The position numbers were made by a program, and so were the translations under genes. A stretch of 64,000 nt of DNA from Oricola nitratireducens (GTDB lineage: Bacteria > Pseudomonadota > Alphaproteobacteria > Rhizobiales > Rhizobiaceae), in NCBI RefSeq assembly GCF_014904745.1, contig NZ_JACZCS010000001.1, forward strand, positions 372,001-436,000. The letters are read 5' to 3'. The notes beneath the pieces were generated by a model. That model did not search any database and had not been told where the DNA came from. It saw only the letters and a program-made list of their open reading frames with translations. Every line of letters begins with the position of its first letter. The stretch's first letter is position 1. Shown here in pieces: positions 1-64,000 of the stretch.

Positions 1-527
1 CCGTCGAGATTGCCGGTCGGCTCGTCGGCGATCAGGATCTTGGGATCGGGCGCGAGCGCGCGGGCAATGGCGACGCGCTGCTGCTCGCCGCCCGACAGTT
101 GCCCCGGATAGTGGGTGACGCGGTCCTGCAATCCGACGGAAGCGAGTTCCCGTTCGGCCTTCTCGAAGGCGTTGCGCGCGCCGGCGAGTTCGAGCGGGAC
201 GGCGACGTTTTCGAGCGCCGTCATGTTCGGAATCAGATGGAAGGACTGGAAGACGATTCCGATGTTCTGGCCGCGAAAGGCGGCGATGGCATCCTCGCGC
301 ATCGCGTTGAGCGTCGCGCCGGCCACCTTCACGTCTCCGCGGTCGGGCCGTTCGAGACCGGAGAGAACCATCAGGAGCGTCGTCTTGCCCGATCCGGACG
401 GCCCGACAACGCCGACCGATTCTCCGGCGCCGATGTCGAGATGCACGCTTTTGAGGACATGGACGGCGTTAACGCCACTGCCGAGCTTCAGATCGACGTC
501 GGTGAGGGAAATGAGAGCTTCTGTCAC
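1..527 (-). CDS. ABC transporter ATP-binding protein, LolD/YbbA type (truncated by window edge)
   Basis: This is the N-terminal 175 residues of an ABC ATPase that energises an inner-membrane transporter or lipoprotein-release permease. Walker [10 protein letters not shown] lies at residues 42-50, the signature LSGGEQQR at about 144-151, and Walker [14 protein letters not shown] runs into the window edge. 'DEPTGNLD' is typical of the MacB/LolD/YbbA group. The start is a GTG at 525-527, because an in-frame TAG lies four codons upstream. It is divergent from a TesA-like esterase, the same neighbourhood as ybbA-tesA in E. coli, which favours a YbbA role over LolD (inference). The C-terminus is outside the window. 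Confidence 0.93.
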
Positions 528-580
528 GGATGATCGATCCTATATGAACGGCATTGGGACAAAATGGTGTCGGAGCGGCG

Positions 581-1216
581 ATGTTCAAAGTCTGGTTACG
601 TATTTTTCTCCTCGCCGGTTTGCTGTTTGGCGCCGTTCGCCTCGCCGAGGCGGGCGAAACGCTCTCCGGCGTCGGGTTCGGCGACAGCCTGATGGCGGGA
701 TATCAGCTTGGCCCGGGCGAGGCCTTTCCCGACCGGCTGCAGGCGGCGCTCAGGTCCGAAGGCCACGACGTGACGATCGCCAATGCCGGGGTGTCCGGCG
801 ACACGACGGCGGACGGGCTGGCGCGACTCGACTGGTCGGTGCCCGACGGAACGGACTTCGTGATCCTGGAACTCGGCGCAAACGATGCGTTGCGCGGTCT
901 CTCACCGGACATCACGCGCGCCAATCTCGACAAGATGATCAGCCGGCTAAAGGAACGCGGCATCGACGTCATCCTCGCGGGCATGCTGGCGCCGCCGAAT
1001 ATGGGCGAGGATTATGCCGCGAAATTCGATGCGATCTTCCCGGAGCTGGCCGAAAAGTACAAATTGCCTTTCCACCGGTTTTTCCTCGACGGTGCGATCA
1101 CCGACCGCGCCAAACTGCTCGGCGACGGCATGCATCCCAACCCGGCCGGCGTCGATGCCATGGTGGCGAAAATCCTGCCCGTCATGCGGGATTATCTCGC
1201 CGCACGCGGCGACTAG
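581..1216 (+). CDS. tesA: Periplasmic SGNH/GDSL esterase (TesA/arylesterase family)
   Basis: A 211-residue secreted hydrolase of the SGNH superfamily (thioesterase I / lysophospholipase L1 / arylesterase). A signal peptide spans about residues 1-24, ending LAEA. The catalytic blocks are visible: GDSL at 34-37 (Ser36), block II Gly in AGVSGDTT (about 69-76), GAND at 99-102, and DGMHPN at 182-187 giving Asp182 and His185. The ATG at 581 has GGAG about 6 bases upstream. An in-frame TTG at 554 would give a longer product but lacks a ribosome site. It is divergent from the ABC ATPase gene. The family assignment is firm; the natural substrate is not predictable. Confidence 0.92.
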   Translation: MFKVWLRIFLLAGLLFGAVRLAEAGETLSGVGFGDSLMAGYQLGPGEAFPDRLQAALRSEGHDVTIANAGVSGDTTADGLARLDWSVPDGTDFVILELGANDALRGLSPDITRANLDKMISRLKERGIDVILAGMLAPPNMGEDYAAKFDAIFPELAEKYKLPFHRFFLDGAITDRAKLLGDGMHPNPAGVDAMVAKILPVMRDYLAARGD

Positions 1217-1360
1217 AAAGGTTTCCGCCGCGCGTGCGGACAGGCCCTGCGCCAAAGTCCGATCCCAGTTTTAGCTTGCGCGGTCAGCCGGTCCGTGATT
1301 CGATTCGGGTGGGGACAAAGTGATTTGCCTGTCACACTTCCGAGCACGGGGGAGAGCGTC

Positions 1361-1954
1361 ATGCCGCGTCTGTTTGCCGCCCTGGAAATTCCGCACAATG
1401 CGGCGATGTCCTTGTCATTGCTGCGTGGAGGACTGCCCGGCGCCCGCTGGATCGACGTCGAAAATTACCACCTGACACTGCGCTTTATCGGAGATGTGGA
1501 ACACCATGTCGCCGACGAGTTCGCCGATGCGCTGTCGCGGGTGCGGCGGTTCGAATTCCGGCTGGGACTGTCCGGTCTCGGCGTCTTCGGCGGCAAGAAG
1601 CCGCATTCGCTGTTCGCGACCCCCACAGCCTCGCCCGACCTGACCGAATTGCAGGCGGAAATCGATCGCATCTGCCAGCGGCTGCGGCTGCCAGCCGATC
1701 CGCGCAAGTTCACGCCGCATGTGACCATCGCGCGGCTGCGCAACACGCCGCCGGAACAGGTGGCGCGCTATCTGTCGGGCCGCGGCAATTTCCATGTGCC
1801 GCCGTTCGCGGTGAACCGGTTCGTCCTGATGTCGTCGCGGGAATCGGTCGGCGGCGGACCCTATATCGTCGAGGAAAGCTATCCGCTGACGCCGCGCATT
1901 TCGGTTCCCAACGTGGCAAAAAACGCGCCGGCCGCCGAGCGCCTGGTACGGTGA
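1361..1954 (+). CDS. thpR: RNA 2',3'-cyclic phosphodiesterase (2H family, ThpR/LigT)
   Basis: A 197-residue member of the 2H phosphoesterase superfamily that opens 2',3'-cyclic phosphates on RNA ends. Both HxTx catalytic signatures are present: HLTL at residues 37-40 and HVTI at 120-123, as expected for a bilobal ThpR. The start chosen is ATG 1361, preceded by a GGGGGAGA ribosome site; the reading frame is open further upstream. Its TGA overlaps the GTG start of the next gene (GTGA), so the two are probably translationally coupled. Cytoplasmic. Confidence 0.93.
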
Positions 1955-2244
1955 GCCGGGAGAAACTCGACGCAGGCGCAATCGCCGCCGGGCTGGACAA
2001 GCTCGAGGGCTGGACCGTTGCGGACGACGGCAACGCGATCCGCAAGACCTTCAAGTTCAAGAATTTCCGCAAGGCTTTCGCCTTTATGACGGAGATGGCG
2101 ATCACGGCCGAAAAGATGAACCATCATCCCGAGTGGTTCAACGTCTACAACCGCGTCGAGGTCACCCTGACGACGCATGACGCCGGCGGCGTCACGGAGC
2201 TCGATCTCAAGCTCGCCGGCGCGATGGATGCGGCGGCCGCTTGA
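1951..2244 (+). CDS. phhB: Pterin-4-alpha-carbinolamine dehydratase
   Basis: A 97-residue, full-length PCD/DCoH family enzyme. It dehydrates 4a-hydroxytetrahydropterin, recycling the pterin cofactor of aromatic amino acid hydroxylases or molybdopterin-related chemistry. The family signature [11 protein letters not shown], then NRVEV and the [12 protein letters not shown] segment, are all intact, including the paired histidines. It starts at GTG 1951, overlapping the thpR stop. No phenylalanine hydroxylase gene is in the window, so the pathway it serves here is unknown. Confidence 0.93.
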
Positions 2245-2275
2245 AGCCGGCGGCACGGTTCACCACATTTGTCGC

Positions 2276-2707
2276 ATGAAAAACGGACAAGACGGCATGG
2301 ATGACGCGCTGATCGGCGAGATCCTCGAACCGGGCTCCGGCGAGGAGCAGAACCGTCGCGAGCAGCGTGTGCGCGAGCAGTTCTGGTCGACGGTCCGGAA
2401 GGCGGCGCGCAAGGTACCGTTCATGGAAGACGTCGTTGCCGGCTATTTCTGCGCGCTGGATCCGAAGACGCCGGCGCGGGTGCGCGGCATCCTTCTGGCC
2501 GCGCTCGCCTATTTCGTCCTGCCGCTCGATTTCATTCCCGATTTCCTGCTCGGCGTCGGCTTTACCGACGATGTCGCGGTGCTGATGGCGGCGCTCGGTG
2601 CGGTGCGCAGCAACATCACCGACGCACATCGCCTCGCGGCGCGCCGGGCGCTTGCCGATCACCGAAATGACGAGGCGGAAACGGATAATCCCGTAATCGA
2701 CGTTTGA
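2276..2707 (+). CDS. YkvA family (DUF1232) small membrane protein
   Basis: A 143-residue protein with the YkvA/DUF1232 core. A segment of about 25 residues reads VRGILLAALAYFVLPLDFIPDF, followed by a Gly/Asp turn (GFTDD) and a second hydrophobic stretch VAVLMAALGAV. The LPxDxIPD motif is the hallmark of the family, whose biochemical role is unknown. The N-terminus is charged and probably cytoplasmic. ATG 2276 is taken as the start; ATG 2297 is an alternative. It lies 31 bases after phhB and probably belongs to the same transcript. Confidence 0.85.
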   Translation: MKNGQDGMDDALIGEILEPGSGEEQNRREQRVREQFWSTVRKAARKVPFMEDVVAGYFCALDPKTPARVRGILLAALAYFVLPLDFIPDFLLGVGFTDDVAVLMAALGAVRSNITDAHRLAARRALADHRNDEAETDNPVIDV

Positions 2708-2727
2708 GCCCGTCCGACAGGCGCCGG

Positions 2728-3282
2728 TCAGGCCGACGGACCGTAAATCCCGGTATCGTCCAATGTGATCGAGGCAAGAACAGAGGCCGCACCCTGTGTC
2801 TGCCCGTCTTCACCCGCTTGCCGTTTTAGAGCGGCATCCAGCTTCTCGCCGTCATCACCCTGCGGATCGATAATGGCGTTGATCATCGAGTCGATCGACA
2901 TACCGAGCTTGTCCAGCCCCAGGTCCTTTTCGATCCCGGCAAGGACGAGGGAACCGTCGTCTTGTTTCTTGATCTCCGAAACCACCCTGCGGATGGCAGA
3001 GCCATAAGACGCCTGGCTGTCGTAATCGTCCATCTTGATCCCGAACGCTTCTCCGACCTTCTCCATCAGATCGAGCTTCATTTTGGTGACATCGACATGG
3101 TTTACGCTGAAAACGGATTCGGAGGCCGCTGCACGCGCGTCGCGGAAAGGATCGCCGACACCGTTGGCGGTTGCGACGATGTCATTTCCGACGGGAGCGG
3201 TGTCGCCGACCGCAGGCGAAGACGGCTGATACTGCCGCATGATCTGCAGGGCGGAGGAATTGATCGAAGAAATAGAGGTCAT
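2728..3282 (-). CDS. Conserved hypothetical protein, soluble, Ser/Asp-rich
   Basis: I do not recognise this 184-residue protein. It has no signal peptide or membrane segment. The N-terminus (MTSISSINSSALQIMRQY) is Ser-rich and polar, reminiscent of proteins exported without a cleaved signal, but that is only an impression. The middle is helical and charged (SAIRRVVSEIKKQDD) and the C-terminal third contains IIDPQGDDGEKLDAALKRQ. The ATG at 3282 has GGGAG about 8 bases upstream. It sits convergent to the ykvA-like gene and 158 bases downstream of, and in the same direction as, the ECF sigma gene, so it could be co-regulated with it. Confidence 0.6.
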   Translation of the reverse strand: MTSISSINSSALQIMRQYQPSSPAVGDTAPVGNDIVATANGVGDPFRDARAAASESVFSVNHVDVTKMKLDLMEKVGEAFGIKMDDYDSQASYGSAIRRVVSEIKKQDDGSLVLAGIEKDLGLDKLGMSIDSMINAIIDPQGDDGEKLDAALKRQAGEDGQTQGAASVLASITLDDTGIYGPSA

Positions 3283-3440
3283 GCCTGCTCCCGGCGGCAA
3301 TATCGTCTGACAATCATTGAAACGGTTTGCCGGAATCTGGGGCCCGGTATCATGCCGGCGCGAATCGATTATTACTCAATCAAGTATTAATTTCCTACAA
3401 ATTGTTTAATACTTTCACGCGGCCCCGGGCCGCGCGCCGA

Positions 3441-4019
3441 TTACGGGAAATCGGTATCGATCCGCGCGTCGCTTTCCAGCGCGGCGCGCATTCGCGCAAA
3501 GGCGAGGCGGATCCGCGACTTGACCGTGCCGAGCGGCAGCCCGGTTTCCTCGGCGATCTGGCTGTGTGATTGGCCGAGATAGAATGCCTTCCGGACGAGC
3601 TCCAGCTGTTCCGTCGGCAGGTCTTTCAGGGCCTCGCGGACGCGTTCGTCGCGCTGTTCCGACTCGAGGATGACATCGGCGGATTCCGGCTCGTCGGGCT
3701 GGAAAACCGGATCGTCGGGATCGAGCAGCCCCGACTTGTCGCGGCGGACCAGATCGATACGACGGTTGCGCGCGACGCGGAACAGCCAGGTGCCAAGCGA
3801 CGACTTCGCGGGATCGAACAGGTCCGCCTTGTGCCACAGCACCATCATCACCTCCTGGGTGAGTTCCTCGGCCTGGCCGGGCTCCAGCGCCATGCGGCGC
3901 AGGTAGGAATTGATGCGCGGGGCGAAGTGATCGAACAGTTCGGTGAAGGCTGTCCTGTCCCGGGACGTGGCAACTGCGCTTGCGAGCGCCGCAAAATGCT
4001 TGTGTTGCTTTTTGTCCAT
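3441..4019 (-). CDS. RNA polymerase ECF sigma factor, ECF11/RpoE(ChrR)-like
   Basis: A 192-residue extracytoplasmic-function sigma factor. Region 2 is clear (FTELFDHFAPRINSYLRRM ... AEELTQEVMMVLWHK ... TWLFRVARNRRIDLVRR), as is region 4 with its helix-turn-helix (LPTEQLELVRKAFYLGQS, then TGLPLGTVKSRIRLAFARMR). The region-2 sequence most resembles the ECF11 group, such as Rhodobacter RpoE, which answers singlet oxygen and is held by the zinc anti-sigma ChrR. No ChrR-like or other anti-sigma gene lies next to it, which is unusual. ATG 4019 is favoured because family members start near this point; an upstream ATG at 4115 would add 32 atypical residues. Confidence 0.92.
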   Translation of the reverse strand: MDKKQHKHFAALASAVATSRDRTAFTELFDHFAPRINSYLRRMALEPGQAEELTQEVMMVLWHKADLFDPAKSSLGTWLFRVARNRRIDLVRRDKSGLLDPDDPVFQPDEPESADVILESEQRDERVREALKDLPTEQLELVRKAFYLGQSHSQIAEETGLPLGTVKSRIRLAFARMRAALESDARIDTDFP

Positions 4020-4323
4020 TCGATCCGTCGGTTGCCAGAATTCCCGTTTTAAGTAGATCGGGGCAGGATCAGGTCCCGCTCGGCAATGATAGTGCCGCGA
4101 GGGCAGGTCTGTCATCCGCTTTGCGGAATAAAGTCAAACTCTTGCCGCTTTCCCGCTGCAATCGTCACGCGTTGGGACAACGGTGTCGCGCATCACAAGG
4201 CGGGCGGGCGAAAAGGGTAAAATCATTGGCGTTCCGTTCACGGTTTGGTAACCCTAACTCGTCCAGATTGGGTTAACCAAATCCTCATGTTTCATGCGTG
4301 ACCGACAAAAACCGGTAGGGAAT
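4020..4323. other. Divergent intergenic region between the ECF sigma gene and the IalB-like gene
   Basis: About 300 bases without a convincing gene. It must hold the promoters of both flanking genes. The one structure I can see is an inverted repeat near the IalB-like gene, listed separately. The reading frames here are short and lack ribosome sites. Confidence 0.6.
4242..4284. repeat. Imperfect inverted repeat upstream of the IalB-like gene
   Basis: GGTTTGGTAACCC (4242-4254) and GGGTTAACCAAATCC (4270-4284) are inverted copies with two single-base bulges and a 15-base spacer. No T-tract follows, so it is not an intrinsic terminator. It ends 39 bases before the ATG of the IalB-like gene and could be an operator or a 5'UTR hairpin. 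The right arm contains TTAACCAA, one base from the CtrA half-site TTAACCAT, but this alone is weak evidence. Confidence 0.45.
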
Positions 4324-4839
4324 ATGTTCACAAGAGCGAAAGTCTTCGCGGGATTGCTGGCAGCGAGTGTGCTTGCGAGCAGTGCGGCAAGCGCCATGGC
4401 GCAGACGCCGACACGCATCGGCGAGTTTAACGACTGGGGCGCGTTCAGCTATGATTCGGGCGGCGGCAAGGTTTGCTATGCGCTGTCCGTGCCGACCTCG
4501 AAAGAACCGGCCAATGTCGACCATGGCGACAATTTCTTCCTGGTGACGCAGCGCACCAAGCAGAACGTCACCTATGAACCGCAGTTCATGGCTGGCTACA
4601 CGCTGAAAGAAAGCTCCAAGGTCACGGTCAGCGTTGACGGAAAACCGTTTACGTTCTTCACCAAGGAAAATTCCGCATGGGTCGAGAATGCGGCTCAGGA
4701 ACCGGCGCTGGTGGCGGCGATGAAAGCAGGCACCAAAATGATCGTGAAGGCGGTGTCGCGGCGTGGCACCAACACGACCTATGAATATTCGCTGTCCGGC
4801 GTGACGGCGGCGCTCGACGCCATTCAGAACTGCAAATAA
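4324..4839 (+). CDS. IalB family periplasmic protein (invasion-associated locus B)
   Basis: A 171-residue secreted protein. The signal peptide is about residues 1-27, with cleavage likely after ASAMA. The mature part has the IalB pattern: an N-terminal GEFNDWGAFSYD block, the GKVCYAL motif with one Cys, a central FMAGYTLKE beta segment, and a C-terminal Cys in IQNCK that could pair with the first. The family was named in Bartonella and is widespread in Hyphomicrobiales; its molecular function is unsettled. ATG 4324 fits the signal peptide and has a short GGGA upstream; an in-frame ATG at 4294 would spoil the leader. Confidence 0.86.
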   Translation: MFTRAKVFAGLLAASVLASSAASAMAQTPTRIGEFNDWGAFSYDSGGGKVCYALSVPTSKEPANVDHGDNFFLVTQRTKQNVTYEPQFMAGYTLKESSKVTVSVDGKPFTFFTKENSAWVENAAQEPALVAAMKAGTKMIVKAVSRRGTNTTYEYSLSGVTAALDAIQNCK

Positions 4840-4962
4840 CGCACTATATACGCCGTAACGGACGATGCCGGGACCTGATCCCGGCTTTCGCCGTTTGAGG
4901 CAACGTGACGCGGCGTCCCCGGTATGATAAGGCGCGCATCTTGCAGACATGACGGATTGACC

Positions 4963-6198
4963 ATGGGCGTTTCCATCGACCTGACAGAAAGCGCTGTGCG
5001 CGAGGCGCCCGGCGAGACCGCGCGATTGGCGGCGGCCGAAAAGCCGACGCTGATCGGCCTGACCCGCGCGCAACTCGGCGACGCGCTGAAGGACGCCGGC
5101 GTGCCGGAACGCCAGGTGAAGATGCGCGTCCAGCAATTGTGGCACTGGCTTTATGTGCGTGGCGTTTCCGATTTCGACGACATGACGAATGTGTCGAAGG
5201 ACCTGCGCGCGATGCTGAAGGAGAATTTCTCCATCGCGCGGCCGGAAATCGTCGAGGAGCAGGTTTCCAACGACGGCACGCGCAAATGGCTGCTGCGGTT
5301 TCCGCCGCGCGGCGCCGGCCGTCCGGTCGAGGTCGAGACCGTCTATATCCCCGAGGAGGGGCGCGGCACGTTGTGCGTTTCGAGCCAGGTCGGCTGCACG
5401 CTGACCTGCACCTTCTGTCACACCGGCACGCAACGCCTCGTGCGCAATCTCACCTCCGAGGAAATCGTGTCGCAGCTGCTACTGGCGCGCGACCGGCTCG
5501 GCGATTTTCCCGACAAGGACACGCCGCAGGGCGCCATCGTTCCGTCGGAAGGCCGCAAGGTGTCCAACGTCGTGATGATGGGCATGGGCGAACCGCTCTA
5601 CAATTACGACAATGTGCGCGACGCGCTGCTCGTCTTCGCCGACGGCGACGGGCTTTCGCTGTCGAAGCGCCGCATCACGCTGTCGACCTCCGGCGTCGTG
5701 CCCGGGATCGTGAAGATAGGCGAGGAGACCGGCGTCATGCTGGCGATCTCGCTGCATGCGACCAACGACGAACTGCGCGACGTGCTGGTGCCGATCAACA
5801 AGAAGTATCCGCTCAAAGACCTGCTCGATGCCTGCCGGGCCTATCCCGGCCTGTCGAACGCGCGGCGCATCACTTTCGAATATGTCATGCTGAAGGGCGT
5901 TAATGACGGCCTCGCCGACGCGAAACAACTGGTGACACTGCTGAAGGGCATCCCGGCCAAGATCAATCTTATCCCGTTCAACAAGTGGCCGGGCTCGAAC
6001 TACGAATGTTCCGACTGGGAGCAGATCGAGAAATTCGCCGATTTCATCAACGCCAACGGCTATGCCTCGCCGATCCGCACGCCGCGCGGCCAGGACATCC
6101 TCGCCGCCTGTGGCCAGCTCAAGTCAGCGTCGGAACGGATGAAGAAGACCGAGCGGCTTGCCTATGAAGCGATGATGATCGCCGGGCACGGCGAATAG
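4963..6198 (+). CDS. rlmN: Dual-specificity 23S rRNA/tRNA (adenine C2) methyltransferase RlmN
   Basis: A 411-residue radical-SAM methyltransferase that makes m2A2503 in 23S rRNA and m2A37 in some tRNAs. The iron-sulfur motif CTLTCTFC (Cx3Cx2C) is followed by [10 protein letters not shown]. The [14 protein letters not shown] block, the STSGVVPGI segment and the C-terminal [11 protein letters not shown], carrying the methyl-accepting Cys, are all present. ATG 4963 is chosen from family length and the preceding intergenic space. It is a single gene, convergent with the LysE gene. Confidence 0.97.
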
Positions 6199-6206
6199 GC
6201 TGATCC

Positions 6207-6851
6207 CTAGCGCGACTGGGTAAGCAGGATCTTCACCGCGAAGGCGGAGAAGACGCTGGCCATCAGCCAGTCGATGACGCGGGTGACGACCGGCTTTTGC
6301 CTGAGCGTTGCCGACATCCAGCCGGCGGCCAGCACCATCGCGGAGGTGATCGGTATGGCGATGACCATGAACAGTGCGCCGAGGAAGAAGAACTTGCCGG
6401 TCGCATGCGGATCGCCGGCGGCGACGAATTGCGGCAGGAAAGTCATGAAGAACAGGATGATCTTCGGGTTGAGCAGGTTGATGCCGATGCCGGTCAGGAA
6501 ACTGGCGCCGACATGCGGCGCCTGCCGTTTTTCCGTCTTCATCGTCAGCGAGGAACCGTTGCGGATCGCGTCGATGGCGAGCCAGACGAGGTAGCCAGCG
6601 CCGACGACCTTGAGTGTGGCGAAGGCGGCGGGCGCGGCGACGATCAGCGCCGACAGGCCGAGCGCGACCATGGACGTATGGATGGCGACGCCGGCATAGG
6701 CGCCGAACATGCAGGCGAAACCGGCGGCGCGGCCCTGGCTGAGCGTCCGCGACAGGAACAGCGTCATATCGGGTCCGGGCGTGATCGCGAGGACGATCGC
6801 GGCGACGGAAAATGCGGCCAGCGTCGGCCAATCGGGAATGAAGACAGGCAT
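6207..6851 (-). CDS. LysE/RhtB family amino acid exporter
   Basis: A 214-residue inner-membrane protein with about six hydrophobic helices. The family signature near the N-terminus is ITPGPDMTLFLSRTLSQGR, followed by a Gly-rich helix (GFACMFGAYAG) and, in the middle, GIGINLLNPKIILFF, which matches the LNPK motif of LysE/RhtB carriers. Such proteins export amino acids or related metabolites; the substrate is not predictable. The ATG at 6851 opens directly into the first helix; a start further upstream is possible but adds an Arg/His-rich tail. It is divergent from the PAP2 gene. Confidence 0.9.
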   Translation of the reverse strand: MPVFIPDWPTLAAFSVAAIVLAITPGPDMTLFLSRTLSQGRAAGFACMFGAYAGVAIHTSMVALGLSALIVAAPAAFATLKVVGAGYLVWLAIDAIRNGSSLTMKTEKRQAPHVGASFLTGIGINLLNPKIILFFMTFLPQFVAAGDPHATGKFFFLGALFMVIAIPITSAMVLAAGWMSATLRQKPVVTRVIDWLMASVFSAFAVKILLTQSR

Positions 6852-6938
6852 TGCGGCGTGATCTCGTTTGCGTCGATGCGCCCGGACTTGCAGGGTGTGG
6901 CGCACCATGCCACAGGGAACGCCGAACCAACAAGGACC

Positions 6939-7697
6939 GTGACACTCTTGCCGATACCGCGCGCCAACAATCCGTTCGGGCCGCTCGCCGATCCGCTCGT
7001 CGCTACCGTCGCGGCGGCAGTGTGGTTCGTGCTGCTGCTGCAGTTCCGCCTCGCGCCGCAGCTGGATCTCGCGGTGTCAGGCTGGTTCTTCGATTCGGCC
7101 GCCTGCGCGGCGACCGAGCGGGCCAACGGCATGGGCTGTTCGGGTTTCCCGTTCGCCGGCACGCCGGTCCTCTACAGCATTCGCGAAATCCTCCATCCGT
7201 TGCCGGCGATTCTCGGCATCATCGCCCTGATCGTGCTGGCGGCCGAATTATGGGCGGGACGGCGCTGGCGCAATGCCGCCGTGCGGCTGAAGACGGTGCT
7301 GGTGGCGGCCCTGATTCTCGGACCCGGTCTGATCGTCAACGGCGTTCTGAAGGCGCATTGGGGCCGTCCGCGGCCGTGGATGACAGAGGATTTCGGCGGC
7401 TGGCTCGCTTTTGTCGAGGCGGGCACCAGGACCAGTCTTTGCGCGTCGAACTGTTCCTTCGTCTCCGGCGAGGCGGCAGCAGCGGGATGGCTGATGTGTA
7501 TCGCTTTGCTACTCGCCGTTCATCGCTACGTCTGGTCGGCGCTTGCCGTCGGGGTGGTTGCCGTCGCCATGGCCGTGCTGCGCGTCGCCTTCGGCGCGCA
7601 CTATCTTTCCGATGCCGTTCTCGGCTTCACCATGACCATCGTGATCTTTCTGGTTCTGGCCGCATTCGCCGAATGGACGGTGGCGCGGCAGCGCTAA
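6939..7697 (+). CDS. PAP2-family membrane phosphatase
   Basis: An inner-membrane acid phosphatase-like protein of about 252 residues with five or six helices. Motif 1 of the PAP2 superfamily is present (KAHWGRPRP, Kx6RP), as is motif 3 (RVAFGAHYLSD, Rx5Hx3D). Motif 2 reads FVSGEA, so the usual His of PSGH is Glu, which may alter catalysis. Substrates in the family include lipid A phosphates, undecaprenyl pyrophosphate and phosphatidyl glycerophosphate. The start is uncertain: GTG 6939 has an AAGGA very close upstream, while TTG 6948 and ATG 6876 are also in frame. Confidence 0.85.
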   Translation: MTLLPIPRANNPFGPLADPLVATVAAAVWFVLLLQFRLAPQLDLAVSGWFFDSAACAATERANGMGCSGFPFAGTPVLYSIREILHPLPAILGIIALIVLAAELWAGRRWRNAAVRLKTVLVAALILGPGLIVNGVLKAHWGRPRPWMTEDFGGWLAFVEAGTRTSLCASNCSFVSGEAAAAGWLMCIALLLAVHRYVWSALAVGVVAVAMAVLRVAFGAHYLSDAVLGFTMTIVIFLVLAAFAEWTVARQR

Positions 7698-7784
7698 TCA
7701 AAGCAAACCGCTTGCACCGCCGCGCAAACGCAATATGGTGCGCGCGATTTTCCCAATCCCGCAATCGACTGGAACAGAAGCGAA

Positions 7785-9011
7785 ATGAGTGCCGCAAAGA
7801 AAGACGTCAAAAAGGTCGTGCTCGCCTATTCGGGCGGACTCGACACTTCCATCATTCTGAAATGGCTGCAGACCGAACTCGGCGCCGAAGTCGTGACGTT
7901 TACCGCCGATCTCGGACAGGGCGACGAGCTCGAGCCGGCGCGCAAGAAGGCCGAGATGCTCGGCATCAAGGAAATCTATATCGAGGATTTGCGCGAGGAA
8001 TTCATCCGCGATTTCGTCTTCCCGATGTTTCGCGCCAACACCGTCTACGAGGGCGTCTACCTGCTTGGCACGTCGATCGCGCGGCCGCTGATTTCCAAGC
8101 GCCTCGTCGAAATTGCCGAGGAAACCGGCGCCGACGCCATCGCGCATGGCGCCACCGGCAAGGGCAACGACCAGGTCCGTTTCGAACTGTCGGCCTATGC
8201 ACTCAATCCGGACATCAAGGTGATCGCGCCGTGGCGCGATTGGACCTTCAAGTCACGCACCGACCTGATCAATTTCGCGCGGGATCACCAGATCCCGGTG
8301 CCGAAGGACAAGCATGGCGAGGCGCCGTTCTCGGTCGATGCAAACATGCTGCACTCCTCTTCCGAGGGCAAGGTGCTGGAAGATCCGTGGATGGAAGCGC
8401 CGGAATATGTCCACATGCGCACCGTCTCGCCGATGGACGCGCCAGACGAGGCGACCGAGATCGAAATTGAGTTCAGGAACGGCGACGCGGTCGCGCTGAA
8501 CGGCAAGGCAATGTCGCCGGCGACCCTGTTCGCTGCGCTGAACGATCTCGGCCGCGACAACGGCATCGGTCGGATCGACCTCGTTGAAAACCGATTCGTC
8601 GGGATGAAATCGCGCGGGGTCTACGAGACGCCGGGCGGCACCATCCTGCTCGCCGCTCACCGCGCCATGGAATCGATCACGCTCGACCGTGGCGCCATGC
8701 ACCTGAAGGACGAATTGATGCCGCGCTACGCGGAACTGATCTATAACGGCTTCTGGTTCTCGCCGGAGCGCGAGATGCTGCAGGCGGCGATCGACCACAG
8801 CCAGAAGGATGTCGAGGGCACGGTCCGTCTGAAGCTCTACAAAGGCAATGTCATAACCACCGGCCGCAAGTCGCCGAAATCGCTCTACTCGGAAGAGCTT
8901 GTCACTTTCGAGGACGATCGCGGCGCTTACGACCAGAAGGACGCGGCGGGCTTCATCCGGCTCAATGCGCTACGCTTGCGCACGCTGGCGGCGCGCAAGC
9001 GCAACAGCTGA
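7785..9011 (+). CDS. argG: Argininosuccinate synthase
   Basis: A 408-residue enzyme that joins citrulline and aspartate using ATP, the penultimate step of arginine synthesis. The N-type ATP pyrophosphatase loop AYSGGLDTS is at residues 14-22. [15 protein letters not shown] and the [16 protein letters not shown] block follow in the usual order. Length and start (ATG 7785) are typical. It is monocistronic: the MFS gene lies convergent 6 bases after the stop. Confidence 0.98.
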
Positions 9012-9017
9012 CAGCGA

Positions 9018-10268
9018 CTATTCCGCCGGCGCCGGTGTCACCGGCGCGGCGACCTCCTGCGGCATCGCCTCGCCGCGGGCCAACCTTGCCTCGACGCGCC
9101 GGTAGAACAGATAGGCGATGATGCTGACCGCGCCCATGGCGGGGATCACGATGGAAATCGAGGCCACCGGCGAACCGATCCAGGCGCCCACCGTTCCGCC
9201 GACCAGCCCCGAGCCTACTTGGAAGAAGCCGGTCAGTGACGAAGCCTGGCCCGCAATATGCGGAAACGGGCGCATGCCCGCCATCAGCAGGTAGGGCATG
9301 ATCATCGCCACGCCGAAGGACATCAACGCTACCGATCCCATTACCGTCAGCAGCGACGGCCCGAACACATGCGGCGCAATCGCCATCGAAACGCTTCCGG
9401 CGAAGATGAAGCAAAGGCCGGGGGCGACCGCCTGGCGCGGCGTCATCCAGCGCATCATCACACGAAACGCCACCGATCCCAGGAAGAACACGCCCGACTG
9501 GCACAGCATCGAGAAACCGAACTGCATCGGCGTCATGCCGATGACATCGATCATCACGAAGGGCAGCATCGTCGCCAGGGCATAGAAGATGCCCGCCCCG
9601 AAGGCGACAGAGATGGCCGAGGTCATGAATTCGGCGCTGCGAAGAAGTTCTCCGTAAGAGCGCGCGATCCTGCCTGGGCGGAACCGTGACGGATCGGGTA
9701 CGATCGTCTCCTTCAACGCGAACAGGCCGATCGCGCCGATGCCTACCCCGAAGAGCAGCATCAGCACGAACACCGCATGCCAGCCGGCGACCGCGACCGT
9801 GAAGCCGCCGAGCGCCGGCGAGATCGACGGCGCGACGGCGAGCATGATGCCGACGAGATTGAGAATGCGCGCACCGGCGTCGCCGGGAAAGAGATCGCGC
9901 ACGATGGCGCGCGAAACGGTCACGCCGATCGCCGCGCCGATGCCCTGCACAAGGCGGGCGGCGATCAGCACATGGACGTTCGGCGCCAGCGCCGCGCCGA
10001 GGCTTCCGGCGATGTAGATCGCGATGAAGACCAGCGTCGACAAGCGCCGCCCGAATGAGTCGGCGACCGGCCCGGCGGCGAGCTGGAAGAACGCGAAGCC
10101 GGCGAAATAGGCGGTCAAAGTCGCCTTGATCACGGCGGGCGTCGTCTGGAACGCCTCGACGAGTTGCGGCATGGCCGGCGTGTAGAGCGCCATGGAGATG
10201 GGGCCGAGCGCCACCAGGACGGACGAAATCAACGTCGTGCGCCGAACGCTCATGATCGGGGCTGTCAT
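9018..10268 (-). CDS. MFS drug efflux transporter, Bcr/CflA type
   Basis: A 416-residue, 12-helix major facilitator. The Bcr/CflA features are the N-terminal SMALYTPAMPQLVEAF, motif A between helices 2 and 3 (GPVADSFGRR), the VQGIGAAIGVTVSRAIVRDLFPG segment of helices 4-5, and the APSISPALGGF drug-antiporter motif in helix 5. It probably exports drugs or metabolites with proton exchange. Its ATG overlaps the stop of the upstream marR gene (ATGA), a standard regulator-pump operon. The specific substrate is unknown. Confidence 0.93.
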   Translation of the reverse strand: MTAPIMSVRRTTLISSVLVALGPISMALYTPAMPQLVEAFQTTPAVIKATLTAYFAGFAFFQLAAGPVADSFGRRLSTLVFIAIYIAGSLGAALAPNVHVLIAARLVQGIGAAIGVTVSRAIVRDLFPGDAGARILNLVGIMLAVAPSISPALGGFTVAVAGWHAVFVLMLLFGVGIGAIGLFALKETIVPDPSRFRPGRIARSYGELLRSAEFMTSAISVAFGAGIFYALATMLPFVMIDVIGMTPMQFGFSMLCQSGVFFLGSVAFRVMMRWMTPRQAVAPGLCFIFAGSVSMAIAPHVFGPSLLTVMGSVALMSFGVAMIMPYLLMAGMRPFPHIAGQASSLTGFFQVGSGLVGGTVGAWIGSPVASISIVIPAMGAVSIIAYLFYRRVEARLARGEAMPQEVAAPVTPAPAE

Positions 10269-10735
10269 TGCGGGTCCACCTCCGCCGTCTCGGAGGTCAG
10301 AAGGCCGTAGAGATTGGCGCGCACCTGCTTGAGCGCTTCCATCATCGTGTCGCGCTCGGCCGGGGCGAGGCCGGCAAACGATTGCTCGCGGATGGCCGCG
10401 GTTTGTTCGAGAATGCGGTCGATCAGTTTCTTCGCGGTCTCGGTTGCGACGACATTCTTGGCGCGCCGATCATCGGGATCGGGCGCGCGAGTGACGAGGC
10501 CCTGCTTTTCCAGCTTGTCGATGTAAACACATGCCGTCATCGGCTCGATGCCGAGGCGCTCCGCGATCTGGCTCTGCCGCGCGCCTTCCAGTGCCGCGAT
10601 ATGGAGCAGCGCGCGCGCCTCGCCCGGTGTGATGCCGAGGCCGGCGCTCGCAATGCGCTTCTCCAGCATCGCGCGCGTCATGCGCGCGATGTCGGTCACC
10701 ATGAAGCCGAATGTCTCGGAATCGATCACGGGCAA
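10265..10735 (-). CDS. MarR-family transcriptional regulator
   Basis: A winged helix-turn-helix regulator of about 156 residues. The recognition region reads RQSQIAERLGIEPMTACVYIDKLEKQGLVTR, followed by the wing PDPDDRRAKNVVATETAKKLI, both classical MarR features. A DNA-binding repressor that releases on ligand binding would be expected to control the co-transcribed MFS pump. There is no ATG at a suitable place: TTG 10735 has AAAGA just upstream, and GTG 10729 is the alternative. A palindromic operator candidate lies immediately upstream (10761-10773). Confidence 0.92.
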   Translation of the reverse strand: MPVIDSETFGFMVTDIARMTRAMLEKRIASAGLGITPGEARALLHIAALEGARQSQIAERLGIEPMTACVYIDKLEKQGLVTRAPDPDDRRAKNVVATETAKKLIDRILEQTAAIREQSFAGLAPAERDTMMEALKQVRANLYGLLTSETAEVDPQ

Positions 10736-10744
10736 GGTCTTTCA

Positions 10745-10773
10745 TAAGTCATGCATATAATAAGTCCGACTTA
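10745..10773. promoter_or_regulatory. Candidate MarR operator
   Basis: TAAGTC-C-GACTTA at 10761-10773 is a perfect 6-base inverted repeat around one base. A third copy of the half-site TAAGTC lies at 10745-10750. This block sits 10-38 bases upstream of the marR start, in a strikingly AT-rich patch, the normal place for MarR autoregulation. The function is inferred from position and symmetry. Confidence 0.65.
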
Positions 10774-10904
10774 CTATATTTCCGGGGTCTGTCAAGCGCC
10801 GCTTTCGTTCTTCGGCGCCGGATCGCGAGAATGCATCTTGGAAACCGCGCATTCATCGCCTAGCTGAAACAGCAAACCATTTCCCGATCCCGCAAGGAGC
10901 CTCT

Positions 10905-12947
10905 ATGACCGCGACTGCCACCATCTCGCCGCTGACCGACTGGACCGGCCCGCATGGCCTTCCGGATTTCACGGCGATCCGCGACGAGGACTTCGAACCC
11001 GTCATCCGAGCGGCCTTCGATGCGCATCTGGCCGAGATCGAGTCGATCGCCGCCGATCCGGCCGAGCCGACATTCGAGAACACGGTGGAGGCGCTGGAAA
11101 GGGCGGGCGAGAAGCTGTCGCGGGTGTCGGCGATCTTCTTCAACCGCGCCGGTTCGCACACCAACGATACGATTCGCGCGGTCGAGCGCACGGTGTCGCC
11201 GCTCTATGCGCGCCACCGCACCGCGGTTGCCATGAACAAGCCGTTGTTCGCCCGTGTCGACGCGCTGTGGAAAAAGCGCGATGCGTTCGGCCTGACGACG
11301 GAACAATACCGCGTGCTGGAACGGCGCTGGAAGGGTTTCGTGCGCTCCGGCGCGGCGCTGGAGGGCGCGGCGCAGAAACGCTTTGCCGAAATCACCGAGC
11401 AGCTGGCGACGCTCGGCACGCAGTTCGGGCAGAATGTGCTCAAGGATGAATCCGACTGGGTCCTGTTTCTCGAGGACGAAGCCGATCTCGAGGGCCTGCC
11501 GGGCTGGCTGGTCGATGCGCTCGCCTCGGTTGCCGAGGAGCGCTGTCATCCCGGCAAGCATGCCGTCAGCCTGTCGCGCTCGATCGCCGATCCGTTCCTG
11601 ACCTATTCGACGCGGCGTGATTTGCGCGAAAAGGTCTACACTGCATGGTCCGCGCGCGGCGAAAACGGCGGCGAGACCGACAATACAAACGTTATCGCCG
11701 AGACACTGGCGCTACGCCAGGAGCAGGCGGCGCTGCTCGGTTACGAGACCTATGCCGCCTACAAGCTCGACGACACGATGGCCAAGACGCCGGGCAATGT
11801 GAGCAATCTGCTCGAAACCGTCTGGGAAAAGGGCGTTGCGCGCGCCGGGGAGGAAGCCGACGACATCGCGGAGCTGATCGCAGCCGAGGGCCACAATTTC
11901 GCGCCGGCGAAATGGGACTGGCGTTATTACGCGGAGAAAATCCGCCAGCAGCGCTTCGATTTTTCCGACGACGACGTCAAACCCTACATGCAGCTCGAAA
12001 AGATGATCCAGGCGGCGTTCGCGGTTGCGACGCGGTTGTTCGGCATCACTTTCCAGGAGGTGAAGGGTGCGCCGCTCTATCATCCCGACGCACGGCTGTG
12101 GGTCGTGAAAAACCCGGACGGCTCGCACAAGGCGCTGTTCATCGGCGATTATTTCGCGCGGCCCTCGAAGCGGTCCGGCGCGTGGATGAGCGGGCTGCAG
12201 AGCCAGTCGAAGCTTCTCGGCGAGCCGCCGATCATCCTCAACACGATGAATTTCGCCAAACCGCCCGCAGGAAAGCCGGCCTTCCTGTCCTTCGACGATG
12301 CGCGCACGCTGTTCCATGAATTCGGCCACGCGCTGCACGGCATGTTGTCGGACGTTACCTATCCGTCGGTTTCGGGCACCAGCGTCTCGCGCGACTTCGT
12401 CGAACTGCCCTCGCAGCTTTACGAGCACTGGCTGACGGTGCCGGAGGTGCTCAACACCTATGCGCTGCATGTCGAGACGGGCGAGCCGATGCCGAAGGAA
12501 CTGCTCGACAAGGTGCTGGCGGCGCAGACCTTCAATGCCGGTTTCGAGACGGTCGAATACACCGCTAGCGCGCTGGTCGACATAGCCTATCACGCCAGGA
12601 AGAACGCTCCGGAAAAGCCGCTGGAATTCGAGGCGAAGGTTCTGGAGGATATTCGCATTCCCGACGCCATCGCGATGCGGCACCGCTCGCCGCATTTCCA
12701 GCACATCTTCGCCGGCGACGGCTATTCGGCGGGCTACTATTCCTACATGTGGTCGGAAGTGATGGATGCTGACGCTTTCGACGCCTTCGAGGAAACCGGC
12801 GATCCGTTCAACGCCGAGATCGCCGAGAAGCTGAAGACGCATATCTATTCGTCGGGCGGCACCGTCGATCCGGAGGACGCCTACAAGGCGTTTCGCGGCC
12901 GCCTGCCGACGCCGGACGCGATGCTGAAGAAACGCGGGCTGGTCTGA
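10905..12947 (+). CDS. dcp: M3-family zinc peptidase, peptidyl-dipeptidase Dcp type
   Basis: A 680-residue metallopeptidase of the thimet oligopeptidase (M3) family, which trims oligopeptides, in Dcp removing C-terminal dipeptides. The zinc site FHEFGHALHGML is in the second half, followed by the downstream Glu region (SRDFVELPSQLYEHW) and GYSAGYYSYMWSEVMDADAF, the substrate-binding Tyr loop typical of M3A. DWRYYAEKIRQQRF and the length of about 680 fit Dcp/OpdA; the two are hard to separate by eye. No signal peptide, so it is cytoplasmic. ATG 10905 has AAGGAG upstream. Confidence 0.94.
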   Translation: MTATATISPLTDWTGPHGLPDFTAIRDEDFEPVIRAAFDAHLAEIESIAADPAEPTFENTVEALERAGEKLSRVSAIFFNRAGSHTNDTIRAVERTVSPLYARHRTAVAMNKPLFARVDALWKKRDAFGLTTEQYRVLERRWKGFVRSGAALEGAAQKRFAEITEQLATLGTQFGQNVLKDESDWVLFLEDEADLEGLPGWLVDALASVAEERCHPGKHAVSLSRSIADPFLTYSTRRDLREKVYTAWSARGENGGETDNTNVIAETLALRQEQAALLGYETYAAYKLDDTMAKTPGNVSNLLETVWEKGVARAGEEADDIAELIAAEGHNFAPAKWDWRYYAEKIRQQRFDFSDDDVKPYMQLEKMIQAAFAVATRLFGITFQEVKGAPLYHPDARLWVVKNPDGSHKALFIGDYFARPSKRSGAWMSGLQSQSKLLGEPPIILNTMNFAKPPAGKPAFLSFDDARTLFHEFGHALHGMLSDVTYPSVSGTSVSRDFVELPSQLYEHWLTVPEVLNTYALHVETGEPMPKELLDKVLAAQTFNAGFETVEYTASALVDIAYHARKNAPEKPLEFEAKVLEDIRIPDAIAMRHRSPHFQHIFAGDGYSAGYYSYMWSEVMDADAFDAFEETGDPFNAEIAEKLKTHIYSSGGTVDPEDAYKAFRGRLPTPDAMLKKRGLV

Positions 12948-12953
12948 TCCGGC

Positions 12954-13934
12954 CTATTTCTTCTCCAGATGTCCGCCGAAGGCGAAGCGCATCGAGGAGA
13001 GGAGACGGTCGGCGAATTCCGATTCGCCGCGTGACGTAAAGCGCTGGAAGAGCGCCGCCGACAGGACCGGAACCGGGACGCCGGTGTCGATCGCCGCATT
13101 GATCGTCCAGCGGCCCTCGCCGGAATCGGATACGCGGCCATCATAGCCGTCGAGGTTCGGATCCTGGCTTAGCGCCTGCGCCGTCAGGTCGAGCAGCCAG
13201 GACGAGATGACGCTGCCGTGGCGCCAGACCTCGGCGATGGACGCGACGTCGAGATCGAAACGGTAATATTCGGGATGGTCGAGCGGGGTGGTCTCGGCAT
13301 CGGCGTCGCGGTCCCGCGCGCCGGCATTGGCCGCTTTCAGCAGGTTCATGCCCTCGGCATAGGCCGCCATCATGCCGTATTCGATACCGTTATGGACCAT
13401 CTTGACGAAGTGCCCCGCGCCGGCCGGGCCGCAATGCAGATAGCCGCGCTCGGCGGGGGTTTCGCCTTCTCCGCCCGGTGCGAGCGCTGCAAAGACGGGG
13501 TCGAGCCGCTGCACGGCTTGCCGGTCGCCGCCGATCATCAGGCAGTAGCCGCGATCCAGCCCCCAGACGCCGCCGCTGGTCCCGACATCGACGAAGTGGA
13601 TGCCGGATGCCTTGAGCCGTTCATCGGCGTCAACGGCCTCGCGGTAGGGAGAATTGCCGCCGTCGATGATGATGTCGTCCGGCGCCATCAGGGCGGCGAG
13701 GCTGTCGACCGTCTTTCCGACGATCGCCGCCGGCAGCATGATCCAGGCCGTGCGGGGCGGTTGCAGCAACTCAACAAAGCTTTCGAGGCTGTCGGCGCCT
13801 TTGGCGCCTTCGGCTTCAAGCGCGGCGACACTGTCGGGGTGAATGTCGTAGACGATGCATTCGTGACCGGCACGCAGCAGTCTGCGCACCATGTTGCCGC
13901 CCATCCTGCCCAGTCCGATCATACCGATTTGCAT
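12954..13934 (-). CDS. gnd: 6-phosphogluconate dehydrogenase, decarboxylating, short (GntZ-like) form
   Basis: A 326-residue enzyme oxidising 6-phosphogluconate to ribulose 5-phosphate with CO2 release. It has the N-terminal Rossmann motif GLGRMGGNM, then the DGGNSPYREA and GTSGGVWGLDRG substrate-binding blocks, and the catalytic FVKMVHNGIEYGMM containing the Lys and His-Asn. It is much shorter than the classical 470-residue Gnd and belongs to the roughly 300-residue form, which is often NAD-dependent. Convergent to dcp, 6 bases apart. Confidence 0.93.
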   Translation of the reverse strand: MQIGMIGLGRMGGNMVRRLLRAGHECIVYDIHPDSVAALEAEGAKGADSLESFVELLQPPRTAWIMLPAAIVGKTVDSLAALMAPDDIIIDGGNSPYREAVDADERLKASGIHFVDVGTSGGVWGLDRGYCLMIGGDRQAVQRLDPVFAALAPGGEGETPAERGYLHCGPAGAGHFVKMVHNGIEYGMMAAYAEGMNLLKAANAGARDRDADAETTPLDHPEYYRFDLDVASIAEVWRHGSVISSWLLDLTAQALSQDPNLDGYDGRVSDSGEGRWTINAAIDTGVPVPVLSAALFQRFTSRGESEFADRLLSSMRFAFGGHLEKK

Positions 13935-14081
13935 GCCGCCAAGTCCTTGCTGGTTTCCCGATCCAGTACCACTTAGATAGAAAGGGTCGCGTTGTCAGCC
14001 TTGCCGCAAGCCGGCTGGTCATCGCATCCCGGCCGGGACAAGCGAAAGCGGCGGCCGCCGCGCCAATCTGGAGTTCATGCG

Positions 14082-15170
14082 ATGCAATGGTCATTTCCGG
14101 TCGCGAAGATTGCGGGAACCGAGATCCGCATTCACCTGACCTTCTTCCTGCTGCTGCTGTGGATCGGCATTGCGTATTACCAGCAGGGCGGCAGTTCGGC
14201 GGCGATAGAGGGCGTGGCGTTCATCGTCGCTGTCTTCGCCTGCGTCGTGCTGCATGAACTCGGCCATGCGACCGCCGCGCGGCGCTATGGCATCAAGACG
14301 CCGCAGATCACGTTGCTGCCGATCGGCGGTGTCGCGCAACTGGAGCACATGCCGGAAAAGCCGAGCGAGGAAATCGTCGTGGCGGTCGCCGGCCCGCTGG
14401 TGAATGTCGTCATCGCGGCCGTGCTGATCATTGCCTTGGGACGGTATCCCGACATCGCGACGATCTCGCAGATCGAAAACACGTCGCTCGGTTTTGTCGC
14501 GCGGCTTGCGGTGGTCAATATCGTGCTGGTGCTGTTCAACCTGATCCCGGCCTTTCCGATGGATGGCGGGCGGGTGTTGCGGGCGTTGCTCGCCATGCGG
14601 TATTCGCGCGTTCATGCCACCGAAATCGCGGCGCGCGTCGGCCAGGTGGCGGCCTTTTTCTTCGGTTTTCTCGGGCTTCTTTCCGGCAATGTCCTGCTGA
14701 TCTTCGTGGCGATCTTCGTCTATGTCGCCGCCGCCTCGGAATCCCAGGCGACGAGCCTGCAGGCAATCGCCTCGAAGGTGAAGGTTCGCGACGCCATGAT
14801 CACGCATTACGATGCGCTCGGTCCGGCCTCGACGCTGGGCGATGCGGCAGAGGCGCTGCTGCGCACGACGCAGCACGAGTTCCCCGTCGTCGATGGTGGC
14901 GGTAATCTGCGCGGCGTCCTGACGCGCGAAGGTATGGTGGCGTCGCTGCAGGAGCGTGGCCGGTCGGCGCCGGTGTACGAGGTGATGATCCGGGACATCC
15001 CGGTGATCGGCGAAACCGAAATGCTCGACGCCGCGTTCAAGCTCCTGCAGGGCGCGAACGCCCCGGCGGTCGGCGTGACGGACCGCGAGGGACGTCTCAC
15101 GGGCTATGTGACAGCCGAAAACATAGGCGAACTGATGCTGGTTAGCGAGGCGTCCGGCAGAGCATCCTAG
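14082..15170 (+). CDS. Site-2 protease family membrane zinc peptidase with CBS domains
   Basis: A 362-residue M50B-type intramembrane protease. The zinc motif HELGH is in VVLHELGHATAARRYG and the second metal-binding segment is FNLIPAFPMDGGRVLRA, both in hydrophobic context, within about six helices. The C-terminal third holds two CBS motifs (KVRDAMITHYDALGPASTL and the segment up to GRLTGYVTAENIGEL), which usually bind adenine nucleotides. Targets of this family are mostly unknown. ATG 14082 follows CTGGAG and starts the typical WSFPVAKIAGTEIRIH leader; an extension to 13992 is possible but unlikely. Confidence 0.93.
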   Translation: MQWSFPVAKIAGTEIRIHLTFFLLLLWIGIAYYQQGGSSAAIEGVAFIVAVFACVVLHELGHATAARRYGIKTPQITLLPIGGVAQLEHMPEKPSEEIVVAVAGPLVNVVIAAVLIIALGRYPDIATISQIENTSLGFVARLAVVNIVLVLFNLIPAFPMDGGRVLRALLAMRYSRVHATEIAARVGQVAAFFFGFLGLLSGNVLLIFVAIFVYVAAASESQATSLQAIASKVKVRDAMITHYDALGPASTLGDAAEALLRTTQHEFPVVDGGGNLRGVLTREGMVASLQERGRSAPVYEVMIRDIPVIGETEMLDAAFKLLQGANAPAVGVTDREGRLTGYVTAENIGELMLVSEASGRAS

Positions 15171-15409
15171 TCCGGGTAGCAGGCGAGCGGGATATCGGGC
15201 CAGCGCGCCAGGTCGCAGCCAGCGATCTGTCGCCGGGTTTCGAAACCCTTGCTGACCGGTCCGGTCACCATCGGGTCCACGCCGTAAGGCGCATCGGCGT
15301 AGGCCAGTTCGGCGGCGGTCGGGTTCGTGTCGGGCGCGGTCACGGCGTCGCCGGCAATTGCAACGGCCGCAGCAAGAGCCGCGGCGGACAGGATATGAAG
15401 TAATGCCAT
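15167..15409 (-). CDS. Small secreted protein of unknown function
   Basis: An 80-residue protein with a clear hydrophobic leader (MALLHILSAAALAAAVAIAG) and a mature part of about 60 residues that has two cysteines (IAGCDLARW and LACYPD) able to form a disulfide. No family is recognised. It overlaps the end of the CBS protease gene by 4 bases on the opposite strand and is divergent from typA. The signal peptide and intact frame support it as real, but there is no homology evidence here. Confidence 0.6.
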   Translation of the reverse strand: MALLHILSAAALAAAVAIAGDAVTAPDTNPTAAELAYADAPYGVDPMVTGPVSKGFETRRQIAGCDLARWPDIPLACYPD

Positions 15410-15494
15410 GGTTCGTTCTCCCGGAACGCAAACTGCGCCACCCGGGTTAACAATTCATTAGGCATTGGTTCGTGACGTCAAAACACGGACGGTC

Positions 15495-15510
15495 TTTCGC
15501 AATTGCGAAA
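15495..15510. repeat. Perfect 16-base palindrome upstream of typA
   Basis: TTTCGCAATTGCGAAA is perfectly symmetrical. It lies between the divergent small secreted-protein gene and typA, 73 bases before the typA start. It could be an operator or a hairpin at the 5' end of the typA leader; there is no T-tract after it. Confidence 0.5.
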
Positions 15511-15540
15511 AAGCCGGTATGAGCACCTCAACAACGCAAT

Positions 15541-15570
15541 GCCGGGCCGAAGAGCCCGGCCTTTCATTTT
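15541..15570 (+). terminator. typA: Terminator-like hairpin in the typA leader
   Basis: GCCGGGC (15541-15547) pairs with GCCCGGC (15554-15560) around a 6-base loop, followed by the U-rich run CTTTCATTTT. No gene on this strand ends nearby, since the preceding plus-strand gene stops 370 bases upstream. The hairpin is therefore more likely an attenuator within the typA 5' leader, ending 12 bases before the ATG. Its activity is inferred. Confidence 0.5.
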
Positions 15571-15582
15571 CGGAATCAAGAC

Positions 15583-17403
15583 ATGGCAATCCGCAATATC
15601 GCGATCATCGCGCATGTCGATCATGGCAAGACAACGCTGGTCGACGAACTGTTGAAACAATCCGGTGTCTACCGGGAAAACGAGCGCGTGCAGGAACGCG
15701 CGATGGATTCCGGCGACATCGAAAAGGAACGCGGCATCACCATTCTCGCCAAGGCGACCTCGGTGGAATGGAAAGGAACGCGTATCAATATCGTCGACAC
15801 GCCCGGACACGCCGATTTCGGCGGCGAGGTGGAGCGCATCCTGTCGATGGTCGATGGCGCGATCGTGCTGGTCGACGCCGCCGAAGGCCCGATGCCGCAG
15901 ACCAAGTTCGTCGTCGGCAAGGCGCTGAAGGTCGGGCTCCGCCCGATTGTCGCGGTCAACAAGATCGACCGCTCCGACGCGCGCGCCGACGAGGTCATCA
16001 ACGAGGTGTTCGACCTGTTCGCGGCGCTCGACGCCACGGACGAGCAGCTCGATTTCCCGATCCTCTACGGGTCCGGCCGCGACGGCTGGATGGCGCCAGA
16101 AACGGAAAAACCGGCCGACGCGTCGCTGGCACCGCTGTTCGATCTCGTCCTCGAGCATGTTCCCGAACCGACGGTCGCCGAGGGACCGTTCCGAATGATC
16201 GGGACGATCCTCGAAGCCAACCCGTTCCTCGGCCGCATCATTACCGGCCGGATCCATTCCGGTTCGATCAAGTCGAACCAGTCGGTCAAGGTTCTGTCTG
16301 GGGACGGCAAACAGATCGAAACCGGCCGGATCTCGAAGATCCTCGCCTTCCGCGGCCTGGAACGCCAGCCCGTCGAAGAGGCGCATGCGGGCGACATCGT
16401 CGCCATCGCCGGCCTGTCCAAGGGCACGGTCGCCGACACGTTCTGCGATCCGTCCGTGACCGAGCCGCTGCAGGCGCAGCCGATCGATCCGCCGACCGTG
16501 ACGATGAGCTTCCTCGTCAACGATTCGCCGCTTGCCGGCACCGAGGGCGACAAGGTGACGAGCCGCGTCATCCGCGACCGGTTGCTCAAGGAAGCCGAGG
16601 GCAACGTGGCGCTCAAGATCGAAGAATCCGATTCAAAGGATTCGTTCTATGTCTCCGGCCGCGGCGAATTGCAGCTGGCCGTGCTGATCGAGACGATGCG
16701 CCGCGAGGGTTTTGAACTGGCCGTGTCGCGTCCGCGCGTCGTCATGCACAAGGACGAAAACGGAACGTTGATGGAGCCGATCGAGGAAGTCGTCATCGAT
16801 GTCGACGAGGAGCATTCCGGCGTCGTCGTGCAGAAGATGTCGGAGCGCAAGGCCGAGATGACCGAGCTTCGCCCGTCGGGCGGCGACCGCGTCCGTCTGG
16901 TTTTCTATGCACCCACGCGCGGACTGATCGGCTATCAGTCGGAATTGCTGACCGACACCCGCGGCACCGCCGTGATGAACCGCCTGTTCCATGACTATCA
17001 GCCCTACAAGGGCGAGATCGGCGGCCGCACCAATGGCGTGCTGTTGTCCAACCAGCCCGGCGAGGCGGTCGCCTATGCGATGTTCAACCTGGAAGACCGC
17101 GGCCCGATGATCATCGAGCCCGGCGACAAGGTCTATCAGGGCATGATCATCGGCATTCACACCCGTGACAACGATCTCGAGGTCAACGTCCTCAAGGGCA
17201 AGCAGCTCACCAACATCCGTTCGGCAGGCAAGGACGAAGCCGTCAAGCTGACGCCGCCGATCAAGATGACGCTCGACCGGGCGCTGTCCTGGATCCAAGA
17301 CGACGAGCTGGTGGAGGTGACGCCGAAGAACATACGCCTTCGCAAGACATATCTCGATCCCGTCGACCGCAAGCGCATGGAAAAGACGAAAGCCACCGCC
17401 TGA
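15583..17403 (+). CDS. typA: Ribosome-associated GTPase TypA/BipA
   Basis: A 606-residue translational GTPase of the EF-G type, involved in ribosome assembly and stress adaptation, notably at low temperature. G1 [10 protein letters not shown]3 [12 protein letters not shown] and G4 NKIDRSDAR are in the first 130 residues. Then come the beta-barrel domain, the EF-G V-like domain, and the TypA-specific C-terminal region with [18 protein letters not shown]. Length is standard. A long structured leader and a strong terminator flank it, so it is a single-gene transcript. Confidence 0.97.
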
Positions 17404-17420
17404 GCGCGGCGCAATCAAAA

Positions 17421-17448
17421 GGCGGAGGCACGTGCCTCCGCCTTTTTC
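17421..17448 (+). terminator. Intrinsic terminator of typA
   Basis: The 22-base stretch 17421-17442 is a perfect palindrome (arms GGCGGAGGCAC / GTGCCTCCGCC) followed directly by TTTTTC. It starts 18 bases after the typA stop. Confidence 0.9.
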
Positions 17449-17519
17449 GGTGCTGACAAGCCGACTTAACGCCGGCCGTTTACCTTACAGAATATTATAT
17501 TTCAGCATACATACCCCGA

Positions 17520-17533
17520 TTGACATGTATCAA
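17520..17533. promoter_or_regulatory. FNR/FixK-type anaerobox
   Basis: TTGAC-ATGT-ATCAA fits the TTGA-N6-TCAA core of FNR, FixK and FnrN sites. It lies inside a larger imperfect symmetry (CCCGAT ... ATCGGG, 17515-17541). The centre is about 90 bases before the start of the Gly-repeat protein, so activation from a -41.5 position would place transcription start near 17568. The intergenic location supports it; binding is inferred. Confidence 0.55.
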
Positions 17534-17616
17534 TGATCGGGAGGCGCTTCGCCGCTTGGATCGCGCAAGGGAGGAAGGGAATCGCCCCTGCCCCTACAGC
17601 GATCGAGGAGAAATTT

Positions 17617-18420
17617 ATGATTCTGCTGAACAAAAAGAAAAAACTGCAAATCGCGTTGCTGACCGGTGTATCGGCTTTCGCCTTCCTGGTTGGCGGAATT
17701 TCCGTCGGAAGCCACAACCTGCTCGATCTGGGCACGCATACCGCGATCGCTGAAGGCAGCGGCGGCGGCAATGGCGGTGGCGGTAATGGCGGCGGCGGCA
17801 ACGGTGGCGGCGGCAACGGTGGTGGCGGCCATGATGCCGACGGCGGCGATCATGGGTCGGGCGGTCAGGGCGGACGCCCCGACAATGCCGGTGAAGACTC
17901 GGACGGAAAAGGTCCGAAGGCCGGTCAGGCCGGCAAGGGTGATGGTGGCGGCAAGCCCGCCTGGGCCCAGGAAGGCATTCCGGAAGTCGAACTCGGCCGG
18001 CTGAGCGTCGCGCGCTCGCCCTCGAAGGTTCTCGCGCGCGCACTGGACGAAGTCCTCACCAACTGGGACCCGGCAACGGCCAATATCTACGATTTGAGCG
18101 CCAAGGCCTTCGCGGACTATGTTGCCGCCAACTGGGATTCGATCACCATCGTCGACTCGCCGCTGCAGAACCTGGCCATGCTGGAAGCTCTGTATGACGG
18201 CACGCTCAACCTGTCGTCCATGGGGATCAATCCGGCGAGCACAACCGATCTCGCCGCAATCTTCCTGGGCGTCGCATCGGACAAGACCGTTCCGATCAGC
18301 ACCGACACCGTGATCGCGATCAACGTGATCATGGACCTCGGTCTCAACTCCGGCGAAATCGAGACCCTGGCTGACAAGGCCGAGGATGTCCGCGAAGGCG
18401 TTCTCGAAGGCCACGGCTGA
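17617..18420 (+). CDS. Secreted protein with Gly-Asn repeat and conserved-looking C-terminal domain, unknown function
   Basis: A 267-residue protein I do not recognise. It has a Lys-rich N-terminus (KKKK at 6-9), then a hydrophobic leader at about 11-32. Tandem GGGGN units cover about residues 49-71, followed by a Gly/Asp/His-rich linker to about 112. A structured C-terminal domain follows, from about 124 (VELGRLSVARSPSKVLARAL), with alternating helices ending EDVREGVLEGHG. There are no cysteines. It is probably exported or membrane-anchored, with a flexible spacer. The start ATG 17617 has a strong GAGGAG 6 bases upstream. It is monocistronic, with a possible anaerobox upstream and its own terminator. 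Confidence 0.75.
   Translation: MILLNKKKKLQIALLTGVSAFAFLVGGISVGSHNLLDLGTHTAIAEGSGGGNGGGGNGGGGNGGGGNGGGGHDADGGDHGSGGQGGRPDNAGEDSDGKGPKAGQAGKGDGGGKPAWAQEGIPEVELGRLSVARSPSKVLARALDEVLTNWDPATANIYDLSAKAFADYVAANWDSITIVDSPLQNLAMLEALYDGTLNLSSMGINPASTTDLAAIFLGVASDKTVPISTDTVIAINVIMDLGLNSGEIETLADKAEDVREGVLEGHG
17758..17829 (+). repeat. 15-base coding tandem repeat (GGGGN units)
   Basis: About four to five tandem copies of a 15-base unit of the type GGCGGTGGCGGTAAT encode GGGGN. The copies differ at third positions (GGC/GGT, AAT/AAC), so the array is not freshly amplified. Confidence 0.8.
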
Positions 18421-18446
18421 CGGCTGGCACAACCGGACCGATACAA

Positions 18447-18472
18447 CCCCGGGCAATTGCCCGGGGTTTTTT
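18447..18472 (+). terminator. Intrinsic terminator of the Gly-repeat protein gene
   Basis: CCCCGGGCAATTGCCCGGGG (18447-18466), a perfect palindrome, is followed by TTTTTTA. It lies 27 bases after the stop codon. Confidence 0.92.
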
Positions 18473-18565
18473 ATTCGCCGCGGCATAAACTCTGAGTTGA
18501 AAGTGAATTGCCCGATATTCGCACCGGGCCTATGCAATGCTGCCGACGTTTCCCGGAGTGCAGCG

Positions 18566-19783
18566 GTGCTTTCATCCTTCGTCATCATTTTTCGAGACCC
18601 GCTGCTGCGGCTGACGGTGACGGCGCTCTTCCTGACGGGCGTGGCCGTCTCCTCGGTGATGCCCTACGCCTCGCTGGTGGCGGTGGAACTGCTCGGCCTT
18701 TCGGACGCCGCCTATTCGGCGGTGCTCACAGTCGCCTCCTCGGTGATGGTGATCACCTCGGTCGTCGTCGGGATCGTGACCGACCAGCGCGCGAACCGGC
18801 GCCAGATGCTGGTGCTCAGCTTCGTTTTCGCGACAACCGGCTATTCGCTCGTCTGGCTCACGGGTTCGCCGGTTGCATTCGTCGTCGCGCATACCGTCCT
18901 GCTGCCGCTGGGCTTCAGCGTGTTCAGCCAGCTTTTCGCGCTGGGGCGGCTGGCGGGAAGGACCCGCGGCGGCGAGCATGCCGACCAGATCTTCGCGATC
19001 ATGCGCGCCTCCTTCTCGCTTGCCTTCGTGATCACGCCACCGCTCTGGTCGCTGGCGCTCGCGTCCGGGATGGCGCTGATCGGCGTCTATCTTTCGGCGG
19101 GGGCTTCGGCGCTGATCTGTTTTATCCTGTTCGCCATTTTCTGGCCGGCCGGGCCGTCGGGCCAGCTCGAAGACCCGAAATCGGGATTGCGCTTCGTTGC
19201 GGCATTCCGGGAACTTGCCAAAGGCGGGATCGCCGCACGCATTCTGGCGGTCGGCCTGGTGACCGGTTCTAACCAGCTCTACATGGCGGTATTCGGCCTG
19301 CTGATCGTGAAGGAAATCGGCGGGGCGATGCCGGATGTGGGCCGGTTTCACGGTGCGATCGCGCTTCTGGAAATTCCGTTCATGCTGATGTGCGGACTGG
19401 CATTGCGGCGTGTTTCCAAGGCGGGGCTGATTGCGTTCGGCGGCGCGGTTTATGCCGGCTTTCTGTTCCTGTTTGCCTCGATGACCTCGATGGCGGCCAC
19501 CTATGTTCTGGTGGTGCCGGCGGCGTTCGGCGCCGGGATCATCCTGTCGGTGTCGATCAGCTATCTGCAGGACCTGATGTCGGCGCGGCCGGGCGCCGGC
19601 GCGGCGCTGATGGCGGTGTCGAACTTCGTCGGCCAGATGGTGGCGGCGATGACCTTCGCGATCGGTACGGCGATCACGACCTATGCCGGCACGGCCGTGC
19701 TCGGCGGGATGCTGGCGCTGATCGGCGCCGGCGCGCTTCTCGCTATGGAGGGCTGGCGCAAGCCGCACCCGGCGACGGCGTGA
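18566..19783 (+). CDS. MFS exporter, sugar-efflux (SET)-like
   Basis: A 405-residue, 12-helix major facilitator. The N-terminal half has FLTGVAVSSVMPYASLVAVELLG and a loop VGIVTDQRANRRQML in the position of motif A. The second half shows a GLVTGSNQLYMAVFGLLI helix and a QDLMSARPGAGAALMAVSNFVG stretch that resemble sugar-efflux transporters (SetA/SotA group). That subclass is a tentative reading. GTG 18566 has CGGAG 7 bases upstream; upstream in-frame codons run into the terminator of the preceding gene, so the longer frame is rejected. Confidence 0.85.
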   Translation: MLSSFVIIFRDPLLRLTVTALFLTGVAVSSVMPYASLVAVELLGLSDAAYSAVLTVASSVMVITSVVVGIVTDQRANRRQMLVLSFVFATTGYSLVWLTGSPVAFVVAHTVLLPLGFSVFSQLFALGRLAGRTRGGEHADQIFAIMRASFSLAFVITPPLWSLALASGMALIGVYLSAGASALICFILFAIFWPAGPSGQLEDPKSGLRFVAAFRELAKGGIAARILAVGLVTGSNQLYMAVFGLLIVKEIGGAMPDVGRFHGAIALLEIPFMLMCGLALRRVSKAGLIAFGGAVYAGFLFLFASMTSMAATYVLVVPAAFGAGIILSVSISYLQDLMSARPGAGAALMAVSNFVGQMVAAMTFAIGTAITTYAGTAVLGGMLALIGAGALLAMEGWRKPHPATA

Positions 19784-19784
19784 A

Positions 19785-20447
19785 CTATTCCCCGGCCGGT
19801 TTCTTTTCCGGCTCGTCCAGCGAATGCCGGGTAATCAACGGCATTTGCGACAGGGTGAAGAGAATGGCGAGGGGGGTGAAACCCCAGACCTTGAAGGCGA
19901 CCCAGAAATCGGTCGAGAAATTGCGCCAGATGATCTCGTTGACGGCCGCCATGGCAAGGAAATAGAGCCCCCAGCGCAACGTCAGCTTGTTCCAGCCTTC
20001 CTCGTCGATGTTGAAGGCGCTGTCGAAAACATAGCGCAGCAGCGACGTGCGGAAAAAGAACAATCCGCCCAGCAGAAGCCCGCCGAAGATGGTGTTTATG
20101 ATGGTCGGTTTCAGCTTGATGAAGACTTCGTCATGCAGCCACAGGGTCAGGGCGCCGAAAACGAGGACGACGACGCCGGAAACAAGCGGCATGATCGGCA
20201 GGGTGCGGGTCAGCATCCAGGAGGCGGCCAGCGCGATCACCGTGGCGGCCATGAACAGCGCCGTGGCGATGAAGATCGGACCGCCGACATCGGCGAGGAC
20301 CGGGAAATGCCCGGCCAGCCACTCGCCGCGCGAATTGCCGAAAAAGAAGACGATGAGCGGCCCGAGTTCCAGCGCGAGCTTGAGCATCGGATTGATTTTC
20401 TCGCGTGCGGGATCGGAGGGGTCGCGTTCGAAGATCGGCTTTGACAT
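19785..20447 (-). CDS. yciB: Inner-membrane septation protein A, YciB/IspZ family
   Basis: A 220-residue protein with five or six membrane helices, linked to cell division and envelope synthesis. Family segments are [14 protein letters not shown] near the N-terminus, the central [29 protein letters not shown], and [24 protein letters not shown] ... [24 protein letters not shown], which are diagnostic. The ATG at 20447 has GGAAA upstream; the longer frame to 20699 has no family support. It lies on the same strand as ftsY, mtaB and dapF, the usual Hyphomicrobiales grouping, with one opposite-strand gene in between. Confidence 0.95.
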
Positions 20448-20714
20448 GTGTTTTCCGGCGTTTCGTTCCTGACCGTGTTTCTCACCTAGGCGATCGGATG
20501 GGCAATTGCCAGTAAGAAGCGGCCAGCATAAGGCGGCGCATTTATGTTGCAGCGCAGCATTCGGGAGTATTATGGTTAATCGTTCGTCAATGAATCGGGC
20601 ACACACTCGTCTGACGACCGTTCTGCTTCGGCAGAGCGACTGCCATCTGGGAGGAACCGGGCCGCCAAGCGAAGCCTGCCTCCCGCGCGCTTCGCCCATC
20701 GAAAGGAGCGCGCG

Positions 20715-21386
20715 ATGCCCAGATTATCTTTTTCCCGAGTTCTCGCGGTTCTGTTTGTCTTGACGGCGTCTCCCGCCGCCGCCTGCGAATTCCTGACCGA
20801 TGCCGGAAACGGCCCAGAAGCCGTGCAATTCGCCGACATCCAGCCCGGCATCGCACCCGGCGCGCTGCGGTGCGGAAGCGACCTCTTTCCCGGCTATCTC
20901 TGGACGCTTGGCGTCGATGGCCAACAGGCCGAGCTGGGCATCCGCGACGACAAGCTGTTCGACGCCGAGTCCACCGGTCCGCTCGTCGAGCTTCTTTCCG
21001 CCAAGGTGGAAGGCCACGCCCGTGTCACCGTGCACGAGCGCCGCGAAACGGCCGCCATGCCGCGTTCGCCGTTGCCGCAAGGCTGGTTCCAGTATCGCCG
21101 CTTCGTGACCTTCTGCGATGCGACCGGCTATGATGATCCGCTCGACTGTTCGCTCGGCAGGGCCCGCGTCAAGGCCCGCGCGACGGCCGCGGATTCCGAC
21201 CGCGACGGCTATCTCGACATGTCCACTCACGAGATCAGCTTCTATGATGGCGCATCGAAGCTGCACGTGCTGAACTTCGTCACGCCCTGGACCGAAAGCC
21301 TGACGGCCGATATCGCGACCTGGATCGAGGCGATCAATGCGGTCAGTGACGCGCTGAAACCGAAAAAATTCGCTTCCGCCGACTGA
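20715..21386 (+). CDS. Secreted hypothetical protein
   Basis: A 223-residue exported protein that I cannot assign. The signal peptide is about residues 1-23, ending SPAAA before CEF. Four cysteines remain in the mature part (CEF, ALRCGS, VTFCDAT, LDCSLG), suggesting two disulfides. [11 protein letters not shown] segment is Asp-rich and could bind Ca2+ like an EF-hand-type loop (speculative). The start ATG 20715 has a strong AAAGGAG. It stands alone on the plus strand between yciB and ftsY, convergent with ftsY (stops adjacent). Confidence 0.72.
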
Positions 21387-24453
<3,067 letters not shown>

Positions 24454-24454
<1 letters not shown>

Positions 24455-25347
24455 CAGCCGGCCTCCTGCGACGGGGCGTCCTCGTCGCGGACCCACTCGC
24501 CGGATTTCGGATCGAGATGGCCGGAAAATTCCCATTCCGCGGGGCCGGTCATGATGATGTGGTTGTCGTCGCGCCACTCGACAAGGAGATCGCCGCCCGG
24601 CAGCGTCACGGTCGCCTTGCGGCCGGTCTTGTCCATGCGCGCCGCGCAAACAAGCGCCGCGCAAGCGGCGGACCCGCAAGCTTCGGTCAGGCCGGCGCCG
24701 CGTTCCCATGTGCGGATGACAATGTGGTCGCGCGCAACGACATTGGCGATGGTGATGTTCGCCTTTTCCGGAAAGATCGGATGGTTCTCCAGAAGCGGGC
24801 CGAAGCGGGCGAGGTCGTGCGACCAGACATCGTCCGTCGCCCAGAAGACGGCGTGCGGATTGCCGATATTGGCGACTGACGGCGTATGCAGCACGGGATC
24901 GTCGATCGGGCCAATCTGCAATTCGATGCCGGTGGTGTCGTGGAATTCCTCTTCGAGCGGGATTTCGTCCCAGCGGAAGCGGGGCTTGCCCATGTCGACG
25001 GAAATCGTGCCGTCGGCATGTTCCTCGGCATTGAGGATGCCGCCGGGCGTCTGAAAGGTAAAATTCGGCTTGCCGGTTTCCGCCGACAACGCCTGGACGA
25101 CGCAGCGGGTGCCGTTGCCGCAGGCCTGGGCGCGGCTGCCGTCGGAATTGAGGATGTCGATATAGTTGTCCGTGCCATCGAGGCGCGGATCGTGGATCGC
25201 CATGATCTGGTCGAAGCGGGTCTCCGGGGCGGCGTTGAGCGCGACGGCCGCCGCGGGCGCAATCGTGTCGGCGCGGCCGCGCATGTCGGCCACGATGATC
25301 AGGTTTCCAAGCCCGTTCATTTTCGCAAACGGAACGTCGAGCGCCAT
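24454..25347 (-). CDS. dapF: Diaminopimelate epimerase
   Basis: A 297-residue PLP-independent racemase converting LL- to meso-diaminopimelate for lysine and peptidoglycan. Both catalytic cysteines are in place: ACGNGTRC in the N-domain and [12 protein letters not shown] in the C-domain. It starts [15 protein letters not shown], typical of the family. The start ATG is at 25347. It is the first gene of the dapF-mtaB-ftsY series. Confidence 0.97.
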
Positions 25348-25491
25348 CGGTCTTCCGGTTTCCCCTGATTGTCGCTGCTATATGGCGGATCAGGGCTTAA
25401 AATGCCAGTGTCAGCAGTGTTCGGCCTGCGGCTTGCGTCCGGCCCGATTTCCGTTCCAGTCTCGCCGCAAATCCTGAACCATACGCAAACC

Positions 25492-26685
25492 ATGACCGCC
25501 ACGATCGACAACCGCACCGCCCGCCGCGCCTTTCTGGCCCTCCAAGGCCTTTCCGGGCCGCCGCAAACGGGCCAGACCAAGGCCGATCTGTTCGAGGTGA
25601 TCCGGCAACTCGGTTTCGTGCAGGTGGACAGCATCAACACGGTCGCGCGCGCCCACCACCAGATCCTGTTTTCGCGCAACGCCACCTATCGCGAGAAACA
25701 CCTGAAGGCACTGGTCGAGAAGGACCGGCACCTGTTCGAGCACTGGACGCACGACGCCTCGATCATCCCGTGTGAATTGTTCCCCTATTGGCGCCACCGC
25801 TTTATCCGCGAGGACGCGCGGTTGCAGAAGCGCTGGGAAGGCTGGCAGCGCGCGCCCTTCCTGCATGAATGCGATGGCGTGCTGGAGCGGATTGCGAAAG
25901 ACGGCCCGGTGATGACGCGCGATTTCGAGGGCGACAAGCCGTCGACCGGCTGGTGGGACTGGCACCCGTCCAAGACGGCGCTGGAATATCTCTGGCGGAC
26001 GGGAAAGCTCGCCATCGCGCGGCGCGACGGATTCCAGAAGGTCTACGATCTCGCCGAGCGAATCATTCCCGGCGCGCATCAGGCGGCGAAAGTGGAGCAC
26101 CACGAGTTCGTCGACTGGGCCTGCCGCAGCGCGTTGCAGCGGCTGGGTTTTGCGACGCGCGGCGAGATCGCGGCGTTCTGGGGCCTGTTGAGGCCGGACG
26201 AGGTGGCGGAATGGATTGCGGAGAACGAGGTCGAACTGGAGACGGTGCTGGTCGAAAACGCGGACGGATCGAAGCCGCGCGCCGCGCTGCGCTTCAGGGA
26301 CTATCCTGATGTGCTGGACGATCCGCCGGAGCCGCCGGGGCGCGTTCGCGTGCTCAGCCCGTTCGATCCGGCGTTGCGGGACAGGAACCGCGCCGAGCGG
26401 CTCTTCGGGTTCCGTTACCGGATCGAGATCTTCGTGCCGGAAGAAAAGCGGGTCTACGGCTATTACGTCTTCCCGATTCTGCGGGGCGACCGGTTGGTCG
26501 GGCGCATCGACATGAAGGCCGACCGCAATCGCGATATGCTCGCGGTCCGCAAGTTCTGGCCGGAGAAGGGCGTACGGCTGTCGAAGGCGCTGCTAGCCGA
26601 TCTTGACGCCGAACTCGACCGCATCCGGAAATTCGCAGGCGTCGCCGGCATCGAATACGCCGGCGACTGGCTCGGTTCGGGCTAG
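25492..26685 (+). CDS. Winged-helix DNA glycosylase of the AlkX/YcaQ group (HTH_42)
   Basis: A 397-residue member of the AlkZ/YcaQ superfamily, glycosylases that unhook DNA crosslinks and remove bulky alkyl adducts. The active-site tripeptide after the first winged helix is QVD (in LGFVQVDSINTVARAHH). This matches the Q-hydrophobic-D form described for the E. coli YcaQ (AlkX) branch rather than the QxQ of AlkZ. The downstream HWTHDASIIPCELFPYWRHR and GRIDMKADR motifs also fit. ATG 25492 is chosen by family alignment from memory; an in-frame ATG at 25369 would add a non-conserved leader. Divergent from dapF. Confidence 0.88.
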   Translation: MTATIDNRTARRAFLALQGLSGPPQTGQTKADLFEVIRQLGFVQVDSINTVARAHHQILFSRNATYREKHLKALVEKDRHLFEHWTHDASIIPCELFPYWRHRFIREDARLQKRWEGWQRAPFLHECDGVLERIAKDGPVMTRDFEGDKPSTGWWDWHPSKTALEYLWRTGKLAIARRDGFQKVYDLAERIIPGAHQAAKVEHHEFVDWACRSALQRLGFATRGEIAAFWGLLRPDEVAEWIAENEVELETVLVENADGSKPRAALRFRDYPDVLDDPPEPPGRVRVLSPFDPALRDRNRAERLFGFRYRIEIFVPEEKRVYGYYVFPILRGDRLVGRIDMKADRNRDMLAVRKFWPEKGVRLSKALLADLDAELDRIRKFAGVAGIEYAGDWLGSG

Positions 26686-26686
26686 C

Positions 26687-27733
26687 CTAGACGGCCGCCA
26701 TCCGGGTTCGCCGGTATTCGCCAAACGAGATCATGCAATGGCGGGTCTCGTCCCAGAGCGCCAGGGGAATCGTCTTGAGGCTGTCGAGCAGCGTCATCCG
26801 GTTGATGTCGCGCAATTCGGGGAAATCGCGCAGGACGCGCGCTAGCCGGTAGAACGGGATGCGGGCGCACAGGTGATGGACGTGGTGGACGCCGATATTG
26901 CCTGTCATCCAACGCAGCGGCGCCGGCAGGTCGTAGTGCGAGCTGCCATGCAGGGCGGCTTCCTGGCGTTTCCATTCGGGAAGTCGTTCCCAGTAGGTTT
27001 CCTCGAACTGGTGCTGGACGAAGAACAGCCATACGCCGGCGGTCGCCGCAAGGATGGTGACGGGAAGCTGGATGGCGAGGAAAACCTTGATGCCGACCAG
27101 CCAGATGGCGGTCCCGACGACGGCGGCGATCGCCAGATTGGTGCCCATGGTGGAAAGCCATGGCTGCCAGCCGCGGCGCATCATGCCGACCGGCAGGCGG
27201 TGTTCGAGGATGAACAGATAGGCCGGTCCGATGCCGAACAGAACCACCGGATGGCGGTATACCCGGTATTTGAACCGTTTCCAGGGCGACAGGGCATTGT
27301 ATTCCTCGACGGTCAGCGTCGCGATTTCCCCGAAGCCGCGATGGTCGAGACAGCCGGCGCCGGCGTGGTGCAGCGCATGGATGCGTTTCCACACGCTGTA
27401 GGGCGTCAGCGTCAGCACGCCGAGGACGCGGCCGGTCCAGTCATTGGCGCGCTCATTGCCGAAAAAGGCGCCATGGCCGCAATCGTGCTGGATCATGAAC
27501 AGGCGCACCAGAAAACCGGCCGCCGGGACGACAAGCGCCAGCCCCAGCCAGTGGCCATGCATCAGCAAGAGAGCCATGGCCGCCCACAGGGCGGCGAATG
27601 GCAGGAAGGAGACGGCGATCTCGAGAATGCCGCGGGCGTAGCTCGGGCGGTTGTAGCTGGCGAGGGCCTTTGCCCATGCGCGCGCGTCTTTCGGGGCAGC
27701 TTGCGCTGCCGTGCTATCGGGTGTCTTGGACAA
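26687..27733 (-). CDS. Membrane fatty acid desaturase (DesA-like)
   Basis: A 348-residue di-iron desaturase with four or more membrane helices. The three histidine clusters are HDCGHGAFF, HALHHAGAG and HHVHHLC, with the spacing expected for acyl-lipid delta-12/omega-3-type desaturases. Introduction of a double bond into membrane acyl chains is the likely role; regiospecificity cannot be read from the sequence. Convergent with the glycosylase gene (stops 1 base apart). Confidence 0.92.
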   Translation of the reverse strand: MSKTPDSTAAQAAPKDARAWAKALASYNRPSYARGILEIAVSFLPFAALWAAMALLLMHGHWLGLALVVPAAGFLVRLFMIQHDCGHGAFFGNERANDWTGRVLGVLTLTPYSVWKRIHALHHAGAGCLDHRGFGEIATLTVEEYNALSPWKRFKYRVYRHPVVLFGIGPAYLFILEHRLPVGMMRRGWQPWLSTMGTNLAIAAVVGTAIWLVGIKVFLAIQLPVTILAATAGVWLFFVQHQFEETYWERLPEWKRQEAALHGSSHYDLPAPLRWMTGNIGVHHVHHLCARIPFYRLARVLRDFPELRDINRMTLLDSLKTIPLALWDETRHCMISFGEYRRTRMAAV

Positions 27734-27863
27734 GCAATACGGCTTTCGTTCTGGATTTTCGCGGCGGGCGCGCCGTTGCGAGCGCGGCCTTTCCTTTCAA
27801 ATGGGGGATTTCCGCGCCGGTTACCAGCTTTATTCGCGGATGCGGCGATTTGGTTGCGCGCGG

Positions 27864-28913
27864 CTAAGGTCCGATTGCCGGCACGTCCCATGCCTCGCCG
27901 GGGCTGAGCGGGCGGAATTCCTCGCGGGAAACGCCGTGTGTTTTCAGCGCTTCATCGAGTGCCTTCAGCGGTTCTTCGATGCCCTCGTTGGTCAGGTTGA
28001 ACGTGCCCCAGTGATGTCCGGCCGTGCGCGCCGCGCCGCACAATTTGTGGCCGCGCACGGCCTCGTCGGGGTTCTGGTGCTGCGTTTCCATGAACCAGCG
28101 CGGCTCATAAGCGCCAATCGGCAGGATGGCGAGGCGGAACCCGCCGTGTTTTTCGGCGGCCGCACGGTAATTGTTGCCGTCATGAAAGCCGGTGTCGCCG
28201 ACATGGTAGGTCTTGCCGCCGGGCGCATCGACGACGAAACCGGCCCATAGCGCCATGCTGCGGTCGGATCCCTTGCGCGCCGACCAGTGATGCACCGGCT
28301 CGAGGTGCAGCTTCACGTTCGCCGAGAGCGTGACGACATCGCCCCAGTCTCCGGTGACGATCCGGGCCGGATCGGCTGCATCTTTTATGATCGCGTCATT
28401 GCCCAGCGGCGTGACGAAGAGCGGGTCGTGCTCGCGCGCCAGCCGTTTCAGCGTCGCGAGGTCGAGATGGTCGTAATGGTTGTGGCTGACGAGCACCGCG
28501 TCGATTTTCGGCAGGTGCTCGAAGCGGACGCCGGGCGGATTGCGCCGTTTCGGTCCGAACCACTGGACCGGGCTGGCGCGTTTCGCCCAGACCGGGTCGA
28601 AAAGCAGGTTCAGGCCGGCGGTCTGCAGCAGCAGGGAAGCATGACCGATCATCGTGATCCTGAGGTCCGTGCCGTGAACCCTTTCCTCGGGAACATGGCC
28701 GTCGAAGGAGCTCGGATAATGTTTCGGCCAGGCGACATTGCCCGGACCCAATTGCCAGCGCAGCAGATCGAGGAAGCTGCGGGGCGGCGCGCCGCCCGGA
28801 TTGAAGAAGACCTCGCCGTCGAAATGATCGCTGACCGGCCCGCTGTAATAGGGATTGGACGAGCGGGGTGAAGGGGTGGCTGTGCCGCCTGATCCGTTAA
28901 GCGTGGTCGTCAT
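27864..28913 (-). CDS. Metallo-beta-lactamase-fold hydrolase, NAPE-PLD/UlaG-like
   Basis: A 349-residue MBL-fold enzyme of the Lactamase_B_2 type. Metal-binding motifs are SHNHYDHLD (HxHxDH), EPVHHW, GDTGFHDG and a C-terminal HWGTF. GHASLLLQ and YEPRWFM are typical of proteins annotated as N-acyl-phosphatidylethanolamine phospholipase D-like. The bacterial substrates are mostly unknown. There is no signal peptide. No clear ribosome site precedes ATG 28913. It neighbours the desaturase; a shared lipid theme is possible but unproven. Confidence 0.88.
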   Translation of the reverse strand: MTTTLNGSGGTATPSPRSSNPYYSGPVSDHFDGEVFFNPGGAPPRSFLDLLRWQLGPGNVAWPKHYPSSFDGHVPEERVHGTDLRITMIGHASLLLQTAGLNLLFDPVWAKRASPVQWFGPKRRNPPGVRFEHLPKIDAVLVSHNHYDHLDLATLKRLAREHDPLFVTPLGNDAIIKDAADPARIVTGDWGDVVTLSANVKLHLEPVHHWSARKGSDRSMALWAGFVVDAPGGKTYHVGDTGFHDGNNYRAAAEKHGGFRLAILPIGAYEPRWFMETQHQNPDEAVRGHKLCGAARTAGHHWGTFNLTNEGIEEPLKALDEALKTHGVSREEFRPLSPGEAWDVPAIGP

Positions 28914-29045
28914 GGTGTGTTAGGTGGTCCCGGCCTCCGCGAAAGCAAGGTGGCGCAAGGGACGGCTGCCGCGAAAACCTTGACTCCTTCTGCCTTTTCC
29001 GCCATAGCCCGCCCGACTAGCGACGAGTTGAAACTCCGAGCCACC

Positions 29046-29121
29046 GACCGGGACGCCGCGAAGCGAACGATCCCGGAGGTCAACACCCGGCAGCGCGATG
29101 CGCCCCCGGGTGCTTTTTGGT
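29046..29121 (+). promoter_or_regulatory. Structured leader with terminator-like hairpin upstream of ffh
   Basis: Two stacked hairpins precede ffh. In the first, GACCGGGA (29046-29053) pairs with TCCCG (29071-29075) and, past a bulge, GTC (29079-29081). In the second, CACCCGG (29084-29090) pairs with CCGGGTG (29106-29112), followed by CTTTTTGG. The second has the form of an intrinsic terminator yet lies 65 bases before the ffh ATG. It could be an attenuator, or the 3' end of a small RNA encoded between 28914 and 29118. It is not the 4.5S SRP RNA, since the conserved GGAAG/GCAG domain is absent. Confidence 0.45.
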
Positions 29122-29185
29122 TTTGGGGTTTTGGTCGCCGTTTCGGATCACTACCTTCCGGGAAACGCCGGAAGTGGAGAAAGAC

Positions 29186-30733
29186 ATGTTTGAATCGCTT
29201 CAGGACCGCCTCGGTTCGATCCTGAGTAACCTGACCGGACGCGGCGCGCTGTCGGACAAGGACGTCTCGGCGGCGCTGCGCGAAGTGCGCCGTGCGCTGA
29301 TCGAGGCGGACGTGGCGCTGGAAGTCGTGCGCGATTTCACCGAGAAGGTGCGCGAAAAGGCCGTCGGGGCGGATCTGGTCAAGAGCGTCAAGCCGGGCCA
29401 GATGGTCGTCAAGATCGTCCATGACGAACTTGTCGAGATGCTGGGCTCCGAGGGCGAGGTCATCGACCTCAACGCGCCCGCGCCCGTCGTCATCATGATG
29501 GCCGGCCTGCAGGGCTCCGGCAAGACCACCACCACCGGCAAGATCGCCAAGCGGCTGACCGAGAGGCAGGGCAAGAAGGTGCTGATGGCGTCTCTCGACA
29601 CGCGCCGCCCCGCCGCCCAGGAACAATTGCGCCAGATCGGCGAACAGACCGGCGTCGCCACTCTCCCGGTCATCGATGGGCAGGGGCCGGTCGAGATCGC
29701 CAAGCGCGCGGTGCAGGCGGGCAAGCTCGGCGGTCATGACGTCGTCATTCTCGATACCGCCGGCCGGACGCATATCGACGAGCCGCTGATGGTCGAGATG
29801 GCGGATATCGCCAAGGCGACCAATCCCCATGAGACGCTGCTCGTCGCCGACTCGCTGACCGGCCAGGACGCCGTCAACCTGGCGAAGAGCTTCGACGAAC
29901 GCATCTCGATTACCGGCATCGTGCTGACCCGCATGGACGGCGACGGCCGGGGCGGCGCGGCGCTGTCGATGCGCGCCGTCACCGGCAAGCCGATCAAGCT
30001 GATCGGCACCGGCGAGAAGATGGAGGCGCTCGAGGAGTTCCATCCCAAGCGCATCGCCGACCGCATTCTCGGCATGGGCGACATTGTCAGCCTCGTCGAG
30101 AAGGCCGCCGAAACCATCGACGCGGAAAAGGCCGCGGCGATGGCGAAGAAGATGCAGGAAGGCAAGTTCGACCTGAACGATCTCGCCGACCAGCTTCAGC
30201 AAATGGCCAAAATGGGCGGCATGGGCGGCATCATGGGCATGATGCCGGGCATGGGCAAGATGAAGGACCAGATGGCGTCCGCCGGCCTCGACGATTCGAT
30301 CTTCAAGCGCCAGCTCGCCATCATCTCCTCGATGACGCCGAAGGAACGCGCCCACCCTGAACTGCTCAAGCACAGCCGCAAGAAGCGCATCGCCGCCGGC
30401 TCCGGCACGGACGCCGCAGAGATCAACCGGCTTTTGAAGATGCACCGCCAGATGGCCGACATGATGAAATCCATGAAGGGCAAGAAGGGCGGCGGCATGA
30501 TGGGCAAGATGATGGGCGGGCTTGCCGGCAAGATGGGCCTGCCGGGCGGTATGGGTGGCATGGGCGGAATGCCCGATCTTTCCAAGATGAGCCCGAAGGA
30601 ACTCGAGGCGCTGCAGAAACAGGCCGAGGCCGCAGGTCTCGGCGGGGGCAGTATGCCGAAACTGCCGGGCCTCGGCGGTCCGGGCCTGCCCGGACTTGGC
30701 GGCGGCCTTCCCGGCCTGCCGAAGAAGAAGTGA
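29186..30733 (+). CDS. ffh: Signal recognition particle protein Ffh
   Basis: A 515-residue SRP54 GTPase that binds signal sequences and 4.5S RNA. The NG domain has G1 GLQGSGKTTTTGK, DTAGRTHID and the TRMDGDGRGGAALS loop. The M domain from about residue 325 is Met-rich (GGMGGIMGMMPGMGKMKDQ) and carries the RNA-binding SMTPKERAHPELL ... SRKKRIAAGSG segment. A Gly/Leu/Pro tail follows (GLGGPGLPGLGGGLPGL). ATG 29186 has GGAGA upstream. It is the first gene of the ffh-aroQ-rpsP unit. Confidence 0.98.
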   Translation: MFESLQDRLGSILSNLTGRGALSDKDVSAALREVRRALIEADVALEVVRDFTEKVREKAVGADLVKSVKPGQMVVKIVHDELVEMLGSEGEVIDLNAPAPVVIMMAGLQGSGKTTTTGKIAKRLTERQGKKVLMASLDTRRPAAQEQLRQIGEQTGVATLPVIDGQGPVEIAKRAVQAGKLGGHDVVILDTAGRTHIDEPLMVEMADIAKATNPHETLLVADSLTGQDAVNLAKSFDERISITGIVLTRMDGDGRGGAALSMRAVTGKPIKLIGTGEKMEALEEFHPKRIADRILGMGDIVSLVEKAAETIDAEKAAAMAKKMQEGKFDLNDLADQLQQMAKMGGMGGIMGMMPGMGKMKDQMASAGLDDSIFKRQLAIISSMTPKERAHPELLKHSRKKRIAAGSGTDAAEINRLLKMHRQMADMMKSMKGKKGGGMMGKMMGGLAGKMGLPGGMGGMGGMPDLSKMSPKELEALQKQAEAAGLGGGSMPKLPGLGGPGLPGLGGGLPGLPKKK

Positions 30734-30744
30734 GGGGGAGCGCC

Positions 30745-31068
30745 ATGAACATGCCGGAAACCGCGGATCACGCGCGGGAGCTGTTGAAGGACCTTCGCCG
30801 CTCGATCGACAATTTCGACGCGATCCTGATCCACACGCTCGCCGAACGCTTCCGCTGCACGAAAGCCGTCGGCGAGCTGAAGGCGCTGCATGGCCTGCCG
30901 CCATCCGACCCCAATCGCGAAAAACAACAGATCGAACGGCTGCGCCGGCTGGCGAAGGATGCCGATCTCGATCCGGATTTCGCCGAGAAATTCCTTGCCT
31001 TCATCATTCGCGAAGTGATCCGCCATCACGAGGCGATCGCGGCGAAGAACGAGGATGTCGCCGGCTGA
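30745..31068 (+). CDS. Chorismate mutase, AroQ class
   Basis: A 107-residue all-helical enzyme converting chorismate to prephenate for Phe/Tyr synthesis. It has the AroQ pattern: LRRSIDNFDAILIHTLAERFRCTKAVGELKA in helix 1 with the two catalytic basic residues, DPNREKQQIERLRRLAKDADLD in the middle, and the FIIREVIRHHE terminal helix. ATG 30745 follows GGGGGAG. It is 11 bases after ffh, a pairing widespread in Hyphomicrobiales. Confidence 0.93.
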   Translation: MNMPETADHARELLKDLRRSIDNFDAILIHTLAERFRCTKAVGELKALHGLPPSDPNREKQQIERLRRLAKDADLDPDFAEKFLAFIIREVIRHHEAIAAKNEDVAG

Positions 31069-31120
31069 AAGCCGGCAAACGAAACCAGAAGACGAACATA
31101 CAGCCTATCAGGAGTAAACC

Positions 31121-31609
31121 ATGGCACTGAAAATCCGTCTGGCCCGCGCGGGCTCCAAGAAACGTCCCTATTACCACGTCGTCATCGCCGACGTCCGCTC
31201 GCCTCGCGACGGCCGCTTCATCGAGCAGGTCGGCGCGTGGAACCCGATGCTGCCGAAGGACGGCGAAGCCAAGCGCGTGACGCTGAACGAAGATCGCATC
31301 AAGCATTGGCTCGAAATGGGCGCGCAGCCGACCGACCGCGTCGCCCGCTTCCTCGATGAGGCCGGCCTGGTCAAGCGTGAAGCGCGCAACAACCCGAACA
31401 AGGCACTGCCGGGCAAGGCCGCCCAGGAACGCGTCGCGATGAAGCAGCAGAAGGAAGAGGAAGCCAAGGCTGCCGCCGAAGCTGCCGAAGAAGAAAAGAA
31501 GGCAGCTGCTGCCGCTGCGGCCGAAGCACCGGCCGAGGAGGCTGCAGCCGAGGAAGCGCCCGCAGAGGAAGCTCCGGCCGCCGAGGAAGAAACCGCAACC
31601 GCGGAATAA
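31121..31609 (+). CDS. rpsP: 30S ribosomal protein S16 with Ala/Glu-rich C-terminal extension
   Basis: A 162-residue S16. The first 80 residues or so are the conserved protein ([35 protein letters not shown]). The rest is a low-complexity tail of Glu, Ala and Lys, likely a helix without fixed contacts. S16 in many bacteria ends near residue 80-90, so the tail doubles the length. It follows the chorismate mutase by 52 bases with its own AGGAG. A terminator comes next; rimM, normally adjacent, is 20.6 kb away. Confidence 0.97.
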
Positions 31610-31630
31610 TCGGCGCCTCGATCGACATGA

Positions 31631-31658
31631 AAAAGCGGGCTTCGGGCCCGCTTTTTTA
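31631..31658 (+). terminator. Intrinsic terminator of rpsP
   Basis: AAAGCGGGC-TTCG-GGCCCGC followed by TTTTTTA: a UUCG-capped hairpin 22 bases after the rpsP stop. Confidence 0.92.
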
Positions 31659-32645
31659 TTCTGCGGCCGTCGTCGGGTGGCCGGTGCGTTCAGGCCGGTC
31701 GAGCGCCGCAAACAGTTCGGCGTCATCGCCGATATCGGCATTGGGTGTCGTCAGCAGCGTATCGCCGTAGAAGACGGAGTTCGCTCCGGCGACGAGGCAG
31801 AGAATCTGCGCCTCGCGGTCAAGGTCCGAGCGCCCGGCCGAGAGCCGAACCGTCGAACGCGGCATGACGAGCCGGGCCGTTGCCACCATGCGCACCAATT
31901 CCAAGGGGTCGACGCGTCCGCGTCCGGCGAGCGGCGTTCCGTCTACCGGCACAAGGGCGTTGATCGGCACGCTTTCGGGATGCGGATCGAAATTTGCGAG
32001 GACATGAAGCATGGCGGCACGGTCCCGCACGGTTTCGCCCATTCCTATGATGCCGCCGCTACACAGTTCGATGCCCGTAGCGCGCACGGCCGCCAACGTT
32101 TCCAATCGATCCTGATAGATTCTCGTGGAGACGATCCGGCCGTAAAATTCCGGGCTGGTGTCGAGATTGTGATTGTAGGCGGTCAGTCCCGCCTTTGCGA
32201 GTCGTTCCGCTTGATGCGGCTCGAGCATGCCCAGCGTCACGCAGGCCTCCATGCCGAGCGCGCGAACGCCCTTGACCATCTCGATCACAGCATCGAACTC
32301 ATCGCCGTCGCGCACCTGCCGCCAGGCGGCGCCCATGCAGAACCGCTCGGCCCCCGCCGCTCTGGCGGTTGCCGCCATGGCAACGACCTTCTGCGGGTCC
32401 ATCAGCCTGTCACGGGTCAGATCGACTTCGCGATGATGAGCCGATTGCGGGCAATAGGCGCAATTCTCCGGGCATCCTCCGGTCTTGATCGACAGCAGAC
32501 TCGCCTTCTGCACCCTGTTCGGGTCGTGATGCCGCCGGTGCGCTGCATTGGCCCGGCCGATCAGCTCGAGAAGTGGTGATTCATGAATCGCCACGATCTC
32601 CTCAACGGTCCAGTCGTGCCGCGTGTCGGAACCGTTCGCGGTCAT
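31656..32645 (-). CDS. bioB: Biotin synthase
   Basis: A 329-residue radical-SAM enzyme inserting sulfur into dethiobiotin. The [4Fe-4S] motif is [16 protein letters not shown]. The [2Fe-2S] ligands are in [19 protein letters not shown] and [14 protein letters not shown], and the Arg ligand is in the VRLSAGRSD region. ATG 32645 overlaps the bioY stop by the ATGA arrangement. No bioA, bioD or bioF gene is in the window, so the locus joins only uptake and the last synthetic step. Confidence 0.97.
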
Positions 32646-33214
32646 CGGGAGGAGTCCCGCCCGGTCTTGCGGATGCCGGAAAGAAGTTGCGAACCCAGCG
32701 CGACAATACCGATCTTGATCAGGTCGCCGGGGAGAAACGGCGCGACGCCGACGGCGAGAAGCCGATCCGCGGGGACAAAAATCGTGAGCCATGCCAGACC
32801 GAGCGCATAGATTACCACCATGCCGGCCAGCATGGCGCCGAGGCGCGCGAACGCGGCCCTCCCCGCCGCCAGCATGCCAACCAGCCAGGACGCCACCAGG
32901 TAGCCGGCGAGATAGCCGCCGGTCGGTCCGGCCATATAGGCGAGGCCGATGCCGCGTTCCGGGGTGCCCGAGAAGATGGGAAGGCCGGCTGCGCCCGCGG
33001 CGAGATAGGCGAGGAAAATCGAAACGGCGAGGCGGGGCCCCAACGCGACGGCGAAGGCCATGACTGCCAGTGTGTGCAGCGTCATGGGCACGGGCCAGAA
33101 CGGAATATGTATCTTTGCGGCCAGCGTCATAAGCGCGACGCCGGCAATGATTGTCAGGCCGGTTCGGGCGGCCTGTTTCCTTTGCCCGGCGAGTTTCTCG
33201 GCGATGGCGATCAT
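32642..33214 (-). CDS. bioY: Biotin transporter substrate-binding (S) component BioY
   Basis: A 190-residue integral membrane protein with six helices. It is the biotin-binding S component of ECF-type uptake and can work with BioMN or alone. Family segments are [25 protein letters not shown], the [12 protein letters not shown] turn and [13 protein letters not shown], which is highly conserved. ATG 33214 has AAGGAG. It is co-transcribed with bioB. BioR-type boxes lie 19 and 90 bases upstream. Confidence 0.96.
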
Positions 33215-33232
33215 GAGAGGGCTCCTTGCATA

Positions 33233-33242
33233 TTATAGATAA
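33233..33242. promoter_or_regulatory. BioR operator upstream of bioY
   Basis: TTATAGATAA is an exact match to the BioR recognition palindrome described in Alphaproteobacteria (TTATMKATAA type). It lies 19 bases from the bioY start, where a bound repressor would block transcription of bioY-bioB. Confidence 0.9.
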
Positions 33243-33303
33243 TTTAGAATCACTATCGCTAAAGAAGTCCACAAGAGCGCTGGATTTTCAAGATGCGAGA
33301 AAA

Positions 33304-33313
33304 TTATAGATAT
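33304..33313. promoter_or_regulatory. Second, one-mismatch BioR operator between bioR and bioY
   Basis: TTATAGATAT matches 9 of 10 bases of the BioR box. It is immediately after the bioR stop codon and 90 bases upstream of bioY, spaced 71 bases from the perfect box. It may be an auxiliary site. Confidence 0.7.
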
Positions 33314-33314
33314 T

Positions 33315-33971
33315 CTAGTGCTTGATTGCGGCCGGCTTGACGCCGGGCTGCCGCGGCTTCTGGCCGATCGTTTGCACGTGCCGGGCGAGAACGGAGGCGG
33401 CGGTCTCCACCTGTCCGGCACGCAAGGCGGCGAGAATTGCCCGGTGATCGCGGTCGGTGGGAGCCTCCCATTCCGCCCGCCAGCCGGAGAACAGGAACCG
33501 CGCGCTCGCCGTGTGCAGGTCATCGATGGTCTTCAACAGCCTTGGCATGCCGCAAGGCGCGAGAATGAGCCGATGGAAGGTCCGGTTCGCTTCCTCCCAT
33601 GTCTGCACGTCGCCGGCCTTGTCACCGGCGCGCGTTGCTTCTTCCGCCTGGTCGAGAATGGCGCTAGTCAAGTGAGGTGCGGCGTTGCGCAGCGCCAGCG
33701 CTTCCAGCGCGGCGCGCATTTCCGCGACCTCGCGGACCTCTTCCGGGCTGAACCCGGCCACGCGCACGCCGCGACGCGGCTCGCTTATGACCAGCCCCTG
33801 GGCCTCCAGGCGGCGGAACGCCTCGCGCACAGGCACATGGCTCGCGCTGAATTCGGCCGCCACGTGATCCTGCCGCAACCGGGTGCCGGCCTCGATCGCG
33901 CCGGAGATGATGCGGTCGGCAAGGGTCCGGCTGATTTGCACCGCGAGGGTATCGTTCTTCGCTGTCGTCAT
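33315..33971 (-). CDS. bioR: GntR-family repressor of biotin metabolism, BioR
   Basis: A 218-residue GntR/FadR-type regulator. The N-terminal winged helix is LADRIISGAIEAGTRLRQDHVAAEFSAS...VPVREAFRRLEAQGLV, then RRGVRVAGF. The C-terminal FCD-type helical domain carries EMRAALEALAL, NRTFHRLI and DHRAILAALRAG. The name rests on context: it is beside bioY-bioB and three copies of the BioR box occur here, one in front of its own start. The ligand for release is not evident from sequence. Confidence 0.92.
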   Translation of the reverse strand: MTTAKNDTLAVQISRTLADRIISGAIEAGTRLRQDHVAAEFSASHVPVREAFRRLEAQGLVISEPRRGVRVAGFSPEEVREVAEMRAALEALALRNAAPHLTSAILDQAEEATRAGDKAGDVQTWEEANRTFHRLILAPCGMPRLLKTIDDLHTASARFLFSGWRAEWEAPTDRDHRAILAALRAGQVETAASVLARHVQTIGQKPRQPGVKPAAIKH

Positions 33972-33974
33972 GTT

Positions 33975-33984
33975 TTATAGATAA
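33975..33984. promoter_or_regulatory. BioR operator in front of bioR
   Basis: TTATAGATAA, a perfect copy, lies 4 bases upstream of the bioR ATG, implying autorepression by blocking initiation. Confidence 0.88.
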
Positions 33985-34092
33985 TTCGTCCCGCCAGCGG
34001 CGTCGAGCCGCGGTTCGGGTTATCCGCGGGGTTCGCGACACATCGGCAAAGGCGCCGGCGCGGTTCCGGGCCGCCTTCTTCCTTTTCCACAA

Positions 34093-34110
34093 CCGTCATC
34101 AAGCCGTCAG
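34093..34110 (+). promoter_or_regulatory. Pho box upstream of phoD
   Basis: CCGTCAT-CAAG-CCGTCAG: two 7-base direct repeats spaced 11 bases start to start, the geometry of a PhoB dimer site (consensus CTGTCAT). It is 88 bases before the phosphatase start and in the same orientation, so phosphate-starvation induction by PhoB is likely. Confidence 0.75.
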
Positions 34111-34197
34111 CAAAATTTCATCCAGCCGAGAAATGGCTGCCATGAAACGGGCCGATGTCTCCGCGCGGCGCGGAGTGCGCCTAACGGAGATCGTTCT

Positions 34198-35775
34198 ATG
34201 ACCAAATCACTGACCTTGTCGCGCCGCGCCTTCATGGCGAGCGCGGGCGCCGCCGGCCTCGTTGCAGGATCCGGCCTTGCCGTTCCCTTCTATTCGCGCG
34301 CCAACCAGCGCCCCGTCTTCACGCACGGCGTGCAGTCCGGCGATGTCGACGCCATGTCCGGCATGGTCTGGACGCGCACCGACCGCCCGTCGCGGGTGAT
34401 GTTCGAGGTTTCGACCTCGGAGAGCTTCAAGGATGCGCGCAAGCTGGCGTCGCTCGACGCGCTGCCGGACACCGATCTCGCCGTGAAGCGCCTGATCGAG
34501 GACCTGCCGTCCGACCAGGACATCTTCTACCGCATGACCGCTCATGACCTCGCCGACGTCAATTCCGTCTCCGAGCCGATCACCGGCCGTTTCCGCACGG
34601 CGCCGATGTCGAAGCGCTCGGTGCGTTTCGCATGGTCGGGCGACACCGCTGGCCAGGGCTGGGGCATCGACGACGACGGCATGCTGACCTACGCCACAAT
34701 CGCCAGGCACACGCCGGATTTCTTCCTACATTCGGGCGACACGATCTATGCCGACGGCCCGATGAAGGACGAAGTCGCGCTCAAGGACGGCAGCAAGTGG
34801 GTTAACAAGGTACTGATCGACGAGAAGCGCAAGGTTGCCGAAACGCTCGACGAATTCCGCGGCCAGTGGAAATACAACATGATGGACACGCATGTGCGTG
34901 CGCTGTCTGAAATCTGCCCGACCTTCTACCAGTGGGACGACCACGAGGTGATGAACAACTGGTCGGATTCCAAGGATCTTTCCGGTGACGACCGCTACAC
35001 CGAAAAGTCGGTTCAGCTGATTGCGGCGCGCTCGGGCCGCGCCTTCCACGAGATGACGCCGATCCGCTACACGCCGGCCGAACCGGGCCGCGTCTACCGC
35101 AAGATCGCCTACGGGCCGATGCTCGACGTTTTCTTCCTCGACCTGCGGTCCTATCGCGGTCCGAACGGTCCGGCGATGGAAACCGAGATGACGCCGGAAA
35201 GCCGCATCCTCGGCGCCGAGCAGCTTGCCTGGCTGAAGCGCGAGCTGGCCAACTCCAAGGCGACCTGGAAGGTGATCGCCTGCGACATGCCGATCGGCCT
35301 GATCGTCTGGGACAACTGGAAGGAACAGGCCGGCGCCGAAGCCGTCTCCAATGGCGACAACGGCCCGGCGAAGGGCCGCGAGCTCGAATTCGCGGACCTG
35401 CTGCGCTACATCAAGACCGCCGGCATCACCAACACGGTCTGGTTCACCGCCGACGTGCATTACACGGCCGCGCATTACTACGATCCGTCAAAGGCGCAGT
35501 TCCAGGACTTCGAGCCGTTCTGGGAATTCGTCTCCGGCCCGCTGCATGCCGGAACGTTCGGCCCGAACGATCTCGACATGACCTTCGGTCCGCAGGTGAA
35601 GTACGTGAAGGCGCCGACGGCCGAGCAGGGCCAGAACCTGCCGCCGTCGATGGGGCTGCAGTTCTTCGGCCTGGTCGACATCGACGGGACGACCGAACAG
35701 ATGACCGTTCGCCTGATGGACCGCGGTGACAGCGAACTCTACACGGTCACGCTCGATCCGGTGCGCAACGCCTGA
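34198..35775 (+). CDS. phoD: PhoD-family alkaline phosphatase, Tat-exported
   Basis: A 525-residue secreted phosphomonoesterase/diesterase. The Tat signal SRRAFMASAG is at residues 8-17, followed by a hydrophobic stretch. The PhoD N-terminal beta domain begins FTHGVQSGDVDAMSGMVWTRTD. The metallophosphatase core has FAWSGDTAGQGWGID, FFLHSGDTIYADGP, FYQWDDHEVMNNW and VWFTADVHYTAAHYY, which supply Ca/Fe-binding Asp, Asn and His residues. The gene releases phosphate from organic sources in the periplasm. It has its own Pho box and terminator. Confidence 0.95.
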   Translation: MTKSLTLSRRAFMASAGAAGLVAGSGLAVPFYSRANQRPVFTHGVQSGDVDAMSGMVWTRTDRPSRVMFEVSTSESFKDARKLASLDALPDTDLAVKRLIEDLPSDQDIFYRMTAHDLADVNSVSEPITGRFRTAPMSKRSVRFAWSGDTAGQGWGIDDDGMLTYATIARHTPDFFLHSGDTIYADGPMKDEVALKDGSKWVNKVLIDEKRKVAETLDEFRGQWKYNMMDTHVRALSEICPTFYQWDDHEVMNNWSDSKDLSGDDRYTEKSVQLIAARSGRAFHEMTPIRYTPAEPGRVYRKIAYGPMLDVFFLDLRSYRGPNGPAMETEMTPESRILGAEQLAWLKRELANSKATWKVIACDMPIGLIVWDNWKEQAGAEAVSNGDNGPAKGRELEFADLLRYIKTAGITNTVWFTADVHYTAAHYYDPSKAQFQDFEPFWEFVSGPLHAGTFGPNDLDMTFGPQVKYVKAPTAEQGQNLPPSMGLQFFGLVDIDGTTEQMTVRLMDRGDSELYTVTLDPVRNA

Positions 35776-35798
35776 TTGCGTCGTCAATGCCAAGGAAG

Positions 35799-35824
35799 AA
35801 GCGGGCCGTTGCGCCCGCTTTTTC
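35799..35824 (+). terminator. Intrinsic terminator of phoD
   Basis: AAGCGGGC-CGTT-GCGCCCGCTTTTTC: a GC-rich stem and T-run about 25 bases after the phoD stop. Confidence 0.88.
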
Positions 35825-35924
35825 ATTTCCGCCACGAAAATCCGCGCAAGACGCTTCCATTGTCTTGCCGAATCCTGCAATTGCACCCTTCGGGCAGCGG
35901 GCCATAATGATTAATGAAACCTGT

Positions 35925-35942
35925 AACCGTTGAGAAACGGTT
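35925..35942 (+). other. GNRA-type hairpin upstream of the Omp19-like gene
   Basis: AACCGTT-GAGA-AACGGTT is a perfect 7-base stem with a GAGA tetraloop, about 105 bases before the lipoprotein gene. The next bases (GGCAGGGTTTTG) are only mildly T-rich, so a role as terminator is doubtful. It may be a 5'UTR element or operator. Confidence 0.4.
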
Positions 35943-36046
35943 GGCAGGGTTTTGTTAAGGTTGTGTTTTCCTTATTTCGCCATTTTATTGGTCAAGTGAA
36001 GGGCGCATCGGCTCGGAACGCGGTTCCGGGAATACAGGAGAATGTA

Positions 36047-36619
36047 ATGCGGAAATCTGCGTTTGCAGCGGGTGTTTGTCTTGTCTCGGCGGCGATTGCC
36101 GTCAGCGGATGCACGAGTTCCCGTTTTGGAACTTTCGACACGCGCCCGGCTCCGGCCCCGATCATGCCGGCTCCCTCCGGAACCGTGACATCCGGCCAGT
36201 TGCCGCCGCCCGTACAGCCGGGAATGACGCCTGACGCGCAGGGCAACTTCCCGGCCGCGCCCGGCACGGAAGACCAGACCTTCATGGATCCGAACGCTCC
36301 GTCCGACGGCAGCAGCATCCAGAGTGTGACGACGGCGGCTCCGGTCACGCGCGAGGCGATGGTCGGCGCCTGGAAGGTCACCACCGGAGGCTCGTCGTGC
36401 CAAATGTTCATGGCGCTGACCAAATGGACCGGCGGTTTCCGCGCCGCCTCGCGCGGCTGCCCCGGCGACGCGGCGAACGTCGCGGCGTGGGACGTGCAGG
36501 GCCAGCAGGTGGTCCTGAGCGACTCCGGCGGCAACAAGGTCGCGACCCTGTTCTCGTCGGGCAACGGATCCTTCAACGGCCAGACGACGAGCGGCGCCGC
36601 GATCACGCTGTCCCGCTAG
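36047..36619 (+). CDS. Outer-membrane lipoprotein, Omp19-like protease inhibitor (AprI/Inh family)
   Basis: A 190-residue lipoprotein. The lipobox AVSGC places the lipidated Cys near residue 22. A Pro-rich linker (PAPAPIMPAPSG ... PPPVQPGM) covers about residues 30-90. The C-terminal roughly 95 residues form the Inh beta-barrel-like domain starting GAWKVTTGGSSCQMFM, with a second Cys in RGCPGD to pair with it. The architecture matches Brucella Omp19, which inhibits host proteases. ATG 36047 has AGGAG. The longer upstream frame is rejected because it would bury the lipobox. Confidence 0.9.
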   Translation: MRKSAFAAGVCLVSAAIAVSGCTSSRFGTFDTRPAPAPIMPAPSGTVTSGQLPPPVQPGMTPDAQGNFPAAPGTEDQTFMDPNAPSDGSSIQSVTTAAPVTREAMVGAWKVTTGGSSCQMFMALTKWTGGFRAASRGCPGDAANVAAWDVQGQQVVLSDSGGNKVATLFSSGNGSFNGQTTSGAAITLSR

Positions 36620-36640
36620 TCCCGCTGCGCGAGCCGGCCG

Positions 36641-37795
36641 ATGGCTGAAACGCTTCACCCCGGCGACCTGGTACGGGCGCGTTACGACGCGCTCGCGGCC
36701 GAAGGCAAACTCGATCCCGATCCCGCGCAGGAAGCGCTGGCGAGCCGTTTCGACGCGCTGAACGAGGAAATCGGGTCGCTCCGGCTCGCCGCCAAGTCCT
36801 CGTCGCTCGGCTGGCTGTTCGCGCAGCGCGCGCCGAAACCGGGCGCGGTCAAGGGCCTTTACATCCATGGCAGCGTCGGACGCGGCAAGACGATGCTGAT
36901 GGATTTTTTCTTCGCGGCCTGTCCGGCGAAGCGCAAGCGTCGCGCGCATTTCCACGATTTCATGGCCGACGTGCATGACCGCGTCGGCGCGCACCGCAAG
37001 GCGCTGAAGGCGGGACACGTCAAGGGCGACGACCCGATCCCGCCGGTTGCCCGCGCTCTCGCCGACGAGGCGCGCGTGCTCTGTTTCGACGAGTTCTCGG
37101 TGACCGATATCGCCGACGCGATGATCCTGTCGCGGCTGTTCAACGCGCTGTTCGCGCATGGCGTGATCCTGGTCGCGACGTCGAACGTGGCGCCGGACGA
37201 TCTCTACAAGGACGGGCTCAACCGGTCGCTCTTCCTGCCCTTTGTCGACGTGTTGAAGGCGCATGCGCAGGTGATGAGCCTCGACGCCGACCGCGACTAT
37301 CGGTTGGATAAGTTGTCGCGCACCAAACTCTATGTCGCGCCGCTCGGCGACGCGGCCGACCGGGCGCTGGATGACGTCTGGATGCGGCTCACCGGCGGCC
37401 TGACTCCGCACCGGGAAATGATCGAGGTGAAGGGACGCGAGATCACCGTGCCGGCGGTGGCGATGGGCGCGGCGCGTTTCGGTTTTGCCGATTTGTGCGA
37501 GAAGCCGCTCGGCGCGCGCGAATATCTGGCGATCGCGCGCAACTACCATACGATCTTCATCGAGCGCGTGCCGGTGCTGCACGACAACCGGCGCAACGAG
37601 GCCAAGCGCTTCATCAACCTGATCGATACGCTCTACGACAATCGCATCCGCGTCGTTGTCTCGGCGGAGGCCGAGCCGCAGGATCTCTACCAGGCCAAGA
37701 CCGGCACGGAGGCCTTCGAGTTCGATCGCACGGCCTCGCGGCTGATCGAGATGCGGTCCGAGGAATGGGTGGCGCATGCGGGGCAGGCCGCGTGA
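36641..37795 (+). CDS. zapE: Cell division protein ZapE (AFG1-like ATPase)
   Basis: A 384-residue AAA-type P-loop ATPase associated with Z-ring dynamics and membrane-protein quality control. Walker A is GSVGRGKTML, followed by MDFFF and RAHFHDFMADVH. Walker B is VLCFDEFSVTDIADAM; sensor region VATSNVAPDDLYKDGLNR and the C-terminal RFINLIDTLYDNRIRVV complete the family pattern. It lies just upstream of mdh, a common Hyphomicrobiales arrangement, but with a 308-base gap. Confidence 0.95.
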   Translation: MAETLHPGDLVRARYDALAAEGKLDPDPAQEALASRFDALNEEIGSLRLAAKSSSLGWLFAQRAPKPGAVKGLYIHGSVGRGKTMLMDFFFAACPAKRKRRAHFHDFMADVHDRVGAHRKALKAGHVKGDDPIPPVARALADEARVLCFDEFSVTDIADAMILSRLFNALFAHGVILVATSNVAPDDLYKDGLNRSLFLPFVDVLKAHAQVMSLDADRDYRLDKLSRTKLYVAPLGDAADRALDDVWMRLTGGLTPHREMIEVKGREITVPAVAMGAARFGFADLCEKPLGAREYLAIARNYHTIFIERVPVLHDNRRNEAKRFINLIDTLYDNRIRVVVSAEAEPQDLYQAKTGTEAFEFDRTASRLIEMRSEEWVAHAGQAA

Positions 37796-39066
<1,271 letters not shown>

Positions 39067-39108
39067 TCCGACACCGGATCTCCCGCACACAGGCATGAAG
39101 GATTTGCC

Positions 39109-40308
39109 ATGAACATTCACGAATATCAGGCCAAGCGGCTGCTGCACTCCTACGGAGCGCCGGTTGCCGGCGGCGTGGCGGTCTATTCCGTCGAGCAGGC
39201 GGAGGAATGGGCGAAGAAGCTGCCCGGACCGCTTTACGTGGTGAAAAGCCAGATCCATGCCGGCGGACGCGGCAAGGGCAAGTTCAAGGAACTCGGAGAG
39301 GACGCCAAGGGCGGCGTCCGGCTGGCCAAGTCGGTCGAGGAAGTTGTCGACAACGTCAAGGAAATGCTCGGCAAGACGCTGGTGACCAAGCAGACCGGCC
39401 CGGCCGGCAAGCAGGTCAATCGTCTCTATATCGAGGACGGCGCCGACATCGACCGCGAACTCTATCTCTCGATCCTGATCGACCGCACGGTCGGCCGTCC
39501 GGCCTTCGTGGTTTCGACCGAGGGCGGCATGGACATCGAGGCGGTTGCCGAGGAAACCCCGGACAAGATCGTCACCCTGGCGATCGATCCGGAAACCGGC
39601 GTCACCGATGCCGACTGCAAGAAGCTCAACAGGGCGCTTAAGCTGACCAAGGACGCGGCCAAGGACGGGATGAAACTGTTCCCGATCCTCTACAAGGCGT
39701 TCACCGAGAAGGACATGAGCCTGCTCGAGGTCAATCCGCTGATCGTCATGAAGGACGGCCATCTGCGCGTGCTCGACGCCAAGGTCTCCTTCGACGGCAA
39801 CGCGCTGTTCCGCCACGACGACATCATGGCGCTGCGCGACAAGTCGGAAGAGGACGAGAAGGAGATCGAGGCTTCCAAGCACGATCTCGCCTATGTCGCG
39901 CTCGACGGCGATATCGGCTGTATGGTCAACGGCGCAGGCCTCGCCATGGCGACGATGGACATCATCAAGCTCTACGGCAAGGAGCCGGCGAACTTCCTCG
40001 ATGTCGGCGGCGGCGCGTCGAAGGAAAAAGTCACCGCGGCGTTCAAGATCATCACCGCCGATCCTGCCGTCAAAGGCATCCTCGTCAACATCTTCGGCGG
40101 CATCATGAAATGCGACGTGATTGCCGAAGGCGTCGTCGCGGCGGTCAAGGAAGTCGGGCTCAAGGTGCCGCTGGTCGTGCGCCTCGAAGGCACCAATGTC
40201 GAACTCGGCAAAAAGATCATCAACGAAAGCGGCCTCAACGTCATCGCGGCCGACGATCTCGATGACGCGGCGCAGAAGATCGTCGCAGCCGTCGGAGAGG
40301 CCGCGTAG
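39109..40308 (+). CDS. sucC: Succinyl-CoA synthetase (ADP-forming), beta subunit
   Basis: A 399-residue ATP-grasp subunit that binds nucleotide and succinate. N-terminal [18 protein letters not shown], the [15 protein letters not shown] grasp segment, VEVNPL-type LLEVNPLIV, and [19 protein letters not shown] with [15 protein letters not shown] are conserved. Its TAG overlaps the GTG of the next, non-TCA gene by one base. Confidence 0.98.
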
Positions 40309-40943
40309 TGCACGCGTTGCGGTCAGTCGCTGTTGCAGCAGCGCTCGTAGCGGCGTCGATGACGCCGGTTCGGGCGCATGCGCCGGACGGCGCGGCCTTC
40401 GTGGCCGCGTTCCGCGCGGTCTGCCTGCCGCAGCGACTGTCCTATGACGGCATGATCGACCTCGCCGGATCACTCGGATGGCGGACTGTTGTCCCGGGCT
40501 CCAGCGAGGAACTCGCGGCCATTCTCAAACTGGCTGACGATGCGATCGCCAAGAATGACGGAGACGTCCGAATGGCGCGGTCCGCGTTCGAACGTGTCGT
40601 CGCCGGCAAGCTCCACCACCTGCTTCTCAGCCACATAGTCGCTCCGGAAGCCCCGGCGGTGACGAGCTGCGCGCTTTACGATTTCGGGGCCACCGAACAG
40701 ATCGATGCGCAACTGGTCACCGATGTCGTCGGCGTCGAGCAAAAACGCTACTTCGTCAATGACGGCTTCCATGCCTATAGCTGGGGCGTCACGCCGGCGA
40801 TGCCCGGCACGTTCCAGACCGTTCTCACTTTCGTTGCCGAGGACAGCCCGCATGTCGAAAAGACGGGTTTTTCCGGCCTTGTTCTGAAAATCGATTCCAC
40901 TGACCCGGATGCCGTCAAGGCGGAACCGGACGCCAAGGATTAA
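40308..40943 (+). CDS. Secreted protein of unknown function inside the suc operon
   Basis: A 211-residue exported protein between sucC and sucD. Signal peptide about residues 1-24 (ending TPVRA before HAPDG). The mature part has two cysteines (RAVCLPQ and TSCALYDFG), helical N-terminal and beta-rich C-terminal halves, and ends [14 protein letters not shown] recognise no family or catalytic motif. The GTG start overlaps the sucC stop (TAGTG) and sucD follows after 16 bases, so it must be co-transcribed with sucCD. A periplasmic protein has no obvious role in a matrix-type TCA enzyme operon. Confidence 0.82.
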
Positions 40944-40959
40944 GGGAGCTGCAAAGCAC

Positions 40960-41880
40960 ATGTCCATCCTCGTAAACAAAGACACCAAGGTTCTTGTCCA
41001 GGGACTGACCGGCAAGACCGGGACCTTCCACACCGAACAGGCGCTGGGTTATTACGGCACCCAGATGGTCGCCGGAATTCACCCGAAGAAGGGCGGCGAA
41101 ACCTGGACCGCGGGCGAAGGCGCCGGCGAGGCGGCCGGTCGCGAACTGCCGATCTTCGCCAGCGTCGGGGAAGCCAAGGAAGCGACCGGCGCCAACGCAT
41201 CGGTGATCTACGTTCCGCCGGCAGGCGCGGGCGCCGCGATCATCGAGGCGATCGAGGCCGAGATCCCGCTTATCGTCTGCATCACGGAAGGCATTCCGGT
41301 GCTGGACATGGTCAACGTCAAGGCGAAGCTCGACAAGTCGACCTCGCGCCTGATCGGGCCGAACTGCCCGGGCGTTCTGACGCCAGAAGAATGCAAGATC
41401 GGCATCATGCCGGGCTCGATCTTCAAGAAGGGCAATGTCGGCATCCTGTCGCGCTCCGGCACGCTGACCTACGAGGCGGTCTTCCAGACCACCAATGAAG
41501 GCCTCGGCCAGACGACGGCTGTCGGCATTGGTGGCGACCCGGTCAAGGGCACCGAGTTCATCGATGTCCTGGAGATGTTCCTCGCCGACGACGAGACCCA
41601 GTCGATCATCATGATCGGCGAAATCGGCGGTTCGGCCGAGGAGGACGCGGCGCAGTTCCTCAAGGACGAGGCCAAGAAGGGCCGCAAGAAGCCGATGGTC
41701 GGCTTCATCGCCGGCCGCACGGCGCCTCCCGGCCGCACCATGGGCCACGCCGGCGCGGTGATCTCCGGCGGCAAGGGCGGTGCCGAAGACAAGATCGCGG
41801 CGATGGAGGATGCGGGCATCCTCGTCTCGCCGTCGCCGGCACAGCTCGGCAAGACGCTTGTCGAAGTGCTGAAGGGCTGA
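40960..41880 (+). CDS. sucD: Succinyl-CoA synthetase, alpha subunit
   Basis: A 306-residue subunit that binds CoA and carries the phosphohistidine. Segments: [17 protein letters not shown], CoA-binding GVHPKKGG-like ([10 protein letters not shown]), [20 protein letters not shown], and the active His in [21 protein letters not shown] 40960 has AAGGGAG. It is separated from sucC by the unknown secreted protein gene. Confidence 0.98.
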
Positions 41881-41889
41881 AGAGACTGA

Positions 41890-41912
41890 CCGGGGCGGCG
41901 CGTTCGCCCCGG
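41890..41912 (+). other. Strong intercistronic hairpin between sucD and sucA
   Basis: CCGGGGCG (41890-41897) pairs perfectly with CGCCCCGG (41905-41912) around 7 bases. No T-tract follows. It lies 9 bases after the sucD stop and about 110 before sucA. It may protect the upstream mRNA or set different levels of sucCD and sucAB. Confidence 0.6.
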
Positions 41913-42020
41913 ACTCGACCAGGGGGCAAAGGCGGCTCGAGACCGCCATGGAAACATGAGCGCCAAGGCGCAACGGCAACCCAAGGATCGGGCCGGCACG
42001 GCCCGCACAAGGTGAAGCAA

Positions 42021-45011
42021 ATGGCACGCACCGACGAACTGAACGACATATTCGCGTCGACCTCGTTTCTCTATGGCGGCAACGCCCACTATATCGAGGA
42101 ACTCTACGCTCAGTTTCAGGACAATCCGGCCTCCGTACCGGTCGAATGGCAGACCTTCTTCGGCGATCTGCACGACAAGCCCGACGACGTGCGCAAGAAC
42201 GCGCGCGGCGCGTCGTGGGAGCGCGACAACTGGCCGCTGACGCCGAATGGCGAGCTGACCTCGGCGCTCGACGGCAACTGGGCCGTCGTCGAAGACCACA
42301 TGGGCGCCAAGCTGAAGGAAAAGGCGGCCGTCGCCGGCAAGCCCACCTCGGATGCCGAGATCCTGCAGGCGCAGCGCGATTCGGTCCGCGCCATCATGAT
42401 GATCCGCGCCTACCGCATGCGCGGCCATCTGCACGCCAATCTCGACCCGCTCGGCCTGGCCGGCCCGAAGGAAGACTATAACGAGTTGCATCCCTCGGCC
42501 TACGGTTTTACCGAGGCCGACTACGACCGCAGCATCTTCATCGACAACGTTCTCGGTCTCGAATACGCGACCATCCCCGAGATGCTCGACATTCTGAAGC
42601 GGACCTATTGCTCCACGATCGGCGTCGAATTCATGCACATCTCCAATCCGGAGGAGAAGTCATGGATCCAGCAGCGCATCGAGGGGCCGGACAAGGGCGT
42701 CGCGTTCACCGCCAACGGCAAGAAGGCGATCCTGCAGAAGCTGGTCGAGGCGGAAGGTTTCGAGCAGTTCATCGACGTCAAGTACAAGGGAACCAAGCGC
42801 TTCGGCCTCGATGGTGGCGAATCGCTGATCCCGGCGCTCGAGCAGATCATCAAGCGCGGCGGCGCCATGGGCCTCAAAGAGGTCGTGTTCGGCATGGCCC
42901 ACCGCGGCCGTCTCAACGTGCTCAGCCAGGTGATGGCGAAGCCGCACCGCGCGATCTTCAACGAGTTCAAGGGCGGGTCTTTCACGCCTGACGAGGTCGA
43001 GGGTTCGGGCGACGTGAAATACCACCTTGGCGCCTCGTCGGACCGCGAGTTCGACGGCAACAAGGTGCACCTGTCGCTGACCGCCAACCCGTCGCACCTG
43101 GAAATCGTCGATCCGGTCGTGATGGGCAAGGCGCGCGCCAAGCAGGACCAGCATGCGGGCGGCGCGCAGCGCGACGAAATCGTGCCGCTGGAGGATCGCG
43201 CCAAGGTGATGCCGCTGCTGATCCACGGCGACGCGGCCTTTGCCGGCCAGGGCGTGGTGCCGGAATGCCTGGGCCTGTCGGCGCTGCGCGGCCATCGCGT
43301 CGCCGGCACGCTGCATGTCATCATCAACAACCAGATCGGGTTCACGACCAATCCGCGGTTCTCGCGCTCCTCGCCCTATCCGTCCGACGTGGCGAAGATG
43401 ATCGAGGCGCCGATTTTCCACGTTAACGGCGACGACCCGGAGGCGGTGGTCTACGCGGCCAAGGTGGCGACCGAATTCCGGATGCTGTTCCACAAGCCGG
43501 TCGTCATCGACATGTTCTGCTACCGCCGCTTCGGCCACAACGAGGGCGACGAGCCGGCGTTCACGCAGCCGCTGATGTACCGCAAGATCCGCGCCCACAA
43601 GACGACGGCGCAGATCTATGCCGACCAGCTGATCGCCGAAGGCCTGATCAGGGTCGACGAATACGACAAGATGAAGTCCGACTGGCGCGAGCATCTGGAG
43701 GTCGAGTTCCAGGCCGGCGACAATTTCAAGCCGAACAAGGCGGACTGGCTCGACGGCAAGTGGTCGGGCCTGTCCAAGGCGGACAACGAGGACGAGCGCC
43801 GGCGCGGCAAGACCGCCGTGCCGATGAAGGCGCTCAAGGAGATCGGCAAGAAACTGACGACGGTGCCGGACGGGTTCAACGCGCACCGCACGATCCAGCG
43901 CTTTCTCGGCAACCGCGCCATGATGATCGAGACAGGCGAGGGCGTCGACTGGGCGACGGCGGAGGCGCTGGCCTTCGGGTCGCTCGTCCAGGAAGGCTAC
44001 GGCGTGCGGCTGTCCGGACAGGATTGCGAACGCGGCACCTTCTCGCAGCGCCATTCGGTGCTCTACGACCAGGAGACCGAAGACCGCTATGTCTCGCTGA
44101 ACAACATCGCCAAGGGCCAGGGCCGCTTCGAGGTCATCAACTCGATGCTCTCGGAAGAGGCCGTGCTCGGCTTCGAATACGGCTATTCGCTGGCCGAACC
44201 GAACGGGCTGACACTCTGGGAAGCGCAGTTCGGCGATTTCGCCAACGGCGCGCAGGTCGTCTTCGACCAGTTCATCTCGTCGGGCGAGCGCAAGTGGCTG
44301 CGCATGTCCGGCCTCGTCTGCCTGCTGCCGCATGGCTACGAGGGCCAGGGGCCGGAACACTCCTCGGCCCGGCTCGAGCGCTATCTGCAGATGTGCGCGG
44401 AAGACAACATGCAGGTGGCGAACTGCACGACGCCGGCCAACTATTTCCACATCCTGCGCCGGCAGCTGAAGCGCGACTTCCGCAAGCCGCTCATCCTGAT
44501 GACGCCGAAATCGCTGCTGCGCCACAAGCGCGCCGTGTCGACGCTGAACGAGATGTCGGGCGAAAGCGCGTTCCACCGGCTGCTGTGGGACGATGCCGAG
44601 ATGATCAAGGACGGCCCGATCAAGCTGGTGACGGATTCCAAGATCCGCCGCGTCGTGATGTGCACCGGCAAGGTCTATTTCGATCTGCTCGAGGAGCGCG
44701 AGGCGCGCGGCGTCAACGACGTCTATCTGCTTCGCCTCGAACAGCTCTATCCGTTCCCGGCCAAGGCGCTGATCACCGAATTGTCGCGCTTCAAGAACGC
44801 CGACATGGTCTGGTGCCAGGAGGAGCCGAAAAACATGGGCGCCTGGGCCTTCATCGATCCCTACCTGGAATGGGTTCTCGCCCACATCAACGCCAAGCAT
44901 CAGCGCGTGCGCTACACCGGCCGCGCGGCGTCCGCCTCGACGGCGACCGGCCTGATGTCGAAGCACAAGGAACAACTGGCGGCCTTCCTAGAAGACGCGC
45001 TCGGCGAATGA
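42021..45011 (+). CDS. sucA: 2-oxoglutarate dehydrogenase E1 component
   Basis: A 996-residue thiamine-diphosphate-dependent decarboxylase of the 2-oxoglutarate dehydrogenase complex. N-terminal FLYGGNAHYIEELYAQFQDNP (E2-binding region). GMAHRGRLNVLSQVM and HLGASSDRE are substrate/ThDP motifs. HGDAAFAGQGVVPE with INNQIGFTTNP forms the ThDP-binding GDG...NN motif. FSQRHSVLYDQ lies in the pyrimidine domain. ATG 42021 has AAGG spaced well. Immediately followed by sucB. Confidence 0.98.
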   Translation: MARTDELNDIFASTSFLYGGNAHYIEELYAQFQDNPASVPVEWQTFFGDLHDKPDDVRKNARGASWERDNWPLTPNGELTSALDGNWAVVEDHMGAKLKEKAAVAGKPTSDAEILQAQRDSVRAIMMIRAYRMRGHLHANLDPLGLAGPKEDYNELHPSAYGFTEADYDRSIFIDNVLGLEYATIPEMLDILKRTYCSTIGVEFMHISNPEEKSWIQQRIEGPDKGVAFTANGKKAILQKLVEAEGFEQFIDVKYKGTKRFGLDGGESLIPALEQIIKRGGAMGLKEVVFGMAHRGRLNVLSQVMAKPHRAIFNEFKGGSFTPDEVEGSGDVKYHLGASSDREFDGNKVHLSLTANPSHLEIVDPVVMGKARAKQDQHAGGAQRDEIVPLEDRAKVMPLLIHGDAAFAGQGVVPECLGLSALRGHRVAGTLHVIINNQIGFTTNPRFSRSSPYPSDVAKMIEAPIFHVNGDDPEAVVYAAKVATEFRMLFHKPVVIDMFCYRRFGHNEGDEPAFTQPLMYRKIRAHKTTAQIYADQLIAEGLIRVDEYDKMKSDWREHLEVEFQAGDNFKPNKADWLDGKWSGLSKADNEDERRRGKTAVPMKALKEIGKKLTTVPDGFNAHRTIQRFLGNRAMMIETGEGVDWATAEALAFGSLVQEGYGVRLSGQDCERGTFSQRHSVLYDQETEDRYVSLNNIAKGQGRFEVINSMLSEEAVLGFEYGYSLAEPNGLTLWEAQFGDFANGAQVVFDQFISSGERKWLRMSGLVCLLPHGYEGQGPEHSSARLERYLQMCAEDNMQVANCTTPANYFHILRRQLKRDFRKPLILMTPKSLLRHKRAVSTLNEMSGESAFHRLLWDDAEMIKDGPIKLVTDSKIRRVVMCTGKVYFDLLEEREARGVNDVYLLRLEQLYPFPAKALITELSRFKNADMVWCQEEPKNMGAWAFIDPYLEWVLAHINAKHQRVRYTGRAASASTATGLMSKHKEQLAAFLEDALGE

Positions 45012-45048
45012 CGCCGCTTTGAACCACGAATTTTGGAAAGACTGAACG

Positions 45049-46281
45049 ATGGCTAAAGAAATCCGCGTACCCACCCTCGGCGAATCGGTCACGGAAGCAA
45101 CGATCGGCAAGTGGTTCAAGAAAACCGGCGACGCCGTCGCCGACGGCGAAACTCTGGTCGAACTCGAAACCGACAAGGTGACGCTGGAAGTGCCGGCGCC
45201 CGCCGCGGGCACGCTCGGCGAGATCCTTGCGCCGGAAGGCGAGACGGTTGAGGTCAACGCGCTTCTCGGCATGCTGAACGAGGGCGAGGGCGCGCCCGCC
45301 GCCCCGGCCGAGGCGGCAAAGACGCAAGAGGCCGCGCCGGCGAAAGAAGAGGCAAAGCCCGCTCCCGCCCCGGCCGCGAAATCCGGCGACATGCCGCCGG
45401 CGCCGTCGGCCGCCAAGCTGATGGCCGACACCAATGTTGCCGCGGACAAGGTTGCCGGTTCCGGCAAGCGCGGACAGGTGCTCAAGGGCGACGTCATCGA
45501 GGCGATCGCCTCGGGCGCGACCGCGGCAGCGCAGCCGGAAGCGCCGCGCGCCGCCCGCGCGTCGTCGCCGGAAACCGATGCCGTGCGCGAGGAACGCGTG
45601 CGCATGACGAAATTGCGCCAGACCATCGCGCGCCGACTGAAGGATGCGCAGAACTCGGCGGCGATGCTGACCACCTACAACGAGGTGGACATGACCGCGG
45701 TGATGGACCTGCGCAAGAAATACAAGGACCTGTTCGAGAAGAAGCACGGCGTGAAGCTCGGCTTCATGGGCTTCTTCACCAAGGCGGTGACGCATGCGCT
45801 GCAGGAAGTCCCGGCGGTCAATGCCGAGATTGACGGCACGGACATCATCTACAAGCATTTCTGCCACATCGGCGTCGCGGTGGGCACTGACAAGGGCCTC
45901 GTCGTTCCGGTCGTGCGTGACGCCGACCAGATGGGCATTGCCGATATCGAGAAGGAAATCGGCCGGCTCGGCCTTGCGGCGCGCGACGGCAAGCTCGGCA
46001 TGGCCGACATGCAGGGCGGCACCTTCACGATTTCCAATGGCGGCGTCTACGGCTCGTTGATGTCCTCGCCGATCCTGAACGCGCCGCAATCCGGCATTCT
46101 CGGCATGCACAAGATCCAGGAACGGCCGATGGCGATCGGCGGCCAGGTGGTGATCCGTCCGATGATGTATCTGGCGCTTTCCTACGACCATCGCATCGTC
46201 GACGGCAAGGAAGCCGTGACCTTCCTGGTGCGGGTCAAGGAGAGCCTCGAGGATCCGGAGCGTCTCGTTCTCGACCTCTAA
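45049..46281 (+). CDS. sucB: Dihydrolipoyl succinyltransferase (E2 of 2-oxoglutarate dehydrogenase)
   Basis: A 410-residue E2. One lipoyl domain with the lipoyl-Lys at residue 43 (ETDKVTLEV), an Ala/Pro/Lys linker (about 85-115), and the peripheral-subunit-binding domain ([12 protein letters not shown] ... [15 protein letters not shown]). The catalytic core ends in [12 protein letters not shown], with the HxxxD motif. ATG 45049 follows GGAAAG. 37 bases after sucA. Confidence 0.98.
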
Positions 46282-46338
46282 TCGCAAGGCGGGTTGCCGG
46301 TCGCTGCCGGCCATCCGCCGACCCGATCCGGGAGACCA

Positions 46339-46986
46339 ATGCCGATGACCCAGTACTGGATTGAACTCGCCTCCATCATGGCCGTTTTCTCCTTCGCCAT
46401 CGTGGCGCCGGGAGCCGATACGGCGATGGTCATGCGCCAGGCGATCGTCCACGGACGCCGGGCCGCGATCCTGACCAGTATCGGCGTCGGGGTGTCGCTG
46501 ATGTTCCATGTCAGCTACACGATCCTCGGGCTCGGGCTGATCATTTCGCAGTCGATCCTGCTGTTCAACCTGCTGAAATGGCTTGGCGTCGCCTATCTCG
46601 TCTATATCGGCGTGCAGTCGCTGCGCGCAGGCAGGGTGACGCTTGACGCGGGCGTGCCAGACGCGTCGGGCAAGGCGCTTCCGCAGACCGCCTTCAAGGG
46701 GTTCGCGCTCGGTTTCCTGGCCAATGCGCTCAATCCCAAGCCGGTGTTCTTCTTCCTGTCGGTCTTTTCGGCGATCGTCAGTCACGAGACGCCGGCGGCG
46801 ATCAAGTTCGGCTACGGTCTGGTGATGGCGGGCTGCCTGATCGCCTGGTTCGTCGGCGTGTCCTTCTTCCTGACGACGCCGCGCATGCGTGCCGCTTTCG
46901 AGCGGGCGAGCAAGTGGATCAACCGCGCGAGCGGCGCCGTCTTCATTGCCTTCGGCCTCAAGCTTGCCGCCGAAAAGGCGGGTTGA
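46339..46986 (+). CDS. LysE/RhtB-family exporter inside the TCA operon
   Basis: A 215-residue inner-membrane protein with about six helices, the second LysE-type carrier in the window. The signature IVAPGADTAMVMRQAIVHGRRAAI has A instead of the usual TPGP in the first motif (PGAD). The ANALNPKPVFFF motif is typical. Substrate unknown. It starts at ATG 46339 with GGGAGA and is placed between sucB and lpdA in the same direction, suggesting co-transcription. Confidence 0.88.
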   Translation: MPMTQYWIELASIMAVFSFAIVAPGADTAMVMRQAIVHGRRAAILTSIGVGVSLMFHVSYTILGLGLIISQSILLFNLLKWLGVAYLVYIGVQSLRAGRVTLDAGVPDASGKALPQTAFKGFALGFLANALNPKPVFFFLSVFSAIVSHETPAAIKFGYGLVMAGCLIAWFVGVSFFLTTPRMRAAFERASKWINRASGAVFIAFGLKLAAEKAG

Positions 46987-47074
46987 CCTGACGGCCGCGT
47001 ATACCAATTCGAGAAAAGGCGGGTCTGGATACAGCCGCACAAGCAGCAAGACCGCGTAAAAAAGGAAAAGTTCC

Positions 47075-48484
47075 ATGGCATACGATGTTGTAGTGATCGG
47101 ATCGGGACCGGGCGGCTATGTCTGCGCAATCAAATGCGCGCAGCTCGGCCTCAAGACCGCGATCGTCGAAAAGCGGCCGACGCTCGGCGGCACCTGCCTC
47201 AACATCGGCTGCATTCCGTCAAAGGCGCTGCTGCATGCGTCCGAGATGTTCCACGAGACCGAGGCGACGTTGCCGAAGCTCGGCGTCAAGGTCGGCAAGC
47301 CGAAGCTCGATCTGCCGGCGATGATGGCGCACAAGGACGCCACCGTGAAATCCAATGTCGACGGCGTCGCCTTCCTGATGAAGAAGAACAAGGTCGACGT
47401 GCTGCGGGGCACCGGCACGGTGCTCGGCGAAGGCAAGGTCTCGGTCGCCGACGAAGACGGCAAGACCAGCGAGATCGAGGCGAAGAACATCGTCATCGCC
47501 ACCGGGTCCGATGTCGCCGGCATCCCCGGGGTCGAACTGGAATTCGACGAGAAGACGATCGTTTCCTCGACCGGCGCGCTCGACCTCGACAAGGTTCCGG
47601 GGCATCTGGTGGTGGTCGGCGCCGGTGTGATCGGGCTTGAGCTCGGTTCGGTCTGGCGGCGGCTCGGCGCGGAGGTGACCGTGGTCGAATTCCTCGACAC
47701 GGTTCTCGGCGGCATGGACGGCGAGGTCTCCAAGCAGTTCCAGCGCCTGCTGGAACGGCAGGGGATGAAGTTCAGGCTCGGCGCCAAGGTCACCGGCGTC
47801 AAGAAGACGGCGAAGGGCGCCGACGTCACCTTCGAACCGGTCAAGGGCGGCGACGCCGAGACGGTTTCGGCCGATATCGTGCTCGTGGCGACGGGCCGCA
47901 AGCCCTATACGGACGGCCTCGGTCTGGAAAAGGCCGGCGTCGTGCTCGACGAGCGTGGCCGCGTCGAGATCAACGATCACTGGCAGACCTCGGTCACCGG
48001 CATTTATGCGCTGGGCGACGTGGTCAAGGGTCCGATGCTGGCGCACAAGGCCGAAGACGAGGGCATGGCGGTCGCCGAAATCATCGCCGGCCAGCATGGC
48101 CATGTGAATTTCGGCGTCATTCCCGGCGTGGTCTACACCGAGCCGGAGGTCGCTTCCGTCGGCAAGACCGAGGAGGAGCTGAAGAAGGAGGGCGTGGACT
48201 ACGTCTCCGGCAAGTTCCCGTTCTCCGCCAATGGCCGCGCGCGGGCGATGCTGGCGCCGGACGGTTTCGTCAAGATCCTCGCCGACAAGAAGACCGACCG
48301 CGTGCTCGGCGTGCACATGCTCGGCAAGGGCGTCGGCGAGATGATCCACGAGGCGGCGGTGCTGATGGAGTTCGGCGGGTCTTCGGAAGACCTGGCGCGC
48401 ACCTGCCATGCGCATCCAACCATGTCGGAAGCCGTGCGCGAGGCGGCGCTGGCGACCGCCTTCGGCAAGCCGATCCACATGTAG
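47075..48484 (+). CDS. lpdA: Dihydrolipoyl dehydrogenase (E3)
   Basis: A 469-residue FAD enzyme that reoxidises lipoamide in 2-oxo-acid dehydrogenase complexes. FAD motif [17 protein letters not shown], redox pair C41 and C46 ([13 protein letters not shown]), NAD motif [15 protein letters not shown], and the C-terminal active-site [13 protein letters not shown] providing the catalytic His-Glu. Likely serves the sucAB complex next to it. Confidence 0.98.
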
Positions 48485-48487
48485 TCT

Positions 48488-48518
48488 TTTCCGCATCGGC
48501 ATCGCGCCGTTGCGGAAA
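48488..48518. other. Long hairpin downstream of lpdA
   Basis: TTTCCGCA-T-CGGC ... GCCG-T-TGCGGAAA: two stacked stems of 8 and 4 bases with one T-T mismatch and a 5-base loop, starting just after the lpdA stop. There is no U-run on the plus strand (CGGGAACAATC follows), so it is either a Rho-assisted or processing structure or a symmetric protein site. Confidence 0.5.
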
Positions 48519-48610
48519 CGGGAACAATCTCTTCACGGTTTTTCCGTAGACGGAACGGCGTGGATGGTCGCATCGTGCCAGGAGCATGCGGCGAGAAGGG
48601 ACTTACCGAT

Positions 48611-49393
48611 TTGATCAATCTGTCTAAATTCAGCGGAACGCTTGGCGCGGGCGCGCTCGCGGCCGTCTTGTTGGCTACGCCGTCGCTTGCGGGCGATTCC
48701 CCGCCCGGCATCGAGTTCGAACTCGGCGGCGGCGGTGCGGTCGCGCCACGCTACGAGGGATCGTCCGACTATCTCCTCAGCCCCTATCCGACGTTTCGCC
48801 TGAAGCGGCTGACCTTCTCGAACGGTTTCCAGATCGGCGGCGGCGACGGGATGGGCCTGTCCTTCTATCCCTCGTTCGCCTATCGTGGCGCGCGCAAGGC
48901 CGCCGACACGCTGGCGCTGACCGGTCTTGCGGATGTCGACGCGGCCGTCGAACTCGGTCTTGGCGCGTCCTATACGACGCCCGGTTTCAGGGTCTTTTCC
49001 GAGATCCGCCGCGGGGTGACCGGACATGACGGATTTGTCGGGGAAATCGGCGCGGATCTCATCATGCGGCCGGCGGACAAGCTGACGCTGTCGGCGGGGC
49101 CGCGCGCATCGTTCGCCGACGGCGCCTATATGGACACCTATTTCAGCGTCACGGCTGCCGAAGCCGTTGCGTCCGGGCTGCCGCAGTTCGACGCCGGGCC
49201 GGGCTTCAAGTCCGTCGGCGCGGAGGCCAAGCTGCGGTACGACTTTGCGCCCAACTGGGCGGTGGAAAGTTCGGCCAGCTACAACCGCCTGATCGGGGAT
49301 GCCTCGAATTCGCCCGTGACGGGCATCGGCTCCCGCGATCAGTACGGCTTCCGGCTGGGTCTCGTGCGCAGTTTTCGGATCGACTTCCGGTAA
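48611..49393 (+). CDS. MipA/OmpV-family outer-membrane protein
   Basis: About 260 residues, with a signal peptide ending SLAGD and a beta-barrel pattern. Alternating hydrophobic strands include IEFELGGGGAVAPRYEGSSDYLLSPYPTF at the start, FYPSFAYRG, LGASYTTPGFRVFSEIRRGV, and a terminal Phe-containing strand (VRSFRIDFR). The opening GGGAVAPRYEGS and C-terminal strand are typical of MipA/OmpV scaffolding-type barrels. The start is uncertain: TTG 48611 gives a clean leader after AGAAGGG; GTG 48560 is in frame upstream. Confidence 0.8.
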   Translation: MINLSKFSGTLGAGALAAVLLATPSLAGDSPPGIEFELGGGGAVAPRYEGSSDYLLSPYPTFRLKRLTFSNGFQIGGGDGMGLSFYPSFAYRGARKAADTLALTGLADVDAAVELGLGASYTTPGFRVFSEIRRGVTGHDGFVGEIGADLIMRPADKLTLSAGPRASFADGAYMDTYFSVTAAEAVASGLPQFDAGPGFKSVGAEAKLRYDFAPNWAVESSASYNRLIGDASNSPVTGIGSRDQYGFRLGLVRSFRIDFR

Positions 49394-49415
49394 GCGCGCG
49401 AGTTCGCCAAAACCG

Positions 49416-49616
49416 TTATTGTTCGGGCGAGGCCGGGATGATGTCATCCGGCACGTCGATCGTCACGTTGACGTCGTTGCTGTCGGTGAAGGCACCCGAA
49501 TTATAGAGATAGAAGCCGCCGACCGCGAGCACGATCAGCAGAAGAATGGCGATGAACCAGCCGGCGCCGGTGCCGTTGGTGTAGACGACCCGGGTTTCAC
49601 GATCCTGCGTTGTCAT
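49416..49616 (-). CDS. Tiny single-pass membrane protein, unknown function
   Basis: 66 residues: a polar cytoplasmic N-terminus (TTQDRETRVVYTNGTG), one transmembrane helix at about 18-40 (AGWFIAILLLIVLAVGGFYLYN), and an acidic, Asp-rich periplasmic tail (VNVTIDVPDDIIPASPEQ). It has a strong AGGAG ribosome site. No family is recognised. Convergent with the MipA-like gene. Confidence 0.72.
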   Translation of the reverse strand: MTTQDRETRVVYTNGTGAGWFIAILLLIVLAVGGFYLYNSGAFTDSNDVNVTIDVPDDIIPASPEQ

Positions 49617-49699
49617 GTGTCATCTCCTGTTTGATTTCAGGGCGATAACGACGGGCGCCGCGAAGCGTTCCATCCTCTTTTTCGGCCATGACGAAACGA

Positions 49700-49730
49700 A
49701 AAAACCCGGCGTCTCAGAGGTACGCCGGGC
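49700..49730 (-). terminator. Intrinsic terminator for the minus-strand small-lipoprotein gene
   Basis: On the minus strand ACGCCGGG ... CCCGGCGT pairing is oriented so that CGCCGGG is followed by TTTTTT: arms at 49705-49712 and 49722-49729, with AAAAAA on the plus strand at 49699-49704. It lies about 30 bases past the stop of the 49759-49956 gene. Confidence 0.85.
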
Positions 49731-49758
49731 GTGAAGTTGTTTGGAGATCAGTCGGCGA

Positions 49759-49956
49759 TCAGGCTTTTTGCCACTCGTCGAGGTATTTAATGAGCCAAGC
49801 ATCGACCGGAATTTGCGCTACATCCATTGTCTTCAGCTTGGTGTAGTCGACCGGTGTTTTGCTTTCCGCCACGGTTTGATGAAAACCGCAGGCGGATGCG
49901 CCGGCGGTTACGAAGAGCGCGGCGGCAAGGCCAAGGGCCAGTGCTTTACAAGACAT
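49759..49956 (-). CDS. Small secreted protein or lipoprotein, unknown function
   Basis: 65 residues with a hydrophobic leader (CKALALGLAAALFVTAGASAC); ASAC could be a weak lipobox or the end of a signal peptide. The mature part is about 43 residues, ending IPVDAWLIKYLDEWQKA, amphipathic and Trp-containing. Strong AAAGGAGA ribosome site and own terminator support it as real. No family recognised. Confidence 0.7.
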   Translation of the reverse strand: MSCKALALGLAAALFVTAGASACGFHQTVAESKTPVDYTKLKTMDVAQIPVDAWLIKYLDEWQKA

Positions 49957-50059
49957 GCGCTTCTCCTTTTCCCTGGTCCGGATCCGGCCGGACAATTAAA
50001 AGTTAACGCAACGGCAAGATTTCGCCAAGGGCAAAGGTGATCACAAATTCGCGCGCGGA

Positions 50060-51145
50060 CTACTCGTAGACCGGCGTGACCGTGTAGCCGGCGTCGGCGA
50101 GAAGCTTTGCGAGGCCCTTGTCGCCGGGCAGGTGCAGCGCGCCGACGGCGATGAAGACGCCGCCGCCCTTGTCGAGCAGCGGCGTGGCGCGTTGCAGCAT
50201 GGTCCTGTTGCGCACATGGACCATTTTTTCCTCGAAGGCGGCGTAGCCGGCGGCGAGGTCCTCGTCGCTTTCCATCTCGGGCGTGACGGCGCGCAGCATC
50301 GGCCAGACCGCGCCGGTCCTGCCCTGCACATAGAGTTCGATCATCGTTTCTACGACGTCGTCGATCTTGTCGCCGAGCGCGATCGTGTCGATCAGGCCGC
50401 GGACATGGAATTCCATCGGCAGGGAGGCCATGGCGTCGAACTGCTCGACGATGGTTTCCAGGCCCTTCAGGTCCTTGCCCTCGCGCTGCGCATCCTGCGC
50501 CAGCTTGAGGTCGAGGAAGGACGCGCCGGCCTGCTTGCGGTCCATCTCGCATTTCGGCAGCGCAACCATGGCGGTGAGCAGCCAGGGCTTCATGCGGTCC
50601 ACAAGGGCGAGTTGCATGCCACGCTTGGCGAGTCCGTCCTTCAGAATGTCACGCTGTTCGGCGGTCAGGTAGTCCGACAGCGCCTTGCCGTCGGTGAACA
50701 TTGTCAGGTCGGGCTTGGAAAACAGCGCCATCTGCGCCTTGGCCGGGTCGAGAATCTCGGTCGATTCGATGGCGACGGTGTCCGCGCCCTCGAAGGCCTG
50801 TTTCGCCTTTACCGGAAGGTCGATGACGCGCTCGTCGGTCAGATGCATGGTTCCGAACAGCCAGGACGACGCGAGGCCCGGCTTGTCGATGCGGAACAGC
50901 AGCGTGTCGCCGTTGATCGTCGCGGCGGCCTCGTCCATCAACTTCCTGTAGCTTGCCGGGTCGTCGCGCTTCATTTGGTCGAGCACGTTTTCGCCGCGGC
51001 AGGTCTCGCCGGCGTGCGCGGGCAGCGATTGCATTGCCACGAAGAGCACGGCCAGAAAGCTCAGCGCGAACAGCGCGTTGGCAAGGCCAAGCGCGCCGAG
51101 AAGGGGGCCGGACAGGCGGTCCATACGGTCAAACAGGCGGTTCAT
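50060..51145 (-). CDS. TraB/GumN-family protein
   Basis: A 361-residue exported or membrane-anchored protein. Hydrophobic leader at about 20-42 (LANALFALSFLAVLFVAMQSLPAHAG). The TraB/GumN hallmarks are LFGTMHLTDE near the start of the domain and VFIAVGALHLPGDKGLAKLL near the C-terminus, with conserved His and Glu residues resembling a Tiki-type metallopeptidase fold. A glycan or pheromone role has been proposed for relatives; here function is unknown. Upstream of it on the same strand is xerC. Confidence 0.9.
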   Translation of the reverse strand: MNRLFDRMDRLSGPLLGALGLANALFALSFLAVLFVAMQSLPAHAGETCRGENVLDQMKRDDPASYRKLMDEAAATINGDTLLFRIDKPGLASSWLFGTMHLTDERVIDLPVKAKQAFEGADTVAIESTEILDPAKAQMALFSKPDLTMFTDGKALSDYLTAEQRDILKDGLAKRGMQLALVDRMKPWLLTAMVALPKCEMDRKQAGASFLDLKLAQDAQREGKDLKGLETIVEQFDAMASLPMEFHVRGLIDTIALGDKIDDVVETMIELYVQGRTGAVWPMLRAVTPEMESDEDLAAGYAAFEEKMVHVRNRTMLQRATPLLDKGGGVFIAVGALHLPGDKGLAKLLADAGYTVTPVYE

Positions 51146-51206
51146 CGCGCCAACCTCGCACAAAATGGCGACCATTCCGTTAAGAGCCTGCGCGAAATTG
51201 GGGCTT

Positions 51207-52154
51207 TCACGCGCGCGGATGGGCGTTCCGGTAGACGTCGAGCAGGCGGGCGGTGTCGACGCCGGTATAGACCTGCGTCGTCGACAGGCTGGCATGGCCG
51301 AGCAATTCCTGGATGGTGCGCAGATCGCCGCCGTTTCCGAGCAGGTGGGTGGCGAAGGAATGGCGCAGCGCATGCGGCGTCGCGGTTTCGGGGAGACCGA
51401 GCGCGCCGCGCAGCGCCCGCATGTCGCGCTGGAGGACGGCAGCCTGCAGAGGTCCGCCGCGCGCGCCGCGGAAGAGCGGCATATCGGCCGCAAGATCGTA
51501 GGGACAGAGGCGGCGGTAGAGATCGACGGCGTCGAAGACGACCGGCAGCAACGGCACAAGCCGTGTCTTGTTGCCCTTGCCGGTGACACGAAGCGCCTTG
51601 TCGCGGCGATCCTTCAGCGCGCCGCCGGAAAGCGCCAGCGCCTCGCCGATGCGCAGGCCACAGCCATAGAGCAGTGTCAGGACGGCGGCGTTGCGCGCCG
51701 CGATCCACGGCTCTCCGTTCAATTGTTCCGACGCGTCGACGACACGGCGCGCGTCGGCGGCGGTCAGCGGCTTGGGCAGCGATTTCGGCTGGCGCGGCGC
51801 GCGCAGGCTGGTCGCCGCCGCCGCATTGGCGAGGCCGTTGCGCTCCAGATGGCGCATGAAGGAGCGGATACCGGCCAGTCCGCGCCCGAGCGTGCGGGCG
51901 CCGGCGCCGGCGGCGCGGCGTTTGGTCAGGAAGGCGCGGAAATCGAGCGATTTCAGGTCGGCGACGTCGGCGATGCCGGGCGCGCCGCCGAGATGCGCTG
52001 TCAGAAAGGTGAGGAACTGGCGGGTGTCGCGCTCATAGGCTTCCAGCGTCTTCGGCGATAGGCGGCGCTCGCTCGACAATTGTTCCAGCCACGCGCTACG
52101 GGCGGCGGCGAGGTCGGGCTTTGCATTGACGAGGGGCGCATCGGTGTCGGGCAT
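51207..52154 (-). CDS. xerC: Site-specific tyrosine recombinase XerC
   Basis: A 315-residue recombinase that resolves chromosome dimers at dif with XerD. The N-terminal SAM-like domain includes LSPKTLEAYERDTRQF. The catalytic domain has Arg in GCGLRIGEALAL, Lys in VTGKGNKTR, HxxR in PHALRHSFATHLL, and LGHASLSTTQVYTGVD with the His and nucleophile Tyr. Chosen start ATG 52154; TTG 52175 is in frame upstream. Chromosomal context and complete motifs favour a housekeeping XerC over an integrase. Confidence 0.94.
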   Translation of the reverse strand: MPDTDAPLVNAKPDLAAARSAWLEQLSSERRLSPKTLEAYERDTRQFLTFLTAHLGGAPGIADVADLKSLDFRAFLTKRRAAGAGARTLGRGLAGIRSFMRHLERNGLANAAAATSLRAPRQPKSLPKPLTAADARRVVDASEQLNGEPWIAARNAAVLTLLYGCGLRIGEALALSGGALKDRRDKALRVTGKGNKTRLVPLLPVVFDAVDLYRRLCPYDLAADMPLFRGARGGPLQAAVLQRDMRALRGALGLPETATPHALRHSFATHLLGNGGDLRTIQELLGHASLSTTQVYTGVDTARLLDVYRNAHPRA

Positions 52155-52260
52155 GGCGCCATTATCGCCCGGCAATGGTTACCGGGCGATTGCTTGCATT
52201 GCCGCGCTTGGCGGAAGACCGAAAAGCCTGTATCGCGGACCATCTTTTTTGGAGTGGCGA

Positions 52261-52827
52261 ATGACAAAACCGGACAATCCGGTCCTGATGGGCGTGATCG
52301 GCGCGCCGCATGGCGTGCGCGGCGAGTTGCGCGTGAAGCCCTATACCGGCGATCCGCTGGCGCTTGGCGATTACGGCACGCTCTACGATGCGCAGGGCCG
52401 TGCCTTCGACGTGACCGACATAAGGCCGCAGAAGAATGTCGTCGTCGTCAGCTTCGAACAGGTGAAGGGCCGCACCGAAGCCGAGGCGCTGAACGGCGTC
52501 GAGCTGTTCGTCGACCGGAGCCAGCTGCCGGACGAGGAGCTGGACGAGGACGAGTTCTTCGTCGCCGATCTGGTCGGCCTCGCCGTCCATGACGAGGCCG
52601 GCGAGAAGACCGGAGAGGTGATCGCGGTGCATAATTTCGGCGCTGGCGACCTGCTGGAGATTGCACCGCTGACGCCCGGCGGCGGGCTGGCGCGCAAGCA
52701 GGCCTTCTTGGTCGAGTTCTCGCGCGAGACCGTGCCGGCGATCGATTTCGACGCCGGCAGGCTGACGCTGGTCCGCCCGGGCGAGATCGAGGCGCGCGGC
52801 CAAGAGGGCGGCGAGGAAGACGAATGA
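52261..52827 (+). CDS. rimM: 16S rRNA processing protein RimM
   Basis: A 188-residue ribosome-maturation factor that binds S19 on the 30S head. RimM N-domain: [27 protein letters not shown] barrel: [37 protein letters not shown], ending [20 protein letters not shown] 52261 follows TGGAG. The TGA overlaps the trmD ATG. rpsP, its usual upstream partner, is 20.6 kb away. Confidence 0.97.
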
Positions 52828-53507
52828 GCTTCAAGGCGACGGTGCTGACGCTTTATCCGGAGATGTTTCCGGGCACGCTCGGGCAGGCGCTCGCCGGCAA
52901 GGCGCTGGCGCGTGGCGACTGGGCGCTCGATGCCGTGCAGATCCGCGATTACGCGACCGACAGGCACCGCAGCGTTGACGACACGCCGGCGGGCGGCGGC
53001 GCCGGCATGGTGATGCGCGCCGACATCGTCGCCGCGGCGCTCGACGCCAGTGTGGAGGAAGACGATCCGCGTCCGCGCCTCCTGATGAGTCCGCGCGGCA
53101 AACCGCTGACGCAGGCCCGTGTCCGCGATCTGGCGGCAGGTCCCGGCGCGGTCATCGTCTGCGGCCGTTTCGAGGGTGTCGACCAGCGCGTCATCGAAGG
53201 ACGGAACCTCGAGGAGGTCTCGATCGGCGATTACGTGCTGTCGGGCGGTGAACTCGCCGCGCAGGTCGTGCTCGACGCGATTATCCGACTGCTGCCGGGC
53301 GTCATGGGTAACGCGGAATCCGGCGAGACGGAGAGCTTCGAGGGCAATCTCCTCGAACATCCGCACTACACCCGCCCCGCTGAATGGGAAGGCCGCACCA
53401 TCCCCGAGGTGCTGACCTCCGGCAATCACGCGAAGATCGACGAGTGGCGGCGCGAGCAGGCGGAGAAGCTGACGAAGGAGCGGCGGCCGGACTTGCTTGG
53501 CGAGTGA
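52824..53507 (+). CDS. trmD: tRNA (guanine37-N1)-methyltransferase TrmD
   Basis: A 227-residue SPOUT methyltransferase that makes m1G37, preventing frameshifts. Knot segments are [12 protein letters not shown]-like at the start, [29 protein letters not shown] and [30 protein letters not shown]. Start overlaps rimM (ATGA). Followed, after a minus-strand permease gene, by rplS. Confidence 0.98.
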
Positions 53508-53525
53508 TCCTTGCTGTCCGGCACG

Positions 53526-54269
53526 TCACTTCGCGAAGTAATACCAGCTCAGCAATAGCCCGACGGCGATCACCGCCATGCGGACGACGGATTGAGGCAC
53601 CCTCTTGGCCATCCAGACCCCGGCATAGCCGCCGAGCGCGCCGGCCGGGATCATGATCGCGGCGGGAAGCCAGGCCACAACGCCGCCGCCGGAAAAGACG
53701 AGGATTGCCATGGCGGCGATCAGCACGGCGACGAAATTCTTGATCGCGTTCAACCGGTGATAGTCGCCGCCCTTCGAAAGGCCGAGCACCGCCAGCATCA
53801 TGATGCCCATGCCGGCCCCGAAGAACCCGCCATAGACCGAGGTCGCGAACTGTGCCGCGAGCCCGGCCGGCCCCATCCGGTGATCGGGGCCGAGATGTTT
53901 CGGCTTCAGCCACGGCCCGGCGGCGAACAGGACTGTAGCTCCGAGCAGCAGCCACGGCACGATCTGCCGGAAAGTCGGGTTCGACAGCGAAAGCAGGATC
54001 AGCGCTCCGCCCAGGCCGCCGACCAGCGAGAGCCCGCCAATCGTCAAGGCCTCCCGCAGGTCGTTGCGGATTTCCTGGCGGTAGGCCAGCGCCGATGTCA
54101 CATAACCCGGGAACTGGGTCACGGACGAGGTCGCGTTGGCGACGATCGGCGGCAGGCCGACCAGCGTCATCGCGCCAAAGGTGAGGAACGTGCCGCCGCC
54201 GGCAATGGCATTGACGGCGCTGGCCAGGAAACCGGCAGCAAACAGCAAAAGGGAATCGAAAAAAGTCAT
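53526..54269 (-). CDS. TauE/SafE-family sulfite/sulfonate exporter-like permease
   Basis: A membrane protein of about 247 residues with seven or eight helices. N-terminal LLLFAAGFLASAVNAIAGGGTFLTFGAMTLVGLPPIVANATSS is the TauE/SafE signature, and the second half repeats it with YGGFFGAGMGIMMLAVLGL and AMAILVFSGGGVVAW. Family members move sulfite, sulfoacetate or other small anions. ATG 54269 is chosen, ATG 54281 is equally possible, neither having a clear ribosome site. It lies antisense between trmD and rplS. Confidence 0.92.
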   Translation of the reverse strand: MTFFDSLLLFAAGFLASAVNAIAGGGTFLTFGAMTLVGLPPIVANATSSVTQFPGYVTSALAYRQEIRNDLREALTIGGLSLVGGLGGALILLSLSNPTFRQIVPWLLLGATVLFAAGPWLKPKHLGPDHRMGPAGLAAQFATSVYGGFFGAGMGIMMLAVLGLSKGGDYHRLNAIKNFVAVLIAAMAILVFSGGGVVAWLPAAIMIPAGALGGYAGVWMAKRVPQSVVRMAVIAVGLLLSWYYFAK

Positions 54270-54563
54270 GGGGCCCAACATGTCGGGCCGAACGCCCCGC
54301 TACGGGCTAGCCGATCGGACGGTGCGCGCGCAAGAGAGGCGGCGTCGCGGTCTCGCGTGATCGTCCGAAAAATCGGCTTCGGGAGGTGACAAACGCTGCT
54401 TTCTCATGTATGCCCGCGCGGAATTCGGGCGAAAAGTCCTGATCTCAACAGCAAATACGATCTCGTGAATACGCTCCGGCCTGATGGCCAGGCATGACGG
54501 TCCTTGCACTTTCTGCCCTCTAAGAGCGCTCTGGCGGTTCAAAAGAACAAGAGGAATATCAAC

Positions 54564-55097
54564 ATGACGGACATCATCCGCCAGCTCGAAATCGAGCAAG
54601 CCGCCAAGATTCTCGAAAAGCGCACCTTCCCGGATTTCTCGCCCGGCGACACCGTCCGCGTCCAGGTCCGCGTCACGGAAGGCAAGCGTACGCGTCTGCA
54701 GGCCTATGAGGGCGTCTGCATCGCGCGCTCCGGCGCCGGCTTCAACGAGAACTTCACCGTGCGCAAGCTTTCCTACGGCGAAGGCGTGGAACGCGTGTTC
54801 CCGATGTTTTCGCCGATGGTCGAGGCCGTCGAGATCGTCCGCCGCGGCAAGGTCCGGCGCGCGAAGCTCTATTACATGCGCGGCCTGACGGGCAAAAAGG
54901 CCCGTATCGTCGAGAATACGAATGCCCGTTCGCGCAAGCTGAACGACGAAGAGCGCCAGAAGATGCTCGACGAGAAGGCGCGTCTGGAGGCCGAGAAGGT
55001 CGCCGCGGCGCAGGCACTCGCCGCCGAGAAGGCGGCCGAGGAAGCGGCGGAAGCCGCAAAGGCCGCCGCAGCGGAAGCGCCGGCAGATAACGCATAA
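54564..55097 (+). CDS. rplS: 50S ribosomal protein L19 with Ala/Glu/Lys-rich C-terminal extension
   Basis: A 177-residue L19. The conserved part runs from [31 protein letters not shown] to [17 protein letters not shown] (about 125 residues). The remaining 50 are low-complexity, rich in Ala, Glu and Lys, similar in style to the S16 tail. ATG 54564 has GAGGAA. A terminator follows. Confidence 0.97.
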
Positions 55098-55424
55098 AGC
55101 TTTTCTGCGTCTCGCAGGGATCGAAAGGCGGGTCTTTGGCCCGCCTTTTTTGCTTATGAATACTCCGATGAGCTGGCGATTACATCGCCTCGGTAAGTGC
55201 GCTGCCTCCTGAACTAGGCGCTTCGAAGCGCTGGATAACGGTCACCTCGCTATCGACATAATTTAATGATCGATTTGACGCGCCGAAATAAGTCTCTTCT
55301 ACCTGACATGCGTGACTCCGCGTCATTTTTGGCGGGGTTGGGTCAGTCGCGTCAGCTTCATCACGGTCTGCTACCGCAGCGGTATTATGAATGCGGTGCG
55401 TAGCGGGCCAAAGGCGGTCCAACA
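55098..55424 (+). other. Intergenic region between rplS and the cytochrome operon
   Basis: 327 bases with the rplS terminator at its left end and, further on, the presumed promoter of the cytochrome operon. It is less GC-rich than the genes around it. A 14-base palindrome (GCGCTTCGAAGCGC, 55218-55231) and a possible -35 TTGACG at 55275-55280 are visible, but no convincing -10. A minus-strand frame (55180-55425) has no ribosome site or family support. Confidence 0.6.
55124..55152 (+). terminator. Intrinsic terminator of rplS
   Basis: AAAGGCGGG-TCTTTGG-CCCGCCTTTTTTG: a 9-base stem with T-run, 27 bases after the rplS stop. Confidence 0.93.
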
Positions 55425-55613
55425 ATGGAAAATCTTGCGATCATCAAACAGCCAGCCGTCGCCCATGTGGCGTTCGGCTGGTTCAATCTTGCATGGCCCA
55501 ACATCGCCTTCTGGGTCGCGGTGATCATCCTATTCTTCATCTTCGCCTGGGCCCGCATCCCGTTTTTCATGGAGGCGGATGCCCGGTCCCGCGAGCACCG
55601 AGCAGACAAATGA
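55425..55613 (+). CDS. Small single-helix membrane protein, first gene of the b6-like cytochrome operon
   Basis: 62 residues: N-terminal 25 with several aromatic residues (AFGWFNLAWPN), one transmembrane helix at about 27-43, and a charged cytoplasmic tail (RIPFFMEADARSREHRADK). It resembles in size and shape the small accessory subunits of membrane redox complexes, but I recognise no family. Start ATG 55425 with AAAGGCGG upstream. Its TGA overlaps the start of the cytochrome gene (ATGA), so the proteins are likely made in step and may form one complex. Confidence 0.78.
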   Translation: MENLAIIKQPAVAHVAFGWFNLAWPNIAFWVAVIILFFIFAWARIPFFMEADARSREHRADK

Positions 55614-56233
55614 GCATCGACCAAAGGCTTCAGTCCTACCTGAAACGCAATCTGACGCTCGAAGATGCTTTGCCGACGAAAATGCCGGCTTACGTGAATT
55701 CGTTTGGCTATTTCTTCGGTACCATAACCTTGGCGGCGCTGGCGATGCTGTTCATGACAGGTATCTGGATGTCGATCTTCGGCCCGGCCTGGCGGCATGA
55801 GTCGTCCCTGGGGGCCTTCGTCAACGCTATGCATTTTTGGGCGGTCGAAGTGTTCTACCTCGCCGCTATCCTTCACATCCTGTTCAAGTTCTTTACCGCG
55901 GCCTGGCGCGACGGACGCTGGCGGACCTGGCTAGTCGGGTGGTTGATCTTTGCGGCCAGCATCTTTTCGGGAATCAGCGGCACGCTGCTGCAGCAGAACT
56001 GGGATTCCCAGTGGAACGCCCAGCAGGGCAAGGACGCCTTCGCCGCGCTCGGTCTCGGCTGGCTCAACTGGAACGACTATGCCAGTTTGCTGACGTTGCA
56101 TATTGCCGTCTTTGCGCTGATGGTGGCGTTGCTCGCCGCGGCGCATCTCTTCCTGATCCGCCGCGAGGGACCGGTGCGTCCGATCGTCGATGGCGGTCAG
56201 GTCCGCATCGAGAATGAGGAGAGTGCGCGATGA
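55610..56233 (+). CDS. Cytochrome b6-like diheme membrane protein (cytochrome b N-terminal domain)
   Basis: 207 residues with four helices (about 32-56, 73-96, 107-127, 158-183). Heme-ligand candidates are His75 and His89 in helix B (14 apart) and His164 and His179 in helix D (15 apart). The 15 spacing is that of cytochrome b6, not mitochondrial-type cytochrome b (14). MPAYVNSFGYFFGTIT, SGTLLQQNWD and LHIAVFALMVALLAAAHLFLIRREG align by eye with b6. There is no cysteine, so the covalent heme c-i site of b6 is absent. It is split from the C-terminal half, which is the next gene. Quinone oxidation or reduction in the membrane is expected; the partner is unknown. Confidence 0.88.
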   Translation: MSIDQRLQSYLKRNLTLEDALPTKMPAYVNSFGYFFGTITLAALAMLFMTGIWMSIFGPAWRHESSLGAFVNAMHFWAVEVFYLAAILHILFKFFTAAWRDGRWRTWLVGWLIFAASIFSGISGTLLQQNWDSQWNAQQGKDAFAALGLGWLNWNDYASLLTLHIAVFALMVALLAAAHLFLIRREGPVRPIVDGGQVRIENEESAR

Positions 56234-57258
56234 GCGCGCTTTCCGACAAATATATGCGCGGCATTCCTATGAAGCCGTACGACATGATCCGCGAAGGACT
56301 GTTTATCCTCGCCGGAGTAGCCATTGTCGTCATCCTGCTCTCGGCGGTCTGGGGCTTTCCCCGAATCCCGCCGCTGACGTTGAAGCAGGTCGCCATCACC
56401 GCGCCCGTGGCCTTCACCGAGCGTACGCTGTCCTATTTCGACGGGCAGTCCGGGCTGCAGACTTATGGCCCGCCCTATACCGGCGACCGTGAGAATGCCC
56501 AGCGGGTCGGGCCGATCTGCCCAGCATGCTGGACGGGCGTTGCGCATCCGACCGACTTCCGTCAGGCGTTGGTGATCAATCCGCTCAAGAGCGCGGCCGT
56601 GTTGAACCCGGACATCGCCACCGCGCTTGACAGCTATGACAAGGCCACGCCCGCGCAGCAAAAGGCCTGGACCGACGCCTATGGCGCCGCGCTCGGCAAG
56701 GCGACGGCGAAGGATGGCAAGTTGATCCTGGCGACGGGTGACTACGGTCCGGTACCGACGCTGATGAACGGGATGCTGAAGCTCGCCCAGGCCGGCCTGC
56801 TGGAAGGGGCGCTGGTCCAGGGCGCGAATCCGAACTACGCTCCCTACAACACCGACTTCACGCTTCCACTCTATTATCTGGGCGGCGACCGGATCATGGG
56901 CACCGTCGCCGACCACTTCGACGAGCAGGGCGGCCAATGGGGTATGTCGCATGTCGCAGGACCCTATCCGGGTGCGTGGTGGCTGTGGCCTTACGCTTTC
57001 CTCTATCAGATCCCTGCGATCGGCAATGCCGACGCCGCCGACCTGATCGCGGGAATGATCATAGCGGCTTTCGGACTGATCCTGTTCTTCCTGCCGTTCG
57101 TGCCCGGGCTGAATCGGTTGCCCTATATCATCCCGGTCTACCGGCTTATCTGGCGTGACTGGTATGCCAAATACCCTTCTGGCGATCCGACGCGGGACCC
57201 GGCCAACTCAGGCTTCGATTCAGACCGAGGGCAATTTCCGTCAACTAAACCAGGCTGA
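56230..57258 (+). CDS. Subunit-IV-like membrane protein with large CPAC-containing loop
   Basis: 342 residues. One helix at about 22-42, then a loop of about 200 residues, presumably periplasmic, containing CPAC at 97-100 and His106, and a second helix at about 271-290. The end, PGAWWLWPYAFLYQIP (247-262) through LILFFLPFVPGLNRLPYIIPVYRLIW, follows the PEWYFYPVFQILRTVP-to-end pattern of subunit IV / cytochrome b C-terminal domain. The PEWY Glu is missing, however (PGAW). CPAC is not a heme c site because the next residue is Trp. ATG overlaps the b6-like stop (ATGA). The function is unknown; membership in a complex with the two previous products is inferred. Confidence 0.8.
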   Translation: MSALSDKYMRGIPMKPYDMIREGLFILAGVAIVVILLSAVWGFPRIPPLTLKQVAITAPVAFTERTLSYFDGQSGLQTYGPPYTGDRENAQRVGPICPACWTGVAHPTDFRQALVINPLKSAAVLNPDIATALDSYDKATPAQQKAWTDAYGAALGKATAKDGKLILATGDYGPVPTLMNGMLKLAQAGLLEGALVQGANPNYAPYNTDFTLPLYYLGGDRIMGTVADHFDEQGGQWGMSHVAGPYPGAWWLWPYAFLYQIPAIGNADAADLIAGMIIAAFGLILFFLPFVPGLNRLPYIIPVYRLIWRDWYAKYPSGDPTRDPANSGFDSDRGQFPSTKPG

Positions 57259-57314
57259 GCGGATCACGACGCATAGCAGGTTCTCTTGTCCCGAGCGGAT
57301 CATGTCTTGATCCG
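57257..57314. promoter_or_regulatory. Repeated half-sites upstream of the amino-acid binding-protein gene
   Basis: CGGATCA-TGTCT-TGATCCG (57296-57314) is a perfect 7-base inverted repeat. The half GAGCGGATCA occurs again about 36 bases upstream, at the end of the cytochrome operon. A dimeric regulator site 70 bases before the binding-protein start is plausible. Confidence 0.5.
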
Positions 57315-57384
57315 ACGGCAAATTTGCTGCCACTCTCGGGAAATGTCCGGCGGGCGGTCTTCGTCGAACAAAAAGGAGGCTTTC

Positions 57385-58182
57385 ATGATTTCGCGACGTT
57401 TCGTTCTCGGCGCGTGCGCCACTCTCGTTCTTTCATCCGTTGCCGCATCCGCGCAGGATCTGCCCGATCTCGCCGGCCGCAAGGTGGTGGTGGTCACCGA
57501 AAACGCCTATCCGCCGCTGCAGTTCATCGATCCGAAGACCGGCGACCAGATCGGATGGGAATATGACGCGGTGAACGAGATCGCCAAGCGGCTGAATTTC
57601 GCCGTTGAGTACCAGAACACCTCCTGGGACGCGATGATCCAGGCCGTATCCGACGGGCAGTACGACATCGGCATGACCGGTATCACCATCAATGACGAAC
57701 GCAAGCAAAAGGTCGATTTCTCCGATCCCTATATGCGCTCGGAACAATTCATGCTGGTGCGCGGCGACGAAAACCGGTTCACCGACGCGAAGAGTTTCGC
57801 CGCCGACGAAAATCTGCTGATTGGCGCGCAGCCGGGCACGACGCCGTTCTATACCGCCGTCTATGACGTGCTGGACGGCAATGAGCAGAATCCGCGCATC
57901 AAGCTGTTCGAGACCTTCGGCGCCACCGTGCAGGCGCTGAAGACCGGCGACGTGGACATGGTGCTGACCGACGGCACCGCCGGCAAGGGCTATGTCGCGG
58001 CTTCGGACGGCGGCCTGAAACTGATCGGCGATCCGCTCGGCTCGGAGGATTTCGGCTTCATCTTTCCGAAGGGTTCCGATCTCGTCGCGCCGGTTAATGC
58101 GGCAATCGCCGCGCTGAAAGCCGACGGAACGATCGACGCGCTGAACAAGAAATGGTTCCTGGACTACAAGTTCGGCGAATAG
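57385..58182 (+). CDS. Amino-acid ABC transporter periplasmic binding protein
   Basis: 265 residues, family 3 solute-binding protein. Signal peptide MISRRFVLGACATLVLSSVAASA (1-23). Typical segments are VVVVTENAYPPLQFIDPKTGDQIGWEYDAVNEIAKRL, SDGQYDIGMTGITINDERKQKVDFSDPYM, IGAQPGTTPFY and the C-terminal DGTIDALNKKWF. It captures polar or charged amino acids; exact specificity is not readable. ATG 57385 has AAGGAGG. Followed by its permease. Confidence 0.94.
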   Translation: MISRRFVLGACATLVLSSVAASAQDLPDLAGRKVVVVTENAYPPLQFIDPKTGDQIGWEYDAVNEIAKRLNFAVEYQNTSWDAMIQAVSDGQYDIGMTGITINDERKQKVDFSDPYMRSEQFMLVRGDENRFTDAKSFAADENLLIGAQPGTTPFYTAVYDVLDGNEQNPRIKLFETFGATVQALKTGDVDMVLTDGTAGKGYVAASDGGLKLIGDPLGSEDFGFIFPKGSDLVAPVNAAIAALKADGTIDALNKKWFLDYKFGE

Positions 58183-58249
58183 TTCCGGATGTCACCAATG
58201 ACCATGCCTCGCGCCGTCGAGACAGCCGGCGGCGCGCGGGAGGGCGGCC

Positions 58250-59065
58250 TTGGCGTCTGACGGCCGCAACGGCGAGAACGATTTTCCCTGGTGGCTGGTG
58301 ACGCTCGGTGTCATCGGCGTGACCCTGGCCGTGGTGATCGCGGCGAACGATCTCTACACGCAGGTCTTCGTCACCGTCGCCAAGGGCGTGCGGATCACCA
58401 TTTTCGTGACGCTTGTCGGTTTCGCGTTCGCCTCGGCGTTCGGCCTGTTGATCGCCTTGATGGGGCTTTCGGGATCGCTGGTCCTGCGCCAGATCTCGCG
58501 CTTCTATGTCGAGGTGATCCGTGGCGTGCCGATTCTGGTGCTCTTGTTCTACATCGCCTTCGTCGGCGCGCCCGGCCTCGTCTGGCTGATCAATTTCGTC
58601 ACCCAGCCGCTGCAGGCGGCGGGCATCATGGGCGAAATGCTGGTACGCGACCTCTCTCTTCTGTGGCGCGCTGTCCTGGCGTTGACCATCGGTTATTCGG
58701 CCTTCATCGCGGAGGTATTCCGGGCAGGCATTCTCGCTGTCGACGAGGGCCAGATCGAGGCCGCCGAGGCGCTCGGCCTGAACCGCTGGCAGCGCTTCCG
58801 GCTGATCGTCTTTCCGCAGGCGGTCCGCACCATCTTGCCGCCGCTCGGCAACGACTTCGTCGCCATGGTCAAGGATTCCTCGCTGGTCTCGGTTCTCGGC
58901 GTCGCCGACATCACCCAGATGGGCAAGGTCTATGCGGCGGGATCCTTCCGCTTCTTTGAAACCTATTCCATCGTCGCCTATATCTACCTTATCCTGACGA
59001 TCGGGCTTTCGATCGGGCTGCGGCGGCTGGAAAAGCGCATGCGCCGTGCCGAGGAGCGCGGCTGA
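58250..59065 (+). CDS. Amino-acid ABC transporter permease (HisM/GlnP type)
   Basis: 271 residues with five or six helices. The EAA loop reads AEALGLNRWQRFRLIVFPQAVRTILPPLGNDFVAMVKDSSLV. The first helices carry FYVEVIRGVPILVLLFYIAF. It probably forms a homodimer pore for the binding protein 67 bases upstream. Start TTG 58250 with GGGAGGG upstream; no ATG fits. No ATPase gene follows, so the ATP-binding subunit must be encoded elsewhere. Confidence 0.93.
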   Translation: MASDGRNGENDFPWWLVTLGVIGVTLAVVIAANDLYTQVFVTVAKGVRITIFVTLVGFAFASAFGLLIALMGLSGSLVLRQISRFYVEVIRGVPILVLLFYIAFVGAPGLVWLINFVTQPLQAAGIMGEMLVRDLSLLWRAVLALTIGYSAFIAEVFRAGILAVDEGQIEAAEALGLNRWQRFRLIVFPQAVRTILPPLGNDFVAMVKDSSLVSVLGVADITQMGKVYAAGSFRFFETYSIVAYIYLILTIGLSIGLRRLEKRMRRAEERG

Positions 59066-59166
59066 CCGCGCCGCGCGCAGGTCACGCTTTCGCCGCCTTT
59101 TGACTATGTGTCGGCGGAACACTATCTGACCGACGACATAACCCGACCGTCCATTTGGAGACCGAC

Positions 59167-59442
59167 ATGCGCAAACTCGTCCTGATCGCCCTCGCGCTTT
59201 TCATCGCTGCGCCGGCCGCCGCGGGCGACGGCACCAGCAGGGGTGGCGCGCGGCTGAACGCCATTACCTCCGGCCGTCTCTATGACCGCATTCTCACGCC
59301 GCAGCTCAATCCGAGCTTTTCGCTGGACCAGCGCGCCGAGGAGCAGCTTTTCGACGACGTTCGCGCCGGGCGCACCAATCTCAATGTCGTGCCTGAAGAG
59401 CAGCGCCGCTATTTCGAGTTGCAGATGGACATGGGCCGGTAG
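59167..59442 (+). CDS. Small secreted protein, unknown function
   Basis: 91 residues with a clear signal peptide (MRKLVLIALALFIAAPAAAG, 1-20) and a charged mature part without Cys (NAITSGRLYDRILTPQLNPSFSLDQRAEEQLFDDVRAGRTNLNVVP). ATG 59167 has TGGAG 6 bases upstream. I do not recognise the family. It could be co-transcribed with the ABC genes, 101 bases upstream. Confidence 0.72.
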   Translation: MRKLVLIALALFIAAPAAAGDGTSRGGARLNAITSGRLYDRILTPQLNPSFSLDQRAEEQLFDDVRAGRTNLNVVPEEQRRYFELQMDMGR

Positions 59443-59688
59443 AGGCCGGTCGGGAGGCGCGTCGCCAGATTGCCCATGACCGGGAAAGTTGGTAAGAGCG
59501 CGCCGTGAGGAAGAATTTCGGACATATGGAATGCGAGGCATTCGTTCTGCAGGACAGAAAACGCCTGCCTTCGCGCTTTCATGCCCGCGTCGCGGTGTCG
59601 GCGCTGAACCGACTTCTCTGAGCATCATCCGCTCCCGGCCTTGAGCCGGTTCCGCCAATTTCGACAGCTTATCACGGACACCAGGACA

Positions 59689-61095
59689 ATGACCGCACCC
59701 CGTACCCTCTACGACAAGATCTGGGACGACCATATGGTCGACACCGCCGAGGACGGCACATCGCTGCTCTATATCGACCGCCACCTCGTGCACGAGGTGA
59801 CGAGCCCGCAGGCCTTCGAGGGCCTGCGCATGGCGCACCGGCAGGTGCATGCCCCGCAAAAGACTCTGGCCGTCGTCGATCACAACGTGCCGACGACCCC
59901 GGACAGGGTCGAGGGCATCAAGAACGAGGAGAGCCGTATCCAGGTCGAGGCGCTGGCGAAAAACGCCGCCGATTTCGGCGTGGAATACTATTCCGAGAAG
60001 GACAAGCGCCAGGGCATCGTGCACATCGTCGGGCCCGAACAGGGTTTCACCCTGCCGGGCATGACCATCGTCTGCGGGGACAGCCACACCTCGACGCATG
60101 GCGCCTTCGGCGCGCTGGCGCACGGCATCGGCACGTCGGAGGTCGAGCATGTGCTCGCCACCCAGACGCTGATCCAGAGGAAGGCCAAGAACATGCTCGT
60201 CCAGGTGGACGGCAAACTGCCGGACGGCGTGACGGCGAAGGATATCATTCTCGCCATCATCGGTCATATTGGCACGGCGGGCGGCACCGGCTACGTGATC
60301 GAATTCGCAGGCGAGGCGATCCGCGCTCTGTCGATGGAAGGCCGCATGACGGTCTGCAACATGACCATCGAGGGCGGAGCGCGCGCCGGCCTGATCGCGC
60401 CGGACGAAACGACCTTCGAATATATCAAGGACAAGCCGCGCGCGCCCAAGGGCGAGGCCTGGGACATGGCGCTCGAATACTGGAAGACGCTGAAGAGCGA
60501 CGAGGGCGCGCATTTCGACAAGGTGGTCACTCTCGACGCCGCCAATTTGCCGCCGATCGTCACCTGGGGTTCCTCGCCGGAGGATGTCGTCTCCATCGAG
60601 GGCGTGGTGCCGAACCCGGACGATATCGAGGATGCCAACAAGCGCGCCTCGAAATGGCGTGCGCTGGAATATATGGGCCTGAAACCGGGCACCAGGATGA
60701 CCGACATCGCGATCGACCGGGTCTTCATCGGCTCCTGCACCAATGGCCGTATCGAGGATTTGCGCGAAGTGGCGAAGATCGTCGAGGGCAAGAAAGTCGC
60801 GCCGACCGTCAGCGCCATGATCGTGCCGGGCTCAGGCCTGGTGAAGGAACAGGCCGAGAAGGAAGGCCTCGACAAGATCTTCCTGGAAGCCGGTTTTGAA
60901 TGGCGCGAGCCGGGCTGTTCGATGTGCCTCGCGATGAACGACGACCGATTGGCGCCGGGCGAACGCTGCGCGTCGACCTCGAACCGCAATTTCGAGGGCC
61001 GCCAGGGCTTTAAGGGCCGCACGCATCTGGTCTCGCCGGCGATGGCCGCGGCCGCCGCGATCGCAGGCCACTTTGTGGACGTGCGCAAGCTCTAA
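59689..61095 (+). CDS. leuC: 3-isopropylmalate dehydratase large subunit
   Basis: 468 residues, aconitase family; with LeuD it isomerises 2- to 3-isopropylmalate for leucine. Fe-S cysteines are in FIGSCTNGR and [11 protein letters not shown]. The [31 protein letters not shown] segment is diagnostic. ATG 59689 has CCAGGACA upstream and the conserved [12 protein letters not shown] follows. leuD is not in the window. Confidence 0.98.
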
Positions 61096-61120
61096 CATAT
61101 TGCGATACCAACTGAATCAG

Positions 61121-61145
61121 CGGCGCCTTCGGGCGCCGTTTTCGG
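61121..61145 (+). terminator. Intrinsic terminator of leuC
   Basis: CGGCGCC-TTCG-GGCGCCG then TTTTC: a perfect 7-base stem with a UUCG loop, 26 bases past the leuC stop. Confidence 0.88.
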
Positions 61146-61146
61146 T

Positions 61147-62094
61147 TCAGCCGGGTACCATGTGGTGCAGCACATATAGCCAGACGGAGACCGTGGCAAC
61201 GGCGAGCGTCGTCGCCAGCAGGAAGGCCGAGGCCGCGAGGCTGACCGCGCGGTCGTACATCACCGCGAAGACGTAGATGTTCATGCCGGGCGGCATCGCC
61301 GCCAACAGCGTCGCGGCGCGCACCATGTCGGGTGGCAGGTCGAAGACGAAATGCGACAGCGTGAACGCGATCAGCGGATGCAGCAGCAGCGACAGTGCCG
61401 CCACCATGCCGCTTTCGGCGAGATCGGCGCGCATCCGGTAGCGCGTCATCGCCGCGCCGATGCCGACGAGGGCCACCGGAATGGCCGCCGAAGCGATCAT
61501 GTCGACTGCCGCCATGACCGGTTCGGGCAGGCTGAAGCCCGACAGGTTGAGCGCCGCGCCGGCGAGGATGCCGATCATCAGCGGATTGACGACGATCGAG
61601 CGCCCGGCGACGGCAAATGTCTCGGAAAGTTTGCGGCCGTCGCGGCGCATCAGTTCCATGGTGACGATGCCGACGGCGTAAAGAACCGGCGCGTGGAAGG
61701 CGATGATGCCGAAGGCGGGCGTCAGCGGCGCGGTTCCGAAGGAGCGTTCGACAATGGCGACGCCGAGCAGGACCGAATTCGAAAACGTCGCGGAAAAACC
61801 GACGGCGACCGCCTCGCCGGGCCTGCGGCTAAAGACCTGGCGCGCCAGGAGAATGCCGACCGCGAAACAGACGAATGCGCCGGTATAAAAACTGACCAGC
61901 ATCGGCACCGAGAAGGCGCCGTGGAAATCGAGCCGCGCGAGCGCGCGAAACAGCAGTACCGGCACGGCGAGCTTCACCGCGAAACCGTTGAGCGCGTCGG
62001 CGATGGAAGCCGGCAGGTAGCCGGACCGCACCGCGCCCCAGCCGGTGGCTATGAGCAGGAAGACCGGTGCGACGGTGACGAGAATGGTGAGCAT
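61147..62094 (-). CDS. AEC-family (auxin efflux carrier-like) transporter
   Basis: 315 residues with about ten helices. LPASIADALNGFAVKLAVPVLLFRALARLDF near the N-terminus and NPLMIGILAGAALNLSGFSLPEPVMAAVDMIASAAIPVALVGIGAAM in the middle follow the AEC duplication pattern with the central PxxL-type crossover. Members export malate or other organic anions or auxin-like compounds; the substrate here is unknown. ATG 62094 is preceded by GGAG; a GTG lies directly before it. Confidence 0.93.
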   Translation of the reverse strand: MLTILVTVAPVFLLIATGWGAVRSGYLPASIADALNGFAVKLAVPVLLFRALARLDFHGAFSVPMLVSFYTGAFVCFAVGILLARQVFSRRPGEAVAVGFSATFSNSVLLGVAIVERSFGTAPLTPAFGIIAFHAPVLYAVGIVTMELMRRDGRKLSETFAVAGRSIVVNPLMIGILAGAALNLSGFSLPEPVMAAVDMIASAAIPVALVGIGAAMTRYRMRADLAESGMVAALSLLLHPLIAFTLSHFVFDLPPDMVRAATLLAAMPPGMNIYVFAVMYDRAVSLAASAFLLATTLAVATVSVWLYVLHHMVPG

Positions 62095-62308
62095 CACTCC
62101 GCTTTAGAGCGGATTTTGCGGTTGCGGAAGTGGATCGGACCGATTCATCGGCTTTCGAGCGTTCGTGCGTGCGCGAGGCCTGTTTCGGGAAAATTACGCG
62201 GCGCGGGAAAATCGGCCGGGCGGATTAACCTGAAATCAAACTCGTGCGTCTATCGTCCGCGCCAATGCATCACCGGCATTCTGCCGGGGAACGAAACAAG
62301 GTGCGGCG

Positions 62309-63493
62309 GTGCAAGGGCAATCCCTTTTCCAACTGATCAGTCCATTGATCTTTCTGGTGTTTTCAGTCGGTTTTACCGTCCTGTGGCACTATGCGCGCGA
62401 TGTTAGAGCGCTGCAGTTCTTCGCGCTGTCATATTTCCTGGGCGCATGCGCCTTCGTGGGGGATTTCCTGCGCCCGCTGATGTCGCCGGTCGTCGAGATC
62501 TATGCCACCAGCCCCTTCTATATCAGCATGGCCCTGTTCTTTTGCGGTGCGACATTCCTGTTCTATCGCGGCCGGGCGCCCTGGAAGGCACTCTGGCTGA
62601 CAGGCGCGGCAATGTTGGCGCTTGTCAGCTGGTATCGCTTCGGCAAGGACGACATCGTCGCCCGCACGGTAGTGATGCATGCCGGTGTCTTCGCGATGAT
62701 GGTGTATACCGCGTTTTCCCTTCACCGCGACATGACCCGGAGGATCGACCGGGTTCTACAGGCGATCATCGTCATGAGCGCGATACAACTCGTCTGTCGC
62801 GGCGCTTTTATCGTATTTTTCGAAGGCCCGTCGCTGACGCAGGCGAATTATCCGAATTCGGTGTTGGCGTTGTTGGTGCATTTTTCGGTTTCGATCGTCG
62901 CGCTGGCGCTTGCGTTTAGCCTGTTCGTCATTTTCAGCATGGAAATCGTGACCCGGCTGACCCGGACCAGCGAAACCGATCCGCTGACCGGCGTTCTCAA
63001 CCGGCGCGGTTTCGACAGCCGTATCGCGGCGCTTTACGAAGGCCCGAGCGTCGAGGGTCACTGCCATGCGGTCGTCATGGCGGACATCGACCATTTCAAA
63101 TCGGTCAACGACCGCCATGGCCACGATGCCGGCGATGCGATCCTGTCGCGATTCGCCCGCATTCTCCAGGGGGCGGCGCGCGACAGCGATTTCGTCGTGC
63201 GCTGGGGCGGCGAGGAATTCATGATCGTTATCACCAATTCCGATGTCGCCGGCGGCCGGCTCTATGCGGAAACGGTGCGCGCGGTGTTCGAATCGCAGCG
63301 GCACGAGCGTCTCGGCGGCGACAGCGTCACGGCGAGTTTCGGCATCGCCGAGTGGCGGCAGGGCCAAAAGATATCCGAGGTCGGCCGCCTTGCCGATTTG
63401 GCGCTGTACCGCGCCAAGCGGGAAGGCCGGAACCGTGTCTGCATCCATCGGTCGGGCGTTCACGAGCACGGCGACGAATGGGCAGTCGCCTAG
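62309..63493 (+). CDS. Membrane-anchored GGDEF diguanylate cyclase
   Basis: 394 residues. The N-terminal 215 or so form six to seven helices (LFQLISPLIFLVFSVGFTVLW ... LVHFSVSIVALALAFSLFVIFSM) with no recognised sensor name. The GGDEF domain follows: DPLTGVLNRRGFD, DIDHFKSVNDRHGHDAGDAIL, active site GGEEF in RWGGEEFM, and a complete inhibitory site RDSD exactly five residues before GGEEF. It should make c-di-GMP with product inhibition; no EAL domain. GTG 62309 with AAGG upstream. Confidence 0.95.
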   Translation: MQGQSLFQLISPLIFLVFSVGFTVLWHYARDVRALQFFALSYFLGACAFVGDFLRPLMSPVVEIYATSPFYISMALFFCGATFLFYRGRAPWKALWLTGAAMLALVSWYRFGKDDIVARTVVMHAGVFAMMVYTAFSLHRDMTRRIDRVLQAIIVMSAIQLVCRGAFIVFFEGPSLTQANYPNSVLALLVHFSVSIVALALAFSLFVIFSMEIVTRLTRTSETDPLTGVLNRRGFDSRIAALYEGPSVEGHCHAVVMADIDHFKSVNDRHGHDAGDAILSRFARILQGAARDSDFVVRWGGEEFMIVITNSDVAGGRLYAETVRAVFESQRHERLGGDSVTASFGIAEWRQGQKISEVGRLADLALYRAKREGRNRVCIHRSGVHEHGDEWAVA

Positions 63494-63532
63494 CGGCTTG
63501 TCCGTTACATTTGCCAAGCGTATCACCGAATC

Positions 63533-63850
63533 ATGACAAAGTTCCGTACCCTGTTTCCGCTTGTTTTTACTGCCGTTCTCGCGGGGTGCGTTGGCCCGGG
63601 CTCCCAGGTTTCCACAAGCTCTCCCGTCCGCCAGGCCAGTTACCGGTGTTCCCACGACGCGACGCTGTCGGTCACCCGTTCGGGTTCGAGCGCGAGCGTC
63701 GTCGACAGCCGCGGCTTCGAAACGACCATGCCGGCCAGCCCGGCGGGCCAGTCGACGCGCTATTCGGAGGGTATTTACGCGCTGATTCTCGAAGGCCGTG
63801 ACGCGACATGGTTCGTGTCGGGCGAGGTTCCCCTCGAATGCCGCCGGTGA
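63533..63850 (+). CDS. Lipoprotein with MliC-like lysozyme-inhibitor fold (tentative)
   Basis: 105 residues. Lipobox LAGC at residues 16-19 (after FTAVLAGC). The mature domain starts ASYRCSHDATLSVTRSGSSASV and has MPASPAGQSTRYSEGIYALILEGRDATWFV, ending PLECRR. One Cys near each end and the central MPASxxGxxxRYS block resemble the C-type lysozyme inhibitors MliC/YdhA. A role in protecting peptidoglycan from lysozyme is inferred. Confidence 0.8.
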   Translation: MTKFRTLFPLVFTAVLAGCVGPGSQVSTSSPVRQASYRCSHDATLSVTRSGSSASVVDSRGFETTMPASPAGQSTRYSEGIYALILEGRDATWFVSGEVPLECRR

Positions 63851-64000
63851 GCGGTTTCGCTTTCCAAATCAGGCATTTGAAAAAGACCGGTGCAGTTTTT
63901 CGGGATCGAGCGACATTCCAATCGATTGAATATCGGGTGCGGTGTTGCATTGCACCCAAATCCCATTAAGGGAAGACGGTGAAGCCGGTGCGATCCTTTG

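Follow-up and report, generated by a model that had tools for sequence, protein, structure and literature searches.

To our knowledge, no well-studied b6/subunit IV core operates without a Rieske protein. Can such a core be conserved without one, and what would it then do? The question is raised by three overlapping genes in a 64,000-nucleotide stretch of the Oricola nitratireducens genome (the window, to which bare coordinates refer), which a sequence-only reading had described as a Rieske-free, split cytochrome b6-like operon, perhaps a quinone-linked complex with a new partner. In the literature searched by title or start of abstract, where subscription papers are sparsely covered, no such trio was described among the matches listed, and the portions of PMC6148476 and PMC5216662 that were available hold nothing on one.

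Gene layout and the b6-like protein

The trio lies on the plus strand and comprises a gene for a 62-aa one-helix protein (55425–55613), a gene for a 207-aa b6-like diheme cytochrome b (55610–56233) and a gene for a 342-aa two-helix protein, tentatively subunit-IV-like by gene order and an N-terminal motif (56230–57258). Both junctions are ATGA overlaps (spacing −4 and −4). This layout agrees with what had been read from the letters, and it is not a product of chance, since seven copies keep the same order with low dN/dS. A terminator-like hairpin with a 12-pair stem and a T tail (55123–55149, plus strand) follows the upstream gene rplS, and an amino-acid-type ABC transporter lies downstream, which makes a separate transcription unit probable for the trio. 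Shuffled sequences would give 2.6 terminator-like sites where the region has 4, so that the hairpin stands out by its stem strength only. GC3 of the three genes (0.75–0.78) is below that of the nine other window genes measured (0.80–0.89), and 37 of 622 same-length stretches of the window have a GC content as low as that of the trio or lower. Elsewhere in the window, a TauE/SafE family membrane protein (PF01925; 53526–54281, minus strand) is encoded upstream of the trio with rplS in between, and a frame at 17533–18420 carries a glycine-rich repeat (GGGNGGGGNGG) within its first hundred residues.

The b6-like protein retains His75/His89 and His164/His179 in all seven aligned copies, which would provide two bis-His b haem sites with spacings of 14 and 14–15 residues. 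Helices A and C each bear a glycine pair with a spacing of 14 (Gly37/51 and Gly110/124), likewise in 7/7 copies, and His63 is invariant. The protein matches the Pfam family PF13631 (Cytochrom_B_N_2) with 39.6 bits, above the curated cut-off of 27. Searched with a four-sequence profile, it matches cytochrome b and b6 chains in the PDB (best E 1.5e-11), and in hhalign it aligns with the N-domains of a pair of bc1 cytochromes b (E 4.7e-9). Two NCBIfam cut-offs are not reached, that of ExtP (NF040969, 44 bits vs 290; E 2.2e-11, the best NCBIfam E-value of this protein) and that of cytochrome b6 (NF002990, 43.2 bits vs 325), and hydropathy resolves four hydrophobic regions in only three of the seven rows. 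The diheme, b6-like character proposed for the second gene product is well supported at the level of sequence, and we take the gene to encode a real b6-type cytochrome b. It is also the only one of the three proteins that fits a known family: the small and third proteins have no Pfam or NCBIfam match above cut-off, and a search of PDB sequences gave no relative of the third.

With its four haem-ligand histidines (spacing 14 and 15), its glycine pairs 14 apart and the separation of the b6 part from a C-terminal part, the trio resembles the cytochrome b6 (PF13631; NF002990) found in b6f complexes and in split menaquinol:cytochrome c complexes; unlike these systems, it has no linked Rieske gene and scores far below the NF002990 cut-off. 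The cd loop is part of the Rieske docking face, and the arginine before the first haem histidine has a role at the haem. Two bc1 cytochromes b served as the reference for both features. Counted from the second helix-C glycine, the first helix-D histidine comes 40–41 residues later in all seven copies, vs 52 in both references, and the cd loop is thus 11–12 residues shorter. Three residues before His75, all seven copies have Asn where both references have Arg. Because the haem-binding features are present and several Rieske-side features are not, we file the trio as a variant rather than as a bc or b6f complex.

The third and small proteins

Hydropathy finds one hydrophobic region in the small protein, as expected of the single-helix protein that had been proposed, and a homologue is encoded in each of the seven aligned copies. 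For the third protein, the earlier description as subunit-IV-like with a loop of about 200 residues stands in part: two hydrophobic regions are found in 7/7 copies, and ~205 residues separate the first of them from a PGAWW motif in the protein of the window, but the label itself is only plausible, with weak N-terminal support. Like subunit IV or the C-terminal domain of cytochrome b, which we take PF00032 to represent, the protein directly follows b6 and carries an IPxxPYD segment before its first helix. The match of this segment to the IPFHPYY-type stretch that precedes helix E of cytochrome b is weak; hhalign against the cytochrome b C-domain gives E 0.0063 but a probability of only 6%, and 8 and 22 of 300 block shuffles aligned as well.

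Subunit IV usually has three helices, and PEWY is a Qo-type motif expected in it. The third protein, by contrast, has two predicted hydrophobic regions, a ~200-residue insert and no Pfam match, and it shows P[GA]AWW in 7/7 copies where PEWY might lie (the alignment there falls short of significance), PEWY itself being absent. The two bc1 cytochromes b used for comparison have PEWY in one case and PVWY in the other. Homology of the C-terminal part to the PEWY region was considered and dropped (151 and 242 of 300 shuffles as good), and none of four members of the third-protein family matched subunit IV. Gene order and the N-terminus suggest that the protein may be subunit-IV-like, at least in its N-terminal part.

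His241 of the third protein is invariant across the aligned copies. A CxxC motif (97–100 in the window) is present in 6/7 copies and missing from the Bacteroidales copy, where both cysteines were lost together. The loop of the window's protein contains 17 acidic and 14 basic residues. Since the loop is slightly acidic and both flanking ends are slightly basic, it may lie in the periplasm, although this charge pattern places it only weakly. How the third protein folds, on which side of the membrane its loop lies and whether the seven-helix assembly considered below forms are all predictions from hydropathy.

Conservation, distribution and transfer

When the b6 sequence alone was scanned against 84,980 species genomes, 22 stretches showed a pattern match, and three of these encode relatives: L016 (Pseudomonadota MAG), L017 (Acidihalobacter MAG) and L018 (Bacteroidales MAG). 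In each of them the trio is complete and its gene order unchanged. Within the order of the Acidihalobacter MAG, two of five genomes were positive with two copies each, and a search of that order added three complete trios (L021, L022 and L023); one genome, G899, is inferred to be Acidihalobacter-like from its place in the order and its similarity to L017. Seven trio copies from five genomes could thus be aligned, with identical gene order, after exclusion of duplicate loci (L009, L015, L019, L020 and L024) from the counts. An eighth match, weak and fragmentary (G1152, a Bacteroidia genome; E 4.7e-4), contains two internal stops; we regard it as spurious and left it out of the alignment. Identity to the window across the aligned copies is 53–76% for b6, 43–74% for the third protein and 34–68% for the small protein. 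For four pairs (window/L016, L017/L021, L022/L023 and L017/L023), dN/dS was 0.04–0.22 in 11 of 12 gene comparisons and the twelfth was saturated, all ratios being rough because dS was near or above 1 throughout; the small gene gave ~0.2 against L016.

Other targeted searches returned no carrier beyond these. The third protein was found in 0/5 other genomes of the window's genus and 0/384 of its class, in 1/250 genomes of the order of G889 and 1/5 of the family of G891 (in each case the carrier itself), in 2/390 of the class of G891 (a spurious fragment besides the carrier) and in 2/364 of the class of G890 (both known carriers). At E 1e-6, the b6 protein was found in none of 397 other genomes of the phylum. 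At E 1e-3, the family to which the window belongs (151 genomes, 150 besides G000) gave three weak, distant b matches (E 1.7e-4 to 1e-3, 24–30% identity), which we did not count as trios. Viral contigs contained no relative, and plasmids none of the third protein. Five plasmid records, all of Actinomycetota, encode distant b proteins (26–29% identical); in the two regions read out of five the neighbors differ, and we rejected them as trio members. Pseudarthrobacter and Streptomyces plasmids (L037 and L038) encode distant cytochrome b N-terminal proteins of ~370 aa with no Rieske annotated within the 14 kb shown, and the Streptomyces protein adjoins heavy-metal P-type ATPases. The trio is rare and patchy in the genomes searched. 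Its true spread is probably larger, because a single-sequence scan of the collection reaches only close relatives.

Between the window's genome (G000) and the carrier G889, the trio b6 proteins are 78% and the third proteins 75% identical, vs 41% for the bc1 cytochromes b and 36% for the bc1 Rieske proteins. Because the trio proteins are so much more alike than the bc1 proteins of the same genomes, the trio appears to move horizontally, and it seems to do so as a self-contained unit. Between the window and G890, TypA is 56% and trio b6 63–64% identical. Among the window (45–64 kb), L016, L018, L026 and L027, no gene beyond the trio was shared (ORFs of at least 80 aa, E 1e-10). The Bacteroidales trio adjoins a type 9 secretion system (T9SS) plug protein on a contig that is really Bacteroidota, and its GC matches that contig; for both reasons it is not likely to be a contaminating fragment.

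Rieske and cytochrome c genes of the carriers

A motif scan of ORFs of at least 60 aa found no Rieske gene near any of the seven copies; it covered positions 45,000–64,000 of the window (19 kb), L016 (only ~0.4 kb visible upstream, at a contig end), L017, L018 and L025–L027. No convincing gene for a c-type cytochrome was found near the copies either, a single CxxCH frame of 64 aa in L026 being probably spurious. In the Bacteroidales MAG (G891; 3.7 Mb, possibly incomplete), a genome-wide search that was positive in 10 of 14 controls gave no Rieske match. Conservation of the trio without Rieske and convincing cytochrome c genes nearby, which the sequence-only reading had proposed as a test, is thus seen in the seven aligned copies. 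The term Rieske-free holds for the operon and not yet for the complex, because unlinked PetA-type Rieske genes occur in G000 and in one Acidihalobacter MAG.

G000 has eight Rieske matches, of which four were read; the other four have frames of 406–538 aa. An ordinary bc1 operon on another contig (L030) holds a Rieske/cytochrome b pair with a c1-like frame. One Rieske gene sits beside an arsenite oxidase large subunit (L035), one match is NirD-like by eye (L044), and one is an orphan of PetA type (L036:4677–5713, contig C24) next to a c-type cytochrome. The cluster around this orphan is of a copper-resistance type, with copper-type P-ATPases and a multicopper oxidase (both named by eye); no cytochrome b was seen in the 10 kb read around it, and it is a possible unlinked partner of the trio. 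The arsenite oxidase large subunit (L035:2434–4902, contig C41) reaches 1152 bits for TIGR02693 against a cut-off of 359, so the host may oxidize arsenite and need not be a plain heterotroph.

The Acidihalobacter MAG G890, which has two trios, gave four Rieske matches. Two look by eye like small ferredoxins and two are orphan PetA-type genes (L041:8045–8665 and L042:3126–3707), 70% identical to each other and both above the TIGR01416 cut-off. In the 12 kb inspected by motif and eye for each, no cytochrome b was recognized, the contig ending ~3 kb off one side; a 471-aa frame with CxxCH lies 3.5 kb from the Rieske gene of L041. One of the two orphans sits a few kb after a rusticyanin-like gene (named by eye). 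G889 gave six matches, three of them with frames of 368–520 aa; the three others, which were read, lie beside a bc1-type cytochrome b, lie near a molybdopterin-type enzyme (by eye) or are ferredoxin-like (by eye), and no orphan PetA type was seen among them. In sum, the trio has no linked Rieske, one carrier seems to be without any, and two carriers hold orphans that might serve it.

These orphans bear on the possibility that the trio is the membrane core of a divergent, functional b6f- or bc-like complex on which an orphan PetA-type Rieske docks, with the acceptor encoded elsewhere. G890 has as many orphan PetA-type genes as trios and the 471-aa CxxCH frame near one of them, and the orphan of G000 is accompanied by a cytochrome c in its copper cluster. 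G891, on the other hand, has no Rieske match, and no orphan PetA type appeared among the G889 matches read. That G890 shows no linked Rieske/cytochrome b pair may reflect incompleteness, with petABC simply absent from the MAG, because PMC10654088, in the part available, reports counterparts of the rus and pet operons in Acidihalobacter (the pet gene order is given there only for Acidithiobacillus and Acidiferrobacter). The shortened cd loop, the missing PEWY and the insert also argue against normal Rieske docking, and we consider such a complex unlikely, if still worth weighing.

Neighboring genes and a sulfur hint

Further shared genes occur only between L017 and L025, both from Acidihalobacter-like genomes; the other copies have unrelated neighbors, which weakens the neighborhood as a guide to function. 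Beside both of these trios lies a CysB-family regulator; with 423.7 and 401.2 bits, the two proteins stay short of the cut-off of 436. The two also share a histidine kinase, another frame (92% identical) and, next to the trio, a protein of 179–194 aa without a Pfam or NCBIfam family (L017:7234–7818 and L025:8355–8894, 47% identical). A rhodanese gene was found near the trio in L017 only. The CysB-type regulator is the only hint at a substrate and would fit sulfur chemistry.

A thiol- or sulfur-linked quinone reductase, in which a p-side CxxC dithiol replaces the Rieske cluster and electrons pass from a sulfur compound via haem to quinone, would accommodate this regulator at two copies, the rhodanese at one, the TauE/SafE-type gene that precedes rplS in the window, and a CxxC that is kept in six of seven copies and whose cysteines disappear together in the seventh. 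That seventh, Bacteroidales copy nevertheless lacks the motif, the rhodanese is confined to one copy, TauE proteins carry many substrates, and no thiol-oxidoreductase domain emerged from the Pfam and NCBIfam searches, so that we regard this mechanism as improbable. A degenerate b6/subunit IV remnant without redox function, persisting as a membrane scaffold or decaying after transfer, would suit the rare, patchy distribution and the missing PEWY, but it is more improbable still, given haem ligands kept in 7/7 copies down to 53% b6 identity, low dN/dS with preserved gene order, and two copies in each of two genomes.

Proposed function and relation to known systems

With moderate confidence, we propose that the trio is a small integral-membrane quinone redox module, derived from the b6/subunit IV core that Rieske/cytochrome b complexes contain and working without a Rieske protein. 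The b6, third and small proteins would form a seven-helix unit (4+2+1), in which the two b haems would relay electrons through the membrane, linking a quinone site close to the cytoplasmic side with a second site at the periplasmic face. The ~200-residue domain of the third protein would sit at that periplasmic face, where the Rieske head normally docks. There it might hold the partner that gives or takes electrons, be it a small molecule or a redox protein whose gene lies elsewhere, or it might close the site. The complex would then be a plain transmembrane quinone oxidoreductase and would not run a Q cycle in which electrons are split toward a Rieske cluster. As to direction, our guess is that a reduced periplasmic compound would be oxidized and its electrons passed to quinone. 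The shorter cd loop, Asn in place of Arg, P[GA]AWW and the large, presumably p-side insert make the Rieske-facing side look remodelled. The idea of a quinone-linked complex with a new partner is partly supported: the trio is conserved and has no linked Rieske, but G000 also holds an ordinary bc1 set, and unlinked PetA-type Rieske genes occur in G000 and G890. More tentatively, and less likely than not, the trio may represent a horizontally mobile class of cytochrome b complex in which a rebuilt subunit IV has, with its periplasmic domain, replaced the entire Rieske/cytochrome c arm and the ancient diheme b6 core acts by itself as a quinone-linked enzyme of the membrane.

Three known systems are comparable in part. 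ExtP of the Geobacter ext cluster (NF040969) is also a small cytochrome b, and that cluster also has a membrane protein, ExtQ; unlike the trio, it encodes a Rieske protein (ExtO) and several c-type cytochromes, according to the part of PMC5877670 available. An Acidithiobacillus cytochrome b/b6 gene adjoins the gene of the high-potential iron-sulfur protein Iro, as the accessible part of PMC10654088 describes, and this iro-cytb/b6 cluster resembles the trio, by description rather than by sequence comparison, in that a cytochrome b/b6 has a non-Rieske partner. No Iro-type gene was recognized by eye beside the trios. Superoxide oxidase has its electron donor on the periplasmic side. This enzyme, a cytochrome b561, passes electrons to quinone without a Rieske protein (PMC11869295, seen in part). 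The likeness is one of working principle only, as the trio, unlike b561, consists of a b6-family protein with two extra subunits and gave no b561-type family match.

If the proposed quinone redox module is real, a diheme b module can be adapted to a different partner, a significance that would rest on the conserved core without a linked Rieske, the altered docking face and the one carrier that gave no Rieske match. Two new protein families would then be added, those of the third and the one-helix protein, and the trio would offer a compact three-gene system that could be moved to a laboratory host.
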